DNA of 40,884 bases from IMG/VR virus record IMGVR_UViG_3300020057_000072, positions 1-40,884 of that record; one strand, written 5' to 3'. A model generated the notes under the pieces. It was not told where the DNA came from and made no database searches. It worked only from the letters and a program-made list of their open reading frames with translations. Of the stretch, positions 1 through 40,884 are shown in pieces (positions within the stretch are counted from its first letter, which is position 1; each line of letters begins with the position of its first letter). The stretch is from a virus. The position numbers were made by a program, and so were the translations under genes.

Positions 1-1
1 C

Positions 2-286
2 TATAGCCCTGTTCCTATTATCTCCAAACTCTCCGTCACCCCAGACGCTACTTTCACAGGTACAGGAGACCCCCACCCCTGGCCATCAGGAAATCAAGTA
101 ACCTATACAGTCCAAGCAGGAAATATTCTTACAGCCTCCACTACTTACTACTGGAGAGTAGCGGGCATAGACCCACTAGGTGGCAATGCGTATGGAGCAT
201 GGTCAACAACGAGGAGCTTTACAACAGCTGTTGCAGCAAGCGGACTCTTTAAAGGTGGTCATTCACTCATGGGAATAGGAATATAA
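2..286 (+). CDS. C-terminal part of a fibronectin/ConA-like appendage protein (5' truncated)
   Basis: The reading frame is open from base 2 and stops at TAA 284-286. The peptide has the beta-sandwich signature of fibronectin III-like modules (TTYYWRVAGIDP, then WSTTRSFTT) and a short glycine-rich tail ending GHSLMGIGI. Such modules are common in phage tail fibres and other surface appendages. It is probably the end of the gene that runs off the other edge of the window at 40342-40884, because that gene has the matching first half of this kind of module. Joining the two edges directly shifts the frame by one base, so a stretch is missing. A holding-to-host or decoration role is inferred. Confidence 0.6.
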   Translation, partial: YSPVPIISKLSVTPDATFTGTGDPHPWPSGNQVTYTVQAGNILTASTTYYWRVAGIDPLGGNAYGAWSTTRSFTTAVAASGLFKGGHSLMGIGI

Positions 287-290
287 ACCT

Positions 291-298
291 GCTATACT
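291..298 (+). promoter_or_regulatory. Extended -10 promoter, apparently leaderless
   Basis: TGCTATACT (TATACT at 293-298) is an extended -10 box ending 6 nt before the ATG at 305. No clear -35 box is visible. A start about 7 nt downstream would put the first RNA base at or next to the start codon, and there is no ribosome binding site. Confidence 0.5.
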
Positions 299-304
299 AA
301 ACAA

Positions 305-559
305 ATGGACGAGGCAAGACAAAAAGCAGTAGAAGCATACCTAAAAGAAATAGGAGAAGTAAACAAACGACACCTCAAGCGACTAGTCCCCTTTATTGAA
401 ACTGCAAGGAACGGAGCAATGAATCCCCGATTCACAGTAGAGGACATGATACCAGAACCAAAGAAAGAATCAGAACAAACACCAAGTCCAGAACAAGAAA
501 TAGGAGGAAATCAAGAAACGCAACCTCAACCAGAAGTACCTGCCGAAGTTACCTCTTGA
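305..559 (+). CDS. Small acidic hypothetical protein
   Basis: An 84-residue protein with a helical basic N-terminal half and a Pro/Glu/Gln-rich tail (about residues 50-84) that is likely disordered. The ATG lies 6 nt behind an extended -10 box and has no Shine-Dalgarno sequence, which fits leaderless translation. It sits between the appendage gene and the late operon starting at 617. I do not recognise the family. A small accessory structural protein is possible but unsupported. Confidence 0.6.
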   Translation: MDEARQKAVEAYLKEIGEVNKRHLKRLVPFIETARNGAMNPRFTVEDMIPEPKKESEQTPSPEQEIGGNQETQPQPEVPAEVTS

Positions 560-600
560 CATTACATCAAGAAGTTCAGTAAGCTAAATACAGAGGTCAA
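556..600 (+). promoter_or_regulatory. Late promoter with AGAGGTCAA start region
   Basis: TTGACA (556-561) and TAAGCT (580-585) are separated by 18 bp. Six bases after the -10 box comes AGAGGTCAA (592-600), a sequence that recurs at the same distance behind -10-like boxes at 2550 and 35797. It drives the gene at 617. Unlike the other two copies, the following bases do not form a clear terminator hairpin. Confidence 0.6.
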
Positions 601-616
601 AGACAGAACCCAAAAA

Positions 617-1507
617 ATGGATAACACACTAGATATTATTACCGTTTTCAACCCCGACAACGAAGCCTTCGAAATAAGATACGACAACAAATCCTACGGA
701 TTTATAGAACCCGGCAAAGCTCGCAGAATGCCTCGCTTCTTGGCAAGACTCACAGTAAAACATTTAACAGATCAAGTCCTAAACAAACTTAATCTCGCAA
801 CCAACAACGTAGAAGCCCGAAATAACTGGTTGACCAAAATCGTCATTGACGAAGAAGTATACGCAATGCCAGAAGCAGCAACCCCAGATGCCAAACTCCG
901 CAACGACCTCTCGGAACTTAACAGAAAATCAGACCTAGACAGAATCCTAGAAAAGAGAAAGGCAGAAGACGCACCAACAACAAATCCAAACTTTACAGTA
1001 CCACAGGTGACAGCAGCACCCGACATGACACCATCCCCATTACAACCAGTGAATGAAGCACCAATAACAGTCCCAGTTGCAGCTGGAGAAACGCCACACC
1101 CAACTATTGAAGTAAATGTAGCACCAGCCTCGGTAACACCAAGTGAGCAACTAGCACCAGCACAAGACGTCGCACCTATCCCATCAATCATGCAAAGTAC
1201 CGTCGCATCAGATCTAGGCATCTCCGCTCCGGCAGGAAACTCGATGGTACTCCCAGAAATTGACGAAGAAGTACTCGATCAAGCACCACAAGCAGCACCA
1301 AGTGAAGTACCAGCCGGAGTAGACCCAGCACTCGCACAAGCAGTAGTCCCAACGACCAACGGCGTCGTCGCAGAACCGACACGAGAAGATCTCTACGCTT
1401 ACGCAACAAACACTCTCGGCATGGCACTCGATGACGCAAAAACCAAAGAAGCACTCGACGGTCAAGATATCCCAGCACTTAAAGAAACACTCGGATATGC
1501 AGCATAA
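617..1507 (+). CDS. Hypothetical virion-associated protein with long Pro/Ala linker
   Basis: A 296-residue protein with three visible parts. Residues 1-120 are a folded-looking domain (FNPDNEAFEIRYDNKSYGF near the start). Residues 120-245 are a low-complexity Pro/Ala/Val/Thr linker. Residues 250-296 are a compact helical tail (TREDLYAYATNTLGMALDDA) reminiscent of small helical docking or SAP/LEM-like domains. No enzymatic motif is seen. It follows the AGAGGTCAA promoter and is nearly adjacent (2 nt gap) to the scaffold-like gene, suggesting a head or neck role. Function unknown. Confidence 0.65.
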   Translation: MDNTLDIITVFNPDNEAFEIRYDNKSYGFIEPGKARRMPRFLARLTVKHLTDQVLNKLNLATNNVEARNNWLTKIVIDEEVYAMPEAATPDAKLRNDLSELNRKSDLDRILEKRKAEDAPTTNPNFTVPQVTAAPDMTPSPLQPVNEAPITVPVAAGETPHPTIEVNVAPASVTPSEQLAPAQDVAPIPSIMQSTVASDLGISAPAGNSMVLPEIDEEVLDQAPQAAPSEVPAGVDPALAQAVVPTTNGVVAEPTREDLYAYATNTLGMALDDAKTKEALDGQDIPALKETLGYAA

Positions 1508-1509
1508 CT

Positions 1510-2304
1510 ATGGACTTAGATCAACTAAAACTCAAAACAGCAGACGAACTTAATGACGACGAAAAAGACTATCTCCGAACCAACGTCGACAAGTTAGACG
1601 ATGAGGACAAGGATGCCTATGCATCGTTTCTAAACCCTGCAACCCCAGATCCAGTAACCCCCGGTTCTGTCACTCCAGACCCTGTCGTGCCAGATCCAGA
1701 AAGTCCTCCTACATTTTCATTTAACAATGAGGACGAAGCCAAGCAGTTTGTACAGAAAGCATTCGCCGAGGAACAAGATAGACAAAAACAAGCAGCTATA
1801 GACGCAGCGAAAACCCCGGAGGAAAAAGTATGGCTTGATGACAACTGGAAACCAAAAACATGGAGAGAAGGAATCCAGATAGCAGTACAAGAAGCACTCG
1901 CAACCGCTGATAAAAAAAGAGCCGACGAAACCACAGCACAAGAAACAAACAGAAAAGCCTTCGAGAACGAATGGGACGGACTTATAAAGGCAAACAGCCT
2001 CCCAGCACGAGACACCGACGAGGGGAAAAAAGTCCTCAAGTCCGTTTATGATATAGGAGTAAAATACGGACAGCCAAGTTTCACCAAAGCATACGAGCTT
2101 TATAAAATATTACCAAGTGATCAAGGTGGAGCATTAGACGTAAAAGCAGTAAAAGCAGAGAGAGGAAGAAGCCAACGAGAGGCAGCCGGACAAATAGGCG
2201 GAAATACTCCCGGCGGAGCACAAGGCGGAAAAGGAGCACCTCAAAACTATCAACAGTTGCACAACCAGACAATGAGTTTTTTAATTAGAAATGCACTGAA
2301 ATGA
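1510..2304 (+). CDS. Scaffold-like acidic protein
   Basis: A 264-residue, strongly acidic, helix-rich protein. It has a Pro-rich spacer (about 45-70), a central charged helical region and a C-terminal Gly/Gln-rich segment ending in a short hydrophobic helix (QTMSFLIRNALK). Phage scaffolding proteins share this make-up: acidic, helical, with a C-terminal capsid-binding helix. It is not next to the capsid gene here, so the scaffold role is only a suggestion. A tail-completion or internal protein is the alternative. Confidence 0.5.
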   Translation: MDLDQLKLKTADELNDDEKDYLRTNVDKLDDEDKDAYASFLNPATPDPVTPGSVTPDPVVPDPESPPTFSFNNEDEAKQFVQKAFAEEQDRQKQAAIDAAKTPEEKVWLDDNWKPKTWREGIQIAVQEALATADKKRADETTAQETNRKAFENEWDGLIKANSLPARDTDEGKKVLKSVYDIGVKYGQPSFTKAYELYKILPSDQGGALDVKAVKAERGRSQREAAGQIGGNTPGGAQGGKGAPQNYQQLHNQTMSFLIRNALK

Positions 2305-2546
2305 ACGATGATAACAAAATGCTCCCATTTGAAATAAGACGTAAGACGGCTCAAGAAATGTGTAAAGAAATCCTTGATGAGTACGACTGCGACATATGCC
2401 CCATTCTAGTAAGATCACCACAAACTATAGGAGCACAACTAACGTGGGTAGACAAGCAGAATGCACAGCAAATGGCAGACTTAGGACTTATCCCCCTACC
2501 CCAGTCCCATGAGGCTAAAGCAGATGATGAAAAACTAAACAATTAG
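2301..2546 (+). CDS. Small hypothetical protein
   Basis: An 81-residue protein whose ATG overlaps the TGA of the preceding gene, so the two are probably translationally coupled. It contains a CDIC pair (about residues 30-33), too little for a full zinc site. No family recognised. It is the last gene before a promoter/terminator leader, so it closes a transcription unit. Confidence 0.6.
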   Translation: MNDDNKMLPFEIRRKTAQEMCKEILDEYDCDICPILVRSPQTIGAQLTWVDKQNAQQMADLGLIPLPQSHEAKADDEKLNN

Positions 2547-2607
2547 TGCTAAACTTGAAGCAGAGGTCAATAAGAACCCACAAAGCAAGAGCGATGTGGG
2601 ATTTTTT
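2547..2607 (+). terminator. Promoter-leader-terminator module before the adaptor gene
   Basis: TGCTAAACT (-10 box 2550-2555, extended) is followed after 6 nt by AGAGGTCAA (2562-2570). A hairpin then forms from CCCACA (2577-2582) and TGTGGG (2595-2600), followed by ATTTTTT (2601-2607). The gene's ATG is only 5 nt later, at 2613. It could end the upstream operon, or act as an attenuator for the downstream one. The same design lies before the capsid gene. Confidence 0.65.
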
Positions 2608-2612
2608 GTATT

Positions 2613-3509
2613 ATGTGGAGTTTTCAAGATCAATACACACACTTCCAAAACGTAGCGAAGGATACCTCCGCTGCGACTCTTGTCATTGGAAAACAAAACA
2701 TAAACATGGGACAAAAGGTTCTGGAAACGGAACTCGGATACCCTCCACAGGAAGCGACCCGATCAATCACCACAACAACCTCAGACAGCTACCCCTTACC
2801 CGAAAACTTTATAAGGCTAATAAACCTCTACGTCACATCAGGAACAACCCGATACAACGCAGAGCCGATATACGACGAGCAAACATGGCAAGCTTTCAAA
2901 AGACGAACAGGGACTACCTCAGACTACCTTAATCATGTCTTTATCCGCCAAAACACCTTCGAGGTTTATCCGACACCATCAACAGCAGGTCTTACCATGA
3001 CGATGTTATACGAAGCACTTTCAAAAGACTCATCAGCAGCCGACTATACGACAGGGACAATAACAACCCTTGCAGCAGCCGGAACAGCCGTAACAGGTTC
3101 AGGAACGACCTTCACCGCAGCGATGGTAGGACGATACTTCAAGATAAACGCTGACGGTCAATGGTACAGAATAGCCTCCCGAACAAGTGACACGGTAATT
3201 GGTCTGCAAGCACCATATCAAGGAACGGCAATAGCAGCCGGGACATCAGTATTCACGATTGGAGAAATCCCACGAACCCCTCCGGCAACTCACCACATCC
3301 CGGTAACGTATGCACTCTGGCATCATTTCGAAGGATTAAGACGTGACCCAGTCATGGGAAAATACTATAAAAATCAGTGGGAAGAACAGAAAGCATGGGC
3401 AAAAAGTGTCTACGAGAACAGAAACTCGTCACAGGTTATACCAAACCAAAGGCATCTCAGGCAACGTGCTCTCCTGAACCCGAACTGGTTTCCTGAGAAT
3501 ATAAGCTAA
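2613..3509 (+). CDS. Head-tail adaptor / tail tubular A-like protein
   Basis: A 298-residue protein. The N- and C-terminal thirds are helical and resemble podovirus adaptor proteins (P22 gp4 / T7 gp11 class), including a C-terminal ALWHHFEGLRRDPVMGKYY helix. A small beta domain (about 150-215, with RYFKINADGQWYRI) is inserted between them. It would join the portal ring to the tail nozzle. Its stop overlaps the ATG of the big tail protein, the order seen in many short-tailed phages. The start is 5 nt behind a terminator T-run and lacks a Shine-Dalgarno sequence. Assignment is by architecture and context. Confidence 0.6.
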   Translation: MWSFQDQYTHFQNVAKDTSAATLVIGKQNINMGQKVLETELGYPPQEATRSITTTTSDSYPLPENFIRLINLYVTSGTTRYNAEPIYDEQTWQAFKRRTGTTSDYLNHVFIRQNTFEVYPTPSTAGLTMTMLYEALSKDSSAADYTTGTITTLAAAGTAVTGSGTTFTAAMVGRYFKINADGQWYRIASRTSDTVIGLQAPYQGTAIAAGTSVFTIGEIPRTPPATHHIPVTYALWHHFEGLRRDPVMGKYYKNQWEEQKAWAKSVYENRNSSQVIPNQRHLRQRALLNPNWFPENIS

Positions 3510-6500
3510 TGAGCAATGCAACACTACCCAACAAGATCGACAACTACAGACGCTTCGACGGAGGTATAGCTCCATATGACAAAGAGGCGGAAGGCGATCA
3601 ATACGCCTTCGGACGCTCAATAGATTACAGAAGCCACCCCAAAGAACTAAAAATCCTACCCAAAACCGTAAAAGAATCAGGATCAGTATACGAAAACCTA
3701 CCAGTAGACGGAGATAGAGTAAACGATACCGTATATTTATACGATAAGGCAGGGAATATTTATACAAGAAGCCTCGCAGGAAGTCACGCAAAGACAAGAG
3801 CTGTCGCCAACTCCCACGGTAACGGAATGAAATACTTCTCAGAGGACGACTTTCTCTATTACACAAGCGACAAGTTGATAGGAAGGTACGGACAAATAAA
3901 CGGAACGCCCTCCTACGTCGACGACTTTCTAGGCTCAGAAGGAGGTGTCCCATTAAACACCCACGCCCTAGACTTGGAAGCCTCCTCCAGTCAATACGCC
4001 TCAAGAGCCGACACCGCATCACTATCAATAACAGGTGACCTATCACTAGAAGCATACATAAAACCAGAATCCCTCCCGGCAGTTGGAAGCTCAATGGTAC
4101 TCGCCTCAAAATGGGACATAAACACAAATCTTAGAAGTTATAAGTTTGAGATTTACGCAGTCAGTGGATATTTTGGAGATGGCTCAGATGGAACACTAAC
4201 CATATCATCAGATACAACAGAAGCACCTATCGACGCTCCCTGCACAGGAACAGGAGCAGCCTATACTTTATCAGCAACAAACGTCTCGTTTGCAACAGGA
4301 CAGGTAATCTACATTCATCAAAGTCAGGGAACAGGAGCAGGAACAAACCAGAGAAATAAAGTAGTTTCCTACAGTACAGGAACTATAACTCTTGAGACAG
4401 AATTAAATGCCACATACACAACAGGAGCGCAAGTTCGGGTACTAAAGCAACACACAACAGTAACTGTAAATAGTGGCATTACCTACACTGCAAAACACTG
4501 GGATAGAGCATCAGGCGTAGGTGGAATACTAGCCTTCTTAGCCAGCACCTCGGTTACCGTTTCGGGAACTCTTAACGTAAATGGGACAACAGCAACAGGT
4601 AATACAGGGGCAGTAACTGTCGGATTTATCGGAGGCTCAGTAGCCGGGGCTGGGGACACAGGAGAAGGAACAACTGGCGCAAGCGTCGTTAATCAAAATA
4701 CAGCAAATGGAAATGGAGGCGGAGGCGGAACAAGTTCATCAGGAGCTGGAGGCGGAGGCGGAAATGGAACAGCAGGAAATAACGGATCAGGCTCAACAGG
4801 TGGAATAGGTGGAAACGCAACAAGCACAACCGACCTAACAACTATGACATTTGGAGGTGGAGGCGGAGCAGCATGGGAAAACAGTGCAACATCAGGTGGA
4901 GGTGGAGCCGGAGCAGGAATAATATTTGTAACTGGAACAGCCATAACAGTTACAGGAGCTATAACAGCAAATGGTGGAGGTGGAAGGGCAGGCCAAGTAG
5001 CAGGAGATCCCGGTGGCGGAGCTGGAGCTGGAGGTTCTATTCGTCTGACAGCAAAAACCGCCACTCTAGAAATAAACCTTATAACAGCAAATGGGGGAAC
5101 AGGTGGAGCTGGAAACGGAGCAGGTGGAACAGGTGGTAACGGCGGAAGTGGACGTGTTCACCTAGACTACTACACCTCCTACACAGGAACAACTACACCA
5201 ACTATTAATGCAGTACAAGACAACAATCTCGTAACAACCACGACTTACCAACTAAGACTAGGCGTATCCAGCACCGGAACAAATGAGGAGTTTTTATCGA
5301 AAAACTCGACGATTACCACAGGAGTGCAATATCACGTTGCTATATCATGGGACGCCTCAACTTCAACAGCAACTTTCTGTCAGAACGGTGTAAGTTTAGG
5401 AACATCAACAGGCACACTAACATCAATAAGCAACAACGCCTCAGTATTTGGAATAGGAGCAGACTTCAACTCAACCGCCCGGAACTTCTACGATGGACTA
5501 ATAGATGAAGTAAGAGTGTGGAACACAGAAAGAACAGTAGCTCAATTTTTAGCAAACAAAGACCTGGAGATCGCAACAAACAGTGCAGGATTAGCAGCCT
5601 ACTATCAGCTAGATAATAACTACGACGACTCAACATCAAATGCAAACAACCTAACAGCAAGCGGAAGTCCTAGCTTTACGACCTCCGTTCCCTTTTCCTC
5701 ACCAACAACAAGACTGGACATAGATCAAAGTCTATCAACAAGTGGCAGCACATACGCTCTGCCAACGGTAATATCAGAGACAGCAGCAAACAGACAAACC
5801 TTCGTACCAGCCAAAGACCCACAAAAATCCATACAAGTTTTAATTGCAGCTAAAGGAACAGGAAACTGGACGATTACCGTTCACGATGCAGTCAACCGTG
5901 TCCTAGCAACATTAACCGTAACAAATGCCAATGTTTCAACGGGAGATTATGAGTTTACCTTCACAACACCGTGGCGACCAGTCCGGGGAGCAGGCTACCA
6001 TTTCCATTTGACCTCAACTGTGGCAGACGGAACAGTAACAACAACATCTCTAAACGACCTAGAGACTGTCGACTTTACCAGTTACTATCAGTTTTTAGTA
6101 ACCGACGAACAGTTCCATCCAATAGAGCAAATGATAAACCTTATAGCCATAGGAAATGAACACTACGTCGCAACGTATGACGCAACCGAATACAATCCGC
6201 ACCGAATCGTTCTGCCGTCCGGCTGGAAAGTTCGCTGCATGACCAAGTGGAGGGAATACTTAGTAATAGGATGCTGGAAAGGCGACTCAGTAGACGACTA
6301 CGGTGAGGGGATGCTTTTCTTCTGGGACGGATACAGCACCACCTACAACTTCCATGTATCAGTACCAGAAGGATCAGTCAACGCACTATTTGCAGCACGA
6401 GGAATCCTCTACGTTTGGGCAGGATATCAAGGGGATATGGTAGGCTACGTCGGCGGAGAAAGTGCGGAGAAAATAAGGCAATTACCAAAAGTGGCTATCG

Positions 6501-7108
6501 GAAAGTCGGTAGAAACTCTACCCAAAGCAGTCAATATGTGGCAAGGACTCCTAAGATGGGGAGTTGCAGGAGAAAGCGACTCAACCGAGGTAGAGCGTGG
6601 TATTTATACCTACGGTCAAAAAGACAAGGAACAGCCAAACTCTTTTTCATACGACTACCCCATTTCAACAGGATCACGAACAGCAACCAACATCCAGATC
6701 GGCTTCATTTTTCCAGTTAACAGAAAACTGTTGGTAGGTTGGAGGGACAACGTATCCTACGGAGTGGACGTAATAGATCCAGCTGGAACACCGTATGCAA
6801 CCGGGACTATTGAACGAGATATAAAAGATTACGGCGGAGTATACAAAGAAAAAGACGCACTAACAGTAAGAGCCGACTTCAAACCCTTAGTATCAGGTGA
6901 CTCAATAAAGCTCAAATATAAGCTGGATCGTGCCTCAGCATGGACGGAAGGCGAAGCAGTAACAACTGCAGCAGAAACTGTAGCACGTTTGCCAATAATT
7001 GCTGGAAATCATCGGGAAATACAAATAGCAGCAGATATGGGAGCAGCTGTAGTATTGTTAGAATTAACACTTGAAGAAAACATGAAGGCAACGGAGCAAG
7101 TCGTATGA
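3509..7108 (+). CDS. Large tail protein with split LamG domain and nozzle-like C-terminus
   Basis: A 1199-residue protein. Residues 1-150 resemble the start of tail nozzle proteins. Residues about 150-215 begin a ConA/LamG sandwich (SLEAYIKPESLP), which resumes at about 575-690 (YDGLIDEVRVWN, then LAAYYQLDNNYDDST). Between them lies a 340-residue insert: a beta domain starting GDGSDGTLTISS, then a very glycine-rich stretch (about 385-550). Residues 750-1199 contain WKVRCMTKWREYLVIGCWKG and repeated strands, compatible with a beta-propeller like T7 gp12 or P22 gp10. It likely forms the tail nozzle plus a host-binding decoration. The GDGSDG-type domain is one I associate with candidate phyla radiation genomes and their viruses, from memory only. 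Confidence 0.6.
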   Translation: MSNATLPNKIDNYRRFDGGIAPYDKEAEGDQYAFGRSIDYRSHPKELKILPKTVKESGSVYENLPVDGDRVNDTVYLYDKAGNIYTRSLAGSHAKTRAVANSHGNGMKYFSEDDFLYYTSDKLIGRYGQINGTPSYVDDFLGSEGGVPLNTHALDLEASSSQYASRADTASLSITGDLSLEAYIKPESLPAVGSSMVLASKWDINTNLRSYKFEIYAVSGYFGDGSDGTLTISSDTTEAPIDAPCTGTGAAYTLSATNVSFATGQVIYIHQSQGTGAGTNQRNKVVSYSTGTITLETELNATYTTGAQVRVLKQHTTVTVNSGITYTAKHWDRASGVGGILAFLASTSVTVSGTLNVNGTTATGNTGAVTVGFIGGSVAGAGDTGEGTTGASVVNQNTANGNGGGGGTSSSGAGGGGGNGTAGNNGSGSTGGIGGNATSTTDLTTMTFGGGGGAAWENSATSGGGGAGAGIIFVTGTAITVTGAITANGGGGRAGQVAGDPGGGAGAGGSIRLTAKTATLEINLITANGGTGGAGNGAGGTGGNGGSGRVHLDYYTSYTGTTTPTINAVQDNNLVTTTTYQLRLGVSSTGTNEEFLSKNSTITTGVQYHVAISWDASTSTATFCQNGVSLGTSTGTLTSISNNASVFGIGADFNSTARNFYDGLIDEVRVWNTERTVAQFLANKDLEIATNSAGLAAYYQLDNNYDDSTSNANNLTASGSPSFTTSVPFSSPTTRLDIDQSLSTSGSTYALPTVISETAANRQTFVPAKDPQKSIQVLIAAKGTGNWTITVHDAVNRVLATLTVTNANVSTGDYEFTFTTPWRPVRGAGYHFHLTSTVADGTVTTTSLNDLETVDFTSYYQFLVTDEQFHPIEQMINLIAIGNEHYVATYDATEYNPHRIVLPSGWKVRCMTKWREYLVIGCWKGDSVDDYGEGMLFFWDGYSTTYNFHVSVPEGSVNALFAARGILYVWAGYQGDMVGYVGGESAEKIRQLPKVAIGKSVETLPKAVNMWQGLLRWGVAGESDSTEVERGIYTYGQKDKEQPNSFSYDYPISTGSRTATNIQIGFIFPVNRKLLVGWRDNVSYGVDVIDPAGTPYATGTIERDIKDYGGVYKEKDALTVRADFKPLVSGDSIKLKYKLDRASAWTEGEAVTTAAETVARLPIIAGNHREIQIAADMGAAVVLLELTLEENMKATEQVV

Positions 7109-7383
7109 CACAACAAGAACTAGAAAAAAAGATGCAGGAGTTATCAGAAGAAGTCGGACAACTGAAAAGGAGAGCCTTTCAGGAACAAATAACACCTGAT
7201 ATTATTAAAATGCGTCATATTGGAGAGGGAGTAAGATATATCAGGGATGGAAAAACAGCCGACAAAGCAACGAGTGGCGAAGAACCGGCACAAGGAGCAG
7301 CGATATTTTTCGATTACAATACAAATACTCTCTACATCTGGAACAGACTAACAAAAGCATGGAAAAGCGAAGTACTAACGTGA
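7105..7383 (+). CDS. Small coiled-coil structural protein
   Basis: A 92-residue protein. Residues 1-25 form a coiled coil (LEKKMQELSEEVGQLKRR) and the C-terminal half looks beta-rich (AAIFFDYNTNTLYIWN), like small pieces of fibre proteins that display a chain end. Its ATG overlaps the end of the tail gene by 4 nt (ATGA), so it is coupled to it. A minor tail component is the likeliest role. Confidence 0.6.
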   Translation: MTQQELEKKMQELSEEVGQLKRRAFQEQITPDIIKMRHIGEGVRYIRDGKTADKATSGEEPAQGAAIFFDYNTNTLYIWNRLTKAWKSEVLT

Positions 7384-7395
7384 TAATATAATTAT

Positions 7396-8436
7396 ATGGC
7401 AATGCAATACGGAGGCTGGTACGATAATCCAGCAGCAGGAAAAAACCAGCGATGGTTTAATGGGACGTGGACTGACGGAGCAGAACCCGGATCTGGTGGC
7501 GGAAATAATAACAATGGAGGCGGAGGCGGAGCGTCGATGCCATCTGTTCCATCATTTGACCCAAAGCCATATGATGACCTGTTAAAGTCCCTACCCAGTG
7601 CCAAAGACTTCGCAGCAGGACTTGATTCACGAGAAAACGACGTATTCGGAAACTACTTCAAAACCGCTAGAGAACAACCAAAACCCCTAGAACTTTTTGA
7701 TATGATGAGCGAGTCGGCAGGAGTGCCACAGCTCAGAAAAAGTCAATCTTCCCTACAAGGAACAATCTATGATATAGAAGACTCTCTCCGTAGACTCGAA
7801 CCAGACATCAACGCACGAACCCAAAACTCAGTCGTAACTGAATCACAACGTCGGGGAATGCTAACATCGGCTCAGAAGCCAATCATGGAAAACTACGGCT
7901 GGTTAAATCAATCACTCGGCAGAATATCAGGAGCATTAGCAGAAACCCAGAAAGACGTAACGCAAAGAGTCGGCTATGCACTCGAAGGATTCAGGATGGA
8001 GCTTGAACCTTATAAGGAACAACTGTCACTCGTAGTAACACAAAACGCACGAGCAATGACAGGATTCAGCACAGACAGGCAAACTACCCTTGATGTTCTC
8101 CTTGCAAAGATTGGACGACAAGAAAAAGTAACAGACCAAGAGTTTACGGCTGCCAGAGAGTTAGCAATCAAGGAAGCCGACTACCTACAGGCAATAAAGT
8201 TACAACAAAACATATTCAATCAGCCTAATAATCAGATAGAAGATGTCGGTGGAAACAAAGTGATTATTGATATGAAGACCGGGAGGACAATTTTGAATCT
8301 CGGAGGAAAAACGGCAACCACAGGTGGCAATGGCAAAGACTACTACAACCAAGAACCACAATACTCAGCACCTGCCGGAACAATAATGAACGGCTACTAC
8401 TCAACAGGTGTAGGCTGGGTAAAAGTCGTACAATAA
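7396..8436 (+). CDS. Putative internal virion / ejection protein 1
   Basis: A 346-residue protein with an aromatic N-terminus (YGGWYDNPAAGKNQRW), a Gly/Asn linker (about 33-48), a long helical middle (about 100-270) and a C-terminal Gly/Tyr-rich end. Long helical proteins between tail and lysis genes in podoviruses are usually internal ejection proteins that line or extend the DNA channel. It is separated by one base from the next, much larger gene of the same type. No catalytic motif is visible. Confidence 0.5.
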   Translation: MAMQYGGWYDNPAAGKNQRWFNGTWTDGAEPGSGGGNNNNGGGGGASMPSVPSFDPKPYDDLLKSLPSAKDFAAGLDSRENDVFGNYFKTAREQPKPLELFDMMSESAGVPQLRKSQSSLQGTIYDIEDSLRRLEPDINARTQNSVVTESQRRGMLTSAQKPIMENYGWLNQSLGRISGALAETQKDVTQRVGYALEGFRMELEPYKEQLSLVVTQNARAMTGFSTDRQTTLDVLLAKIGRQEKVTDQEFTAARELAIKEADYLQAIKLQQNIFNQPNNQIEDVGGNKVIIDMKTGRTILNLGGKTATTGGNGKDYYNQEPQYSAPAGTIMNGYYSTGVGWVKVVQ

Positions 8437-8437
8437 T

Positions 8438-10975
8438 ATGCAAGTTTACTCTTTATCGAAAAAAAAACTAATTGAGGTACCTGACGATCCAACAATGCAG
8501 GACGGCTCGGCGACGACTCAAACACCACAGGTATCACAAGTCCAGCCAGCGTCACCAACCCTAGCAGGCGGAGAAGCAGCCACGCAAGTAGACGCTCTAA
8601 CGCTACCAAAAACCCGTACAGGTTACACAATGGAACAACATCAGGCAGCTCTCTCGGCAGCACAAGCAAATGGAGATAAGACTGCTGAGGCAGACATTAA
8701 GTATGATCTTGAAAATGAATACGCCTATCAGAAAGACACAGGCAGAATAGACAAAGCAGATAAGGCAGATAAGGCAACTAGACTGAAAGGTGGCATGTTA
8801 AGTATTGCAAAACAGCTTCAAAATGCCATCGCAAACAAAGACAAATATGGGGAGAAAGAGTATAAGAGTTTATTAAACTCACTGTCCTCAAGTCTTGTTC
8901 TGAAAAAGAAAGAGGCTGAAAACTTAGGAGCAGCCTTCTCAGCAACTGAACTCGCAATACTCTCAGGACAAGTCCCTGTGACACAATCTATCGGCGGATC
9001 ATTCCGACAGAGAGCCGGAGCATTCTTCACAGGTAGAGAGCCAGTCCAACGTGGAGAAGTCGTCGAAACAGATGATGAGCTAAACCGAAAAATGACCGTG
9101 TTAATTGCAGGCATGGAAGGAAAAGAGGTAACTCCCGAAATGCTGCAAGCCGGACAAAGCGAGGAAAAAGGTATCGCAAGCGCCGTGGGTGGCATCGTCA
9201 AAGAGAGTATTATCGATCCTATTTATAATTATGGAACTGATGTTGGTACCAGTATCCGTCAAATGCAGTCTGAGGGAAACTTTGAACAATTAGATAAACT
9301 GGCGAAAGAGTGGGAAGACAAAGCATATGCGACTCAAAACATGGAAGATCGAAAGGTGTTTTTGCAGAACGCGAACCAAATCAGGTCTTCAATTAGTGCT
9401 GAGGCAGGAGATATTGCCGGTAACTTCTCAGACGATGTTTATAAAAATCCCTATCTTCGAGGACTCGAAACTGCTGGCGCTATTGCTACCGTTGCTGAGC
9501 TTCCGGCACTTGCCGCCAATGGTGTACGCATGGCTGTAACGACAGCAAAAAACCCCGTTGCAGCAACAAGAGCTTTTGGCTCAGGAGTAAAACAGGTAGT
9601 CAGACACCCGGTACAAACCGCAAAAACAATTATCAAAGATGAGCGTGCCGCCACTGGTCAAGAGCTCGATTTCAATGCCTCAACCGGTTATGGCACCCGA
9701 TTACCAGATGCTAACCCACAAGTTCCCGGAATGGCTGTTGAAGAGGCTATTGATGCCGGAACGCCACCACCACAAGGAACAGCAAGCAATAAAGTCATGG
9801 GTGCCAGAGAAGAACTGGCCAGACGTTTTGCAACTGATCTCGCCGTAACTAATCCGAATAGTGTTACTGACTCGGAAAATACCATGATGGAAGCGTTCAA
9901 AATGACGACTTCTGATAATCCACGCGCTATGGCCAGAGAGCTAGAGGCGGATATTCCAAAATCGGGTGAAGTAATCAAAACACATATCACAAATCTTGAT
10001 GCACAAATAGGACTACAACCATTGACTGCAAATGACGGTACCGGTGTTCTCGATCAAATTATGGCAAAGGTAGAAAAAACCACACCGGCCAGAGCAAATA
10101 AACAGATGCTTGAAGATTTTCGTACTGAGCTTAAAGGACTATTAAATGCCGGTGATCTTGGCATGGAAGGCGTACAACAAGGTATTTATAGTGGTACTAA
10201 TTTTGCGAAGATGGACGAAACCCGAAAATACCTGACAAGTAATAAACGTTCATGGTTTGCCGGGGGGCAACCTGTTGGTAGTCCGACAAATGACCAAAAT
10301 GCGCTTGATTGGGCAGCTGCCAATGCAATTAAAGACGTTATGGGTGAGGGTGATTCAGCGGGTATTTTCAAACAGATGTTACATCGCCAACACATTTCAT
10401 TTGAAACCGCACCAGTTCTTTCACAATCAACTCTCAAGGGATCGAAGGTTCAAAGTATTAGTGGTGGTATCCGTAAGGGATATGAGGTTGTTAGAAATAA
10501 CATTGGCCTCAGAACAGTTGAACGTGGTACCGACAGAATACCTCAAATCGATCCGCTTTCAATGGAAGATGGTACACCACCTGTTTCCGGTGGTTCAGCC
10601 TCAATGGTGCAGAACACAGCACCACCACGGACTAAAAATCAGCCAGACTCACCCGGAACGCCGATAGAACGGCAACGGCTGTTGCGAGATCGCCGGATGA
10701 AAGTAAACAATCCACAGGCTTTCAAAAGCCCAACAAGTGCTCCTTCGGCAACCCTAAAACCAGTTGACTCCGCAGCAAAGCAAGGCGATAATGTCGGCAT
10801 GTCAATAGATGAGGCAATACAACCGAAAGCAGTCGTCCCAAAACACATGATGGAGCAACTAGAAGATTCTATCAAGAAAGGCGACACGGAAATGATAGTA
10901 GCCTACATGAACAGATATCCAGACGATCCGAGGATAGGAGAACTCGTTGTAAAGAACTTAAAAAAAAAACGGTAG
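8438..10975 (+). CDS. Large internal virion protein (frame 0 product)
   Basis: An 845-residue protein, mostly helical and charged, with an alanine/valine-rich hydrophobic segment (about 344-385, GAIATVAELPALAANG) as found in membrane-inserting ejection proteins. The SIDEAI motif near residue 788 is echoed by SIDDAL just after the stop, in the -1 frame. The TAG stop follows a run of ten A residues (10960-10969). From about 9.1 to 10.7 kb codon choice differs from the neighbours (more GGT, CGT, GCC), suggesting a mosaic origin. The gene may really continue into the next frame. Confidence 0.6.
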   Translation: MQVYSLSKKKLIEVPDDPTMQDGSATTQTPQVSQVQPASPTLAGGEAATQVDALTLPKTRTGYTMEQHQAALSAAQANGDKTAEADIKYDLENEYAYQKDTGRIDKADKADKATRLKGGMLSIAKQLQNAIANKDKYGEKEYKSLLNSLSSSLVLKKKEAENLGAAFSATELAILSGQVPVTQSIGGSFRQRAGAFFTGREPVQRGEVVETDDELNRKMTVLIAGMEGKEVTPEMLQAGQSEEKGIASAVGGIVKESIIDPIYNYGTDVGTSIRQMQSEGNFEQLDKLAKEWEDKAYATQNMEDRKVFLQNANQIRSSISAEAGDIAGNFSDDVYKNPYLRGLETAGAIATVAELPALAANGVRMAVTTAKNPVAATRAFGSGVKQVVRHPVQTAKTIIKDERAATGQELDFNASTGYGTRLPDANPQVPGMAVEEAIDAGTPPPQGTASNKVMGAREELARRFATDLAVTNPNSVTDSENTMMEAFKMTTSDNPRAMARELEADIPKSGEVIKTHITNLDAQIGLQPLTANDGTGVLDQIMAKVEKTTPARANKQMLEDFRTELKGLLNAGDLGMEGVQQGIYSGTNFAKMDETRKYLTSNKRSWFAGGQPVGSPTNDQNALDWAAANAIKDVMGEGDSAGIFKQMLHRQHISFETAPVLSQSTLKGSKVQSISGGIRKGYEVVRNNIGLRTVERGTDRIPQIDPLSMEDGTPPVSGGSASMVQNTAPPRTKNQPDSPGTPIERQRLLRDRRMKVNNPQAFKSPTSAPSATLKPVDSAAKQGDNVGMSIDEAIQPKAVVPKHMMEQLEDSIKKGDTEMIVAYMNRYPDDPRIGELVVKNLKKKR
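10959..10975 (+). other. Candidate -1 frameshift site (A10 slippery run)
   Basis: In the 845-residue gene the frame reads TTA AAA AAA AAA CGG TAG, so an A_AAA_AAA heptamer lies in the correct register for -1 slippage and a stop follows at once. The -1 frame is open from about 10813 to 12276 and has no ATG, GTG or TTG before 11092. A homopolymer sequencing or assembly error, or a real inactivating mutation, would look the same. Confidence 0.5.
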
Positions 10976-12276
10976 GTGACGGAATTTCGATAGACGATGC
11001 ACTGAATAAGCCCCAAGCTACAGGAGGAGTACCAAGTAAGTTAGCAAAAGAAGAAAGGAAGATTGATCCTTATTCTCCAGCCCGTGCAGGTGTGCCCACT
11101 GTTTGGCATGAGACAGACCCGAAAAGGGCGTCAGATATTATCTTTGCTGGAATGGATAAATTAGGGCTAAATGTTAGCTCAAGTTCTGAATTAGCTTTAG
11201 GACAAGGAGGTAAGGGTGTTAGAATAGAAATTGATTCTTCAAGATTAGCTGCACAAAAAATAAGCAAACCTGGAGCTGATTTTATTCAACAAACAACAGG
11301 TAAATATCCTGAATATAGACTAATAGGAAGTCCTACTAATTTAGTTGATGATGTAAAAAGTGTAACTTTTGATCAAACCCTTACTCCGAAAAGAGAAAGA
11401 GAATTTTTTGGATTGAGACAAAATTGGAAAGATACAAAAGAAATATTACCTGATGGAAAAGTTAAATATACTAATCCTAACTTCTACACCCAAGCTACAG
11501 GAGTAAAAGAAGCCATCGCTAACAAAGCACAGCCTGCTGGATTAGGGAACACGCCACTCGCTAAGGAAGCCCAGAAGTATGGGAGTGCAGAGGAGTTTAT
11601 TAAGGGGCAGGGGGAGGTTGTATATAGGGGCGGTAAAGCAGAAGTCGCAAACGCTGGATTGTCCGACACGAGAAAAGCACGACCAGGTTTAAATGAGGTG
11701 GGTAGTTTAAATCCTCAAGAAGTTACACGTGGCGTAAGCAATCAGTTTGGCAATCTTGATGAGAATAGGCTAACTAACTTGATAGGGAAAACGCATAGTG
11801 CAGATGATTTGTTGTCTTCTAATAGAGGTCGGGTTAAAAATGGAACACTTGAAGTTTATAGAGTAGTTCCAAAAGGCAAGAACATATTTTCTGGAGATTT
11901 TGTATTTGATACAAAAGTTGCAGCGGAGCGTTTTATGGCTAATAAGCCCAGTGGGACAAGTGAAATAAAGAAAATCACAGCTAAGTTAGATGACCTTATT
12001 TCCCCAACAAGCCCTGCAACTGGAGATAGAGCAGTGGGAGAACTTATTTATTCTCCACGAGATAGAGGAGGCAACGTTGCTGCGGGGTCAAAGTGGTCAG
12101 GCAATGTATCAAAACAGTTAGAACAGAATAATCCTAAACTAGTTATCAATCCCTCTCCTGTAGTTTCACAAAGAGGACAAAATACGTCAAGTGTCATGGG
12201 TTATACTATACCACAATCCCCTCCAAAACCTCCAGTAGGAGCACAACAGGCGGCTAAAGGAGCGGCACGACACTAA
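10976..12276 (+). CDS. Polyvalent-type C-terminal extension (-1 frame of the internal protein)
   Basis: The first possible initiator is GTG 11092 (394 residues), but the frame is open further upstream, and the part from 10976 (GDGISIDDALNK) continues the preceding protein's style. Two segments resemble small domains of phage polyvalent proteins. One, near 11100-11350, reads VWHETDPKRASDII, then ALGQGGKGV, recalling ADP-ribosyltransferase-like folds. The other, near 11850-12000, reads EVYRVVPKGKNIFSGD, then VAAERFM. Neither shows a complete catalytic triad I can be sure of. The DNA is AT-rich and unlike its surroundings. It may be delivered with the DNA as part of a fused ejection protein of about 1279 residues. 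Confidence 0.5.
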
Positions 12277-12318
12277 CGAGAGGGGAGTGGATAAGGGGAC
12301 TACCCCATCAACCTATTA

Positions 12319-12510
12319 ATGTACCCAATCATCATCAAGAAGACCGACGGCGTGGACTTTTATCTCTTGCAGGAATACGGTAAGAATAGTAACACCATAT
12401 CAAAATCCGCCACGTATAGTAGAAAAACAATACAGCACTTTTCACAAGAAGATAGAAAAATTTTATTAGATAATAGTTCATTATTAACATTTTACTATTG
12501 TGAAGTTTGA
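12319..12510 (+). CDS. Small hypothetical protein, overlaps an antisense HNH gene
   Basis: A 63-residue product with ordinary amino-acid composition (DFYLLQEYGKNSNTIS). It has no recognised family and no strong ribosome binding site. It lies antisense to the low-quality C-terminal half of the minus-strand HNH frame, so at most one of them is real over 12335-12510. Local AT content is high. Confidence 0.35.
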   Translation: MYPIIIKKTDGVDFYLLQEYGKNSNTISKSATYSRKTIQHFSQEDRKILLDNSSLLTFYYCEV

Positions 12511-12751
12511 AAAGGAACAGAAAAAACCCAACCCAGTAATGATGCCGATGACAAACAAAGCGGATATATCGCCACTCCGCCCTAGTACCCAAAACCTCAT
12601 AAGACAAGTGGTGAGGAACAAGCCCGTACTTTTTACCACAAAGTGTACACTTTTTTCCTGAAGCACTCCAAGCCTTTTCCCTGACGCCACGAAAATGGTC
12701 AGAAGCAATAAACGCAGGATACGAATCAAAACCAGCATCATAAAAGCCCAT
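12335..12751 (-). CDS. HNH-type endonuclease-like protein, possibly decayed 3' end
   Basis: On the minus strand the first 72 residues carry a treble-clef HNH pattern: CTLC (35-38), VPHHLSY with His47-His48, and CHRHH (67-71). This resembles small phage HNH nucleases, which cut DNA and often act as mobile homing genes. After about residue 80 the sequence becomes an odd run of Phe/Tyr/Leu followed by a basic tail, which looks like out-of-gene reading. The true gene may be truncated. It is one of only two coding segments on this strand, which fits an inserted gene between internal protein and lysis genes. Confidence 0.5.
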   Translation of the reverse strand: MGFYDAGFDSYPAFIASDHFRGVREKAWSASGKKCTLCGKKYGLVPHHLSYEVLGTRAEWRYIRFVCHRHHYWVGFFLFLFKLHNSKMLIMNYYLIKFFYLLVKSAVLFFYYTWRILIWCYYSYRIPARDKSPRRRSS

Positions 12752-12769
12752 AGCTTAAGTTTACACCTA

Positions 12770-12799
12770 TTGACTCAGCAAAAAATATGCTACTATTAT
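12770..12799 (+). promoter_or_regulatory. Promoter, leaderless type
   Basis: TTGACT (12770-12775), an 18-bp spacer and TATTAT (12794-12799). The ATG at 12803 lies just 3 nt after the -10 box, so the transcript would start at or slightly inside the start codon. It would drive the lysis cluster. Confidence 0.55.
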
Positions 12800-12802
12800 T
12801 AC

Positions 12803-13144
12803 ATGGACGCAGGAGCAGTAGCACTACAAGAAGCAGTAAGACGACGTGCCGGAATGGGAGCGTCATCAGCAGGCATGGGAGCACCCGTAGCAAACTCGCC
12901 TATGCCAAGTAATCCACTAGCCCAGCAGGGTATGACGCCGCAAGCACCTGCCGGACAACCTGACGTTCAAGCCGGCGTTGGCAATCATGTATCTGCTCCA
13001 ACAGCCGAAAATCCACTCGTCGGAGCACAACAAATGCTTTCAAAAAGTCAGCCAGACGGAGCGTCGATGATTATAAAATCGTTTGCAGACTATCTAAAAA
13101 GATCACCGATAGCAGGAGAACAACCAAAGCTAACAATGCCATGA
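12803..13144 (+). CDS. Ala/Pro/Gly-rich small protein before endolysin
   Basis: A 113-residue protein. The ATG at 12803 was chosen because upstream in-frame codons overlap the promoter. Residues 12-75 are low complexity (Met/Gly/Ala/Pro). The C-terminal 35 residues form a helix (GASMIIKSFADYLKRSP). Its end overlaps the endolysin ATG (ATGA). No family recognised; a virion tail-end or lysis-accessory role is possible by position. Confidence 0.6.
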   Translation: MDAGAVALQEAVRRRAGMGASSAGMGAPVANSPMPSNPLAQQGMTPQAPAGQPDVQAGVGNHVSAPTAENPLVGAQQMLSKSQPDGASMIIKSFADYLKRSPIAGEQPKLTMP

Positions 13145-14076
13145 GAACAGAATCAGCACTACCACACAAATATCTCCCGGTAGGACACCTCTGGAACGGA
13201 AGTATCGGCAACTACGACAGACAAGTCCTCAAAAAAGAATACATCGTCCTCCATACAATGCAGGGAACGACACCGGGATCAACGGTTCATTTCTCAAATG
13301 TAGCCAATCAAGCCTCCGCAAACTATGGGGTAAGTTTGAATGGAGACGTTACGCTCTGGATACCAGAAGATTGCGTAGCCTATGCCTCCGGCAACTGGGA
13401 GGTAAACCGCAAATCGGTAAGCATAGAGCACGAAGACGGCTACCACCCACAGCTCAGACCAAACGCTTTCAATGAACCACGACCCGACGCTCTGTACGAG
13501 TCCTCGGCTCGGTTATTGGCAGACATCTCAGCACACTACGGAATCCCACTCGACACACAGCACGTCCTCCTGCATCGGGAGGTTATAAACCCGAAGACAG
13601 GAAGACCAATCCAGAAAGCGTGTCCCGGAACACTAGACCGTGACCGACTCCTAGTACGAGCAAACGAGATCCTCCGAGGAACAACAGGCGAAGAGCAACT
13701 AGTAGCCCATATGCTAAAACCGAGCGTCTTCAAGAACCTCGTGACCAAATCAACCAACTGGGACGACTACACTGCACTCGCCAACATCACGCCTGAAGCA
13801 GCAGCATCATTCGGTATGGGAAGGCAAGCATGGGGATTACATGAGCGACAGCTCCTTGAAGCTAGAAACAGTGTACTGCCTCCGACAACATCGAGCATAG
13901 GCATTCCAGCCGACTCAGCCACGACGATTCCTCCTGTCAGTCTACTGCCACAAGTGCCACGCAACGACTCATCACCAGTTATCCCACGACAACAACGTAA
14001 AAGCGTATGGGAAAAGGATGTCCTAGAAGCACTAAGGGACATAGCCCGAAAGATTACAGGAAGGGTAACAATATAA
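13141..14076 (+). CDS. Endolysin: N-acetylmuramoyl-L-alanine amidase
   Basis: A 311-residue protein with an Amidase_2 (PGRP-like) domain over about residues 30-175. The zinc ligand set is visible: His38 in VLHTMQG, His145 in LLHREV and Cys161 in the ACPG motif, plus Glu96 in SIEHED. It cleaves the bond between MurNAc and L-Ala in peptidoglycan to release progeny. The rest is a helical linker and a Ser/Thr/Pro-rich tail, without an obvious wall-binding repeat. It is followed directly by the holin, with stop and start codons overlapping. Confidence 0.9.
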   Translation: MRTESALPHKYLPVGHLWNGSIGNYDRQVLKKEYIVLHTMQGTTPGSTVHFSNVANQASANYGVSLNGDVTLWIPEDCVAYASGNWEVNRKSVSIEHEDGYHPQLRPNAFNEPRPDALYESSARLLADISAHYGIPLDTQHVLLHREVINPKTGRPIQKACPGTLDRDRLLVRANEILRGTTGEEQLVAHMLKPSVFKNLVTKSTNWDDYTALANITPEAAASFGMGRQAWGLHERQLLEARNSVLPPTTSSIGIPADSATTIPPVSLLPQVPRNDSSPVIPRQQRKSVWEKDVLEALRDIARKITGRVTI

Positions 14077-14486
14077 TGAAACTGGGAAGAAATCCGATCA
14101 TACTTATACTTTTGAATTTCGTCGTCGGAGCGATGGTTTCTCAGGGGATTATAGAACCGAACAACCACAACACCGTCGTAGAGTACGCAGCAGAGATAGT
14201 CGGACTCGTCATTATTCTACTAACGACCATCGTATCCTTGATGAAGGTAGTAAAACACAAGAACCCAGAGGAGATGGCTCACGAGGGGTCTGCAATGCAG
14301 ACCCAGATGCCTACTTCCCCCACTATCTTGAATCAGCCAAGCATTCAGATTAATCCCCCACTTACGTTCGATAACCCAACGCCGGCTCAAACAGTGGATA
14401 CTGGAACTCCTCCACTTTTCACAGCTCCCACTTCACAGACAACAGCGACAGGAACTGAACAAGCAGTACCCCCAACTGTTCAGTAA
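14076..14486 (+). CDS. Holin-like two-helix membrane protein
   Basis: A 136-residue protein. Two hydrophobic helices are evident: about residues 7-25 (IILILLNFVVGAMVSQG) and 39-60 (IVGLVIILLTTIVSLM). They are followed by a short basic stretch and a long Pro/Thr/Gln tail. Position directly after the endolysin and this topology fit a holin that opens the inner membrane. The ATG shares its A with the endolysin stop. Confidence 0.75.
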   Translation: MKLGRNPIILILLNFVVGAMVSQGIIEPNNHNTVVEYAAEIVGLVIILLTTIVSLMKVVKHKNPEEMAHEGSAMQTQMPTSPTILNQPSIQINPPLTFDNPTPAQTVDTGTPPLFTAPTSQTTATGTEQAVPPTVQ

Positions 14487-14496
14487 AAACATACAG

Positions 14497-14613
14497 ATGA
14501 ACATAAAACTTGCACTTTTAGTTATGGGATATGGACTCTTTTTTTATGGCTTTATTGCCGACGAATGGCGCGGAGCAGCAGTCGGTCTCCTCCTCATCAA
14601 TCTAGGAATCTGA
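14497..14613 (+). CDS. Tiny membrane protein ending at the IS boundary
   Basis: A 38-residue, largely hydrophobic peptide (LALLVMGYGLFFYGFI, then AVGLLLINLGI). Its TGA stop is the first three bases of the inverted IS200/IS605-type end at 14611, so the natural C-terminus was probably cut off by the insertion. It may have been a second lysis protein. Confidence 0.5.
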   Translation: MNIKLALLVMGYGLFFYGFIADEWRGAAVGLLLINLGI

Positions 14614-14642
14614 CATACTCCCACGGCTAAAGCCAGTGGGGT
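14611..14642 (-). mobile_element. IS200/IS605-type right end, minus orientation (left border of cassette)
   Basis: The first 31 bases are the exact reverse complement of 18346-18376. The sequence folds into the family's typical imperfect hairpin: CCCAC/GTGGG and GGC/GCC stems, one bulged T and a TTTA loop. It overlaps the last codons of the tnpB fragment, as in intact elements. Confidence 0.8.
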
Positions 14643-14836
14643 TCTAAGGTCGCATAGCTTCTTTGCGTTGCCTTTTGGCGGGTATCAGACTCCGCTTGCA
14701 AAGAACTCTTTTCTCTTTGCAATTGACTAATGCTATCCGACAAAAACGCTATATTAAAAGCAGCGTTCACATCAGCATTGTCGACGTGTCCACAAGGACA
14801 CTTGAATAATTTGTCGTTTCTATTTCCCGGATCCAT
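14627..14836 (-). pseudogene. tnpB: C-terminal fragment of TnpB
   Basis: The minus-strand frame reads KCPCGHVDNADVNAAFNIA, the second zinc-ribbon pair plus the RuvC-III aspartate region of TnpB. It then ends LEPHWL and stops inside the hairpin, as many family members do. Everything upstream (RuvC-I, RuvC-II, first CxxC) is missing, and the sequence before the start reads as non-TnpB. It is a remnant, unable to cut DNA. It shows that the 14611 end belonged to an element facing left. Confidence 0.75.
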
Positions 14837-14925
14837 AAGGAGATGCGGTAAGTGTATGGAAAGTGAGAGATAAAAACTCCCTATTTACAAGCTCAGATTA
14901 AAAGGATATTATTAATATATAGTCA

Positions 14926-15006
14926 GCGACAAGTAATGGCTCTTTTTGTTAGCTTATAAGTAGAAATAGCCTCAGTTTGCTTGTCGCAGATTGGGGCTAT
15001 TTTTAT
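14926..15006 (+). promoter_or_regulatory. Attenuator-like leader with competing hairpins
   Basis: GCGACAAG (14926-14933) can pair with CTTGTCGC (14980-14987). AAATAGCC (14964-14971) can pair with GGCTATTT (14995-15002), which is followed by T residues. The second hairpin is terminator-like and its loop contains the 3' arm of the first, so the two exclude each other. This arrangement before the replication genes looks like an attenuation switch. No ligand class is recognised. Confidence 0.5.
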
Positions 15007-15010
15007 TATT

Positions 15011-15211
15011 ATGTTTGATGAATGTACTATTTGTTGCAAAAATCTTCCAATTATTTTATTAGATATTTTTTTACAAGGAGAAGCAAATAGGGTAGAGGTA
15101 TGCTCTGAGTGTATAAATACCCCCTTAAGGGAAATAATTGATGAGCTTAATTCTTATAATGACTTTAAGGCGTGGAAAGAAAAAAAGGAGTTAAATGAAC
15201 CCTCAAATTGA
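15011..15211 (+). CDS. Small CxxC zinc-ribbon-like protein
   Basis: A 66-residue protein (ATG 15011 chosen; the earlier TTG lies inside the leader hairpin) with CTICC near residue 5 and CSEC near residue 31, a plausible zinc ribbon, then an acidic helix. It is the first gene of the T-rich cassette and overlaps the replication-protein start by 17 nt. Function unknown; a replication-regulatory role is only suggested by position. Confidence 0.6.
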   Translation: MFDECTICCKNLPIILLDIFLQGEANRVEVCSECINTPLREIIDELNSYNDFKAWKEKKELNEPSN

Positions 15212-15971
15212 AAATGGATTCACAAGAATAGCAAACGAGCTTTATGAAGCTACGTTAAAATTACCCCTTAGTAGCTATGAATTTCGTGTACTTCATACTA
15301 TTATCAGAAAAACTTATGGGTATTCAAAAACAGAAGATTATATAGCTCAATCACAAATATCCAAACTGACAAATATAGCACAACCTCATGTGAGTCGAAC
15401 ACTTAAATTACTTATTCTTTATGGCATAGTTACCAAACGAGGTATAAAGCTGAGGCTAGTCAAGGATTATTCAGCCTGGAAATATACCAAACTAGGTATA
15501 AAGCTGAGGCTAGTCAAGGATTATTCAGCCTGGAAATATACCAAACTAGGTAACTCTGAAAAGGCAAAAAACTTTATACCTAAACAGGATATAAATATAC
15601 CTAAACAGGATATTGCATATACCAAAATAGGTATAGAAAATATACCTAAACAGGCTATACAAAAGAAAAAAGAAACTATTACAAAAGAAACTTATACAAA
15701 AGAAAAGGAAAGATTATCTCATATTGGTGAATTAACAGACAATGATTTCATCAATGTAGCTGAACTTTACAAAGTTACACTAGCCTTCGTAAGAAGTAAG
15801 TATGACGACATGGTCAACTGGCACGAGGAAGATCTCCGGCGTAACAATAAAAAAAACTGGCTCGCAACCCTCAGGGTTTGGGTAAAAAAAGATGCTATTA
15901 AAATTAGGAAGGAGGTGACGCAAAATGAAAGATTTGTCTTTGACACAACAAAAAAAAGTAGTGGTGAATAA
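15195..15971 (+). CDS. Lambda O-like replication initiation protein
   Basis: A 258-residue protein. Residues 1-90 match the Phage_rep_O winged-helix domain: NGFTRIANELYEA, then RVLHTIIRKTYGY, then LTNIAQPHVSRTL. This domain binds origin iterons, and the C-terminal part (about 175-250) would recruit helicase or primase. The middle (about 80-155) is encoded by iteron DNA and reads as repeated IPKQDI-type units. An exact 18-residue tandem duplication lies at about residues 83-118. The start has a strong ribosome site (AGGAG, 6 nt before ATG), unlike most backbone genes. In lambda the homologous gene also holds the origin. Confidence 0.8.
   Translation: MNPQIENGFTRIANELYEATLKLPLSSYEFRVLHTIIRKTYGYSKTEDYIAQSQISKLTNIAQPHVSRTLKLLILYGIVTKRGIKLRLVKDYSAWKYTKLGIKLRLVKDYSAWKYTKLGNSEKAKNFIPKQDINIPKQDIAYTKIGIENIPKQAIQKKKETITKETYTKEKERLSHIGELTDNDFINVAELYKVTLAFVRSKYDDMVNWHEEDLRRNNKKNWLATLRVWVKKDAIKIRKEVTQNERFVFDTTKKSSGE
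15429..15720 (+). other. Putative replication origin (iterons plus A-rich region)
   Basis: Seven copies of a TATACCWAAMWAGG-type repeat begin at 15429 (degenerate), 15483, 15537, 15575, 15596, 15618 and 15641. The last four are spaced 21-23 bp, about two helical turns. Two copies extend to the palindrome TATACC...GGTATA. Directly downstream (about 15656-15720) lies an A-rich, T-poor tract. Iterons followed by an asymmetric AT-rich opening region inside the O gene is the layout of the lambda origin. Origin activity is inferred from that likeness. Confidence 0.7.
15440..15547 (+). repeat. Exact 54-bp tandem duplication in the O-like gene
   Basis: Two identical 54-bp units (15440-15493, 15494-15547) sit head to tail, in frame, adding 18 residues and one extra iteron. 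Perfect identity implies a very recent event, or an assembly artefact. Confidence 0.85.
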
Positions 15972-16173
15972 GTATGAAGAAAACTGGCAAGTATGCATGA
16001 GTACGCAAGAGAAGCCTTTTATCTTAAATGAAAAAGAGTATGCGGACTTTGAGCGTGCATTGCTTTCAGGGAAAAAGGGAATCATCAAGTTTAATAGATT
16101 CACACTTAACACTTCCTTTTTTGTTTCTAGTGAGTTGTTATACCGAGTGGAAAGACCACCAAAAAATTTATGA
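15925..16173 (+). CDS. Small hypothetical protein in replication cassette
   Basis: An 82-residue protein that overlaps the end of the O-like gene by 47 nt. It starts behind a very strong ribosome site (AGGAGGTGA, 6 nt before ATG). The middle (FILNEKEYADFERALLSGKKGIIKF when read in two parts) resembles small phage proteins of unknown role. It is coupled by ATGA to the primase/helicase gene. Confidence 0.65.
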   Translation: MKDLSLTQQKKVVVNKYEENWQVCMSTQEKPFILNEKEYADFERALLSGKKGIIKFNRFTLNTSFFVSSELLYRVERPPKNL

Positions 16174-17669
16174 TTACATATTCTTTGGCAAAAACATATT
16201 TAGATCGTGGATGGTCAGTCTTTCCTGTAATTCTCTCACTGGACGAGAAAGGTAAGGTGGCAAAGAAACCTGCTATTGCCTGGAGAGAGTACCAGGAGAG
16301 ATTGCCTACTGAAGTAGAGTTGCATAAATGGTTTGATGAGGAAAAATACAACGGGATTGGTCTTATAACTGGCAAGATAAGTCGAGTGGTTGTCGTGGAT
16401 GTAGACTCACTTGAGAATAAAGATTTTTATTCCTCTTCAACGGTAAAAACAATATCAGGAGGCTGGCATTTATATTACAAGTGGGATGAGGAAATAAGAA
16501 ATGACGTCGGAATTGAGGATAAGCCACTAGACTTTCGAGGTGATGGCGGTTTTGTAGTCCTTCCAGGGTCTTCTCTTGGTGATCAGTCGTATTCTTGGGA
16601 TAGAGATGCTGGGAATATGTATCTTGATATTCTTCCCGAGAAAATAAAAGCTCTTTTAAAAATAAGAAAGACAGTTGCTCCCGTATCTCATACGGATATT
16701 GCAGTTGATGGATTTCCAGAAGGTCATGAGGGGAATAGGAATAATACGGCTGCTCAGGTGGCTGGGATAATTTGTAAAAATATCTCAAGCAAATTGCTGC
16801 CGATTGTAGGGTATGGAATATTTAGTTACTGGAATAAGATAAAATGCCATCCTTCTCTTTCTGATTCTGAATTAAGATTAACATGGCAAAGTATATATCA
16901 GTTAGATAAAAGAAATAATCCAGAAGAACCCGAACATGTTGCTATTCATAGAGGAGAGGCTGTTACTGCCGAATATGAAAAAAGAAAATTAGAGTATGGA
17001 AACGGAATGGGAACAGGGTTTACTGCCCTTGATAAGTATTTTTCTTTTTTACCAGATCATCTCTATCTGCTTTCCGCACCGACATTTCACGGAAAAACGA
17101 CTTTAGCGTTAAATATAGCTGCAAGGATAGCTTCATATGGTGAAAATGTTTTGTTTTGCTCACTTGAGCAGGGTGTTTTTATTGCCCCTCGCATTGAAAG
17201 CATTGTTGGGAGATTTCCTGAAACACTCTCAGTATTAGAGTCAGACAGGACAATAACTATTCAAAAACTTACAGAATACATACGCCAGAAAAATCCTAAA
17301 ATAGTTTTTATTGACCATCTGCATTTTATCAAGAAAGAGGGAAGGGGGGTAACTGAGGACATAGACCAAATGATGATTGCCTTGCAGAATATGGCAAAAG
17401 AATTGCATATGCCTGTTTTTGTTATAGCTCATGTGCGAAAGTTAAATGCTGATAGAGAGCCTGTCCTTGATGATTTGAGAGATAGCTCTAGTCTTTCACA
17501 GATACCTTCGGTTGTTTTATTGTTATATAGGAAGCGAAATATAACAGAGGGATCAACCTCTTATCTTGAGGATCACGGTACGTTTTTTATTGCTAAAAAT
17601 AGAGTACAAGGTAAGACGGGTTCATTACAATTTAATTTAAAAGAGGGGGGAGAATTTGTCTTTTACTAA
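16170..17669 (+). CDS. Primase-polymerase / RecA-fold helicase fusion
   Basis: A 499-residue protein. Residues about 1-165 form a bifunctional primase-polymerase domain: the catalytic Asp pair in VVDVDS (77-79), SGGWHLYY (96-103) and FRGDGGFVVLPGS (122-134). Residues about 180-270 look like the PriCT linker (GNRNNTAAQ). Residues 280-499 are a DnaB/RecA-type ATPase with Walker A APTFHGKTT (303-311) and Walker B IVFIDHLHF (378-386). It should make primers and unwind the fork, with the O-like protein as probable loader at the origin. Codons are T/A-rich compared with backbone genes. Confidence 0.85.
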   Translation: MITYSLAKTYLDRGWSVFPVILSLDEKGKVAKKPAIAWREYQERLPTEVELHKWFDEEKYNGIGLITGKISRVVVVDVDSLENKDFYSSSTVKTISGGWHLYYKWDEEIRNDVGIEDKPLDFRGDGGFVVLPGSSLGDQSYSWDRDAGNMYLDILPEKIKALLKIRKTVAPVSHTDIAVDGFPEGHEGNRNNTAAQVAGIICKNISSKLLPIVGYGIFSYWNKIKCHPSLSDSELRLTWQSIYQLDKRNNPEEPEHVAIHRGEAVTAEYEKRKLEYGNGMGTGFTALDKYFSFLPDHLYLLSAPTFHGKTTLALNIAARIASYGENVLFCSLEQGVFIAPRIESIVGRFPETLSVLESDRTITIQKLTEYIRQKNPKIVFIDHLHFIKKEGRGVTEDIDQMMIALQNMAKELHMPVFVIAHVRKLNADREPVLDDLRDSSSLSQIPSVVLLLYRKRNITEGSTSYLEDHGTFFIAKNRVQGKTGSLQFNLKEGGEFVFY

Positions 17670-17670
17670 T

Positions 17671-18012
17671 ATGCAACAAGATTGCCAAAAATGTCAAGGT
17701 AGGCATAATTTATATTATTTAATAATGGCTAATGGTAATAGGGCTATGTTTGTTCTGTGTCCTACTGCCAAAGGCAGAGATGAGCTTTTTATCTTTTTTG
17801 TTTCTTTGAGAAAAGATTTACCTATTCCTTCCTATATCTCAGGATCAAAGGAATATGAACAGCTCAAACGGGATCTTGTCCCAGAGGGATTTAATGAAGC
17901 AGCTAGAAACACTTTATCAGCCTGGAAAAGAGCAAAACTAACCTTAAGAAATATGACTAGAGAACAAATAAACATAGTAAAAGAATATGTGAAAGGAAAT
18001 ATCAAATGGTGA
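17671..18012 (+). CDS. Hypothetical protein with possible CxxC motif
   Basis: A 113-residue protein. ATG 17671 was chosen, directly after the primase/helicase stop. A TTG at 17656 inside that gene would add five residues and sits closer to a GGGGGGAGAA ribosome site. The N-terminus has CQKC and the rest is helical and basic (ARNTLSAWKRAKLTLRNMT). No family recognised; it closes the replication set with the next small gene. Confidence 0.6.
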   Translation: MQQDCQKCQGRHNLYYLIMANGNRAMFVLCPTAKGRDELFIFFVSLRKDLPIPSYISGSKEYEQLKRDLVPEGFNEAARNTLSAWKRAKLTLRNMTREQINIVKEYVKGNIKW

Positions 18013-18164
18013 AGATAAGCAGTACAGATAAAGCCTGGATCAATGGCTATATGGATGCGGTAAGTCAGATTGAAAGTGATAGGGTTACAAATTGGTTAGC
18101 GGCTTTTGAGAAAAAGCATCGTAAAGATACTGACAAGAATTTAAGAGAATGGCTTAATAAGTAG
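18006..18164 (+). CDS. Small helical protein
   Basis: A 52-residue protein overlapping the preceding stop. It starts at ATG 18006, or GTG 18009. Its charged helical sequence (WLAAFEKKHRKDTDKNLREW) and tight overlap support a real gene. Function unknown. Confidence 0.5.
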   Translation: MVKISSTDKAWINGYMDAVSQIESDRVTNWLAAFEKKHRKDTDKNLREWLNK

Positions 18165-18344
18165 AATTTACTTTGGATGATGAGGCTAAAGAGGTCTGGA
18201 CGAATTAGAGGAGGCTCAAGGAAGACCGTAGGATGACCCCAGGATGACCCCAGACAGACTTTCTTTGCGTGGGGTGTATATTCCTATCATCCCCTCCTAG
18301 AATCGTATCCTAGGGGCAAGAACAGTAATGGTAATAAAATTGAA
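18165..18344 (+). ncRNA. Possible omega-RNA-like scaffold before the right end
   Basis: This 180-nt stretch has no convincing gene. It contains the near-tandem repeat AGGATGACCCC (twice) and a CCTAG/CTAGG stem inside a CCCC...GGGG pair, and runs into the right-end hairpin. In IS200/IS605 elements the region before the right end is transcribed as the guide scaffold for TnpB. Here no tnpB lies beside it, so it would be an orphan. Inferred from position and fold potential only. Confidence 0.35.
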
Positions 18345-18376
18345 GCCCCACTGGCTTTAGCCGTGGGAGTATGTCA
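18345..18376 (+). mobile_element. IS200/IS605-type right end, plus orientation (right border of cassette)
   Basis: The hairpin CCCAC-T-GGC-TTTA-GCC-GTGGG is followed by a short tail ending TATGTCA. Thirty-one bases are identical, inverted, to 14611-14641. It is a right end facing right, so the cassette 14611-18376 is bounded by two outward-facing right ends rather than a normal left/right pair. Confidence 0.8.
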
Positions 18377-18380
18377 GCAC

Positions 18381-18410
18381 TTGACACGACATACACACGT
18401 GTGCAATAAT
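18381..18410 (+). promoter_or_regulatory. Promoter with palindromic operator
   Basis: TTGACA (18381-18386), an 18-bp spacer and AATAAT (18405-18410), with the ATG 6 nt later. The spacer holds the perfect palindrome CACACGTGTG (18394-18403), a natural operator for the ribbon-helix-helix protein just downstream. The IS-type end stops 4 bp before the -35 box. The start TTGACACGACAT is shared with the groES promoter. Confidence 0.65.
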
Positions 18411-18416
18411 ACACTC

Positions 18417-18572
18417 ATGGAAACAAAACAAACAACCAAAAAGCGATTAGTACTCAAGGTGAACATAGAAACGATTAAGCAGGCGAAGATCCTCGCAGCG
18501 ATCGCCGAAACAACCGTAAGTCAACTCTTTGAAAATCTAGTAAACCGAAAGGAGAAACATGTCCAGCGATAA
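18417..18572 (+). CDS. Ribbon-helix-helix (Arc/CopG-type) repressor-like protein
   Basis: A 51-residue protein with the RHH pattern: a beta strand KRLVLKVNI (about 8-16), helix A IKQAKILAAIA, and helix B after the turn (TVSQLFENLVNR). Such dimers insert their strands into the major groove at palindromes. ATG 18417 was chosen over an upstream GTG that overlaps the promoter. The palindrome between its -35 and -10 boxes suggests self-repression. It leads the early recombination operon and overlaps the next gene by 14 nt. Confidence 0.75.
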   Translation: METKQTTKKRLVLKVNIETIKQAKILAAIAETTVSQLFENLVNRKEKHVQR

Positions 18573-19278
18573 TATAATAACCACAAAAGAATATAAAGCT
18601 ATTGATGTCTACAAGAAGGAACTCAAAGAGAAGCTGATGGAAAACATCGGAACAGCACAGGCGGTAGTTTTACTCAAACCGACACCAAAAGGCGAAAAGA
18701 GAAAAAGACTCATGAATCCCTCAAAACCAAAGGGACAATACAATCCAGAGTTCACCTACCTCGAACAAGCCTACGTTTCAGAAACCCTAGACATGGCACT
18801 AATGATGGACTGGGACTTAGTATTGACCAAGAGCGAAAGGATCGGAGAAGAAGCATTCGTAGAAGGATACATCGATGCAAGATTTAAAAACGGCATGAAA
18901 ATCAGACGATCCGGCTTCGGCGGAGCAGTCAAACGAAACAACGCAAACCAATCATGGGGAGATGTTTTCAAAGCAGCAACCTCAGACCTAATGAAAAACT
19001 GTGCAGCCAGAATGGGAATCGGCAGGGACTTATACCGACACGAAGAAAAGATCACAGAGGAATCAGTCCCACAAGGAACAGGCTCAAACGACGCATATAC
19101 AGAAGAAGGAAAAGTAGTAACCAGCACATCCCCGGACGGTGGAAAACCAGCAATGGCGTCGCAGTTTAACGCAATATCCTCTTTAATGGGATTAGACGAA
19201 GTACCAGAAGCAATGAAAGGATTCACCTTCCAACAGGCAGCCGACAAAATAAGAGAACTATCCCAAAAGAAAAAATAA
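18559..19278 (+). CDS. Rad52/Sak-like single-strand annealing protein
   Basis: A 239-residue protein. Residues 60-165 resemble the Rad52/Rad22 fold of phage annealing proteins: YLEQAYVSETLDMALM, a glycine turn SGFGG, then VFKAATSDLMKNCAARMGIG and GRDLY. It would anneal complementary single strands during replication-coupled recombination. The C-terminal third is a flexible linker and a short helix. A RecB-type nuclease lies two genes downstream, the usual partner pair. A ribosome site (AAAGGAG) precedes the start. RecT-like annealing proteins are the alternative. Confidence 0.6.
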   Translation: MSSDNIITTKEYKAIDVYKKELKEKLMENIGTAQAVVLLKPTPKGEKRKRLMNPSKPKGQYNPEFTYLEQAYVSETLDMALMMDWDLVLTKSERIGEEAFVEGYIDARFKNGMKIRRSGFGGAVKRNNANQSWGDVFKAATSDLMKNCAARMGIGRDLYRHEEKITEESVPQGTGSNDAYTEEGKVVTSTSPDGGKPAMASQFNAISSLMGLDEVPEAMKGFTFQQAADKIRELSQKKK

Positions 19279-19279
19279 T

Positions 19280-19681
19280 ATGAACACAGTAGCGACAAAA
19301 CCATCAATAAACTTGCAGGAGATCCAAAACGCAATCCTCCCAGCAGACATGAAATACGAGGACATCCTCGACATGCTCTCCAGAGCAAACAACGCCCTCG
19401 AACAAGTCGAGGCTTATATATCAGTATTGAAAGACGAACTCCGAATCCGTCTGGACGAAGAACAACTCTCAGGAAAAGCCGTCGGCAACTGGGGAATCAG
19501 TAAAGCGACACGTCTCTCTTTTAAAACAACCCTCGAAGAAGCACAAGCTCTTGCTGCAACAAAAGAAGTCCCCGACCCAGCCAAGCTAAAGAAGCTCCTT
19601 GCAGCCGGAGTTGCAGTACCGGGAGTATCAAAATCAGAATATATCATGGTACGCCAAATCGAAAAGGAGAAAGCAGCATGA
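19280..19681 (+). CDS. Recombination-operon hypothetical protein
   Basis: A 133-residue protein with a helical coiled-coil-like first half (LSRANNALEQVEAYISVLK) and a C-terminal PDPAKLKKLLAAGVAVPGV segment. Phages often place Gp157-like or Gam-like nuclease-modulating proteins at this point, and the size and charge are compatible, but I cannot assign it. It starts 1 nt after the annealing gene. Confidence 0.6.
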   Translation: MNTVATKPSINLQEIQNAILPADMKYEDILDMLSRANNALEQVEAYISVLKDELRIRLDEEQLSGKAVGNWGISKATRLSFKTTLEEAQALAATKEVPDPAKLKKLLAAGVAVPGVSKSEYIMVRQIEKEKAA

Positions 19682-19740
19682 CAACCTACAAAGTGAAGGA
19701 ACAAAACGTAATCGAGAAAAATATAACAAACAAAACATGA
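19678..19740 (+). CDS. 20-residue micro-ORF linking two genes
   Basis: The start overlaps the preceding TGA (ATGA) and its own TGA overlaps the next ATG (ATGA), a double coupling that suggests it is translated. The peptide is polar and basic. It may serve only to carry ribosomes between the flanking genes. Confidence 0.4.
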   Translation: MTTYKVKEQNVIEKNITNKT

Positions 19741-20366
19741 AAACCAACCTATCCTATTCCACGATGAACGCAGTAATAAACGAACCCCATGTATGGCTCT
19801 GCAAGCAGATGGGACTCAAGACCTATCAGACTAACGCAATGGCGGAAGGAAAAGCAGCACACCGAATAATCCAAGACCACGTATCGGGAGTAAAAATAAA
19901 CGAAGCCCTAGCCAAGAAAAACCTCCCAACATTCTCCATAGTAGAAGAAAAGGAATGGGACGACAGACTCAAAACCACATTCGAGATAAACGACAAATAC
20001 TCATTTCACGGATGGCTTGACGGAAAAGAACCAGAACGAGGCGACCTCCTCGAAATCAAGACAGGGAAAAGTTGGAGCGTCGGAGAGTTTGCAAGACTGG
20101 TTCAATGGAAGCTATACGCAGTCGGAGAACCAAAGTATAAAAAGATTTACTTTGTAAACGCACCACGCGATCCAGAAATCTGGATGCCGGAAACAATAAA
20201 GATATTCGCACAAGACCTAACCCCGGAACATGCGAAGGCAGCTCAGGATTTTATAACCAAAGCAATCGACATAATAGAACACATCAAAGAGCAGACCCTA
20301 AACATACCGCACAAGAGTAGATATTGTTATTACATTGACTGTCCCTTTTGTGAAAGCATTCAATAA
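19737..20366 (+). CDS. RecB/Cas4-type PD-(D/E)XK exonuclease
   Basis: A 209-residue protein. The nuclease core is visible: EGKAAHR with His42, GWLDG with Asp95, LLEIKTG with Glu106 and Lys108, and Gln123 in QWKLYA. It starts with LSYSTMNAV, typical of the PDDEXK_1 group. The C-terminal CPFC pair is only part of the cysteine set of Cas4/AddB-type iron-sulphur nucleases. It would resect DNA ends to feed the annealing protein upstream. The ATG was chosen at the overlap with the preceding stop. Confidence 0.75.
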   Translation: MKTNLSYSTMNAVINEPHVWLCKQMGLKTYQTNAMAEGKAAHRIIQDHVSGVKINEALAKKNLPTFSIVEEKEWDDRLKTTFEINDKYSFHGWLDGKEPERGDLLEIKTGKSWSVGEFARLVQWKLYAVGEPKYKKIYFVNAPRDPEIWMPETIKIFAQDLTPEHAKAAQDFITKAIDIIEHIKEQTLNIPHKSRYCYYIDCPFCESIQ

Positions 20367-20596
20367 TGAAGTTAATAAGAGTTAAATCATTCACAGACCC
20401 AAACATTGAGTACACTGTAAGACAAACAGAGGACGGCGACTGGCTCTGCTCGTGTCCCAACTTCCTAACCAGAGCAAAGCAGATTATAATGTGTAAGCAC
20501 ATAGGAAAAGTTATCCATGACGAGAAGGCAAACACTACTGGTAAAACTGCTGATGCTTATAATAATGCTCCTGCAATTAGTGAAAGTTTACGTTAG
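20366..20596 (+). CDS. SWIM zinc-finger protein
   Basis: A 76-residue protein with the SWIM pattern CSC (about residues 29-31) followed by CKH (about 43-45), a zinc-binding fold for DNA or protein contact. The start overlaps the nuclease stop by one base. The last 27 codons overlap the FtsL-like gene in another frame, so part of the SWIM tail or of the FtsL-like membrane helix is overprinted. Confidence 0.7.
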   Translation: MKLIRVKSFTDPNIEYTVRQTEDGDWLCSCPNFLTRAKQIIMCKHIGKVIHDEKANTTGKTADAYNNAPAISESLR

Positions 20597-20780
20597 CAAC
20601 GATCTGGCGACGGACGGAATCCAGCTAGGAGAACTACAGGAACAAACCAGAGAAATACAAAAGCAGAACAAAATCCTTCGAGAAGAAATACTCAAACGAA
20701 GCAGTCTCCGACACCTAACAGAAGAAGCAGAGAAGCAAGGATTCGTCCCTGCACAATACATTTATTTATATGATCGGTAG
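20517..20780 (+). CDS. FtsL/FtsB-like septum protein
   Basis: An 87-residue protein: a hydrophobic helix (about 8-26, LLVKLLMLIIMLLQLVKVYV), then SNDLATDGIQL, a coiled coil (about 36-62, IQKQNKILREEILK) and the tail SSLRHLTEEAEKQGF. This order of one membrane helix, a SNxLAT motif, a leucine coil and SSLxxxxxxAxxxGF is that of bacterial FtsL/DivIC-type division proteins, as I recall it. It could bind host FtsQ/FtsB partners and disturb septation. It ends at the border of the TnpB element. Confidence 0.5.
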   Translation: MTRRQTLLVKLLMLIIMLLQLVKVYVSNDLATDGIQLGELQEQTREIQKQNKILREEILKRSSLRHLTEEAEKQGFVPAQYIYLYDR

Positions 20781-22015
20781 AGTCAAGTGACTTTGCCCGC
20801 AATCCCACCTCTTTTAAGGGTGGGTCAAGGGCAAACTTGACTATATTCATTTTTTAAGTTAAAATGCATTTTATGAGAACTTTCGAGTATAAACTCAGAC
20901 CAAACAAAACACAGGAGCAAGAGTTGGACAGGCTACTTTGGGAAACAAAGTGTCTTTACAATTCTGCTCTCGAACAGCTCATAAATCACTATAAAGAAAC
21001 AGGCAAGCATCTCAACCGCTTCACTCACGATAGGCTGTGGAACAAAGAAACTTGTCCACAGTTACCAGCGGTTTTGGTAGATACCACTATTCTCAGACTT
21101 CACCAATCATTTGCTAACTTCTTCAGAAGGTTGAAGACAGGGGGAAAGCCAGGTTTCCCAAGATTTAAGAGTATTCATAGGTGGAGTAGTTTTAGCTTTA
21201 GGGATTATAAAAGCGGTGGCCGTGTTGTTGAGGATAGGTTACATATAAACCCGAAGACAAAAGTTAAAATAATTCTGCATAGACCACTAGAAGGTACGCC
21301 CAAGTTCACCAGAGTAGTTAAACGGGTAGACGGATATTATGTTCAAGTGGTTTGCGAAATGCCAGAAATTAAAGAAAAAGAATTAGATATTAATAAAGCG
21401 GTAGGGCTTGATGTGGGACTTCGTTACTTTGTGGCAGACAGTAATGGCGAAAAACACAAAGCCCCAAAATTCTTCAGAAAATCAGAGTATAAACTAGCAA
21501 AACAACAGCGTTTTCTTGCTAAGAAACAAAAAGGGGGTGCAAACCGTGGAAAGGCAAGAAAGCTGGTCGCAAAAACACATTTAACCATAAGCCGTCAACG
21601 AAAAGACTTTATACACAAATTAGCGTTCAAGTATTCTAACGAGAACGACATTGTGTGTATGGAAAATCTCAATGTACAAGGCATGTTAAAAAATCACTGT
21701 CTCGCTAAAAGTATCAGTGATGCTTCGTGGACAATGTTTCAATCATTTGTATCGTACAAGGTGCAAAACCTCGGCAAACGATTGGTATTGGTCAACCCTG
21801 CATACACATCTCAAATCTGTTCAGAGTGTGGGGCGATTGTTAAAAAATCTCTTTCACAAAGAACTCATTTTTGTCCAGAGTGCTTGTATGTAGAAGACCG
21901 AGATGTCAACGCAGGGAAAAATATATTGCGTTTAGGGTTGGTTCAACCCTTTGGCCAGAATAGCTCATTGGAGCGTTTTATTACCCAAGAAGCCCACGGA
22001 TTTATTCGTGGGTAG
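20781..22015 (+). mobile_element. TnpB-only IS200/IS605-family element (IS1341-like)
   Basis: The left end is a three-tier hairpin: AGTCAAGT/ACTTGACT, TTTGCCC/GGGCAAA, CCCACC/GGTGGG (20781-20842). The right end hairpin is CCCACG/CGTGGG (21993-22012), inside the tnpB 3' end. GGTAG flanks the left side (20776-20780) and also ends the element (22011-22015). Removing one copy of the 1235-bp element restores an open NinG-like gene, so the borders are precise. No tnpA is present; mobility would need a transposase in trans. Confidence 0.8.
20864..22015 (+). CDS. tnpB: TnpB RNA-guided nuclease
   Basis: A 383-residue protein (a start at ATG 20873 would give MRTFEYKLRP). The RuvC triad is intact: Asp183 in GLDVGLRYF, Glu267 in MENLNVQG and Asp347 in DRDVNAGKNI. 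The zinc ribbon is intact: CSEC (319-322) and CPEC (337-340). The length is normal for the family. With an omega RNA read from the right end it should cut DNA next to a target-adjacent motif, favouring element retention. The 3' end encodes the right-end hairpin. Confidence 0.9.
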   Translation: MHFMRTFEYKLRPNKTQEQELDRLLWETKCLYNSALEQLINHYKETGKHLNRFTHDRLWNKETCPQLPAVLVDTTILRLHQSFANFFRRLKTGGKPGFPRFKSIHRWSSFSFRDYKSGGRVVEDRLHINPKTKVKIILHRPLEGTPKFTRVVKRVDGYYVQVVCEMPEIKEKELDINKAVGLDVGLRYFVADSNGEKHKAPKFFRKSEYKLAKQQRFLAKKQKGGANRGKARKLVAKTHLTISRQRKDFIHKLAFKYSNENDIVCMENLNVQGMLKNHCLAKSISDASWTMFQSFVSYKVQNLGKRLVLVNPAYTSQICSECGAIVKKSLSQRTHFCPECLYVEDRDVNAGKNILRLGLVQPFGQNSSLERFITQEAHGFIRG

Positions 22016-22388
22016 ATTCACAATAGACCCGGCAGACAAATGGTTCTCCCTTTATATTAGAATGAGAGATAACTGGACGTGTCAAAGATGTGGAAGCTAC
22101 AACCCAAAGGGACAACAAAACTCACACTACTTCGGAAGAACCCGCGAAAGAGTAAGGTTCGACGAGGAAAACTGCGACACTCTCTGCCACGGATGTCATC
22201 GCTACTGGGAAAAAGAAGACAGAGAGGCGTACCGAGTATTCAAAATAACCCAGCTTGGAGAGATTGGATATCAAAAACTAACGGCAAGAGCTAACACCAC
22301 ACAAACGACAAACCGAAAAATAGAGCGAAATTTAATACAAATCCACTACGCCAAAAAGGTAAAAGAGATGGAAAAAACTATGATCTAA
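22016..22388 (+). pseudogene. NinG/HNH-like recombination endonuclease, split by TnpB element
   Basis: The bulk of the gene is here: DPADKWFSLYIRMRDNW, CQRCG, then SHYFGRTRERVRFDEENC and CHGCH, which fits NinG/Rap-type or related HNH phage nucleases that process recombination intermediates. The original start is ATG 20770 (ATG ATC GGT AG), overlapping the FtsL-like stop, with the element between codon 4 positions 2 and 3. The frame is open back into the element to TTG 21951, so a fusion product or restart (ATG in YIRMRDNW) could still be made. Confidence 0.7.
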
Positions 22389-22431
22389 AATAAATACCCA
22401 ACCTCCCTACCGATTCTTAAGATTTAGCTTA

Positions 22432-22461
22432 TTGACACGACATCACCCTATAGAGTATATT
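22432..22461 (+). promoter_or_regulatory. Promoter of the chaperonin cluster, leaderless type
   Basis: TTGACA (22432-22437), an 18-bp spacer and TATATT (22456-22461). The groES ATG is 8 nt later at 22470, so transcription should begin at or next to the start codon. The first bases TTGACACGACAT match the promoter at 18381, which suggests the same early timing. Confidence 0.65.
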
Positions 22462-22469
22462 AAATACGG

Positions 22470-22739
22470 ATGACACCAGCCAAGAATACAGTTATACTAA
22501 GAGCTACTAAGCTAAAAACCAAATCAGGACTGGAGTCGATAGAAACAGGCAAAAACGCTCCCGAAATCGGAGTCATAGTAAAGATAGGAACAGGGACTCC
22601 ACCAGTTAAAATCGCAGAAGGAGATACCATCGTGTACCGCAAGTACATGGAGAACAAAGTCTATATCCCAACCGAAGGGGAAGAATTGAACTTCATCGAC
22701 TTTAAAGATATAGTCGCAAACTTAGGAAAACAAAAATGA
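22470..22739 (+). CDS. groES: Co-chaperonin GroES
   Basis: An 89-residue protein with the GroES beta-barrel pattern: NTVILRATKLKTKSG, a mobile loop region (about 20-33, ESIETGKNAPEIG), GVIVKIGTG, AEGDTIVYRKYMENK and a final FIDFKDIVANL, the usual C-terminal strand and helix. It caps the GroEL ring and sets the folding chamber. GroEL is two genes downstream. The mobile loop is diverged, as expected for a protein matched to its own phage GroEL. Confidence 0.8.
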   Translation: MTPAKNTVILRATKLKTKSGLESIETGKNAPEIGVIVKIGTGTPPVKIAEGDTIVYRKYMENKVYIPTEGEELNFIDFKDIVANLGKQK

Positions 22740-22942
22740 ATAACGATACAAAATTAGAATACGTTCACAAACTACTGACAAAGGCATTTGAAACCTTGAT
22801 GGAAGAAAAGAAAGCCAAACCCTCTCGTGAAAACTCCGAAACCCTCACCTTACTGGAAACCGCAATGATGTGGAACAACAAAGACCGAGCCGTCAAAGGC
22901 GAATTAGAAAAATCCGACACTCATATCCAGCAACAGCAATGA
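22736..22942 (+). CDS. Acb2/Tad1-like cyclic-nucleotide sponge (anti-CBASS/Thoeris candidate)
   Basis: A 68-residue protein. An N-terminal helix (VHKLLTKAFETLMEEK) is followed by PSRENSETLTLLETAMMWNN. This is close to the hairpin motif of the Acb2/Tad1 group as I remember it (SRExSxxLTxLExAxMWxN). Those proteins bind cyclic di/trinucleotides or NAD-derived signals and so block CBASS or Thoeris defence. The gene overlaps groES by 4 nt (ATGA), placing anti-defence and chaperonins in one unit. A structural or binding test is lacking, so it remains a candidate. Confidence 0.55.
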   Translation: MNNDTKLEYVHKLLTKAFETLMEEKKAKPSRENSETLTLLETAMMWNNKDRAVKGELEKSDTHIQQQQ

Positions 22943-22945
22943 CGA

Positions 22946-23016
22946 TCCCGAATCGTCTAGCGGTAGGATAGCTGACTTTGAATCAGCAGAGTGAAGTTCG
23001 AATCTTTATTCGGGAA
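22946..23016 (+). tRNA. tRNA-Gln (anticodon TTG)
   Basis: The acceptor stem TCCCGAA/TTCGGGA is perfect. The D-arm is GTC/GAT around TAGCGGTAG. The anticodon stem GCTGA/TCAGC has the loop CTTTGAA (anticodon TTG). The T-arm is TGAAG/CTTTA with TTCGAAT. The discriminator is A and no CCA is encoded. The groEL ATG begins 6 nt after the discriminator base. It reads CAA, a common codon in this genome's late genes. Confidence 0.92.
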
Positions 23017-23022
23017 CAACAA

Positions 23023-24678
23023 ATGAAAAAAATAATATTCGGAAGCGAAGCTAGGCAAAAGTTATTACAAGGAGCAGTTATCGCTTATAGAGCCGTTTGT
23101 ACTACGCTCTCACCAAAAGGACGAAACGTCGGTATTACAAGGCAATGGGGAACACCAATAGCGGTTCATGATGGCGTTACAGTTATGAGAGAAGTAGAAG
23201 ACAGGGACGAGTTTGTAAATACAGGTATTCAGTTTATTAGGGAAGCAGCACAGAAGACAAATGAGGAGGCAGGCGATGGTACGACTACGGCAACCCTTCT
23301 GGCATACCACATTATAGACAAAGGAATGAAGCTCCTCGAAAAAGGAATAAACCCCATGATCCTCAGAAAGCAAATGGACGACGCAGTCCCAGCACTAAAG
23401 GAGCAACTCAAGAAAATCAGCAAATCAATCATGGGAACAGAAGACATCCAAAGAGTAGCATTCATATCTTCCGCCGATGAAGAAATAGGAAAAGTGGTAG
23501 CACAAGCCGTCGAAAAAGTAGGCGAACACGGACTGATAACCGTTGAAGAAGGCGGAGTCGAAATGGGAATCGACTACACCGAAGGAATGGAGTTTGACAA
23601 GGGATACGCAGCTCCACATTTTGTAACAAGCCCTCAGAGAATGGAAGCAATAATCGAAGAACCACTCGTCGCAGTTTTAGGAAAGAAAGTAACTCTTGTA
23701 AAAGAAATAATGCCCTTACTAGAAGTGATGGCAGCAATCAAAAAGGATATCTTAATAGTTGGAGAAGTTGAAGGCGACGCTTTGAAAACCGTCATCGTCA
23801 ACAAAATGAAAGGGAACATCAACATATTAGTAGTAACTCCACCAAGCTACGGTGACAGGAGAACATCCTCCCTTGAAGACATCGCACTCATAACAGGAGC
23901 AACAGTGGTATCAGAAGAACTCGGACTGGACATGGTACAGTTTACCAATCAGTTCGAAAAGAAATGGCTCGGACTTGCCAAGACAGTTGTCGCCGGACGC
24001 AACTCAACCGTCATTATAAAGATGGAGGAGAAAGACACCATCAACGAAGAATGGAAAAAAGATATATTGGAACGAAACAAGAAGGTAGCAGAACGCATCG
24101 AAAATTTGAAAGCCAATCTCGAAACCGAAACCTCAGTCTACGAGAAAGAGAAAATACAAGAACGCCTAGCAAAACTAACAACAGGCGTCGCCATTATAAA
24201 AGTCGGAGCGAAAACCGAAGCATCCATGCGTGAAAGATTAGAGAGAACCAAAGACGCAGTATCAGCAGCACGAGCAGCAGCCGAGGAAGGAATAGTACCC
24301 GGAGGCGGAGTCGCATTTCAACAGATGGCATCTATATTTATGGGAACGCCAAGTAAAAAAATGATGCTGAATGATGGCGAACAATTATTATATGACGTGT
24401 TACACGAACCGACACTCAAACTGCTCGATAATGCAGGAGAAGATGAAAAACAGAAAGCTCTCATCGTTGGAAAAATCAAACAAGCAGGTGGCGATTTTGG
24501 ATACAACGTAAACACAGGCAAGATGGAGGATTTAGTAAAAGCAGGTGTTATAGACCCAGCGAAAGTGATACGATTATCTGTAGAAAACGCAGTCGCTGTC
24601 GCCGGAACAATCTTATCAACAGATTGTTTGATAGTGGACGAACGTGAGCAAACTCAGACTCAAATGCAGGTAGTATAA
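23023..24678 (+). CDS. groEL: Chaperonin GroEL
   Basis: A 551-residue protein. ATG 23023 was chosen because an earlier TTG lies inside the tRNA. ATPase features are present: Asp50 in HDGVTV, DGTTT (85-89), the KDAVSAARAA segment with an Asp at the D398 position, and PGGGVAF near residue 426. The apical domain is recognisable (PPSYGDRRTSSLEDIA, like the usual FGDRR). The C-terminal Gly-Gly-Met repeats are absent, replaced by a Gln/Thr-rich tail. It folds proteins in ATP-driven double rings with GroES, probably capsid or other phage proteins. Confidence 0.95.
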   Translation: MKKIIFGSEARQKLLQGAVIAYRAVCTTLSPKGRNVGITRQWGTPIAVHDGVTVMREVEDRDEFVNTGIQFIREAAQKTNEEAGDGTTTATLLAYHIIDKGMKLLEKGINPMILRKQMDDAVPALKEQLKKISKSIMGTEDIQRVAFISSADEEIGKVVAQAVEKVGEHGLITVEEGGVEMGIDYTEGMEFDKGYAAPHFVTSPQRMEAIIEEPLVAVLGKKVTLVKEIMPLLEVMAAIKKDILIVGEVEGDALKTVIVNKMKGNINILVVTPPSYGDRRTSSLEDIALITGATVVSEELGLDMVQFTNQFEKKWLGLAKTVVAGRNSTVIIKMEEKDTINEEWKKDILERNKKVAERIENLKANLETETSVYEKEKIQERLAKLTTGVAIIKVGAKTEASMRERLERTKDAVSAARAAAEEGIVPGGGVAFQQMASIFMGTPSKKMMLNDGEQLLYDVLHEPTLKLLDNAGEDEKQKALIVGKIKQAGGDFGYNVNTGKMEDLVKAGVIDPAKVIRLSVENAVAVAGTILSTDCLIVDEREQTQTQMQVV

Positions 24679-24752
24679 AAAATATAGGATAAGCCGGAGA
24701 ACGACGCAAAACAACTATGGGACAACTTTATTTTCAAAAATAGGAGCATATC

Positions 24753-25076
24753 ATGAGATATAAAGTATTCTTCACAACAGGCGAAAATATCGTCATTAAC
24801 GACTGGCAGTTTGACACCCTCCAGCACTCCTCAAAACTAACAGGCGACCCCATCTATATGAGACAGGGAGCAGACGACCCGACAATCATGCTTCACGTAA
24901 AATACATAACCCACATAGTCCCAGCCAACGCATACGAACAAGAAGGAGCAGTCGTCACGCCTCCATCCCCGGAATCCGTAGCCAAAGCCAAAGCAAAAGA
25001 ACAGGATAGTATTAAATCAGACCCAACTGCTATACTAAATAGAGTGAAGGAAAAACAGGAAGAAACACATGGCTAA
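24753..25076 (+). CDS. Hypothetical protein
   Basis: A 107-residue protein with a beta-rich N-terminal domain (RYKVFFTTGENIVINDWQF, later LHVKYITHIVP) and a charged Ala/Lys/Glu tail. A ribosome site (AGGAG) lies 6 nt before the ATG. An extended -10-like box (TGCTATACT, near 25030) is found inside its 3' end. Family not recognised. Confidence 0.65.
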   Translation: MRYKVFFTTGENIVINDWQFDTLQHSSKLTGDPIYMRQGADDPTIMLHVKYITHIVPANAYEQEGAVVTPPSPESVAKAKAKEQDSIKSDPTAILNRVKEKQEETHG

Positions 25077-25317
25077 CCCAACATCAACCACAACAGTAAA
25101 GACCTATGAGTACCCGACAAAAAAGTACGGAATGTTTCAGGTTATAACCCACAATGATGTCGTTGTTTTTATAGAATATAAAAGAGATGGACAAGATGAA
25201 AACGGAAATCCAACTGAAAAACACAAGTTCTCCTCAAATGATATAGACTTCGCTAAGGGCGTATTTTTAGCTTTGAAGCAAATGTTCAACGAGCTAAATA
25301 TCGATCCAAAACTATGA
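25069..25317 (+). CDS. Hypothetical protein
   Basis: An 82-residue protein overlapping the previous gene by 8 nt and the next by 4 nt (ATGA). A beta hairpin (FQVITHNDVVVFIEYKRDG) is followed by a helix (FAKGVFLALKQMFNEL). No known family. Confidence 0.6.
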   Translation: MANPTSTTTVKTYEYPTKKYGMFQVITHNDVVVFIEYKRDGQDENGNPTEKHKFSSNDIDFAKGVFLALKQMFNELNIDPKL

Positions 25318-25607
25318 CATGCCCAAGAACAGCCTGTACAAATGAAGCCATATCCGATAGCCAATATGGAGTTCTCCCTTGTAAGAATCACCAGAAAAAA
25401 GACACAGAAAAGGTAGCCAAGATAAGACGTTCTCCAGAGTTCTATACACTCAGTCAACAGGATAGATTCCAACACCAAAGAGATCGGTACGCCAAAGATA
25501 TCCTCCAACCATTCGAAGGAGCAGGCGACCCAAACCTAGAATTTGTCAAAGCATACCCTGACAAAGTAAAGGATTATTTCACGCCGGAACAACTGCGAAA
25601 ATTATGA
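25314..25607 (+). CDS. Small zinc-finger-like protein
   Basis: A 97-residue protein beginning with a CPRTAC and later LPCKNH, a Cys/His set like short zinc ribbons. The rest is helical and charged (QDRFQHQRDRYAKDIL). It is coupled by ATGA overlaps on both sides. Role unknown; nucleic-acid contact is plausible. Confidence 0.6.
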   Translation: MTCPRTACTNEAISDSQYGVLPCKNHQKKDTEKVAKIRRSPEFYTLSQQDRFQHQRDRYAKDILQPFEGAGDPNLEFVKAYPDKVKDYFTPEQLRKL

Positions 25608-25696
25608 CTTGGATATTATATTTTTTCAGGAAACCAAAGGCGGAGTGGAGTGACATCGTCCTCTGGCAGATAGCCAGACAGATAACAACAAAATGA
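25604..25696 (+). CDS. 30-residue micro-protein
   Basis: The gene shares ATGA overlaps with both neighbours, which supports real translation. The peptide is amphipathic (MTWILYFFRKPKAEW). It starts with the same 14 bases as the gene at 29147, suggesting related ends. Confidence 0.5.
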   Translation: MTWILYFFRKPKAEWSDIVLWQIARQITTK

Positions 25697-26070
25697 ACAG
25701 AGCACAAAGACGAGCTGAAGCAAAAAGAAGCGATAAACCATTCAAAGAAACACTTAAAAGTTTAGAAAAAGACGACGGTAAGCCACAAGATAGAACAATG
25801 GAGATGTGGTGCTGGAGGCATCAAACAAAATGGGAAAACGAAAAGCATCCAACCGAACGAGATAAGAAAAAAGCAGAGGAAATAAGGCTAAAACCCTTTA
25901 AAAAATACGATGAAAATGGTAAACTAATTATGGGTAGAAGATGCGGAAAGTGTGGAAACGAGGTATTAGTTTCTGAGAAACGAGCCGTCCTACATACAGG
26001 ACTCGAAGGCTCGACTGACAAACAGACCGACGAGGTCAAACCAAACTTAGACTATGGCATTAATATTTAA
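25693..26070 (+). CDS. Zinc-ribbon protein
   Basis: A 125-residue basic protein with MNRAQRRAEAKR at the start (a helical arginine-rich segment, common in phage RNA/DNA-binding proteins), a CWRH motif (about 39-42) and CGKCGNE (about 84-90). Together these could form one zinc site. The 3' end overlaps the next gene by 17 nt. Confidence 0.6.
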   Translation: MNRAQRRAEAKRSDKPFKETLKSLEKDDGKPQDRTMEMWCWRHQTKWENEKHPTERDKKKAEEIRLKPFKKYDENGKLIMGRRCGKCGNEVLVSEKRAVLHTGLEGSTDKQTDEVKPNLDYGINI

Positions 26071-26251
26071 GTGTAATACTTGCAGTAAGAGGTATGATGC
26101 ACAGATTATCTCCAGCATCATCTATATGGACGGTAACAAAAGGCTTACACTCAAAAACGAGAATGACGATTGTGAATCGTGTAGTGAGGAGATTAAAAAG
26201 GCAACAGCTCAGAAACGTACTGAGATAAAACAACAAAATGGAAACAACTAA
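26054..26251 (+). CDS. Small double-CxxC protein
   Basis: A 65-residue protein with CNTC (about 7-10) and CESC (about 40-43), a classic spacing for a zinc ribbon, then a basic Gln/Asn tail. It overlaps its neighbours on both sides. Function unknown. Confidence 0.6.
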   Translation: MALIFKCNTCSKRYDAQIISSIIYMDGNKRLTLKNENDDCESCSEEIKKATAQKRTEIKQQNGNN

Positions 26252-26345
26252 TCAAACAGGACAACTCGTACCATTAGATAAACTCATCGAGTGGGAGCAC
26301 AACCCACGCAACATAAACTCGGCGAACTTTGCAATCAGTTTCTAA
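26238..26345 (+). pseudogene. ParB-like N-terminal fragment fused out of frame to SSB
   Basis: Thirty-five residues start METTNQTGQLVPLDKLIEW and reach EHNPRNI, the opening of ParB/Srx-fold domains. At about base 26315 the similarity stops, and the DNA continues in another frame as the C-terminal half of a single-strand binding protein. A deletion joining two genes explains this better than a real short gene. Confidence 0.5.
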
Positions 26346-26500
26346 CCAAAGGCAGAAAATGTTATGTAGAAGGAAGACTCTCAACCAGAGAGTGGGAAAA
26401 AGACGGAATCAAAAAAAATAAAACAGAAGTAATAATCGACGACATGATACTATTAGATAGTAAGCAAAAAGAAAATGGACAACCAACAGAAACAACTTAA
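26291..26500 (+). pseudogene. ssb: C-terminal half of single-stranded DNA-binding protein
   Basis: From about 26315 the frame reads LGELCNQFLTKGRKCYVEG, then RLSTREWEKDG and TEVIIDDMILL, which are the last strands of the SSB OB-fold. The first half of the fold is missing and the usual acidic tip (DDDIPF-like) is absent; it ends in Glu/Gln/Thr residues. A GTG at 26291 could start it, but half an OB-fold should not bind DNA. It marks the deletion point with the ParB-like fragment. Confidence 0.65.
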
Positions 26501-26969
26501 GAAACTTGAACTAACAGACGAAGAACTCAAACTCGTAGAAAAAACAAAGTTTGATGATTTTGTAGGATTTTTCCTAGACCAAAGCAATGCATTAACTTAC
26601 GGAAACGCAACGCAATCAGCATGCCTAGCATACAACTTCGACCCAAAGAATCCAAAGGACTACGCTAAGGCGTCAGTTTACGGTCATAGAAATGTTAAGA
26701 ACGTTAAGCAGTTAGCGTCAGCATACGCCGACAGCAGGGGACACACATTCGGAAAGATGATGGATGTAGCCGTCGCCAAAATGTACGACGCAAAGAATGG
26801 CAAGGGAATAGAGTGGTGGAAAGAAATAATGATGCTAACCGGCATGAGAGAGCCAGAAGGAGCAAAGATCGTAATAAATAATAGCAACAATCAAGCCAAC
26901 GTAGATATAAACGATCCGGCAGCCATAGACTACAACAAGAAGTTCAAACAGTTTTTGATGAACGAATAA
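26475..26969 (+). CDS. Putative terminase small subunit
   Basis: A 164-residue protein. Residues about 30-95 resemble the helix-turn-helix of small terminases (YGNATQSACLAYNF, then AKASVYGHRNVKNVKQLA). A helical middle and an acidic C-terminal tail follow (INDPAAIDYNKKFKQFL). It would recognise the packaging site and hand DNA to the large subunit. It is 4.3 kb upstream of terL, separated by small genes, which is unusual but known. It lies just before a DnaA-box cluster. Confidence 0.5.
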   Translation: MDNQQKQLKKLELTDEELKLVEKTKFDDFVGFFLDQSNALTYGNATQSACLAYNFDPKNPKDYAKASVYGHRNVKNVKQLASAYADSRGHTFGKMMDVAVAKMYDAKNGKGIEWWKEIMMLTGMREPEGAKIVINNSNNQANVDINDPAAIDYNKKFKQFLMNE

Positions 26970-26970
26970 G

Positions 26971-27002
26971 TTATCCCCAGAGTTATCCCCAAATGTGGAC
27001 AA
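26971..27002 (+). other. DnaA-box-like cluster
   Basis: Two direct copies of TTATCCCCA (26971, 26983; 12 bp apart) and one inverted TGTGGACAA (26994-27002, reverse complement TTGTCCACA). Each is within one or two bases of the consensus TTATCCACA. They could bind host DnaA as a second origin or as a regulator. Confidence 0.5.
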
Positions 27003-27012
27003 CCCCAGACAA

Positions 27013-27047
27013 AAGCAAAAAACCCGACTAGGGTAAATTTAGCCGGG
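27013..27047 (-). terminator. Intrinsic terminator on the minus strand
   Basis: CCCGACTA (27023-27030) pairs with TAGCCGGG (27040-27047) apart from one A/C mismatch. On the minus strand the stem is followed by TTTTTT. The plus strand has no T-run. No minus-strand gene ends here, so it may stop antisense transcription toward the small terminase. From 27053 to 27210 I see only very short frames (about 20-25 codons) that I do not call. Confidence 0.45.
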
Positions 27048-27211
27048 CTTATGCCAAAGGGAGATAATGCGAAACAGAGCATCCGCCTCGCAAGACTCCT
27101 AAAAAACCAGTAAAGAAAACGCTACGTCAAACAGCGATGAAAGACGTAACACCTAAAAAGTATCATAAACCCCAACAGTTAGCAAGAACAGAGCAACTTA
27201 CTTCTACCGCT

Positions 27212-27240
27212 TGACTATCGAACGGCTCGATGCTATAATA
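27212..27240 (+). promoter_or_regulatory. Strong sigma-70-type promoter
   Basis: TTGACT (27212-27217), a 17-bp spacer and TATAAT (27235-27240). The next ATG is at 27251, 10 nt on, giving at most a very short leader. It drives the run of small genes that follows. Confidence 0.7.
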
Positions 27241-27250
27241 CAATAAGAAT

Positions 27251-27397
27251 ATGAAAAACAAATACATAACAGCCTGCAACACCTGCAAACAGAGCAAAAT
27301 GAAAGCAGAGATGATTCAGCAAGCAGAGGGATACAAATGCATACCCTGCAACAAGAAAAAATACGAAATAGCACACGAAGGAGGGGAAAAAACATGA
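27251..27397 (+). CDS. Small CxxC zinc protein
   Basis: A 48-residue protein with CNTC (about 9-12) and CIPC (about 30-33), zinc-ribbon spacing, then a Lys-rich end. It is the first gene after the TTGACT/TATAAT promoter and is coupled by ATGA to the next gene. Confidence 0.55.
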   Translation: MKNKYITACNTCKQSKMKAEMIQQAEGYKCIPCNKKKYEIAHEGGEKT

Positions 27398-27507
27398 TAA
27401 CTATAATCTTTCTTGTTGGAGCATTTGTCTTACACTGGTGGGGATTTAGCTGGCTCATGCTACTAATAGTATTGATAATTGATGGACTTAATTCTACTTT
27501 AACATGA
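27394..27507 (+). CDS. 37-residue membrane protein
   Basis: It is almost entirely one or two hydrophobic helices (IIFLVGAFVLHWWGF, then WLMLLIVLII). It is coupled at both ends by ATGA overlaps. Its role in the host membrane is unknown. Confidence 0.55.
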   Translation: MITIIFLVGAFVLHWWGFSWLMLLIVLIIDGLNSTLT

Positions 27508-27794
27508 AAATAACACAAGCAGAAATGATGATACGAGGCGAGTTTAACAACTGCCCCGGAGGAGACGTACTCCTAAACCATCTATACATATATAACCTAA
27601 ACGAAGTAGCACTGATAAAAGACACAGACAAGCCATACTGGAAAAACAACGAAGCAACACTGGTAATGGCGATAGATAAAAACGACGCAAAGGCAGCATT
27701 AGCCTTAGCAAAAATAGCAACCGAATACAACGCCGACGAGTTCGACTGGTTACCAACGGAAGACAAGTACGTTATAAGAATGTGGTGGGACTAA
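27504..27794 (+). CDS. Hypothetical protein
   Basis: A 96-residue protein, mixed alpha/beta, with a helix-rich middle (DKNDAKAALALAKIATEY). No motif recognised. The start overlaps the membrane-protein stop. Confidence 0.6.
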   Translation: MKITQAEMMIRGEFNNCPGGDVLLNHLYIYNLNEVALIKDTDKPYWKNNEATLVMAIDKNDAKAALALAKIATEYNADEFDWLPTEDKYVIRMWWD

Positions 27795-27796
27795 TT

Positions 27797-27985
27797 ATGG
27801 AAGAACAATACCAAATGACAGATGAAGAAGTACAGGAAGTAGCTATCTACGACGAGGAACAGGGTAGTAAGTGTCCTGAATGTGGGACGAACATGGTAGT
27901 AACCACATGGCGTAACCCATCAACCTACCAAACCGAAACAGAGGCAACATGCCCTGAGTGCGGAGGAACGGAGACAACCCTATGA
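27797..27985 (+). CDS. Zinc-ribbon protein with two CPECG knuckles
   Basis: A 62-residue protein: an acidic start, then CPECGTNM (about 26-33) and CPECGGTE (about 53-60), a clear four-cysteine zinc ribbon. It is a probable nucleic-acid or protein adaptor. ATG 27797 was chosen over an upstream GTG that overlaps the previous gene. Confidence 0.65.
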   Translation: MEEQYQMTDEEVQEVAIYDEEQGSKCPECGTNMVVTTWRNPSTYQTETEATCPECGGTETTL

Positions 27986-28033
27986 TTGAAGCAATATATA
28001 GTAGGCGGAAATAGCCTACCTAGCAAACAAAGA

Positions 28034-28204
28034 ATGAGCAAAAAACAGTACGGCAAGATAAAAGAACGCCTCGAACTTGGAGAGATAATGATAAACCTAG
28101 CAGGCGGATTCATGAAAGCACCCAAGCGCTGGACAACCGAGTACCAACGGTTAGCAGAGCAGGCGCTCATGTACGAAATAGAAAATAACCTATTACCCTT
28201 ATGA
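28034..28204 (+). CDS. Small helical protein
   Basis: A 56-residue basic helical protein (KKQYGKIKERLELGEIMINL). ATG 28034 was chosen; an upstream TTG (27986) would extend it. A tiny frame, ATG 27982 to TAG 28014, overlaps the start and may be a coupling peptide. Its stop overlaps the next ATG. Confidence 0.5.
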   Translation: MSKKQYGKIKERLELGEIMINLAGGFMKAPKRWTTEYQRLAEQALMYEIENNLLPL

Positions 28205-28503
28205 ATAAACGAGACGAAATCATACATAAGCACTTTTCCAAGATGGCACACAAAAGCGTCGAATCCCGACGTGCCTCAATGGGAGCCGAAGGACTAAAAG
28301 CCCAGATGATAGAGCTGTCCCGGAGAGCAGTCGAAGCAAGACAGAGAAACCGCCAGATTAGAGCCTTAGTTGTGGACTTAGATACTCCCGAAAACAACTG
28401 CAAGATATGCGGAGCAAGTCATAAGGAAATCAACGACAACAATAAGGTAACCTATGCCAAAGTACACCAGAAGTACCTAGTAAAGCTGGTGAAGAAGCCA
28501 TGA
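28201..28503 (+). CDS. Basic helical protein with C-terminal cysteine pair
   Basis: A 100-residue protein whose first 60 residues form long basic helices (ELSRRAVEARQRNRQIR). CKICGASH (about 67-74) looks like half a zinc site. Nucleic-acid binding is likely from the charge pattern only. Confidence 0.6.
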   Translation: MNKRDEIIHKHFSKMAHKSVESRRASMGAEGLKAQMIELSRRAVEARQRNRQIRALVVDLDTPENNCKICGASHKEINDNNKVTYAKVHQKYLVKLVKKP

Positions 28504-28513
28504 AAAAAGAATT

Positions 28514-28912
28514 ATGAAATGTACACATATAACAGGAGTAACAAAAGAAGCTAGACAAATTATTAACAGACGGGGAGAAATAACCTTTACTTATATGAAA
28601 GACTACACAGAAAAAAGATTAGAGTCTAAAAAACGCCTAGAAACAATAGTTGGTGGTTATTGTTATGCACAAGACGGTGGAAATGGTGGTTATGAGTTTA
28701 GTGATATTGTTAAGCATATTGACGAATCAATCCACCAAGCAGTAGCAGAAGAGAGGAAGTGGATTCTTGATGGGTTGCCAGAGAAGAAATACTTTGGAAA
28801 AGATTATATCGAAGGTAGCAATAGTGATTCTAATTATGTGCATGGCTACAACCAAGCACTAGACGATCTCCTCGCCTCCCTAGACAAACCATTAAAAGTT
28901 GATGAAGAATAA
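28514..28912 (+). CDS. Hypothetical protein
   Basis: A 132-residue protein with no recognised domain. Its DNA from 28514 on is richer in T and uses more GGT/GAT codons than upstream genes, and it contains a 22-bp repeat (28579-28600) found again at 29101. Probably a later acquisition. Confidence 0.55.
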   Translation: MKCTHITGVTKEARQIINRRGEITFTYMKDYTEKRLESKKRLETIVGGYCYAQDGGNGGYEFSDIVKHIDESIHQAVAEERKWILDGLPEKKYFGKDYIEGSNSDSNYVHGYNQALDDLLASLDKPLKVDEE

Positions 28913-28913
28913 T

Positions 28914-29105
28914 ATGAAAAACGAAGAGAGAAGAGAGCACGAAGTTTTTAATAAGAAAAGAGTGTCTATTAGAAAAATGAATAAAGCACTAATTGAAAAA
29001 TGGAGAGCTGAAGAAAGACCGTGGTGGATGTTTTGGTCACACACAATATCTTTCGAGGAAAAGAGAGATATCATTATTAGAAATTGGGAGTCTATTAAGG
29101 AATAA
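28914..29105 (+). CDS. Small charged protein
   Basis: A 63-residue, highly charged, Trp-rich protein (WRAEERPWWMFWSH). ATG 28914 was chosen as the start. No family recognised. It is followed by copied fragments at 29101-29143. Confidence 0.5.
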   Translation: MKNEERREHEVFNKKRVSIRKMNKALIEKWRAEERPWWMFWSHTISFEEKRDIIIRNWESIKE

Positions 29106-29134
29106 CCTTTACTTATATGAAAAAACTAACTAAA
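29101..29134 (+). repeat. Patchwork of two short copied segments
   Basis: Bases 29101-29122 repeat 28579-28600 exactly (22 bp). Bases 29117-29134 repeat 29340-29357, the first 18 bases of the gene there. The pieces overlap, so this spot looks like a duplicated gene start left behind by recombination. Confidence 0.7.
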
Positions 29135-29146
29135 AAGGACTAACCT

Positions 29147-29356
29147 ATGACTTGGATATTCCATCAGCTAAAACGACTCCAATACTTCTTAAAGCACGGG
29201 AGGGATGATTATGGCAAACTTGGTTTTACTGAGCTTAGGTATAAGGGGAAAAGGTTAGTTTCAAAAGGTATTGTTCCTCATCATGAAATATGGACAGTTG
29301 ATAAAAACGGCAAGATCATTAAAATAGAAAGGATTAACTATGAAAAAACTAACTAA
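29147..29356 (+). CDS. Hypothetical protein
   Basis: A 69-residue basic protein (FHQLKRLQYFLKHGRD, then beta strands with KNGKIIKIERI). It shares its first bases with the micro-gene at 25604 and overlaps the next gene by 17 nt. Confidence 0.5.
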   Translation: MTWIFHQLKRLQYFLKHGRDDYGKLGFTELRYKGKRLVSKGIVPHHEIWTVDKNGKIIKIERINYEKTN

Positions 29357-29534
29357 ACAAGAACAAAAATTAGAGGCACTGGAAGCCTACGAAGCAATAA
29401 TAGACCCAGCATATGAAGCAATGAAACGCCCACAACGGGAAGCATTTGAAGCAATAGCAGTACCAGCATGGAAAGCCTTTCTAGCAAAGTGCAAAGAGAT
29501 AGACGAACAGGGAGGAGGAGAAGATGAAGCTTAA
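29340..29534 (+). CDS. Small helical repeat-like protein
   Basis: A 64-residue protein made of three similar helical turns built around EAYEAI, PAYEAM and EAIAVPAWKAF, ending in an acidic Gly/Glu tail. Proteins with EAxxPAxxA repeats occur in phages and gut microbes without known role. Confidence 0.55.
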   Translation: MKKLTKQEQKLEALEAYEAIIDPAYEAMKRPQREAFEAIAVPAWKAFLAKCKEIDEQGGGEDEA

Positions 29535-29634
29535 TATAGACGGTAAAATAATGGATTTAGTTCAATGTGAAAAGTGCAGTGCTATGAAATTAGAGGGCAA
29601 GCAGTGTTCTTGTGAGAAAGAACAAGATGAATAA
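29524..29634 (+). CDS. 36-residue zinc-finger micro-protein
   Basis: CEKC (about 15-18) and CSC (about 28-30) lie within 16 residues, a possible minimal zinc site. It overlaps both neighbours and has a GGAGGAGGAG ribosome site just before the ATG. Confidence 0.5.
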   Translation: MKLNIDGKIMDLVQCEKCSAMKLEGKQCSCEKEQDE

Positions 29635-29944
29635 CTTAATAGCTGAGAGTATCAAGAGATTCAACGATTTAGCCAGAAAGGAAATAAAGCACTATGACAA
29701 TATGTGTGATAGAGGAGATTTTTGCATATGCTTACAGGATGTGCAGGCTGATTTTCTCAAGCAAGAACTCACCTCTATAGCAGAAAAGACTAGGGAGGAC
29801 ACAGAACAAAACATAAAGAAAGCATTTCTCACATATTTGTTTGAAAATAGGATAGAGGATGATCTTAAGGGAAGATTTGCGTCTTCACAATATGACTTGA
29901 TTTGGAAAAAGATTGTGAATTTATCAGACAAGGAGAGTAAATGA
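29627..29944 (+). CDS. Helical hypothetical protein
   Basis: A 105-residue, mostly helical and charged protein (KRFNDLARKEIKHYDN). ATG 29627 was chosen at the overlap with the micro-protein stop. No motif recognised. Confidence 0.55.
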   Translation: MNNLIAESIKRFNDLARKEIKHYDNMCDRGDFCICLQDVQADFLKQELTSIAEKTREDTEQNIKKAFLTYLFENRIEDDLKGRFASSQYDLIWKKIVNLSDKESK

Positions 29945-30006
29945 TCACTACATTTCACTACTTCATCAATAAACGATGAGCGAGAAGTCTGGTAGAATAA
30001 CAGTAA

Positions 30007-30450
30007 ATGTGCATCCATCAGGCGAAAGACCCGACAAAATGCAAACGGTGTAAAAAGAAGAAGACAAAGTATGTTAGTAAACCAACACAGCCAAAGAAGA
30101 AGCAACCTAAAAGACGATATCCACAGACGGAACGGCGACGCTTTGATCTTAACCCAACCAGCCGGAAGCACGAAACAACAATAGCCATGCTGATTCTTAA
30201 TTGCACTTGTCAGTTTAAAACTCACGCACTCGAATACGACGAGAAGACCGAGGCGTACCTAAAAGACCTGATCGCCCGCAACGGACTCCACAGAAAGGTT
30301 ACCGTTGAAGGTGGCAAATCTTACAAAGTTCCTGTAGCATTTATGCTAGCCCATACAATGCTCGCCGAAAACATGGACACCTACGGCTTTGATGAGTGGG
30401 AAGACCCGAAACCAGATATTGACATGACGAATGGCAAGGCGGTACAGTAG
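30007..30450 (+). CDS. Basic protein with CxxC and folded C-terminal domain
   Basis: A 147-residue protein. CKRC (about 12-15) lies in a very basic stretch up to residue 60. Residues 60-147 are acidic and folded-looking (YDEKTEAYLKDLIARNGLH). An internal ATG near residue 61 (MLILNCTC) could give a shorter form. Family unknown. Confidence 0.5.
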   Translation: MCIHQAKDPTKCKRCKKKKTKYVSKPTQPKKKQPKRRYPQTERRRFDLNPTSRKHETTIAMLILNCTCQFKTHALEYDEKTEAYLKDLIARNGLHRKVTVEGGKSYKVPVAFMLAHTMLAENMDTYGFDEWEDPKPDIDMTNGKAVQ

Positions 30451-30477
30451 ATTCATGACCCGAAGGGAGGTGAACCA

Positions 30478-30672
30478 ATGGAATTACACAAACCAAAAAG
30501 AAAACTAAAACTAACAAGCCTCTTCTTCACAATAGGACTTTTTCTCATGATGATTAACTTCCTTATGGACATAACAAACATATTCTCCAACTTCCAACCA
30601 CACACGGTGGGAGCATCAGCAACCGCACTTCTCCTAAGCATCGTCGCACAACTCGGCGACAACACAGCATAG
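30478..30672 (+). CDS. Small membrane protein
   Basis: A 64-residue protein with a basic start and two hydrophobic helices (LFFTIGLFLMMINFLM, then ATALLLSIVAQL). It has one of the best ribosome sites in the window (AGGGAGGTGA, 5 nt before ATG). The role is unknown; a second holin-like or superinfection-exclusion protein is possible. Confidence 0.55.
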   Translation: MELHKPKRKLKLTSLFFTIGLFLMMINFLMDITNIFSNFQPHTVGASATALLLSIVAQLGDNTA

Positions 30673-30704
30673 CAACAACACTCCCAAAGCAGTACAATAG
30701 AAGC

Positions 30705-30767
30705 ATGGGAAGTGGATTCTTGCTTTTATCAGCAGGTGGTTTTCTTAACATACGAGTAGGAGCATAA
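30705..30767 (+). CDS. 20-residue hydrophobic micro-ORF
   Basis: A short Gly/Leu-rich peptide (GFLLLSAGGFLNIRVGA) with no clear ribosome site. Listed because nothing else occupies the spot; it may not be translated. Confidence 0.25.
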   Translation: MGSGFLLLSAGGFLNIRVGA

Positions 30768-30784
30768 CGTGGTAAAATAAAGGT

Positions 30785-30875
30785 ATGTACGGATATATGT
30801 TATTTATTGCCTCACGATGTCGTGCCAGAGTTAAAAATATGGTATGATTAATAGCGAAGAATGACGCCCGTACAT
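30785..30875 (+). promoter_or_regulatory. Long-range inverted repeat upstream of the tRNA and terminase
   Basis: ATGTACGG (30785-30792) pairs with CCGTACAT (30868-30875). A second small stem, CACGA/TCGTG, lies within. TATGAT near 30843 is a possible -10 box. The unit lies just before the tRNA and the terminase genes, so it could be a regulatory structure or part of a packaging site. No gene is visible in 30768-30877. Confidence 0.4.
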
Positions 30876-30877
30876 TT

Positions 30878-30952
30878 GCAAGATTAGTGTAACGGCAACT
30901 CAACACGATTCACATCCGTGGATAGTTTCAGGTTCGACTCCTGAATCTTGCT
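30878..30952 (+). tRNA. tRNA, anticodon read as CAC (Val)
   Basis: The acceptor stem GCAAGAT/ATCTTGC and the T-arm TCAGG/CCTGA with TTCGACT are perfect. The D-stem has one mismatch. The anticodon stem CACGA/CCGTG has one A/C mismatch at the loop side, leaving TTCACAT and anticodon CAC. The mismatches make the identity less sure. The discriminator is T and no CCA is encoded. The next gene starts exactly 6 nt after it, as with tRNA-Gln and groEL. Confidence 0.75.
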
Positions 30953-30958
30953 CAAAAT

Positions 30959-31231
30959 ATGAAATCAATACCAATAAGACAGTTTCAAAGGAACTTCTAC
31001 AAAGAGCTGAAAGGCGTACCATTTATAGTGACCAGGCAAGATCCGCACACAAGAGAAGACAACCCGGAGTACATCGTTACCGCCTACGACGAAAGGACAG
31101 CCAATCAAACACCAGAACAGCAGCACCCACTAGTAGAAGTAAAAGAAACTGAACCATCACAAGGTAGCGTAGCACAAGTGGCAGATGGGAATCGACAGCG
31201 AAGTATGATAGACAAGATATTCGGAAAATGA
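30959..31231 (+). CDS. Phd/YefM-like or packaging accessory protein
   Basis: A 90-residue protein. Residues 1-45 (SIPIRQFQRNFYKELKGVPF, then EYIVTAYDE) recall the Phd/YefM DNA-binding antitoxin fold, which begins with a strand and an RxFxxN-type helix. The second half is polar and probably disordered. No toxin gene is beside it. It is directly before terL, so a packaging or DNA-binding role is at least as likely. It has no ribosome site and begins 6 nt behind a tRNA. Confidence 0.45.
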   Translation: MKSIPIRQFQRNFYKELKGVPFIVTRQDPHTREDNPEYIVTAYDERTANQTPEQQHPLVEVKETEPSQGSVAQVADGNRQRSMIDKIFGK

Positions 31232-31232
31232 A

Positions 31233-32867
31233 ATGGACTTACAAACCGCCCAGACATTCAACGCAGCAGCTTTTGTGTTACAAAACAAAATCGTAAATGA
31301 AAACGGCATCCCGATCACCTTCAAAAGACACAAGTTTCTCGTCGACTTCTACATGGATAACAGTCCACGACTCGTGGCAAAGAAATGCGGACAGATCGGC
31401 TTCTCAACAGCAGCCATTATCAGGAGCTTCCATCTTGCGAACTACGTCGGGGCAAACGTCATTTATACACTCCCGTCGAAACCGATTATTAAAGACTTCG
31501 TCACGCCGAAAGTAAACCCACTAATATCAAGCAATCCCATCTTTGGCGAAATGGTAGGCGACGTCGACTCAACAGGACTGAAAAAGATAGGCGACAGATT
31601 CGTATATTTTAGGTCAAGCTGGGACGAGGCGTCAGGTATCTCTATTTCAGCTCACATACTAATAAACGACGAGCTAGACCGAAGCAATCAGAAAGCAGTA
31701 AGGACTTACAAGACCAGACTAGACGCCGCAGCATTAGACCGCCCCGATTTAGGATGGTGGTGGAAGTTTTCAAATCCATCAATCCCTGGATACGGCGTTG
31801 ATGAAGACTGGCAGATAAGCGACCAAAAACACTGGATGATCAAATGCGAACACTGCAACTTCTGGCAATACCTAAAGTTTCCAGAAAACATAAACTTCAA
31901 AACCGCAGAATACGTCTGCCAGAAATGCGAGAGGCACATAAGCGATGACACACGGATAGACGGCAAGTGGGTAAAGAAATATCTGGGACGAAACATCTCA
32001 GGATACTGGATCAACCAACTAATGGCAGCATGGATACCAGCAAGCAAGATTATAGAAGACTCACAAGGCGACCAAAGCGTCTTCTACAACTTTACACTAG
32101 GAGAAGCTCACCTAAATAAAGACTTTGTAGTAACCAGAGAAAGCATAGTCAAATGCCTCTACCCCACCATAAATCCCCGAACGGACGTGGCAATAGGAGT
32201 AGATAACGGCATAGTAAAACACTACGTCGTAGGAAATAAATACGGAATCTTCATGATAGGACAAACCGAAGACTGGCAGTTTATAGAAAACCTCAGAAAC
32301 AGATTTGACGCAGTAATGGTCATAGACGCCAACCCATACCCAACACCAGCAAAGAAGCTCGTAGAAAAATACAGAGGAAAGGTATTCATGCATTACTACG
32401 AAGAAGACAGGAAGCAAGTAGGCATTATAAGATTCGGCGAAACACAAAACGACTACGGAATAGTAAAGACCGACAGAACGAAGATAATAGACGCAGTAGT
32501 AGCAGACATAAACGCCCAAGACTTACTGTTCAACTTCTCACTAACAGACCTCGAAAACCTCCAATATCCACAACACTGGGAAAACATGTACCGAAGCGTC
32601 GCCGAATCAGAGAAGGGTATAAAAAAAGCCGTCTGGATAACGCCGGAAGGCAGACCCGACCATTACGCTCACGCAACAGTCTTAATGAGAGCAGCACAAA
32701 CAAAGGTACTAACCTCAGCAGGCGTCGTAAAACCAAACGCACCCGGCAACCGCTACCCAGATACTATTATAGTAAACTCAGATAACACGGCAGCACCGCC
32801 GATATCCCTCGATCAAATAAAAGAATCCATTCAAAGACCCAAGAGTAAAGGCTGGGAGTACAGATGA
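31233..32867 (+). CDS. terL: Terminase large subunit (zinc-finger GpA-like)
   Basis: A 544-residue protein. The ATPase part has the Q/S-type Walker A CGQIGFSTA (about 52-60) and Walker B HILINDELD (141-149). A four-cysteine finger lies at C205, C208, C229 and C232. The nuclease domain has Asp324 (AIGVDNG), Asp365 (VMVIDANP) and a DHYAHA motif near the end. It packages DNA into the prohead through the portal and cuts it. The finger and motifs resemble the lambda GpA-type group. Confidence 0.85.
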   Translation: MDLQTAQTFNAAAFVLQNKIVNENGIPITFKRHKFLVDFYMDNSPRLVAKKCGQIGFSTAAIIRSFHLANYVGANVIYTLPSKPIIKDFVTPKVNPLISSNPIFGEMVGDVDSTGLKKIGDRFVYFRSSWDEASGISISAHILINDELDRSNQKAVRTYKTRLDAAALDRPDLGWWWKFSNPSIPGYGVDEDWQISDQKHWMIKCEHCNFWQYLKFPENINFKTAEYVCQKCERHISDDTRIDGKWVKKYLGRNISGYWINQLMAAWIPASKIIEDSQGDQSVFYNFTLGEAHLNKDFVVTRESIVKCLYPTINPRTDVAIGVDNGIVKHYVVGNKYGIFMIGQTEDWQFIENLRNRFDAVMVIDANPYPTPAKKLVEKYRGKVFMHYYEEDRKQVGIIRFGETQNDYGIVKTDRTKIIDAVVADINAQDLLFNFSLTDLENLQYPQHWENMYRSVAESEKGIKKAVWITPEGRPDHYAHATVLMRAAQTKVLTSAGVVKPNAPGNRYPDTIIVNSDNTAAPPISLDQIKESIQRPKSKGWEYR

Positions 32868-32912
32868 TACTTGTACAAAGCCCATCTTTTATGCCAAACT
32901 GAAAGTAATACT

Positions 32913-33188
32913 ATGAACGACACTATCCCAAATGGTTTCCACCGTACACAAGATTGGAAAGACACCCACACCCAAAACGCACTGCAAAAGCAAGTCTTTA
33001 CCATTTACCTAAGTAAACAAAAAACGCCAACGGTCATGAACTGGCGATGCCACAACTGCGGAAGTTTAGTTTTTCAATACTACAACCTCCCAAACGCCAT
33101 CTTTGACGGAGCAATGAACATCGTCGACTGCGAACAGCCGACAGATCACCTCTGCAAAAAATGCAATATTATATTCAGAGTAACCTAA
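32913..33188 (+). CDS. Zinc-ribbon protein between terminase and portal
   Basis: A 91-residue protein with CHNCG (about 46-50) and CKKC (about 80-83), a four-cysteine ribbon split by a beta-like insert. ATG 32913 was chosen over an earlier TTG. Small zinc proteins between terL and portal occur in other phages; the function is unknown. Confidence 0.6.
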   Translation: MNDTIPNGFHRTQDWKDTHTQNALQKQVFTIYLSKQKTPTVMNWRCHNCGSLVFQYYNLPNAIFDGAMNIVDCEQPTDHLCKKCNIIFRVT

Positions 33189-33189
33189 T

Positions 33190-35286
33190 ATGAGCAACGG
33201 AATGATGACATCACTAACCGGGATAAGCGACGAGCGTCAGGAAGGCGAGCTATTACAAAACGACGCCCTCTCACTAGGAATGTCCGATGGGGATATAGCA
33301 CGAGCGATAGGAAACCGAGTCGAAGCATCCGAAGCCTTCTGGAACAAAGAAATAGACCTCGATAAAGTCCGGGACGAAAACGAAAAGTTCTGGCTAGGAA
33401 CATACTTTGACTCAAGCAAACTACACGACTTCCAAGTGCCATACAAAGACAATCGCATTTTTACCTCGATAGAAACGCTGATCCCCTTAGCGGTAGCGAA
33501 AGCACCACAGCCAACCGTAACGGAAGCATACGACACCGAAGCCTCACGAGAACTGGCACGAAACATAGAAAAGTGGCTCATGGGAAAATACGAGGATTTG
33601 TACCTTTTAGGGAAGTTCCATATGGTTGCAAGACACTTACTAATAGGTTACCGCAACGCAGTGATGAAATACCGATGGGATACGAGTATCGGACAATTAC
33701 AAGAAGATGGAACAAGATTCGGCGATATAGCAGTCGAAGTAAAACGTCCGCAAAGAGTAGTTATAGACGCCGGAGCACAAGATCAAGACAACATACCGCT
33801 AATTGGAGAGTACCTAACCGCCACAACCGACGAGTTATGCTACCAATACCCAGAGAAGAAGGACGAAATCTACAGAAGGATGGGAGGACAAGCCGGAGTA
33901 GCAGTAACTAACACAAGACTCGGATACTTAGAGGTATGGTTCGACTACCACGATAAAAAAGGCAAACAGCAATCAGCCGTAGCGTGGAAACTGCAAGACT
34001 TGGTGCTAGGAGCAATGAAAAACCCAAACTTCAACTACGACGAGATGGAGCAAGACCAAACAGGCAGAACACAACCGCTAAACTTCTTTGATAAACCAAA
34101 AAAGCCTTACATCATCTACAGCTTCCTAAACATAGGCAGATGGGTAATGGACGACACATCCCTGACAGAACAAGCAGCCGAACTCCAAAAGGTACTGGAT
34201 AAAAGAGGAAGACAGATTGTAGAAAACGCAGATCAAGCAAACGCCGGAATGGTACTCAACTCCGACATGATAAAAAGTACCGAGGTAGCCAAGCTGTTAG
34301 GAGATCCCGGCGAAAAGCTCATGGTAAAAGGCGACGTAAGGATGGCAGCAACAAGACTACCGATAAACATCCTCCCTCCCTATGTTATGGATGACAAAGT
34401 AGACGCTCGAAACGAAATAGATAATATTTTCTCAACCCACGGAGCAGTAAGAGGCGAAGTAACCAAGAGCAAGACGCTGGGACAAGACGTCCTCTCGCAA
34501 CGTGGCGATGCAAGTAGGATAGCAACTCTGGCAACCGCAATGGAGGATGGGGCAGATCGTTTATACAAAGGCATGGTACAAATGGCAAAAGTAATGTACG
34601 ATTTGCCTCAACTACAAAGGTTTGATAGCCCAGAAGGAAGTACCTCATTTACAGAGTTCTCAAACCAACAGATAGAACCCAATATAAAAATACGAGTCAA
34701 ATCAGGAAGTGTACTGCCGGAAGACAAGATGGCAAAGAAAGACGAAACCGTCCAGCTCATGCCGATTCTTGATCCACTGACCATAGCCGAAGGTATGGGA
34801 TGGGAAAACCCCAAAGAAAAAGCAAAGCGATTACTCTACTACAGAGTGATGCCAGACCGCTATATAGCCGAGGTCCTAAAGATAGACGGCATGGGATCAG
34901 GAGCACCCGATCCATCAGCAACACAAGAGATCCAACTATTAAATAGCGGTCAAAACGTACCGCCACAACAAAACCCGACCAAAGAGCACATAGCAACTCA
35001 CCAAGCATTCATAGAAGCTCCAGAGTTTCAAGCCTTGCCACCAGAAGCCCAACAGCTCCACCTAGCCCACATAAAAGCTGAAGTCCAATCATTAAAAGAC
35101 CAGATGGGTATGAGCGAACAACGCCCCGGACTTCCTCCACAGCAAGGAGAAACAGGAATACCGCCTCAAACAGAAGGCGATCAACCAACAGCGACACCAA
35201 CCGCGACGCCACAAGGTACAGGTACTCCGACGGAGCAGCCACAACCCGGAGGCGTAATGTCTAAAATAGCCGGACTATTTAGATGA
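33190..35286 (+). CDS. Portal protein
   Basis: A 698-residue protein of the large podovirus portal type. Its start is helical (EASEAFWNKEIDLDKVRDEN), followed by a beta/alpha stem region with IIYSFLNIGRWVMDD, a crown helix region, and a long Pro/Gln/Thr-rich tail (about 610-690). Twelve copies form the vertex channel through which DNA passes. It follows terL and precedes the capsid gene, the standard order. No protease motif is seen. Confidence 0.8.
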   Translation: MSNGMMTSLTGISDERQEGELLQNDALSLGMSDGDIARAIGNRVEASEAFWNKEIDLDKVRDENEKFWLGTYFDSSKLHDFQVPYKDNRIFTSIETLIPLAVAKAPQPTVTEAYDTEASRELARNIEKWLMGKYEDLYLLGKFHMVARHLLIGYRNAVMKYRWDTSIGQLQEDGTRFGDIAVEVKRPQRVVIDAGAQDQDNIPLIGEYLTATTDELCYQYPEKKDEIYRRMGGQAGVAVTNTRLGYLEVWFDYHDKKGKQQSAVAWKLQDLVLGAMKNPNFNYDEMEQDQTGRTQPLNFFDKPKKPYIIYSFLNIGRWVMDDTSLTEQAAELQKVLDKRGRQIVENADQANAGMVLNSDMIKSTEVAKLLGDPGEKLMVKGDVRMAATRLPINILPPYVMDDKVDARNEIDNIFSTHGAVRGEVTKSKTLGQDVLSQRGDASRIATLATAMEDGADRLYKGMVQMAKVMYDLPQLQRFDSPEGSTSFTEFSNQQIEPNIKIRVKSGSVLPEDKMAKKDETVQLMPILDPLTIAEGMGWENPKEKAKRLLYYRVMPDRYIAEVLKIDGMGSGAPDPSATQEIQLLNSGQNVPPQQNPTKEHIATHQAFIEAPEFQALPPEAQQLHLAHIKAEVQSLKDQMGMSEQRPGLPPQQGETGIPPQTEGDQPTATPTATPQGTGTPTEQPQPGGVMSKIAGLFR

Positions 35287-35303
35287 AGGGAGGTGAACAA
35301 AAT

Positions 35304-35546
35304 ATGAGCGTTAAAAACGTAGTAACAGGAGTCACATTAGGAGTAGCAGTCGTATCATTAGCACTAAGCGTACTCGCTTTCCAGTTAGCAGGACAGGAGA
35401 GAGTGGTGATACAGCAAGTCCCAGTAGCTGAGAAGGTGACACCATCGCCAGCAATAACAGCAAGCCCAAGTGCATCAGTCGCACCGACGAAGAAAGTATT
35501 CGTCCCGGTGAAAACAGCAGCACCAAGTGTAGCACCGACGAACTAA
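35304..35546 (+). CDS. Single-span membrane protein
   Basis: An 80-residue protein with a hydrophobic helix (about 5-29, VVTGVTLGVAVVSLALSVLA) and a Pro/Ser/Ala/Thr-rich tail with two APTKKV/VAPT blocks. ATG 35304 was chosen because AGGGAGGTGA precedes it at good spacing. The topology resembles signal-anchor or spanin-like lysis proteins, but it has no lipobox. Confidence 0.55.
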   Translation: MSVKNVVTGVTLGVAVVSLALSVLAFQLAGQERVVIQQVPVAEKVTPSPAITASPSASVAPTKKVFVPVKTAAPSVAPTN

Positions 35547-35582
35547 GGGATTAGCAACTGATCAAACAATAAGGCATAAAAA

Positions 35583-35689
35583 AAGCAGGGGAAATGATTT
35601 TCTCATAGCCTGCTTATTTTGCGTCGATAAATCGACATTGAGTGGGAAAAGCCACTCGATAAATAAAGTTCCTAAGTCATACTAGGAAC
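35583..35689 (+). ncRNA. Four-hairpin array in the portal-capsid gap
   Basis: Four consecutive stems are visible: AAGCAGG/CCTGCTT (35583-35615), followed by ATTTT; GTCGA/TCGAC (35623-35636); ATTGAGTGG/CCACTCGAT (35637-35660, one wobble); and GTTCCTA/TAGGAAC (35668-35689). The first could end transcription; the next three lack T-runs. Between 35547 and 35870 there is no gene, so this is a dedicated structured RNA or a set of protein-binding sites. Confidence 0.6.
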
Positions 35690-35772
35690 ACTATATATAG
35701 AGCAGGTAAAAACAAACCCCGGAAAAGTGTAGGAGAAATGTAAGAAAATAAAATCAGCCTCAACATTCCCTA

Positions 35773-35858
35773 TTGACAGCGACATTTCTTTTACTGTACA
35801 GTATTTACAGAGGTCAATAAGAACCCGACACAGCACTAGCTGGGGTCGGCTTTTTTTT
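35773..35858 (+). terminator. Capsid-gene promoter, conserved leader and terminator
   Basis: TTGACA (35773-35778), an 18-bp spacer and TACAGT (35797-35802). The -10 box lies in the perfect palindrome TACTGTACAGTA (35792-35803). Six nt later comes AGAGGTCAA, then a strong hairpin: CCGAC/GTCGG with inner CAGC/GCTG (35825-35849), followed by C and eight T residues. The capsid ATG is at 35871. A terminator inside the leader of the most strongly expressed gene suggests controlled read-through. Confidence 0.7.
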
Positions 35859-35870
35859 GCTTAAAACACT

Positions 35871-36938
35871 ATGACATTTTCAAACAGAGTAACATCAATA
35901 ACCCAAGACGTAATCCTTCCAAAGAACGTCGACAACTTCTTAGTAGATAACTTCGCAACCTTCCGTTTCATGGGAACAGGAGAAGCATGGGAAGGAACAA
36001 CCATCAAACAGCCAATCAAAATCTCCAAGAACACACAAGGACGCTCATTCTCAGGACTTGACGCTCACAACACAGGAACTGTCGACACAAGAGTTACTCT
36101 TGAGTACGATTTGAGAGCATACAACATTCCAATCGCTATCCCCGGCTTAGACAAAGTAGTAAACCGAGGCGAAGCAGCAATCCTCAACCTTATTAAACAG
36201 GAAACAGCATCAACCTTCATGGACGCAATGGACGACATCGGATCAATGTTCTACCTTGATGGAACAGGAAACGGAAGCAAAGACTTCTTAGGTCTTGACG
36301 CATTAGCAGACGACGGAACATCAGCAGCAACTATCGGCGGACTTTCAAGAACAACCTATTCAACTCTTAACGGAACAAGAACAGCATCATCAGGGACAGT
36401 AACTCTCTTAAAAATAGCATCACTTACAAGTGCAGTAGCAGGCGGATCAGCATCCAGACAGCAACCAACTATCTATATAACTGACGAAACCACATGGGAT
36501 CTTTGCGAAAAGTTAATGATCTCCTCAATCGTACAAGCAAACTACGACGCAAACGGTTATCCAAAAGTTACCAGAAAATCCAGAGGCGTAATGAGCGGAG
36601 CAACACTTGGCGGATCATACGGATTCGTTTCACTAATACACCGTGGAATCCCAATCGTCAAAGACGAAAAAGCAACAGTCGGAACGCTGTGGGCATTAAA
36701 CGAAAACTACCTACAATGGTACGGAGCACAGTCTGACGATTTGAAATCCATCTCTCTCGGAAACGACGTTGACTCAACCTACAACGAAGCACCAACCAGC
36801 GATAGTGGTGTGCAATGGAGCGGATGGAAAGACTCTTTCAATCAGTTCGGCGAAGTGGCGTACTTATATGTACTAGGAAACTTGACAACGAGTCAGCCAA
36901 GAAGACATGGGAGGTTAACAGGCATCACCACTGCCTAA
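35871..36938 (+). CDS. Major capsid protein (HK97 fold)
   Basis: A 355-residue protein. It has an N-terminal helix region, a P-domain-like stretch (WEGTTIKQPIKISKNTQG, later YDLRAYNIPIAIPGLD), a spine helix (AAILNLIKQETASTFMDAMD) and a beta-rich A-domain ending GRLTGITTA. It matches the podovirus/HK97 capsid pattern of the group with TxxRQPIK-type N-arms. No separate delta-domain or protease gene was found. It stands behind its own promoter-terminator leader. Confidence 0.8.
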   Translation: MTFSNRVTSITQDVILPKNVDNFLVDNFATFRFMGTGEAWEGTTIKQPIKISKNTQGRSFSGLDAHNTGTVDTRVTLEYDLRAYNIPIAIPGLDKVVNRGEAAILNLIKQETASTFMDAMDDIGSMFYLDGTGNGSKDFLGLDALADDGTSAATIGGLSRTTYSTLNGTRTASSGTVTLLKIASLTSAVAGGSASRQQPTIYITDETTWDLCEKLMISSIVQANYDANGYPKVTRKSRGVMSGATLGGSYGFVSLIHRGIPIVKDEKATVGTLWALNENYLQWYGAQSDDLKSISLGNDVDSTYNEAPTSDSGVQWSGWKDSFNQFGEVAYLYVLGNLTTSQPRRHGRLTGITTA

Positions 36939-36947
36939 AAAAATAAT

Positions 36948-37667
36948 ATGTTTACAGGAACAATACAATTACACGACGCAACAGACGTACTAACACCAAG
37001 TACAATCCAACAGCATGATCTCGGAGCACGAGGCATAGCCAAAGATGGTAGAAAGTTTCGATATTTGAAAATCGGAGCAACAGCGATAACAAACGCAGGA
37101 CTCACACTTCAAGCACCTGCTATCGTTCCTAATCATCAAAACGTCGCAGCTGAAGCAGCAGCAGCATTAGGAGCATTCGTAGCAACATTAACTCTCGGAG
37201 CAACAGCAGCAACAGCAAATCAATATGCCGAAGGCTTCCTCGTTATAAACGACGTAACAGGAGAAGGACACACCTACAGAATCAAATCCCACGCAGCAGT
37301 CGCATCATCAGGGGTTATGACAGTGAGGTTATATGATCCAATCAAAGTCGCCCTGACAACTTCTAGCGAAGCATGCTTAATTGCAAACCCATACAACGGA
37401 GCAGTTGTTTTCCCAACGACAGCAACAGGTATGTTCGTCGGAGTAGCACCTTACGCAATCCCAGCAAGCAACTTCGCATGGGTACAAACATACGGAGTCT
37501 GCTCACTCTTAGCAGCCGGAACAATCGGAGTAGGTCTAGGAATAGCAGTACCGGGAGCAGTTGCAGGAGCAGGAACAGTAATGGCAGCAACCCTCGCTCA
37601 AATCGGACACGCACTGCAAGCAGCAGTAGACACCGAATATAGAGCAGTTTTCCTAAATAGCGACTAA
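36948..37667 (+). CDS. Capsid decoration-type protein
   Basis: A 239-residue, beta-rich, Ala/Thr/Gly-rich protein with few charges (GFLVINDVTGEGHTYRIKSH is its most structured part). It lies 9 nt after the capsid gene and is probably co-expressed. Such proteins often cement the shell from outside. The assignment rests on position and composition. Confidence 0.55.
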   Translation: MFTGTIQLHDATDVLTPSTIQQHDLGARGIAKDGRKFRYLKIGATAITNAGLTLQAPAIVPNHQNVAAEAAAALGAFVATLTLGATAATANQYAEGFLVINDVTGEGHTYRIKSHAAVASSGVMTVRLYDPIKVALTTSSEACLIANPYNGAVVFPTTATGMFVGVAPYAIPASNFAWVQTYGVCSLLAAGTIGVGLGIAVPGAVAGAGTVMAATLAQIGHALQAAVDTEYRAVFLNSD

Positions 37668-37671
37668 GGAT

Positions 37672-37830
37672 ATGAATCCCTTTAGAAAGAAACCTATGGA
37701 AGAAGTAACCACACAAGAAGATGAAACCCAAACTGAAAAATCTGGCAACGTCTGCGAAACATGTACAGGCTCAGGTCTTGCAGACACTCAAACACTTTGC
37801 AGCAAATGTGAAGGATCGGGTACAGTTTAA
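37672..37830 (+). CDS. DnaJ-type double CxxCxGxG zinc protein
   Basis: A 52-residue protein. CETCTGSG (about 28-35) and CSKCEGSG (about 43-50) are two knuckles like the zinc centre of DnaJ. The first 25 residues are polar and acidic. It lies 4 nt after the decoration gene. In isolation one such pair of knuckles binds one zinc ion and can hold unfolded chains, so a small holdase for head proteins is possible. Confidence 0.6.
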   Translation: MNPFRKKPMEEVTTQEDETQTEKSGNVCETCTGSGLADTQTLCSKCEGSGTV

Positions 37831-37854
37831 CAAGAAGAAAGTAGCATAGCCGAC

Positions 37855-37900
37855 CATACTAAGGCTTAAACACAGGACTCCGTATGGAGTCTTTTTTTTT
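37855..37900 (+). terminator. Intrinsic terminator just upstream of a head gene
   Basis: GACTCC-GTAT-GGAGTC (37876-37891) followed by nine T residues (37892-37900). The next gene starts at 37908. CATACT (37855-37860) is a possible -10 box, which would make a third promoter-terminator leader, but without the AGAGGTCAA element. Confidence 0.75.
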
Positions 37901-37907
37901 ACCTAAT

Positions 37908-38369
37908 ATGAATATACCAGCAACAATACCAAGAGATGGAAACGGAATCGCAATCCCAGATCCAGACTGGGCATTGGCCGTGGAAAAGACGGTAACCTTT
38001 GCAGACGTCGCCGGACAAGGAGCAACAGGAACAGTGGCACTTTTTACCGTAACAGGAATGATCCTCGGACGTTTAATAGCACAATGCACAACCGATCTAG
38101 CCGGAGCAACAGCAACCCTCGCAATAGGAGCAACAGGTAACACCGCCGGAATAATAGCTCAAACAACCGCAACCGACATAGACGCAGGAGAAATATGGAG
38201 AGGAACAACTCCCGACATTGGAATAGTTGAATCAGTAAACATAAAAGAGTGGGTATTATCCCAAAGCATTTTTGCAACCGTCGCAACAGCAGCCATCACA
38301 TCAGGAGTAATAAAGTTCGTGCTTTGCTATTATCCGTTAACCCAAAACGCTAACGTGGTAGCAGCATAA
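37908..38369 (+). CDS. Head-associated hypothetical protein
   Basis: A 153-residue protein, Ala/Thr-rich and beta-like (AVEKTVTFADVAGQGATG, then GATATLAIGATGNTAG). ATG 37908 was chosen because an earlier in-frame ATG (37884) lies inside the terminator. It resembles small phage decoration or head-fibre proteins. No ribosome site. Confidence 0.55.
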   Translation: MNIPATIPRDGNGIAIPDPDWALAVEKTVTFADVAGQGATGTVALFTVTGMILGRLIAQCTTDLAGATATLAIGATGNTAGIIAQTTATDIDAGEIWRGTTPDIGIVESVNIKEWVLSQSIFATVATAAITSGVIKFVLCYYPLTQNANVVAA

Positions 38370-38379
38370 AGACCTATGT

Positions 38380-39210
38380 ATGGATGCAGTAACACTGACC
38401 CAACAGCAACAGCAAACAGCCTCTATTCAAGGTGAATCATTCCTCGCAGAGAAGGAGAAGGAGAAGGTTAGTGCCGAACTACAGCATCTCCAAATAGCCA
38501 GAGAGATCGAGTTCAAAGAATACAACGCTCAGAAGGCAGTCCTAACAAAAGCCGTCGAAGTTCTGAAGGTGGAGAAAGTCCAGCTTGAGGCAGACGTAAA
38601 GGTAGCCGGGGAAAAATACGACGGGATTATAAGGTCGATAAATGAATACGGAGAAAATGAGGTAGAGAAAGCCAAGAACGCAGTAACATCTATTTACTTA
38701 ACAGCTCAAATATTACAGCGTGAGTGGAAAGACAAAGTAATGAAGGCGGACGTCAAGGCAGAGGAGCTGGAGAAAAGGGAGCAGGAACTAAATGAACTAA
38801 ATATCGCAGTCGAACAACAGCGAGTAGAGAATGAGGTAGAGGAAAATCTACTCAAGAAAAGAGAGTACCAATTGACCTTAAAACAGGAAATAGTGAAAAA
38901 GACCGTTGCACAGTTAGAAGAAAAGCGTGATACTTTAATAAGTGAGGTAGAAACGAACCAAGCAAAGCTGCGTGGAGTCAGGATAACCATAAAGATCCAA
39001 GAAGACACGGCAGCAAAAACAGTCGCCGACGCAGAAATAAAACTGCGTGAAGCGAACATAAAAATGGCAGAAACAAAAGCACTAGAAGAGAAAAACAATG
39101 AAACAAGTAAAAATCTTGCTATTGAAAAGCTACAGCTGGATGACTATGCGGCTACGATTCGCAGAGCCTATCGTGAAACTATGGACAGAGGAGGTAAAAT
39201 AGATGGCTAG
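38380..39210 (+). CDS. Long coiled-coil protein
   Basis: A 276-residue protein, almost entirely coiled coil (residues about 20-255; for example ELEKREQELNELNIAVEQQR), charged and Cys-free. It overlaps the next gene by 8 nt. It may act as a scaffold, tape or fibre stalk. Being close to the capsid gene, it is as good a scaffold candidate as the acidic protein at 1510. Confidence 0.65.
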   Translation: MDAVTLTQQQQQTASIQGESFLAEKEKEKVSAELQHLQIAREIEFKEYNAQKAVLTKAVEVLKVEKVQLEADVKVAGEKYDGIIRSINEYGENEVEKAKNAVTSIYLTAQILQREWKDKVMKADVKAEELEKREQELNELNIAVEQQRVENEVEENLLKKREYQLTLKQEIVKKTVAQLEEKRDTLISEVETNQAKLRGVRITIKIQEDTAAKTVADAEIKLREANIKMAETKALEEKNNETSKNLAIEKLQLDDYAATIRRAYRETMDRGGKIDG

Positions 39211-40249
39211 TACAGCCGTACCATTTGACCCAAACTACCGTGTTGTCATGGCAGCGAAAGTGCAAGGAACGACATCGGATGTCGCTCCCCTACTTGTTGA
39301 CTCAGTGACAGGACGTCTTCTAGTTGACGTTAGTATTTCAGGAGCAGCATTACAAGACGGCGTAGACACAGCAATAAAAGCAACCATCTTCGACTACACA
39401 AACTCAAATCCACTAGCCGTAGTATTACGAGATACAAATGGCGACTATGTCTCAGTTGGAGGCGGAACACAATATGATGAAGACACCGTATCAACAGCAG
39501 CCGACAAAATAACAATGGCAGGAGTTGTCAGACGAGATACCGCCTCAACTCTCGCAGGAACAGACGGTGACAGAACCCAGCTAATAGTAGACGCAAACGG
39601 ACTCCTACACATAAATGTAGGTGTTTCAGTATTGCCAACAGGAGCATCAACCGCAGCCCATCAAGTAACACAAAACGGATATCTTGACGGTATAGAAGGA
39701 CTCCTATCAACTGAAAACACCAACTCCGCAGCCATAGCAGCCTCCGCCTCAGTCCTTGACGATTGGGATGAGTCAGACAGGGCAAAGGTAAATACCATCG
39801 TCGGGCAAGCAGGAGTAGCAGCAGGAGCAGGAGCAGTAGGAGTAACCGTACAAAGAATGACTCTCGCCTCAGACGATCCAGCTGTAACACGAATAGAAGC
39901 GAATGTGGACTCCTCAACCATGTGGGCGGATGGAGTAGAGGTAACGGTAAAAAGAGCAATCGTTGACGCAGCAACCAGTGGAAATAATACGCTTTTAGCC
40001 TCCGTCTCCTCAAAAAAGATTAGGGTTCTCTCTCTTTATTTAGTATCAGCCGGAACAGTAAACGTACGCTTTGAATCAGGAGCAGACGGAACAGCACTCT
40101 CAGGACAGATGAACCTCATAGCAAACTCAGGATTCACTCTCCCCTACAACCCGAGGGGATGGTTTGAAACAGCAGCAACAACCCTTCTCAACCTTGAACT
40201 GTCAGCAGCAATATCAGTTGATGGAGGTTTCACCTACATCGAGGTATAA
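39203..40249 (+). CDS. Virion appendage protein
   Basis: A 348-residue protein with repeated short beta units (DTVSTAADKITMAGVVRRD, then GDRTQLIVDANGLLHINVG), a helical hinge (DDWDESDRAKVN) and a C-terminal beta domain (about 245-348). I associate this pattern with metagenomic phage structural proteins of unknown role. It probably forms a base or fibre part, upstream of the ConA/fibronectin-like gene. Confidence 0.55.
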   Translation: MASTAVPFDPNYRVVMAAKVQGTTSDVAPLLVDSVTGRLLVDVSISGAALQDGVDTAIKATIFDYTNSNPLAVVLRDTNGDYVSVGGGTQYDEDTVSTAADKITMAGVVRRDTASTLAGTDGDRTQLIVDANGLLHINVGVSVLPTGASTAAHQVTQNGYLDGIEGLLSTENTNSAAIAASASVLDDWDESDRAKVNTIVGQAGVAAGAGAVGVTVQRMTLASDDPAVTRIEANVDSSTMWADGVEVTVKRAIVDAATSGNNTLLASVSSKKIRVLSLYLVSAGTVNVRFESGADGTALSGQMNLIANSGFTLPYNPRGWFETAATTLLNLELSAAISVDGGFTYIEV

Positions 40250-40252
40250 ATT

Positions 40253-40340
40253 ATGGCAAATATAATTATTTTTAAAGCAGGAGGGATTTAATTTTATGGC
40301 AGATCTAAAAATTTCAGCATTAACAGTATCAAACGTATAA
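40253..40340 (+). pseudogene. Two truncated fibre-gene starts
   Basis: ATG 40253 gives 12 residues (MANIIIFKAGGI) and ATG 40296, behind an AGGAGG site, gives 14 residues (MADLKISALTVSNV). The second is the familiar opening of many phage fibre proteins (MADLKISxLT) but stops at once. They are probably remnants of replaced fibre genes, or short translated leaders. Confidence 0.45.
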
Positions 40341-40341
40341 T

Positions 40342-40884
40342 ATGGCAGCACCAACAGTAGCTCTTAATACTCCAGCAGATGCAGCAACAGGTGTTTCTAC
40401 TACTCCAGCCTTACTCTTTACAGGAACAGATGCAGAGAGTAATGAGATTGAATATAACGTACAGGTAGATACGGTAAACACTTTTGATAGCCAAGTTGCT
40501 ACTCTTGATAGTTACAGCGAATCTAATCGAGGCTGGCAAAACGCTCTGCAAAGTGCTGGCCTCACACGTGCTGGGCAATCATTTACGGGGAATGGTAATA
40601 AAGTTTCTTCTGCCAAGTTTTATTTGCAAAAAATTGGAAGCCCCACGGGAAACATAGTTTCTACTATATATGCACACACTGGGACTTATGGTGGTGGCGG
40701 AACAGCCACAGGATCTGCCTTGGCTACATCAAGTAACGTTGACGTTACTACCATAGGTGGATCTTGGAGTTTAATAACCTTTACTTTTACAACTCCATAT
40801 ACAGTGGATAATGGCACTAGGTACTGTATCGTAATTGAGTATAGTGGAGGAGATGCAAGTAATAAAATTGAGTATGGATTCGAC
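40342..40884 (+). CDS. ConA/fibronectin-like appendage protein, 3' truncated by window end
   Basis: 181 codons without a stop. It begins APTVALNTPADAATGVSTTP, a fibronectin-like strand set, then EIEYNVQVDTVNTFD. A jelly-roll-like domain with repeated strands follows (KFYLQKIGSP, then TPYTVDNGTRYCIVIEY). The usual continuation of the first part (VQAG..YYWRV) is what is found at bases 2-286, so the domain order suggests a jelly roll inserted in a fibronectin-like unit. Probably a receptor- or glycan-binding fibre. Confidence 0.6.
   Translation, partial: MAAPTVALNTPADAATGVSTTPALLFTGTDAESNEIEYNVQVDTVNTFDSQVATLDSYSESNRGWQNALQSAGLTRAGQSFTGNGNKVSSAKFYLQKIGSPTGNIVSTIYAHTGTYGGGGTATGSALATSSNVDVTTIGGSWSLITFTFTTPYTVDNGTRYCIVIEYSGGDASNKIEYGFD

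What the first reader, a model, noticed from the sequence alone, without database searches (positions are those of the whole stretch)
20770..22388. TnpB element caught in the fourth codon of a NinG-like gene, with a restorable empty site
Deleting 20781-22015 rejoins ATG ATC GGT AG with ATTC and restores one continuous NinG-like frame whose ATG overlaps the FtsL-like stop. GGTAG flanks the left end and also ends the element. The 3' flank (22016 onward) would act as the guide, so TnpB should recognise exactly the uninterrupted allele, with a motif at or within GGTAG on its 5' side. The phage thus carries a nuclease aimed at its element-free sisters.
Basis: partly seen in the sequence, partly recalled or inferred. 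Interest (0 to 1): 0.75.

Follow-up and report, generated by a model that had tools for sequence, protein, structure and literature searches.

The report
Phage TnpB element interrupting a NinG-like gene

Summary
The element is real: a complete TnpB gene, with its catalytic residues and zinc ribbon, lies between IS200/IS605-type end hairpins and separates an ATG from a NinG-like HNH ORF. No TnpA was found in the window. Another phage contig in IMG/VR holds the last 106 bp of the element at 100% identity, and the identity stops exactly after TTCAC at 22021. A multi-copy cyanobacterial family with nearly the same right end (CGTGGGTAGTTCAC) stops at the same motif. A related Deinococcus element, excised by the same rule, gives a gap-free match to an intact gene. 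So the right end is 22021 (shown) and the guide starts at 22022 (AATAGACCCGGCAGAC...). The left end is most likely 20774/20775 with target motif ATGAT (inferred). The predicted empty allele is ATGAT|AATAGAC = MIIDPADKWF..., also in frame. A nuclease aimed at the uninterrupted allele follows from established TnpB biology, but no close intact sister was found to test it. Verdict: new member of a known kind.

The parts
On the ATGAT joint it would run about 11 residues further in the empty allele and is cut short by the element's left end
20770..20774 (+). ATGAT: predicted target-adjacent / left cleavage motif, overlapping the ATG of the NinG-like gene (inferred)
   Evidence: 7 nt from the left-end stem, as in the G001 family; the only well-spaced candidate that keeps a start codon in frame once the right end is 22021; close to TTGAT of ISDra2 and ATGAC of the Deinococcus relative
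20775..22021 (+). whole TnpB-only IS200/IS605-type element, 1247 bp (right end shown, left end inferred)
20782..20841 (+). left-end imperfect palindrome GTCAAG...CTTGAC with inner stem
   Evidence: sequence and fold
20864..22015 (+). tnpB, 383 aa (a second ATG at 20873 is also possible); RuvC D/E/D and zinc-ribbon cysteines present
21916..22021 (+). 106-bp 3' part (guide-RNA scaffold region) found 100% identical in another phage contig, identity ending exactly at 22021
21993..22012 (+). right-end hairpin CCCACG-N8-CGTGGG, followed by TAGATTCAC (22013-22021)
22022..22041 (+). predicted guide AATAGACCCGGCAGACAAAT (first 16-20 nt of the 3' flank)
   Evidence: position from the right end; guide rule from PMC8612924 and PMC11043419
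22008..22388 (+). interrupted NinG-like HNH ORF as it stands now; GTG at 22008 overlaps the tnpB stop; native part from 22022
   Evidence: Pfam NinG 4.2e-9, PHROG_5034 1.5e-19; alignment with L002 and L003; frame

Best explanation
This is a TnpB-only IS200/IS605 (IS1341-type) element of 1247 bp (20775-22021), inserted 3' of an ATGAT pentamer at the start codon of a phage NinG-like HNH gene. A TnpA acting in trans presumably put it there by single-strand 'peel and paste', without target duplication. [quoted passage not shown] With TnpB it should cut ATGAT-AATAGACCCGGCAGAC..., that is, the uninterrupted NinG-like allele left by excision or carried by element-free sister phages, which is then repaired from an element-bearing copy. 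The phage's own interrupted allele is spared because the guide match is preceded there by TTCAC, not by the motif. Shown here: gene, hairpins, right end. Inferred: left end and motif. By analogy only: guide-RNA processing, cleavage, homing.
For: Protein family, intact catalytic positions and solved-structure relatives. Right end: identical 106-bp copy in another phage ending at 22021; multi-copy family in genome G001 ending at TTCAC with unrelated flanks; Deinococcus relative whose excision by the same rule aligns gap-free to intact ptsP (82% over 311 bp); TTCAC end with the guide directly after it and TTCAC not cut as a motif, in Sulfolobus TnpB7 (PMC11043419). Left end: 7-nt spacing as in G001 and a start-bearing in-frame joint. 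Intact NinG-like relatives without an element exist in other virus contigs. No Y1 transposase in the window.
Against: No copy with the same left end or an empty allele was found. The ISDra2 residues that contact the motif (Y52, S56, K76, F77, Q80, T123, N124) are not conserved here, and the Gln that all compared full-length relatives share (Q80) aligns with Asp, so the motif cannot be read from the protein. Activity and expression are untested.
Confidence: 0.78

Rival explanations
1. One reading: element 20781-22015 flanked by GGTAG, guide from 22016 (ATTCACAATAG...), motif GGTAG.
For: A GGTAGA repeat at both sides and a restored frame MIGRFTIDPADKW.
Against: The element's identity with another phage's copy continues through ATTCAC to 22021; all relatives end after TTCAC/GTCAC; GGTAG would lie 1 nt from the left stem against 5-7 nt in relatives; the right-hand GGTAG is hairpin arm plus tnpB stop.
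Confidence: 0.03
2. Same right end (22021), but the left motif is TTTAT (20765-20769) or another pentamer, so the native start of the NinG-like gene lay elsewhere.
For: TTTAA is the motif of the G001 family and of Sulfolobus TnpB7; the DnaB-like fragment next to the scaffold copy in G003 is compatible with any motif ending in AT.
Against: TTTAT is 12 nt from the left stem, and the joint leaves the NinG-like frame without an ATG, GTG or TTG start.
Confidence: 0.15
3. An inert or decaying insertion: the element landed in the gene, has no transposase at hand, and does nothing now beyond altering the start of the NinG-like gene.
For: No TnpA in the window; the NinG-like ORF stays open from a GTG overlapping the tnpB stop, so it could be tolerated; remnants of a sister family lie in the same genome.
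Against: The tnpB frame, catalytic residues and both hairpins are intact, and the scaffold is 100% conserved with a copy in another phage.
Confidence: 0.2

Closest known systems
ISDra2 TnpB of Deinococcus radiodurans (PMC8612924, PMC10097598; PDB 8BF8, 8H1J)
   Same: TnpB architecture over residues 5-361, RuvC D/E/D and zinc ribbon; end hairpins; guide expected from the 3' flank; motif expected 5' of the target.
   Different: About 33% identity; residues that contact TTGAT are not conserved; right end TTCAC; no tnpA beside it; inside a phage gene.
IS605-type TnpB7 elements of Sulfolobus islandicus (PMC11043419)
   Same: Right end TTCAC with the guide directly after it; TTCAC itself is not cut as a motif.
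   Different: Motif there is TTTAA; archaeal host.
IS200/IS605 gene drive in plasmids (PMC11870625)
   Same: TnpB cuts element-free copies of the same replicon and favours element-bearing ones, the behaviour proposed here for sister phages.
   Different: Shown in plasmids; not tested here for the phage.
Multi-copy TnpB family of cyanobacterial genome G001 (L034, L036, L042, L044, L054)
   Same: Right end AGAAGCCCACGG...CCGTGGGTAGTTCAC and left stem GTCAA... 7 nt from the motif.
   Different: TnpB only about 34% identical; motif TTTAA; chromosomal.

Membership tests
TnpB RNA-guided nucleases | OrfB_IS605 and Cas12f1-like TNB domains | tested here: met
   Pfam 4.8e-24 and 5.5e-21, above curated cut-offs
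TnpB RNA-guided nucleases | RuvC D/E/D catalytic residues and CxxC...CxxC zinc ribbon | tested here: met
   D, E, D aligned to ISDra2 D191, E278, D361; CSEC/CPEC present
TnpB RNA-guided nucleases | guide RNA from the 3' end of tnpB plus flank, and guide-directed DNA cutting | not testable with these tools
   needs RNA reads and cleavage assays
IS200/IS605 (IS1341-type) elements | subterminal hairpins at both ends and a right end in TTCAC or similar | tested here: met
IS200/IS605 (IS1341-type) elements | insertion 3' of a short motif without target duplication | tested here: inconclusive
   right end fixed; left end and motif inferred from spacing and frame only; no empty allele of this phage found
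IS200/IS605 (IS605-type) | TnpA (Y1 transposase) gene in the element | tested here: not met
   no PF01797 match in the whole window; hence IS1341-type, TnpB only
NinG/Rap HNH nucleases | NinG profile match with conserved Cys/His positions | tested here: met
   Pfam NinG 4.2e-9 covering model positions 79-192 of 193 (N-terminal part absent), PHROG_5034 1.5e-19; alignment with L002 and L003

The most novel reading that the evidence does not exclude
The scaffold of this element also circulates among different phages without tnpB (an identical 106-bp piece with a DnaB-like fragment as its flank, and a miniature left-end/right-end copy, both in contig G003). TnpB from one phage could then be loaded, in a co-infected cell, with guides carried by another, giving a shared guide network among phages rather than one self-homing element.
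Probability: 0.08. Interest if true: 0.7.

Novelty: new member of a known kind. Interest (0 to 1): 0.35.

Why it matters
If active, it is a clear phage case of TnpB homing: the guide covers the first codons of a phage recombination-type nuclease gene, so element-free relatives would be cut and converted, as already shown for plasmids. The corrected ends give exact, testable predictions (motif ATGAT, guide AATAGACCCGGCAGAC). The tnpB-less scaffold copies in another phage are the less expected part and may deserve their own look.

Tried and rejected
Search for the uninterrupted allele by exact flank DNA, by the neighbouring gene and by the terminase (which found a sister, L006, about 99% identical but not covering this locus): not found. 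Exact left-end DNA in viral contigs: none. Close TnpB relatives in viral contigs and GTDB genomes (only cyanobacterial hits of 29-48% identity), and DNA-level relatives in phages and plasmids: none close. Empty sites for related phage elements: no intact sister at those loci. The DnaB-fragment site in G003 as a motif test: compatible with any motif ending in AT, so not decisive. ISDra2 motif-contact residues as a motif test: not conserved, not informative. That contig G003 is merely a chimera at a contig end was weakened, since the piece lies at 14.4 kb of 49 kb with even GC on both sides, but a chimera is not excluded.

Full report
What is there. The window is a 40,884-bp IMG/VR virus record; a second contig (L006, about 99% identical over its longest stretch) covers roughly 29-39 kb and 0.5-2.5 kb of it but not this locus. 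Between a short upstream ORF and a NinG-like HNH ORF lies a complete tnpB (20864-22015), with the RuvC D/E/D positions and zinc ribbon of ISDra2 TnpB conserved. It is preceded by a strong imperfect palindrome (20782-20841) and followed by the hairpin CCCACG-N8-CGTGGG (21993-22012). No Y1 transposase is found in the window. The NinG-like ORF is recognised by Pfam and PHROGs and has relatives without an element in two other virus contigs (L002, L003).

The right end. Three results put it at 22021. First, contig L060/G003, a different phage, holds window 21916-22021 at 100% identity and departs at the very next base. Second, a family with several copies in a cyanobacterial genome (G001) has almost the same end, AGAAGCCCACGG...CCGTGGGTAGTTCAC, and the copies whose right end could be read depart after TTCAC into unrelated flanks. 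Third, a Deinococcus plasmid element (L009, TnpB 38% identical, hairpin plus 9 nt ending in GTCAC), when cut by this rule, leaves flanks that align without a gap to the intact ptsP of another Deinococcus (82% over 311 bp). In Sulfolobus, TTCAC is the experimentally supported right end, the guide follows it directly, and TTCAC in motif position is not cut (PMC11043419). The window also has 9 nt after the hairpin (TAGATTCAC), as in L009.

The left end. No second intact copy was found, so this is inference. In the G001 family the motif TTTAA is followed by 7 nt and then the GTCAA stem; in L009 the motif ATGAC is followed by 5 nt (and sequence). In the window ATGAT (20770-20774) is 7 nt from the GTCAAG stem, TTTAT (20765-20769) 12 nt, GGTAG 1 nt. 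With the right end at 22021, the ATGAT joint reads ATG AT|A ATA GAC CCG, MIIDPADKW; the TTTAT joint leaves the NinG-like frame without a start codon. ATGAT is close to TTGAT of ISDra2. I put ATGAT near 0.8 and TTTAT near 0.15. Both deletions restore the frame because their lengths (1235 and 1247 bp) differ by a multiple of three.

How it most likely works. [quoted passage not shown] The expected target is ATGAT-AATAGACCCGGCAGAC, the uninterrupted gene. The phage's own copy is spared because TTCAC, not the motif, precedes the match. Cutting an element-free copy in a cell that also holds the element would copy the element in, as shown for plasmids (PMC11870625). The nearest intact relative, L002, reads ...CTAAA|AATAGACAAAGC...: no motif and only the first seven guide bases in a row, so only close sisters would be targets. 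None was found, so the claim about sisters is untested.

Effect on the interrupted gene. The NinG-like frame remains open into the element and has a GTG at 22008-22010 that overlaps the tnpB stop (GTGGGTAG), which would give MGRFTIDPADKW.... A product made by restart after tnpB is therefore possible; this is inference.

Beyond the finding. Contig G003 carries, besides the 106-bp piece, a miniature copy in which 30 bp of the left end are joined directly to about 100 bp of scaffold, but with a different terminal hairpin. That other hairpin end (GGCTTTAGCCGTGGGAGTATGTCAG) occurs at two places in the window and once more, with a mismatch, in G003; of the four copies only the one at 14.6 kb of the window keeps part of a tnpB. 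So two related right-end types are scattered over two phages, mostly without their nuclease. Whether these are debris or working guides cannot be told from sequence.

Verdict. New member of a known kind.

Noticed in passing
window 14611-14836, minus strand: 5'-truncated remnant of another TnpB (DPGNRNDKLFKCPCGHVDNADVNAAFNI...) with its right-end hairpin CCCACTGGCTTTAGCCGTGGG and AGTATGTCAG, next to the end of a small ORF.
   Followed up: partly
window 18344-18377, plus strand: Solo copy of the same right-end hairpin (AGCCCCACTGGCTTTAGCCGTGGGAGTATGTCAG) without any tnpB, just upstream of a small ORF.
   Followed up: partly
L068 519-624 (G003 14418-14523): 106 bp identical to the 3' end of the window's element in an otherwise different phage, followed by the C-terminal part of a DnaB-like helicase whose N-terminal part is not found in the contig.
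   Followed up: partly
L069 (G003 22793-22934, minus strand): Miniature copy: 30 bp of the left end fused to the guide-RNA scaffold region, no tnpB, ending in the other hairpin type also seen in the window; a mosaic of the two right-end types.
   Followed up: partly
window 22470-22739 and 22978-24678: Phage-encoded GroES-like (Pfam Cpn10 6.2e-9) and GroEL-like ORFs directly downstream of the NinG-like gene, with a tRNA-Gln gene at 22946-23017.
   Followed up: no
L006 against window 39327-40884 and 1-553: The sister contig L006 runs from the window's right end on to its left end, so the window genome is probably circular or permuted and close to complete.
   Followed up: no
G001 (genome of L015): 155 TnpB-like matches in one cyanobacterial genome bin, an unusually large load.
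   Followed up: no

Follow-up and report, generated by a model that had tools for sequence, protein, structure and literature searches.

A putative dedicated GroES-GroEL chaperonin with altered ring-ring contact positions in a lineage of small phages

We analyzed the IMG/VR record IMGVR_UViG_3300020057_000072 of an uncultivated phage over its full length of 40,884 nt (hereafter the window; all coordinates are positions in this record). A cluster on the + strand comprises, in order, a groES gene, a 68-aa open reading frame, a tRNA-Gln gene and a groEL gene. Elsewhere, the record carries genes for a terminase large subunit (31233..32867, + strand; PHROG 675, 309.6 bits), which served as the GroEL-independent marker for finding relatives, and for a major head protein of 355 aa (35871..36938, + strand; PHROG 9953, 142.6 bits), as well as a tail fibre, an endolysin, a DnaB-like primase-helicase and O-like replication genes. 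No end repeat was found in the 40,884-base virus record. A contig ~99% identical to the window (L008) extends from window position 39.3 kb over a divergent junction to position 0.55 kb and joins both ends, so we take the record to be near-complete and circular or permuted. In positions 39300-40884 joined to 1-553, past the gene at 39203-40249, this otherwise near-identical contig diverges from the window, and the relative of that gene is shorter and only partly similar, suggesting that the locus is variable and perhaps linked to host range. A TnpB-type RNA-guided endonuclease gene was detected at 20864-22015 (NF040570, 283 bits), adjoining a NinG-like gene and preceding the chaperonin genes, and ARAGORN reported a tRNA-Val (CAC) at 30878-30953 that scores below the Rfam tRNA gathering score. 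Searches for the host returned terminase matches in MAGs with just 31-40% identity, scattered over Ignavibacteriae, Bacillota and Nanoarchaeota; TnpB relatives were also scattered and indicated no host, and the tRNA-Gln had no phage match.

The groES gene (Cpn10; 22470..22739, + strand) encodes 89 aa and matches PF00166 with 36.2 bits (cut-off 21.1). We built an AlphaFold model of the protein (pLDDT 85.5) and searched it with Foldseek, which matched solved Cpn10/GroES structures, including 1g31 (best match 5.3e-6). The profile match and the beta-barrel fold with a mobile loop (loop pLDDT 62-74) place the protein in the Cpn10 family. In the alignment, the mobile loop corresponds to residues ~13-30 and has KSGLESIE at the place of the bacterial GGIVLxx, with L-E-S where E. 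coli has the triad I-V-L; IVV, IEV, LVV, LQL and other triads occur among relatives. The L-E-S triad could weaken binding to GroEL. The window protein has a short roof segment, as do most, not all, members of the clade defined below. We considered loss of the roof hairpin as a clade-specific gp31-like adaptation and dropped this reading, since the roof is longer in some members and a short one also occurs in some GroES proteins of Bacteroidota.

A sigma-70-like site (TTGACA-18-TATATT; 22432..22461, + strand), identified as a consensus match only (11/12), lies 8 bases before the groES ATG; the window contains 4 such sites, against 0-2 in simulated sequence. If this site is used, the groES start would be leaderless. 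The groES and groEL mRNAs might both be leaderless, the latter after tRNA processing, as the groEL ATG starts 5 bases after the end of the tRNA-Gln. Shine-Dalgarno-like motifs were seen for only 9 of the 39 genes examined in the window.

Between the two chaperonin genes, the first-pass annotation of this DNA had proposed an anti-defence gene related to Acb2/Tad1 and a tRNA-Gln. The tRNA-Gln, with anticodon TTG, was recovered (22946..23017, + strand; ARAGORN; Rfam RF00005, 57.4 bits), and the proposed identity of the 68-aa open reading frame (22736..22942, + strand), which overlaps the groES stop codon, is not supported at the family threshold. Its score of 22.5 bits (21.5 on a second scoring) is below the gathering cut-off of 27 for the Acb2/Tad1 hairpin model PF24729. 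Structure prediction (run without alignment, pLDDT 84) gave two long helices forming a plain hairpin, and a Foldseek search of this model for an Acb2/Tad1 fold returned generic helix pairs only, with E of at least 2. The only sequence match to Tad1 had an E of 1, NCBIfam gave no match, and no relative of the reading frame was found in the viral contigs, the phage's own relatives included. We therefore list it as a lead only for an Acb2/Tad1-type gene.

The groEL gene (group I Cpn60, 551 aa; 23023..24678, + strand) was assigned using profile matches, residue mapping and a tree. The protein scores 157 bits with PF00118 (cut-off 34), 406 bits with PHROG 5725 ("chaperonin groEL") and 520 bits with NF000592 (cut-off 397), and these full-length Cpn60/GroEL model matches place it among the group I chaperonins; it stays below the cut-off of the housekeeping GroEL equivalog TIGR02348 (510.9 vs 582.1 bits). 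The open reading frame opens at TTG 22978, which is inside the tRNA-Gln, so translation most likely starts at ATG 23023; of the gene extent implied in the first-pass annotation, the end at 24678 is right and the start at 22978 needs to be moved. Residue mapping found the ATP-site residues D52, D87, GDGTTT, D398, GGG and D495 intact, and together with the profile matches this bears out the earlier description of a complete GroES-GroEL pair with intact ATPase residues in a ~41-kb phage. Over 15 clade members, the 17 ATP-site positions are retained at 95%, vs 55% for the full set of positions with near-invariance in the bacteria sampled. Apical positions involved in GroES and client binding are mostly hydrophobic in the window (Y199, F204, M234, L237, L259, I263 and V264), with the exception of H203. 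The C-terminal GGM tail is absent (the window protein ends in REQTQTQMQVV); it was found in 0/15 clade GroELs and 2/17 other phage GroELs. Loss of this tail and divergence of the GroES mobile loop had both been noted before, correctly, and taken to suggest adaptation to phage clients or to a host whose chaperonin is weak or missing; since the tail is missing clade-wide and commonly in other phage GroELs, its loss is no pointer to the clients of this particular phage.

To find relatives, we scanned viral contigs for GroEL and, separately, for terminase. Using a terminase profile whose three source sequences all came from groEL carriers, we found both groEL and groES in 10/10 terminase relatives of at least 36 kb (window included); the terminase relatives that lack the two genes are all fragments no longer than 24 kb. 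In one relative (G001) groEL runs over the contig ends, as expected for a circular genome, and in another (G015) groES is located 10 kb away from groEL. Mean identity over 14 members is 53% for GroEL, 37% for GroES and 59% for terminase. GroEL distances follow terminase distances across these members (r 0.81), which argues that groEL was inherited with the phage core, and the presence of the pair in every near-complete relative found indicates, from gene content, that it belongs to the phage core and did not stray in from a host. In the tree, the GroELs of the relatives form one clade (support 100/99) apart from the sampled bacterial GroELs, and support stays at 100 after removing long branches; the neighbours of the clade are two GroELs from Manatee Spring phages with complete genomes of 39 and 43 kb. 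A phage-specific clade with co-evolving partners had been predicted in the first-pass annotation: the clade was recovered, and co-evolution of GroES and GroEL beyond shared ancestry did not reach significance (partial Mantel r 0.21, p 0.14). We also found a 39.8-kb contig in the MAG of an uncultured bacterium (CAIJKW010000051.1; L061/L090) whose terminase is related (37%) and whose phage-like GroEL (36%) groups with phage GroELs; this contig is probably viral and was sorted into a bacterial bin.

The strongest new observation, made on aligned sequences, is that the ring-ring contact positions are mostly lost while the ATP site is kept. Inter-ring positions 105, 109, 452, 461, 463 and 464 are 78-100% invariant in 36 bacterial sequences, which represent E. 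coli, Bacteroidota and Bacillota only. The clade retains 19% of them on average, whereas retention at comparable equatorial positions is 56%. The permutation p of 0.017 is modest and was obtained for surface positions that drift easily and with gaps in the 461-464 loop, where clade GroELs have extra residues. Double-ring contact residues are lost or variable across the clade, and the window GroEL departs from the double-ring set, with K105 kept and the changes A109K, R452L, E461D, S463K and V464Q (alignment gapped at 461-464). The quadruple mutant SR1 (R452E/E461A/S463A/V464A) turns GroEL single-ring (PMC5653362). All four SR1 sites are among the inter-ring positions mostly lost in the clade; the natural substitutions differ from those of SR1, so single-ring behaviour is something that we infer. 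That the lost canonical contacts reflect a single-ring or loosely paired machine is a real possibility, if short of an even chance.

The reading that we consider probable is a functional group I chaperonin dedicated to this phage, a folding chamber for phage proteins, most likely those of the virion, that is capped by the phage's own GroES. The conserved ATPase, the conserved binding groove and the lid gene that is always present argue for a true folding chamber with the phage GroES as its cap. GroEL subunits would assemble into a heptameric, ATP-driven ring, and the phage GroES would bind this ring by its mobile loop and cap it. Phage proteins would then fold inside the chamber, the major head protein and further components of the virion being the most likely ones, thereby making virion assembly independent of the host GroEL and GroES. 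That the genes are conserved along with the structural core suggests clients among the virion proteins, of which the major head protein is the most likely one; at 355 aa it would fit the GroEL cage. The L-E-S triad in the GroES mobile loop, the separated genes of G015 and the derivation of the terminase profile from groEL carriers count against this reading.

The pair could have been acquired recently from a host or be the product of a chimera in the assembly, and bacterial groES-groEL pairs do have the same gene order. We regard this as extremely improbable, and reject it for the sampled phyla: the best identity to a bacterial GroEL was at most 45% (80 Bacteroidota-group and 21 Bacillota genomes), vs 51-57% to the GroELs of other phages with matching terminases, the GroELs fall in a single phage clade, and the sister contig L008 joins the window ends. 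Near identity to the groESL of one bacterium, the sign of contamination named in the first-pass annotation, was thus absent from the ~100 bacterial genomes sampled.

Another possibility is that the chaperonin supports the stressed infected cell in the manner of an auxiliary metabolic gene, with no dedicated phage client. GroEL is a general chaperone, and proposals for the role of phage chaperonins include host range and stress, which would fit; however, groEL is universal in the lineage and tracks its structural core, as its correlation with terminase indicates, which fits virion assembly better and makes a pure support role unlikely. The phage GroES could also act as a lid for the host GroEL, with the phage GroEL serving as a holdase or entering host rings as a subunit. 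Reliance on the host GroEL is common among phages, many of which have a GroES gene only (PMC7185714), and T4 does so with gp31, a Cpn10 fold without the roof hairpin (PMC6318259) that was among the Foldseek matches (1g31) and resembles the window GroES in this respect. This phage differs in encoding GroEL beside GroES; groEL is kept as strictly as groES (10/10) with its ATP site intact, and the short roof is shared with Bacteroidota GroES proteins and not universal in the clade, so we judge a lid for host rings to be improbable. The dedicated phage chaperonin is the reading that we retain.

Phage GroEL genes had been described in the first-pass annotation as known mainly from giant phages, making a pair unusual at ~41 kb, which is outdated. 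Manatee Spring phage cthkR962 (MW202566.1; 38,956 bp, complete, circular) also has a small genome, in which GenBank annotates neighbouring genes as mhsp60 and groeL just upstream of terminase, and Cellulophaga phage phi38:1 and the Flavobacterium elemo phages, isolates of 60-73 kb, carry both genes. The cthkR962 GroEL is the sister to this clade (100/98), but it is ~37% identical to that of the window and on a long branch, and the GroES-like protein of cthkR962 was missed by the profile of this clade, with a marginal match only (E 0.08). In phage phi38:1, as in the window, a small gene separates cpn10 from groEL, whereas its GroEL and those of the elemo phages show 30-32% identity and are located elsewhere in the tree. 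A survey of viral chaperonins in virioplankton was reportedly carried out by Marine et al. in 2017 (ISME J).

GroEL is carried by Bacteroidota phages and marine metagenomic viruses (PMC5332604, PMC11590407), and a 42.7-kb siphovirus carries GroES (PMC4294664). T4-type phages carry the lid only, while the chaperonins of EL, OBP and AR9 are lid-free; those of OBP and AR9 are single-ring, and the EL complex comes apart into single rings with ATP (PMC7185714, PMC9598537). These giant-phage chaperonins resemble that of the window as phage GroEL-like rings, which for the window are predicted. They differ in working without a co-chaperonin, and the EL protein is ~25% similar to GroEL; the window lineage always keeps groES, which none of the relatives of 36 kb or more lacks, and is therefore separate from the class of co-chaperonin-independent giant-phage chaperonins. 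Only tentatively, and as a rather unlikely combination, do we propose that the core of this lineage of ~37-46 kb phages includes a naturally single-ring GroEL that still works with a dedicated GroES and folds the capsid protein of the phage, a compact folding machine independent of the host and different from both the bacterial GroEL and the lid-less giant-phage chaperonins. Phage chaperonins were already known; this clade, its fixed pairing and its altered ring-ring contact surface look new. The complete GroES-GroEL module takes up ~2 kb, or 5% of the genome, and can thus be obligatory even in a small phage, which counters the view that such genes belong to giant phages only. If the ring interface is truly lost, the clade would provide a natural family of GroES-dependent single rings for testing the need for two rings in the folding cycle, which has long been debated.

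In one relative, an 82-aa gene is located between groES and groEL (L003:9741-9989, also L004:2313-2561). About 31 of its residues (IGGLSRTTYNKLKDKQASGGTLSLKKI) are 47-68% identical to a segment of the family's major head protein (best E 1e-8). This gene, seen in one lineage only, may encode a head-protein-derived peptide within the chaperonin operon, hinting at a client.

Follow-up and report, generated by a model that had tools for sequence, protein, structure and literature searches.

The phage window, by which we mean the whole 40,884-nt stretch of DNA analysed here, contains exactly two tRNA genes recognised by ARAGORN, a tRNA-Gln(UUG) and a tRNA-Val(CAC)-like gene, and each lies upstream of a protein-coding gene on the same strand (Table 1). 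An original prediction made from the sequence had placed both discriminators 6 nt before a start codon, and the coordinates proved correct in the sequence and by ARAGORN and Rfam, for tRNA-Gln (discriminator at 23016, groEL ATG at 23023) as well as for the second tRNA (discriminator at 30952, ATG at 30959; Rfam by local scan). Both tRNAs score above the RF00005 gathering score of 29. The tRNA-Val-like gene is absent from whole-window Rfam scans and was matched by Rfam in the local scan only, which makes it the weaker of the two, and with one mismatch each in the D stem and the anticodon stem, a long variable loop and a U discriminator it may be a drifting tRNA. CCA is not encoded at the 3' end of either gene. 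The arrangement of a tRNA upstream of a same-strand protein gene holds for both tRNAs, one of them irregular, and tRNA-bounded genes amount to 2 of about 50 in the window.

Table 1. Features of the two tRNA loci and leaderless promoters in the window.
Feature	Position	Strand	Evidence or remark
Extended -10 TGCTATACT	290..298	+	6 nt before ATG 305; putative leaderless promoter
Extended -10 TGATAATAT	7381..7389	+	6 nt before ATG 7396; putative leaderless promoter
Extended -10 TGCTACTAT	12788..12796	+	6 nt before ATG 12803; putative leaderless promoter
Promoter-like TTGACA-18-TATATT	22432..22461	+	11/12 consensus matches; predicted start ~2 nt before groES ATG
groES-like gene (Cpn10)	22470..22739	+	PF00166, E 6.2e-9
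Small ORF	22736..22942	+	4-nt overlap with groES; stop codon 3 nt before tRNA-Gln
tRNA-Gln(UUG)	22946..23016	+	ARAGORN; RF00005, 57.4 bits; discriminator A at 23016
6-nt linker CAACAA	23017..23022	+	Sequence; predicted groEL leader after RNase Z cutting
groEL-like gene, 551 aa	23023..24678	+	PF00118, E 8.8e-46; start aligns with relatives
Extended -10 TGGTATGAT	30840..30848	+	Putative promoter; predicted start near 30855, ~22 nt before tRNA-Val
tRNA-Val(CAC)-like gene	30878..30952	+	ARAGORN; RF00005, 37.9 bits (local scan); discriminator T at 30952
6-nt linker CAAAAT	30953..30958	+	Sequence; predicted gene 30959 leader after RNase Z cutting
Small gene, 90 aa, family unassigned	30959..31231	+	Directly before terminase; N-terminus homologue in L157/L181
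Terminase large subunit	31233..32867	+	PF05876, E 4.8e-16; phrog_675, E 6.5e-92; 1 nt after preceding stop

Genes and start signals at the two tRNA loci

The TTGACA-18-TATATT element is, to judge from its match to consensus, the probable promoter of a groES-ORF-tRNA-groEL unit. The small ORF of this unit weakly resembles the Acb2/Tad1 hairpin domain (PF24729, E 1.3e-4, below the curated cut-off), Acb2/Tad1 being anti-CBASS/Thoeris sponge proteins, and a TnpB/OrfB-like IS605 protein is encoded directly upstream of the groES region (20864-22015). The groEL start is backed by homology, as its M1 aligns with the GroEL M1 of two relatives. Most relatives couple groEL to the preceding gene or provide it with a Shine-Dalgarno (SD) sequence; here tRNA-Gln interrupts the link to the preceding gene, with no recognisable signal in its place.

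The start of gene 30959 is likewise backed by homology and aligns from M1 with the small gene in L157 and L181; the gene product has no Pfam or PHROG match. No promoter-like match was found between the tRNA and the downstream gene, and several relatives start the terminase gene from a leaderless promoter of its own. Further upstream (30770-30847), an extended -10, TGGTAAAAT, stands 6 nt before the ATG (30785) of a 20-codon ORF, the stop of which overlaps the next extended -10 (30840-30848).

At groEL and gene 30959 alike, no SD reaches -6 kcal/mol and no upstream stop is coupled to the start. The expectation that both genes lack a ribosome site was borne out for gene 30959, where anti-SD pairing is +0.4 kcal/mol, and very nearly so for groEL, where it is -4.3 kcal/mol and involves a weak GGGA inside the tRNA-Gln acceptor stem. 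A -10 element concealed in the tRNA 3' ends was considered and rejected, as none lies 5-8 nt before either ATG, these ends included. Of the 52 phage ORFs classified, 25 are coupled to a near upstream stop; an SD is the sole signal of 7, and a -10 element 5-8 nt ahead of the ATG that of 4. The remaining 16 show no signal by the rules applied, this last class including several doubtful ORFs and three (617, 2613 and the capsid gene) that share a special leader. SD-less starts are common in this phage, so the absence of an SD is not peculiar to groEL and gene 30959. The 5' regions that cutting at the tRNA 3' ends would release are weakly structured by prediction.

Leaderless promoters and the capsid leader in the phage family

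Across 11 contigs (the window and 10 related), the configuration TGNTANNNT-N6-ATG occurs 29 times at a gap of 6 nt versus 0-8 times at any other gap, and in the window an extended -10 TGNTANNNT stands exactly 6 nt before the ATG at 305, 7396, 12803 and 30785 (the 20-codon ORF). With this spacing, the A of the ATG should be the first transcribed base. Counting 6 or 7 nt on from the -10 likewise leads to the first A of an AGAG leader before the capsid gene, which supports the start assignment. The leaderless promoters that had been claimed elsewhere in the phage are genuine and shared across the family, and predicted leaderless transcription is what this phage family conserves. These promoters provide a concrete rule for calling gene starts in the family, and the reliance on them is a clue to its host; a host search in genome contigs by tRNA-Gln pattern and capsid alignment returned no match. 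In the transcriptome study of Romero et al. an mRNA counted as leaderless when its leader was shorter than 10 nt (PMC4681348), and 70S ribosomes bind an AUG located at the 5' end or close to it, both positions being acceptable in leaderless initiation (PMC9031893). Given that the family uses leaderless promoters, the inferred host should be well able to use an mRNA on which RNase Z leaves a leader of 6 nt.

The leader before the capsid gene is a conserved RNA element (35809-35870) that recurs ahead of gene 2613 (2562-2612) and, partially, ahead of gene 617 (592-616). Leaders of the capsid type are found in 16 relatives (L135, L136, L011, L137, L142-L145, L013 and L147-L153), with AGAG at the presumed transcript start followed by a 3-nt stem, a terminator-like hairpin with a U run and the capsid ATG, mostly without an adjacent SD. 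The two sides of the stem, 4-8 nt apart, covary (GGU:ACC, GAC:GUC, GUC:GAC, GGC:GCC), with perfect complementarity in 16 of 17 leaders versus a mean of 7.4 and a maximum of 13 in 5000 shuffles. An Rfam scan of the window matched no family to this leader at E<=1; it is possibly an attenuator or antitermination leader.

Distribution of the tRNA-start arrangement

Relatives were found via capsid, terminase and GroEL. A tRNA lies upstream of groEL in 0 of the 12 loci read and upstream of the terminase gene in 0 of the 9 relatives whose records extend there, an absence that holds for the loci read rather than for whole genomes, many of the records being fragments; for 4 of the 9 terminase loci (L155, L156, L160 and L161) the evidence consists of a tRNA scan and sequence reads. 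Among the capsid relatives only L148 carries a tRNA, a tRNA-His that lies just upstream of the terminase gene in antisense orientation, with no start codon near its 3' end. At this locus (L148:3605-3720) tRNA-His and terminase are divergent, with overlapping -10 elements, one strand carrying TATAAT-6 nt-ATG and the opposite strand TGGTACTAT. No relative has either tRNA at the loci read, and so none offers a 6-nt gap for comparison. The suggestion that punctuation by tRNAs is a strategy of this phage and its kin finds no support on these counts, and from the sequences compared the tRNA-start arrangement looks like a one-off that is not conserved, rather than a general system. In a near-identical contig, L010 (99.3%), the region around tRNA-Val is unchanged. 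L010 spans window positions 29229-39300 and then 553-2809, so that the window ends adjoin, which indicates an almost complete phage genome that is either circular or circularly permuted.

In a survey of 120 viral contigs, an ATG-started ORF of at least 60 aa begins within 10 nt after the tRNA for at most 17 of 670 tRNAs, an upper bound only, since the sample was picked for an ATG near a tRNA. Candidate tRNA-abutting starts include L033 (tRNA-Lys, gap 3, dCMP-deaminase-like ORF) and L122 (tRNA-Thr, gap 1), and most of the tRNA-abutting ORFs in this pattern-picked sample match no family. In a set of 120 contigs selected for a leaderless promoter, no ORF begins closer than 12 nt after a tRNA, and several of the post-tRNA genes have a leaderless promoter of their own or an SD; most of these contigs have only one such promoter, so some of them are chance matches. 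Tight tRNA-ATG spacing also occurs in other viral contigs, though uncommonly, and contigs with leaderless promoters do not as a rule show it. The part of the literature that we covered contains no account of tRNA punctuation in phages.

A possible origin of near-leaderless mRNAs in tRNA maturation

We hypothesize, with moderate confidence, that maturation of these CCA-less tRNAs leaves near-leaderless groEL and 30959-terminase mRNAs, and that the arrangement is a lineage-specific insertion and not a conserved strategy. RNase Z cuts precisely after the discriminator of tRNAs that lack an encoded CCA, as is well established, and published work agrees. A tRNA-Gln would have been inserted inside, and a tRNA-Val at the head of, protein operons of a leaderless-tolerant phage; RNase P would cut the tRNA 5' end and RNase Z after the discriminator, severing the precursor, and cuts at 23016/23017 and 30952/30953 would release groEL and 30959-terminase mRNAs with 6-nt leaders, which a leaderless-competent host would then translate in leaderless mode. 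SD-independent initiation would make such an insertion tolerable and perhaps useful.

Several observations count for this account: the two tRNAs and their spacing; the sharp 6-nt peak of leaderless promoters in the family; the homology-supported starts with no SD, -10 element or coupling at either; the promoter-like element upstream of tRNA-Val with none between the tRNA and the gene; the weak structure of the released 5' regions; and the coupling or SD of groEL in relatives, a link severed here by tRNA-Gln without a substitute. Against it stand the absence of both tRNAs from relatives, the irregular tRNA-Val and the SD-less starts that this phage has without any tRNA. The proposal that tRNA cutting yields leaders of about 6 nt is supported insofar as no other recognisable start signal is present and a leader of this length falls in the class below 10 nt (PMC4681348); RNase Z cutting at the discriminators and translation from the 6-nt leaders are what we infer from the sequence.

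A plainer explanation is that the host initiates without an SD at A-rich, open AUGs on uncut RNA, with the tRNAs upstream by happenstance and their cutting either irrelevant to groEL and gene 30959 or in competition with them. Other uncoupled SD-less starts have no tRNA, for example that at 25693, where AACAACAAAATG resembles the groEL context AACAACAAATG, and groEL of contig L313 is preceded ~25 nt upstream by an extended -10, with no clear SD. If functional, the tRNAs must nonetheless be excised, so that at least some RNA with a 6-nt leader would form, and we regard initiation on uncut RNA as somewhat unlikely, with about half the weight given to tRNA maturation. For groEL, the GGGA of tRNA-Gln might instead act as a weak SD on an unprocessed or misfolded precursor, making tRNA folding and groEL translation mutually exclusive. 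The spacing of the duplex is workable, and the unconstrained fold of 120 nt is not a cloverleaf (-25 versus -19.3 kcal/mol with the cloverleaf forced), but this fold is not clearly better than those of shuffles (z -1.1), the pairing is weak and gene 30959 has no equivalent, leaving this explanation highly improbable.

The equal 6-nt spacing could also be meaningless, the two tRNAs having been inserted in tight gaps of a compact genome. The tRNA-Gln gap is mostly forced by packing, with a 71-nt tRNA in an 80-nt space and just 9 nt to spare; there are two cases only, neither of them conserved, and sporadic tight cases occur in unrelated viral contigs. The tRNA-Val, on the other hand, had a 286-nt gap to sit in yet ends 6 nt short of the ATG (P(gap<=6) = 0.033 under uniform placement), and tightness between tRNA and ATG is rare in both viral-contig surveys. 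Two examples noticed post hoc cannot carry a statistical claim; on balance we judge coincidence unlikely.

A stronger form of the tRNA-maturation proposal, in which mitochondrial-style tRNA punctuation in a bacterial virus drives expression of groEL and the terminase operon and suits a host with leaderless initiation, is more doubtful, and we advance it only tentatively. A mitochondria-like reading is plausible for groEL and gene 30959 and does not extend to the phage family as a whole. If the cutting is real, phage tRNA genes would gain a second role, that of making mRNA 5' ends in SD-independent hosts.

Among known systems, leaderless genes with a -10 element adjoining the ORF occur in mycobacteria and in Deinococcus-Thermus (PMC12340547). 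The TGNTANNNT-N6-ATG promoters of the phage family similarly put the predicted transcript start on the ATG; unlike them, the two tRNA sites have no -10 element, and their 5' ends would come from RNA cutting that leaves 6 nt. The E. coli MazF toxin makes mRNAs leaderless after transcription, according to work cited in PMC3848588. As in MazF-processed mRNAs described there, the start-proximal 5' end in the phage would arise post-transcriptionally, although the presumed cutters would be tRNA-maturation enzymes rather than a toxin. As would be the case in the phage, tRNA and mRNA share one precursor in bacterial operons with tRNA genes ahead of protein genes, for example the E. coli tRNA-tufB operon. 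There, unlike in the phage, the tRNA is separated from the protein gene by a much longer distance, and the gene is served by a ribosome site of its own. In mitochondrial tRNA punctuation by RNase P and RNase Z most genes are tRNA-bounded, whereas the phage has two sites only, absent in relatives and with cleavage predicted, and its other genes use leaderless promoters, SDs or coupling; the two systems are nevertheless alike in that tRNAs lie directly before protein genes, in the phage on a presumed long transcript, and that their excision would place mRNA 5' ends beside start codons.
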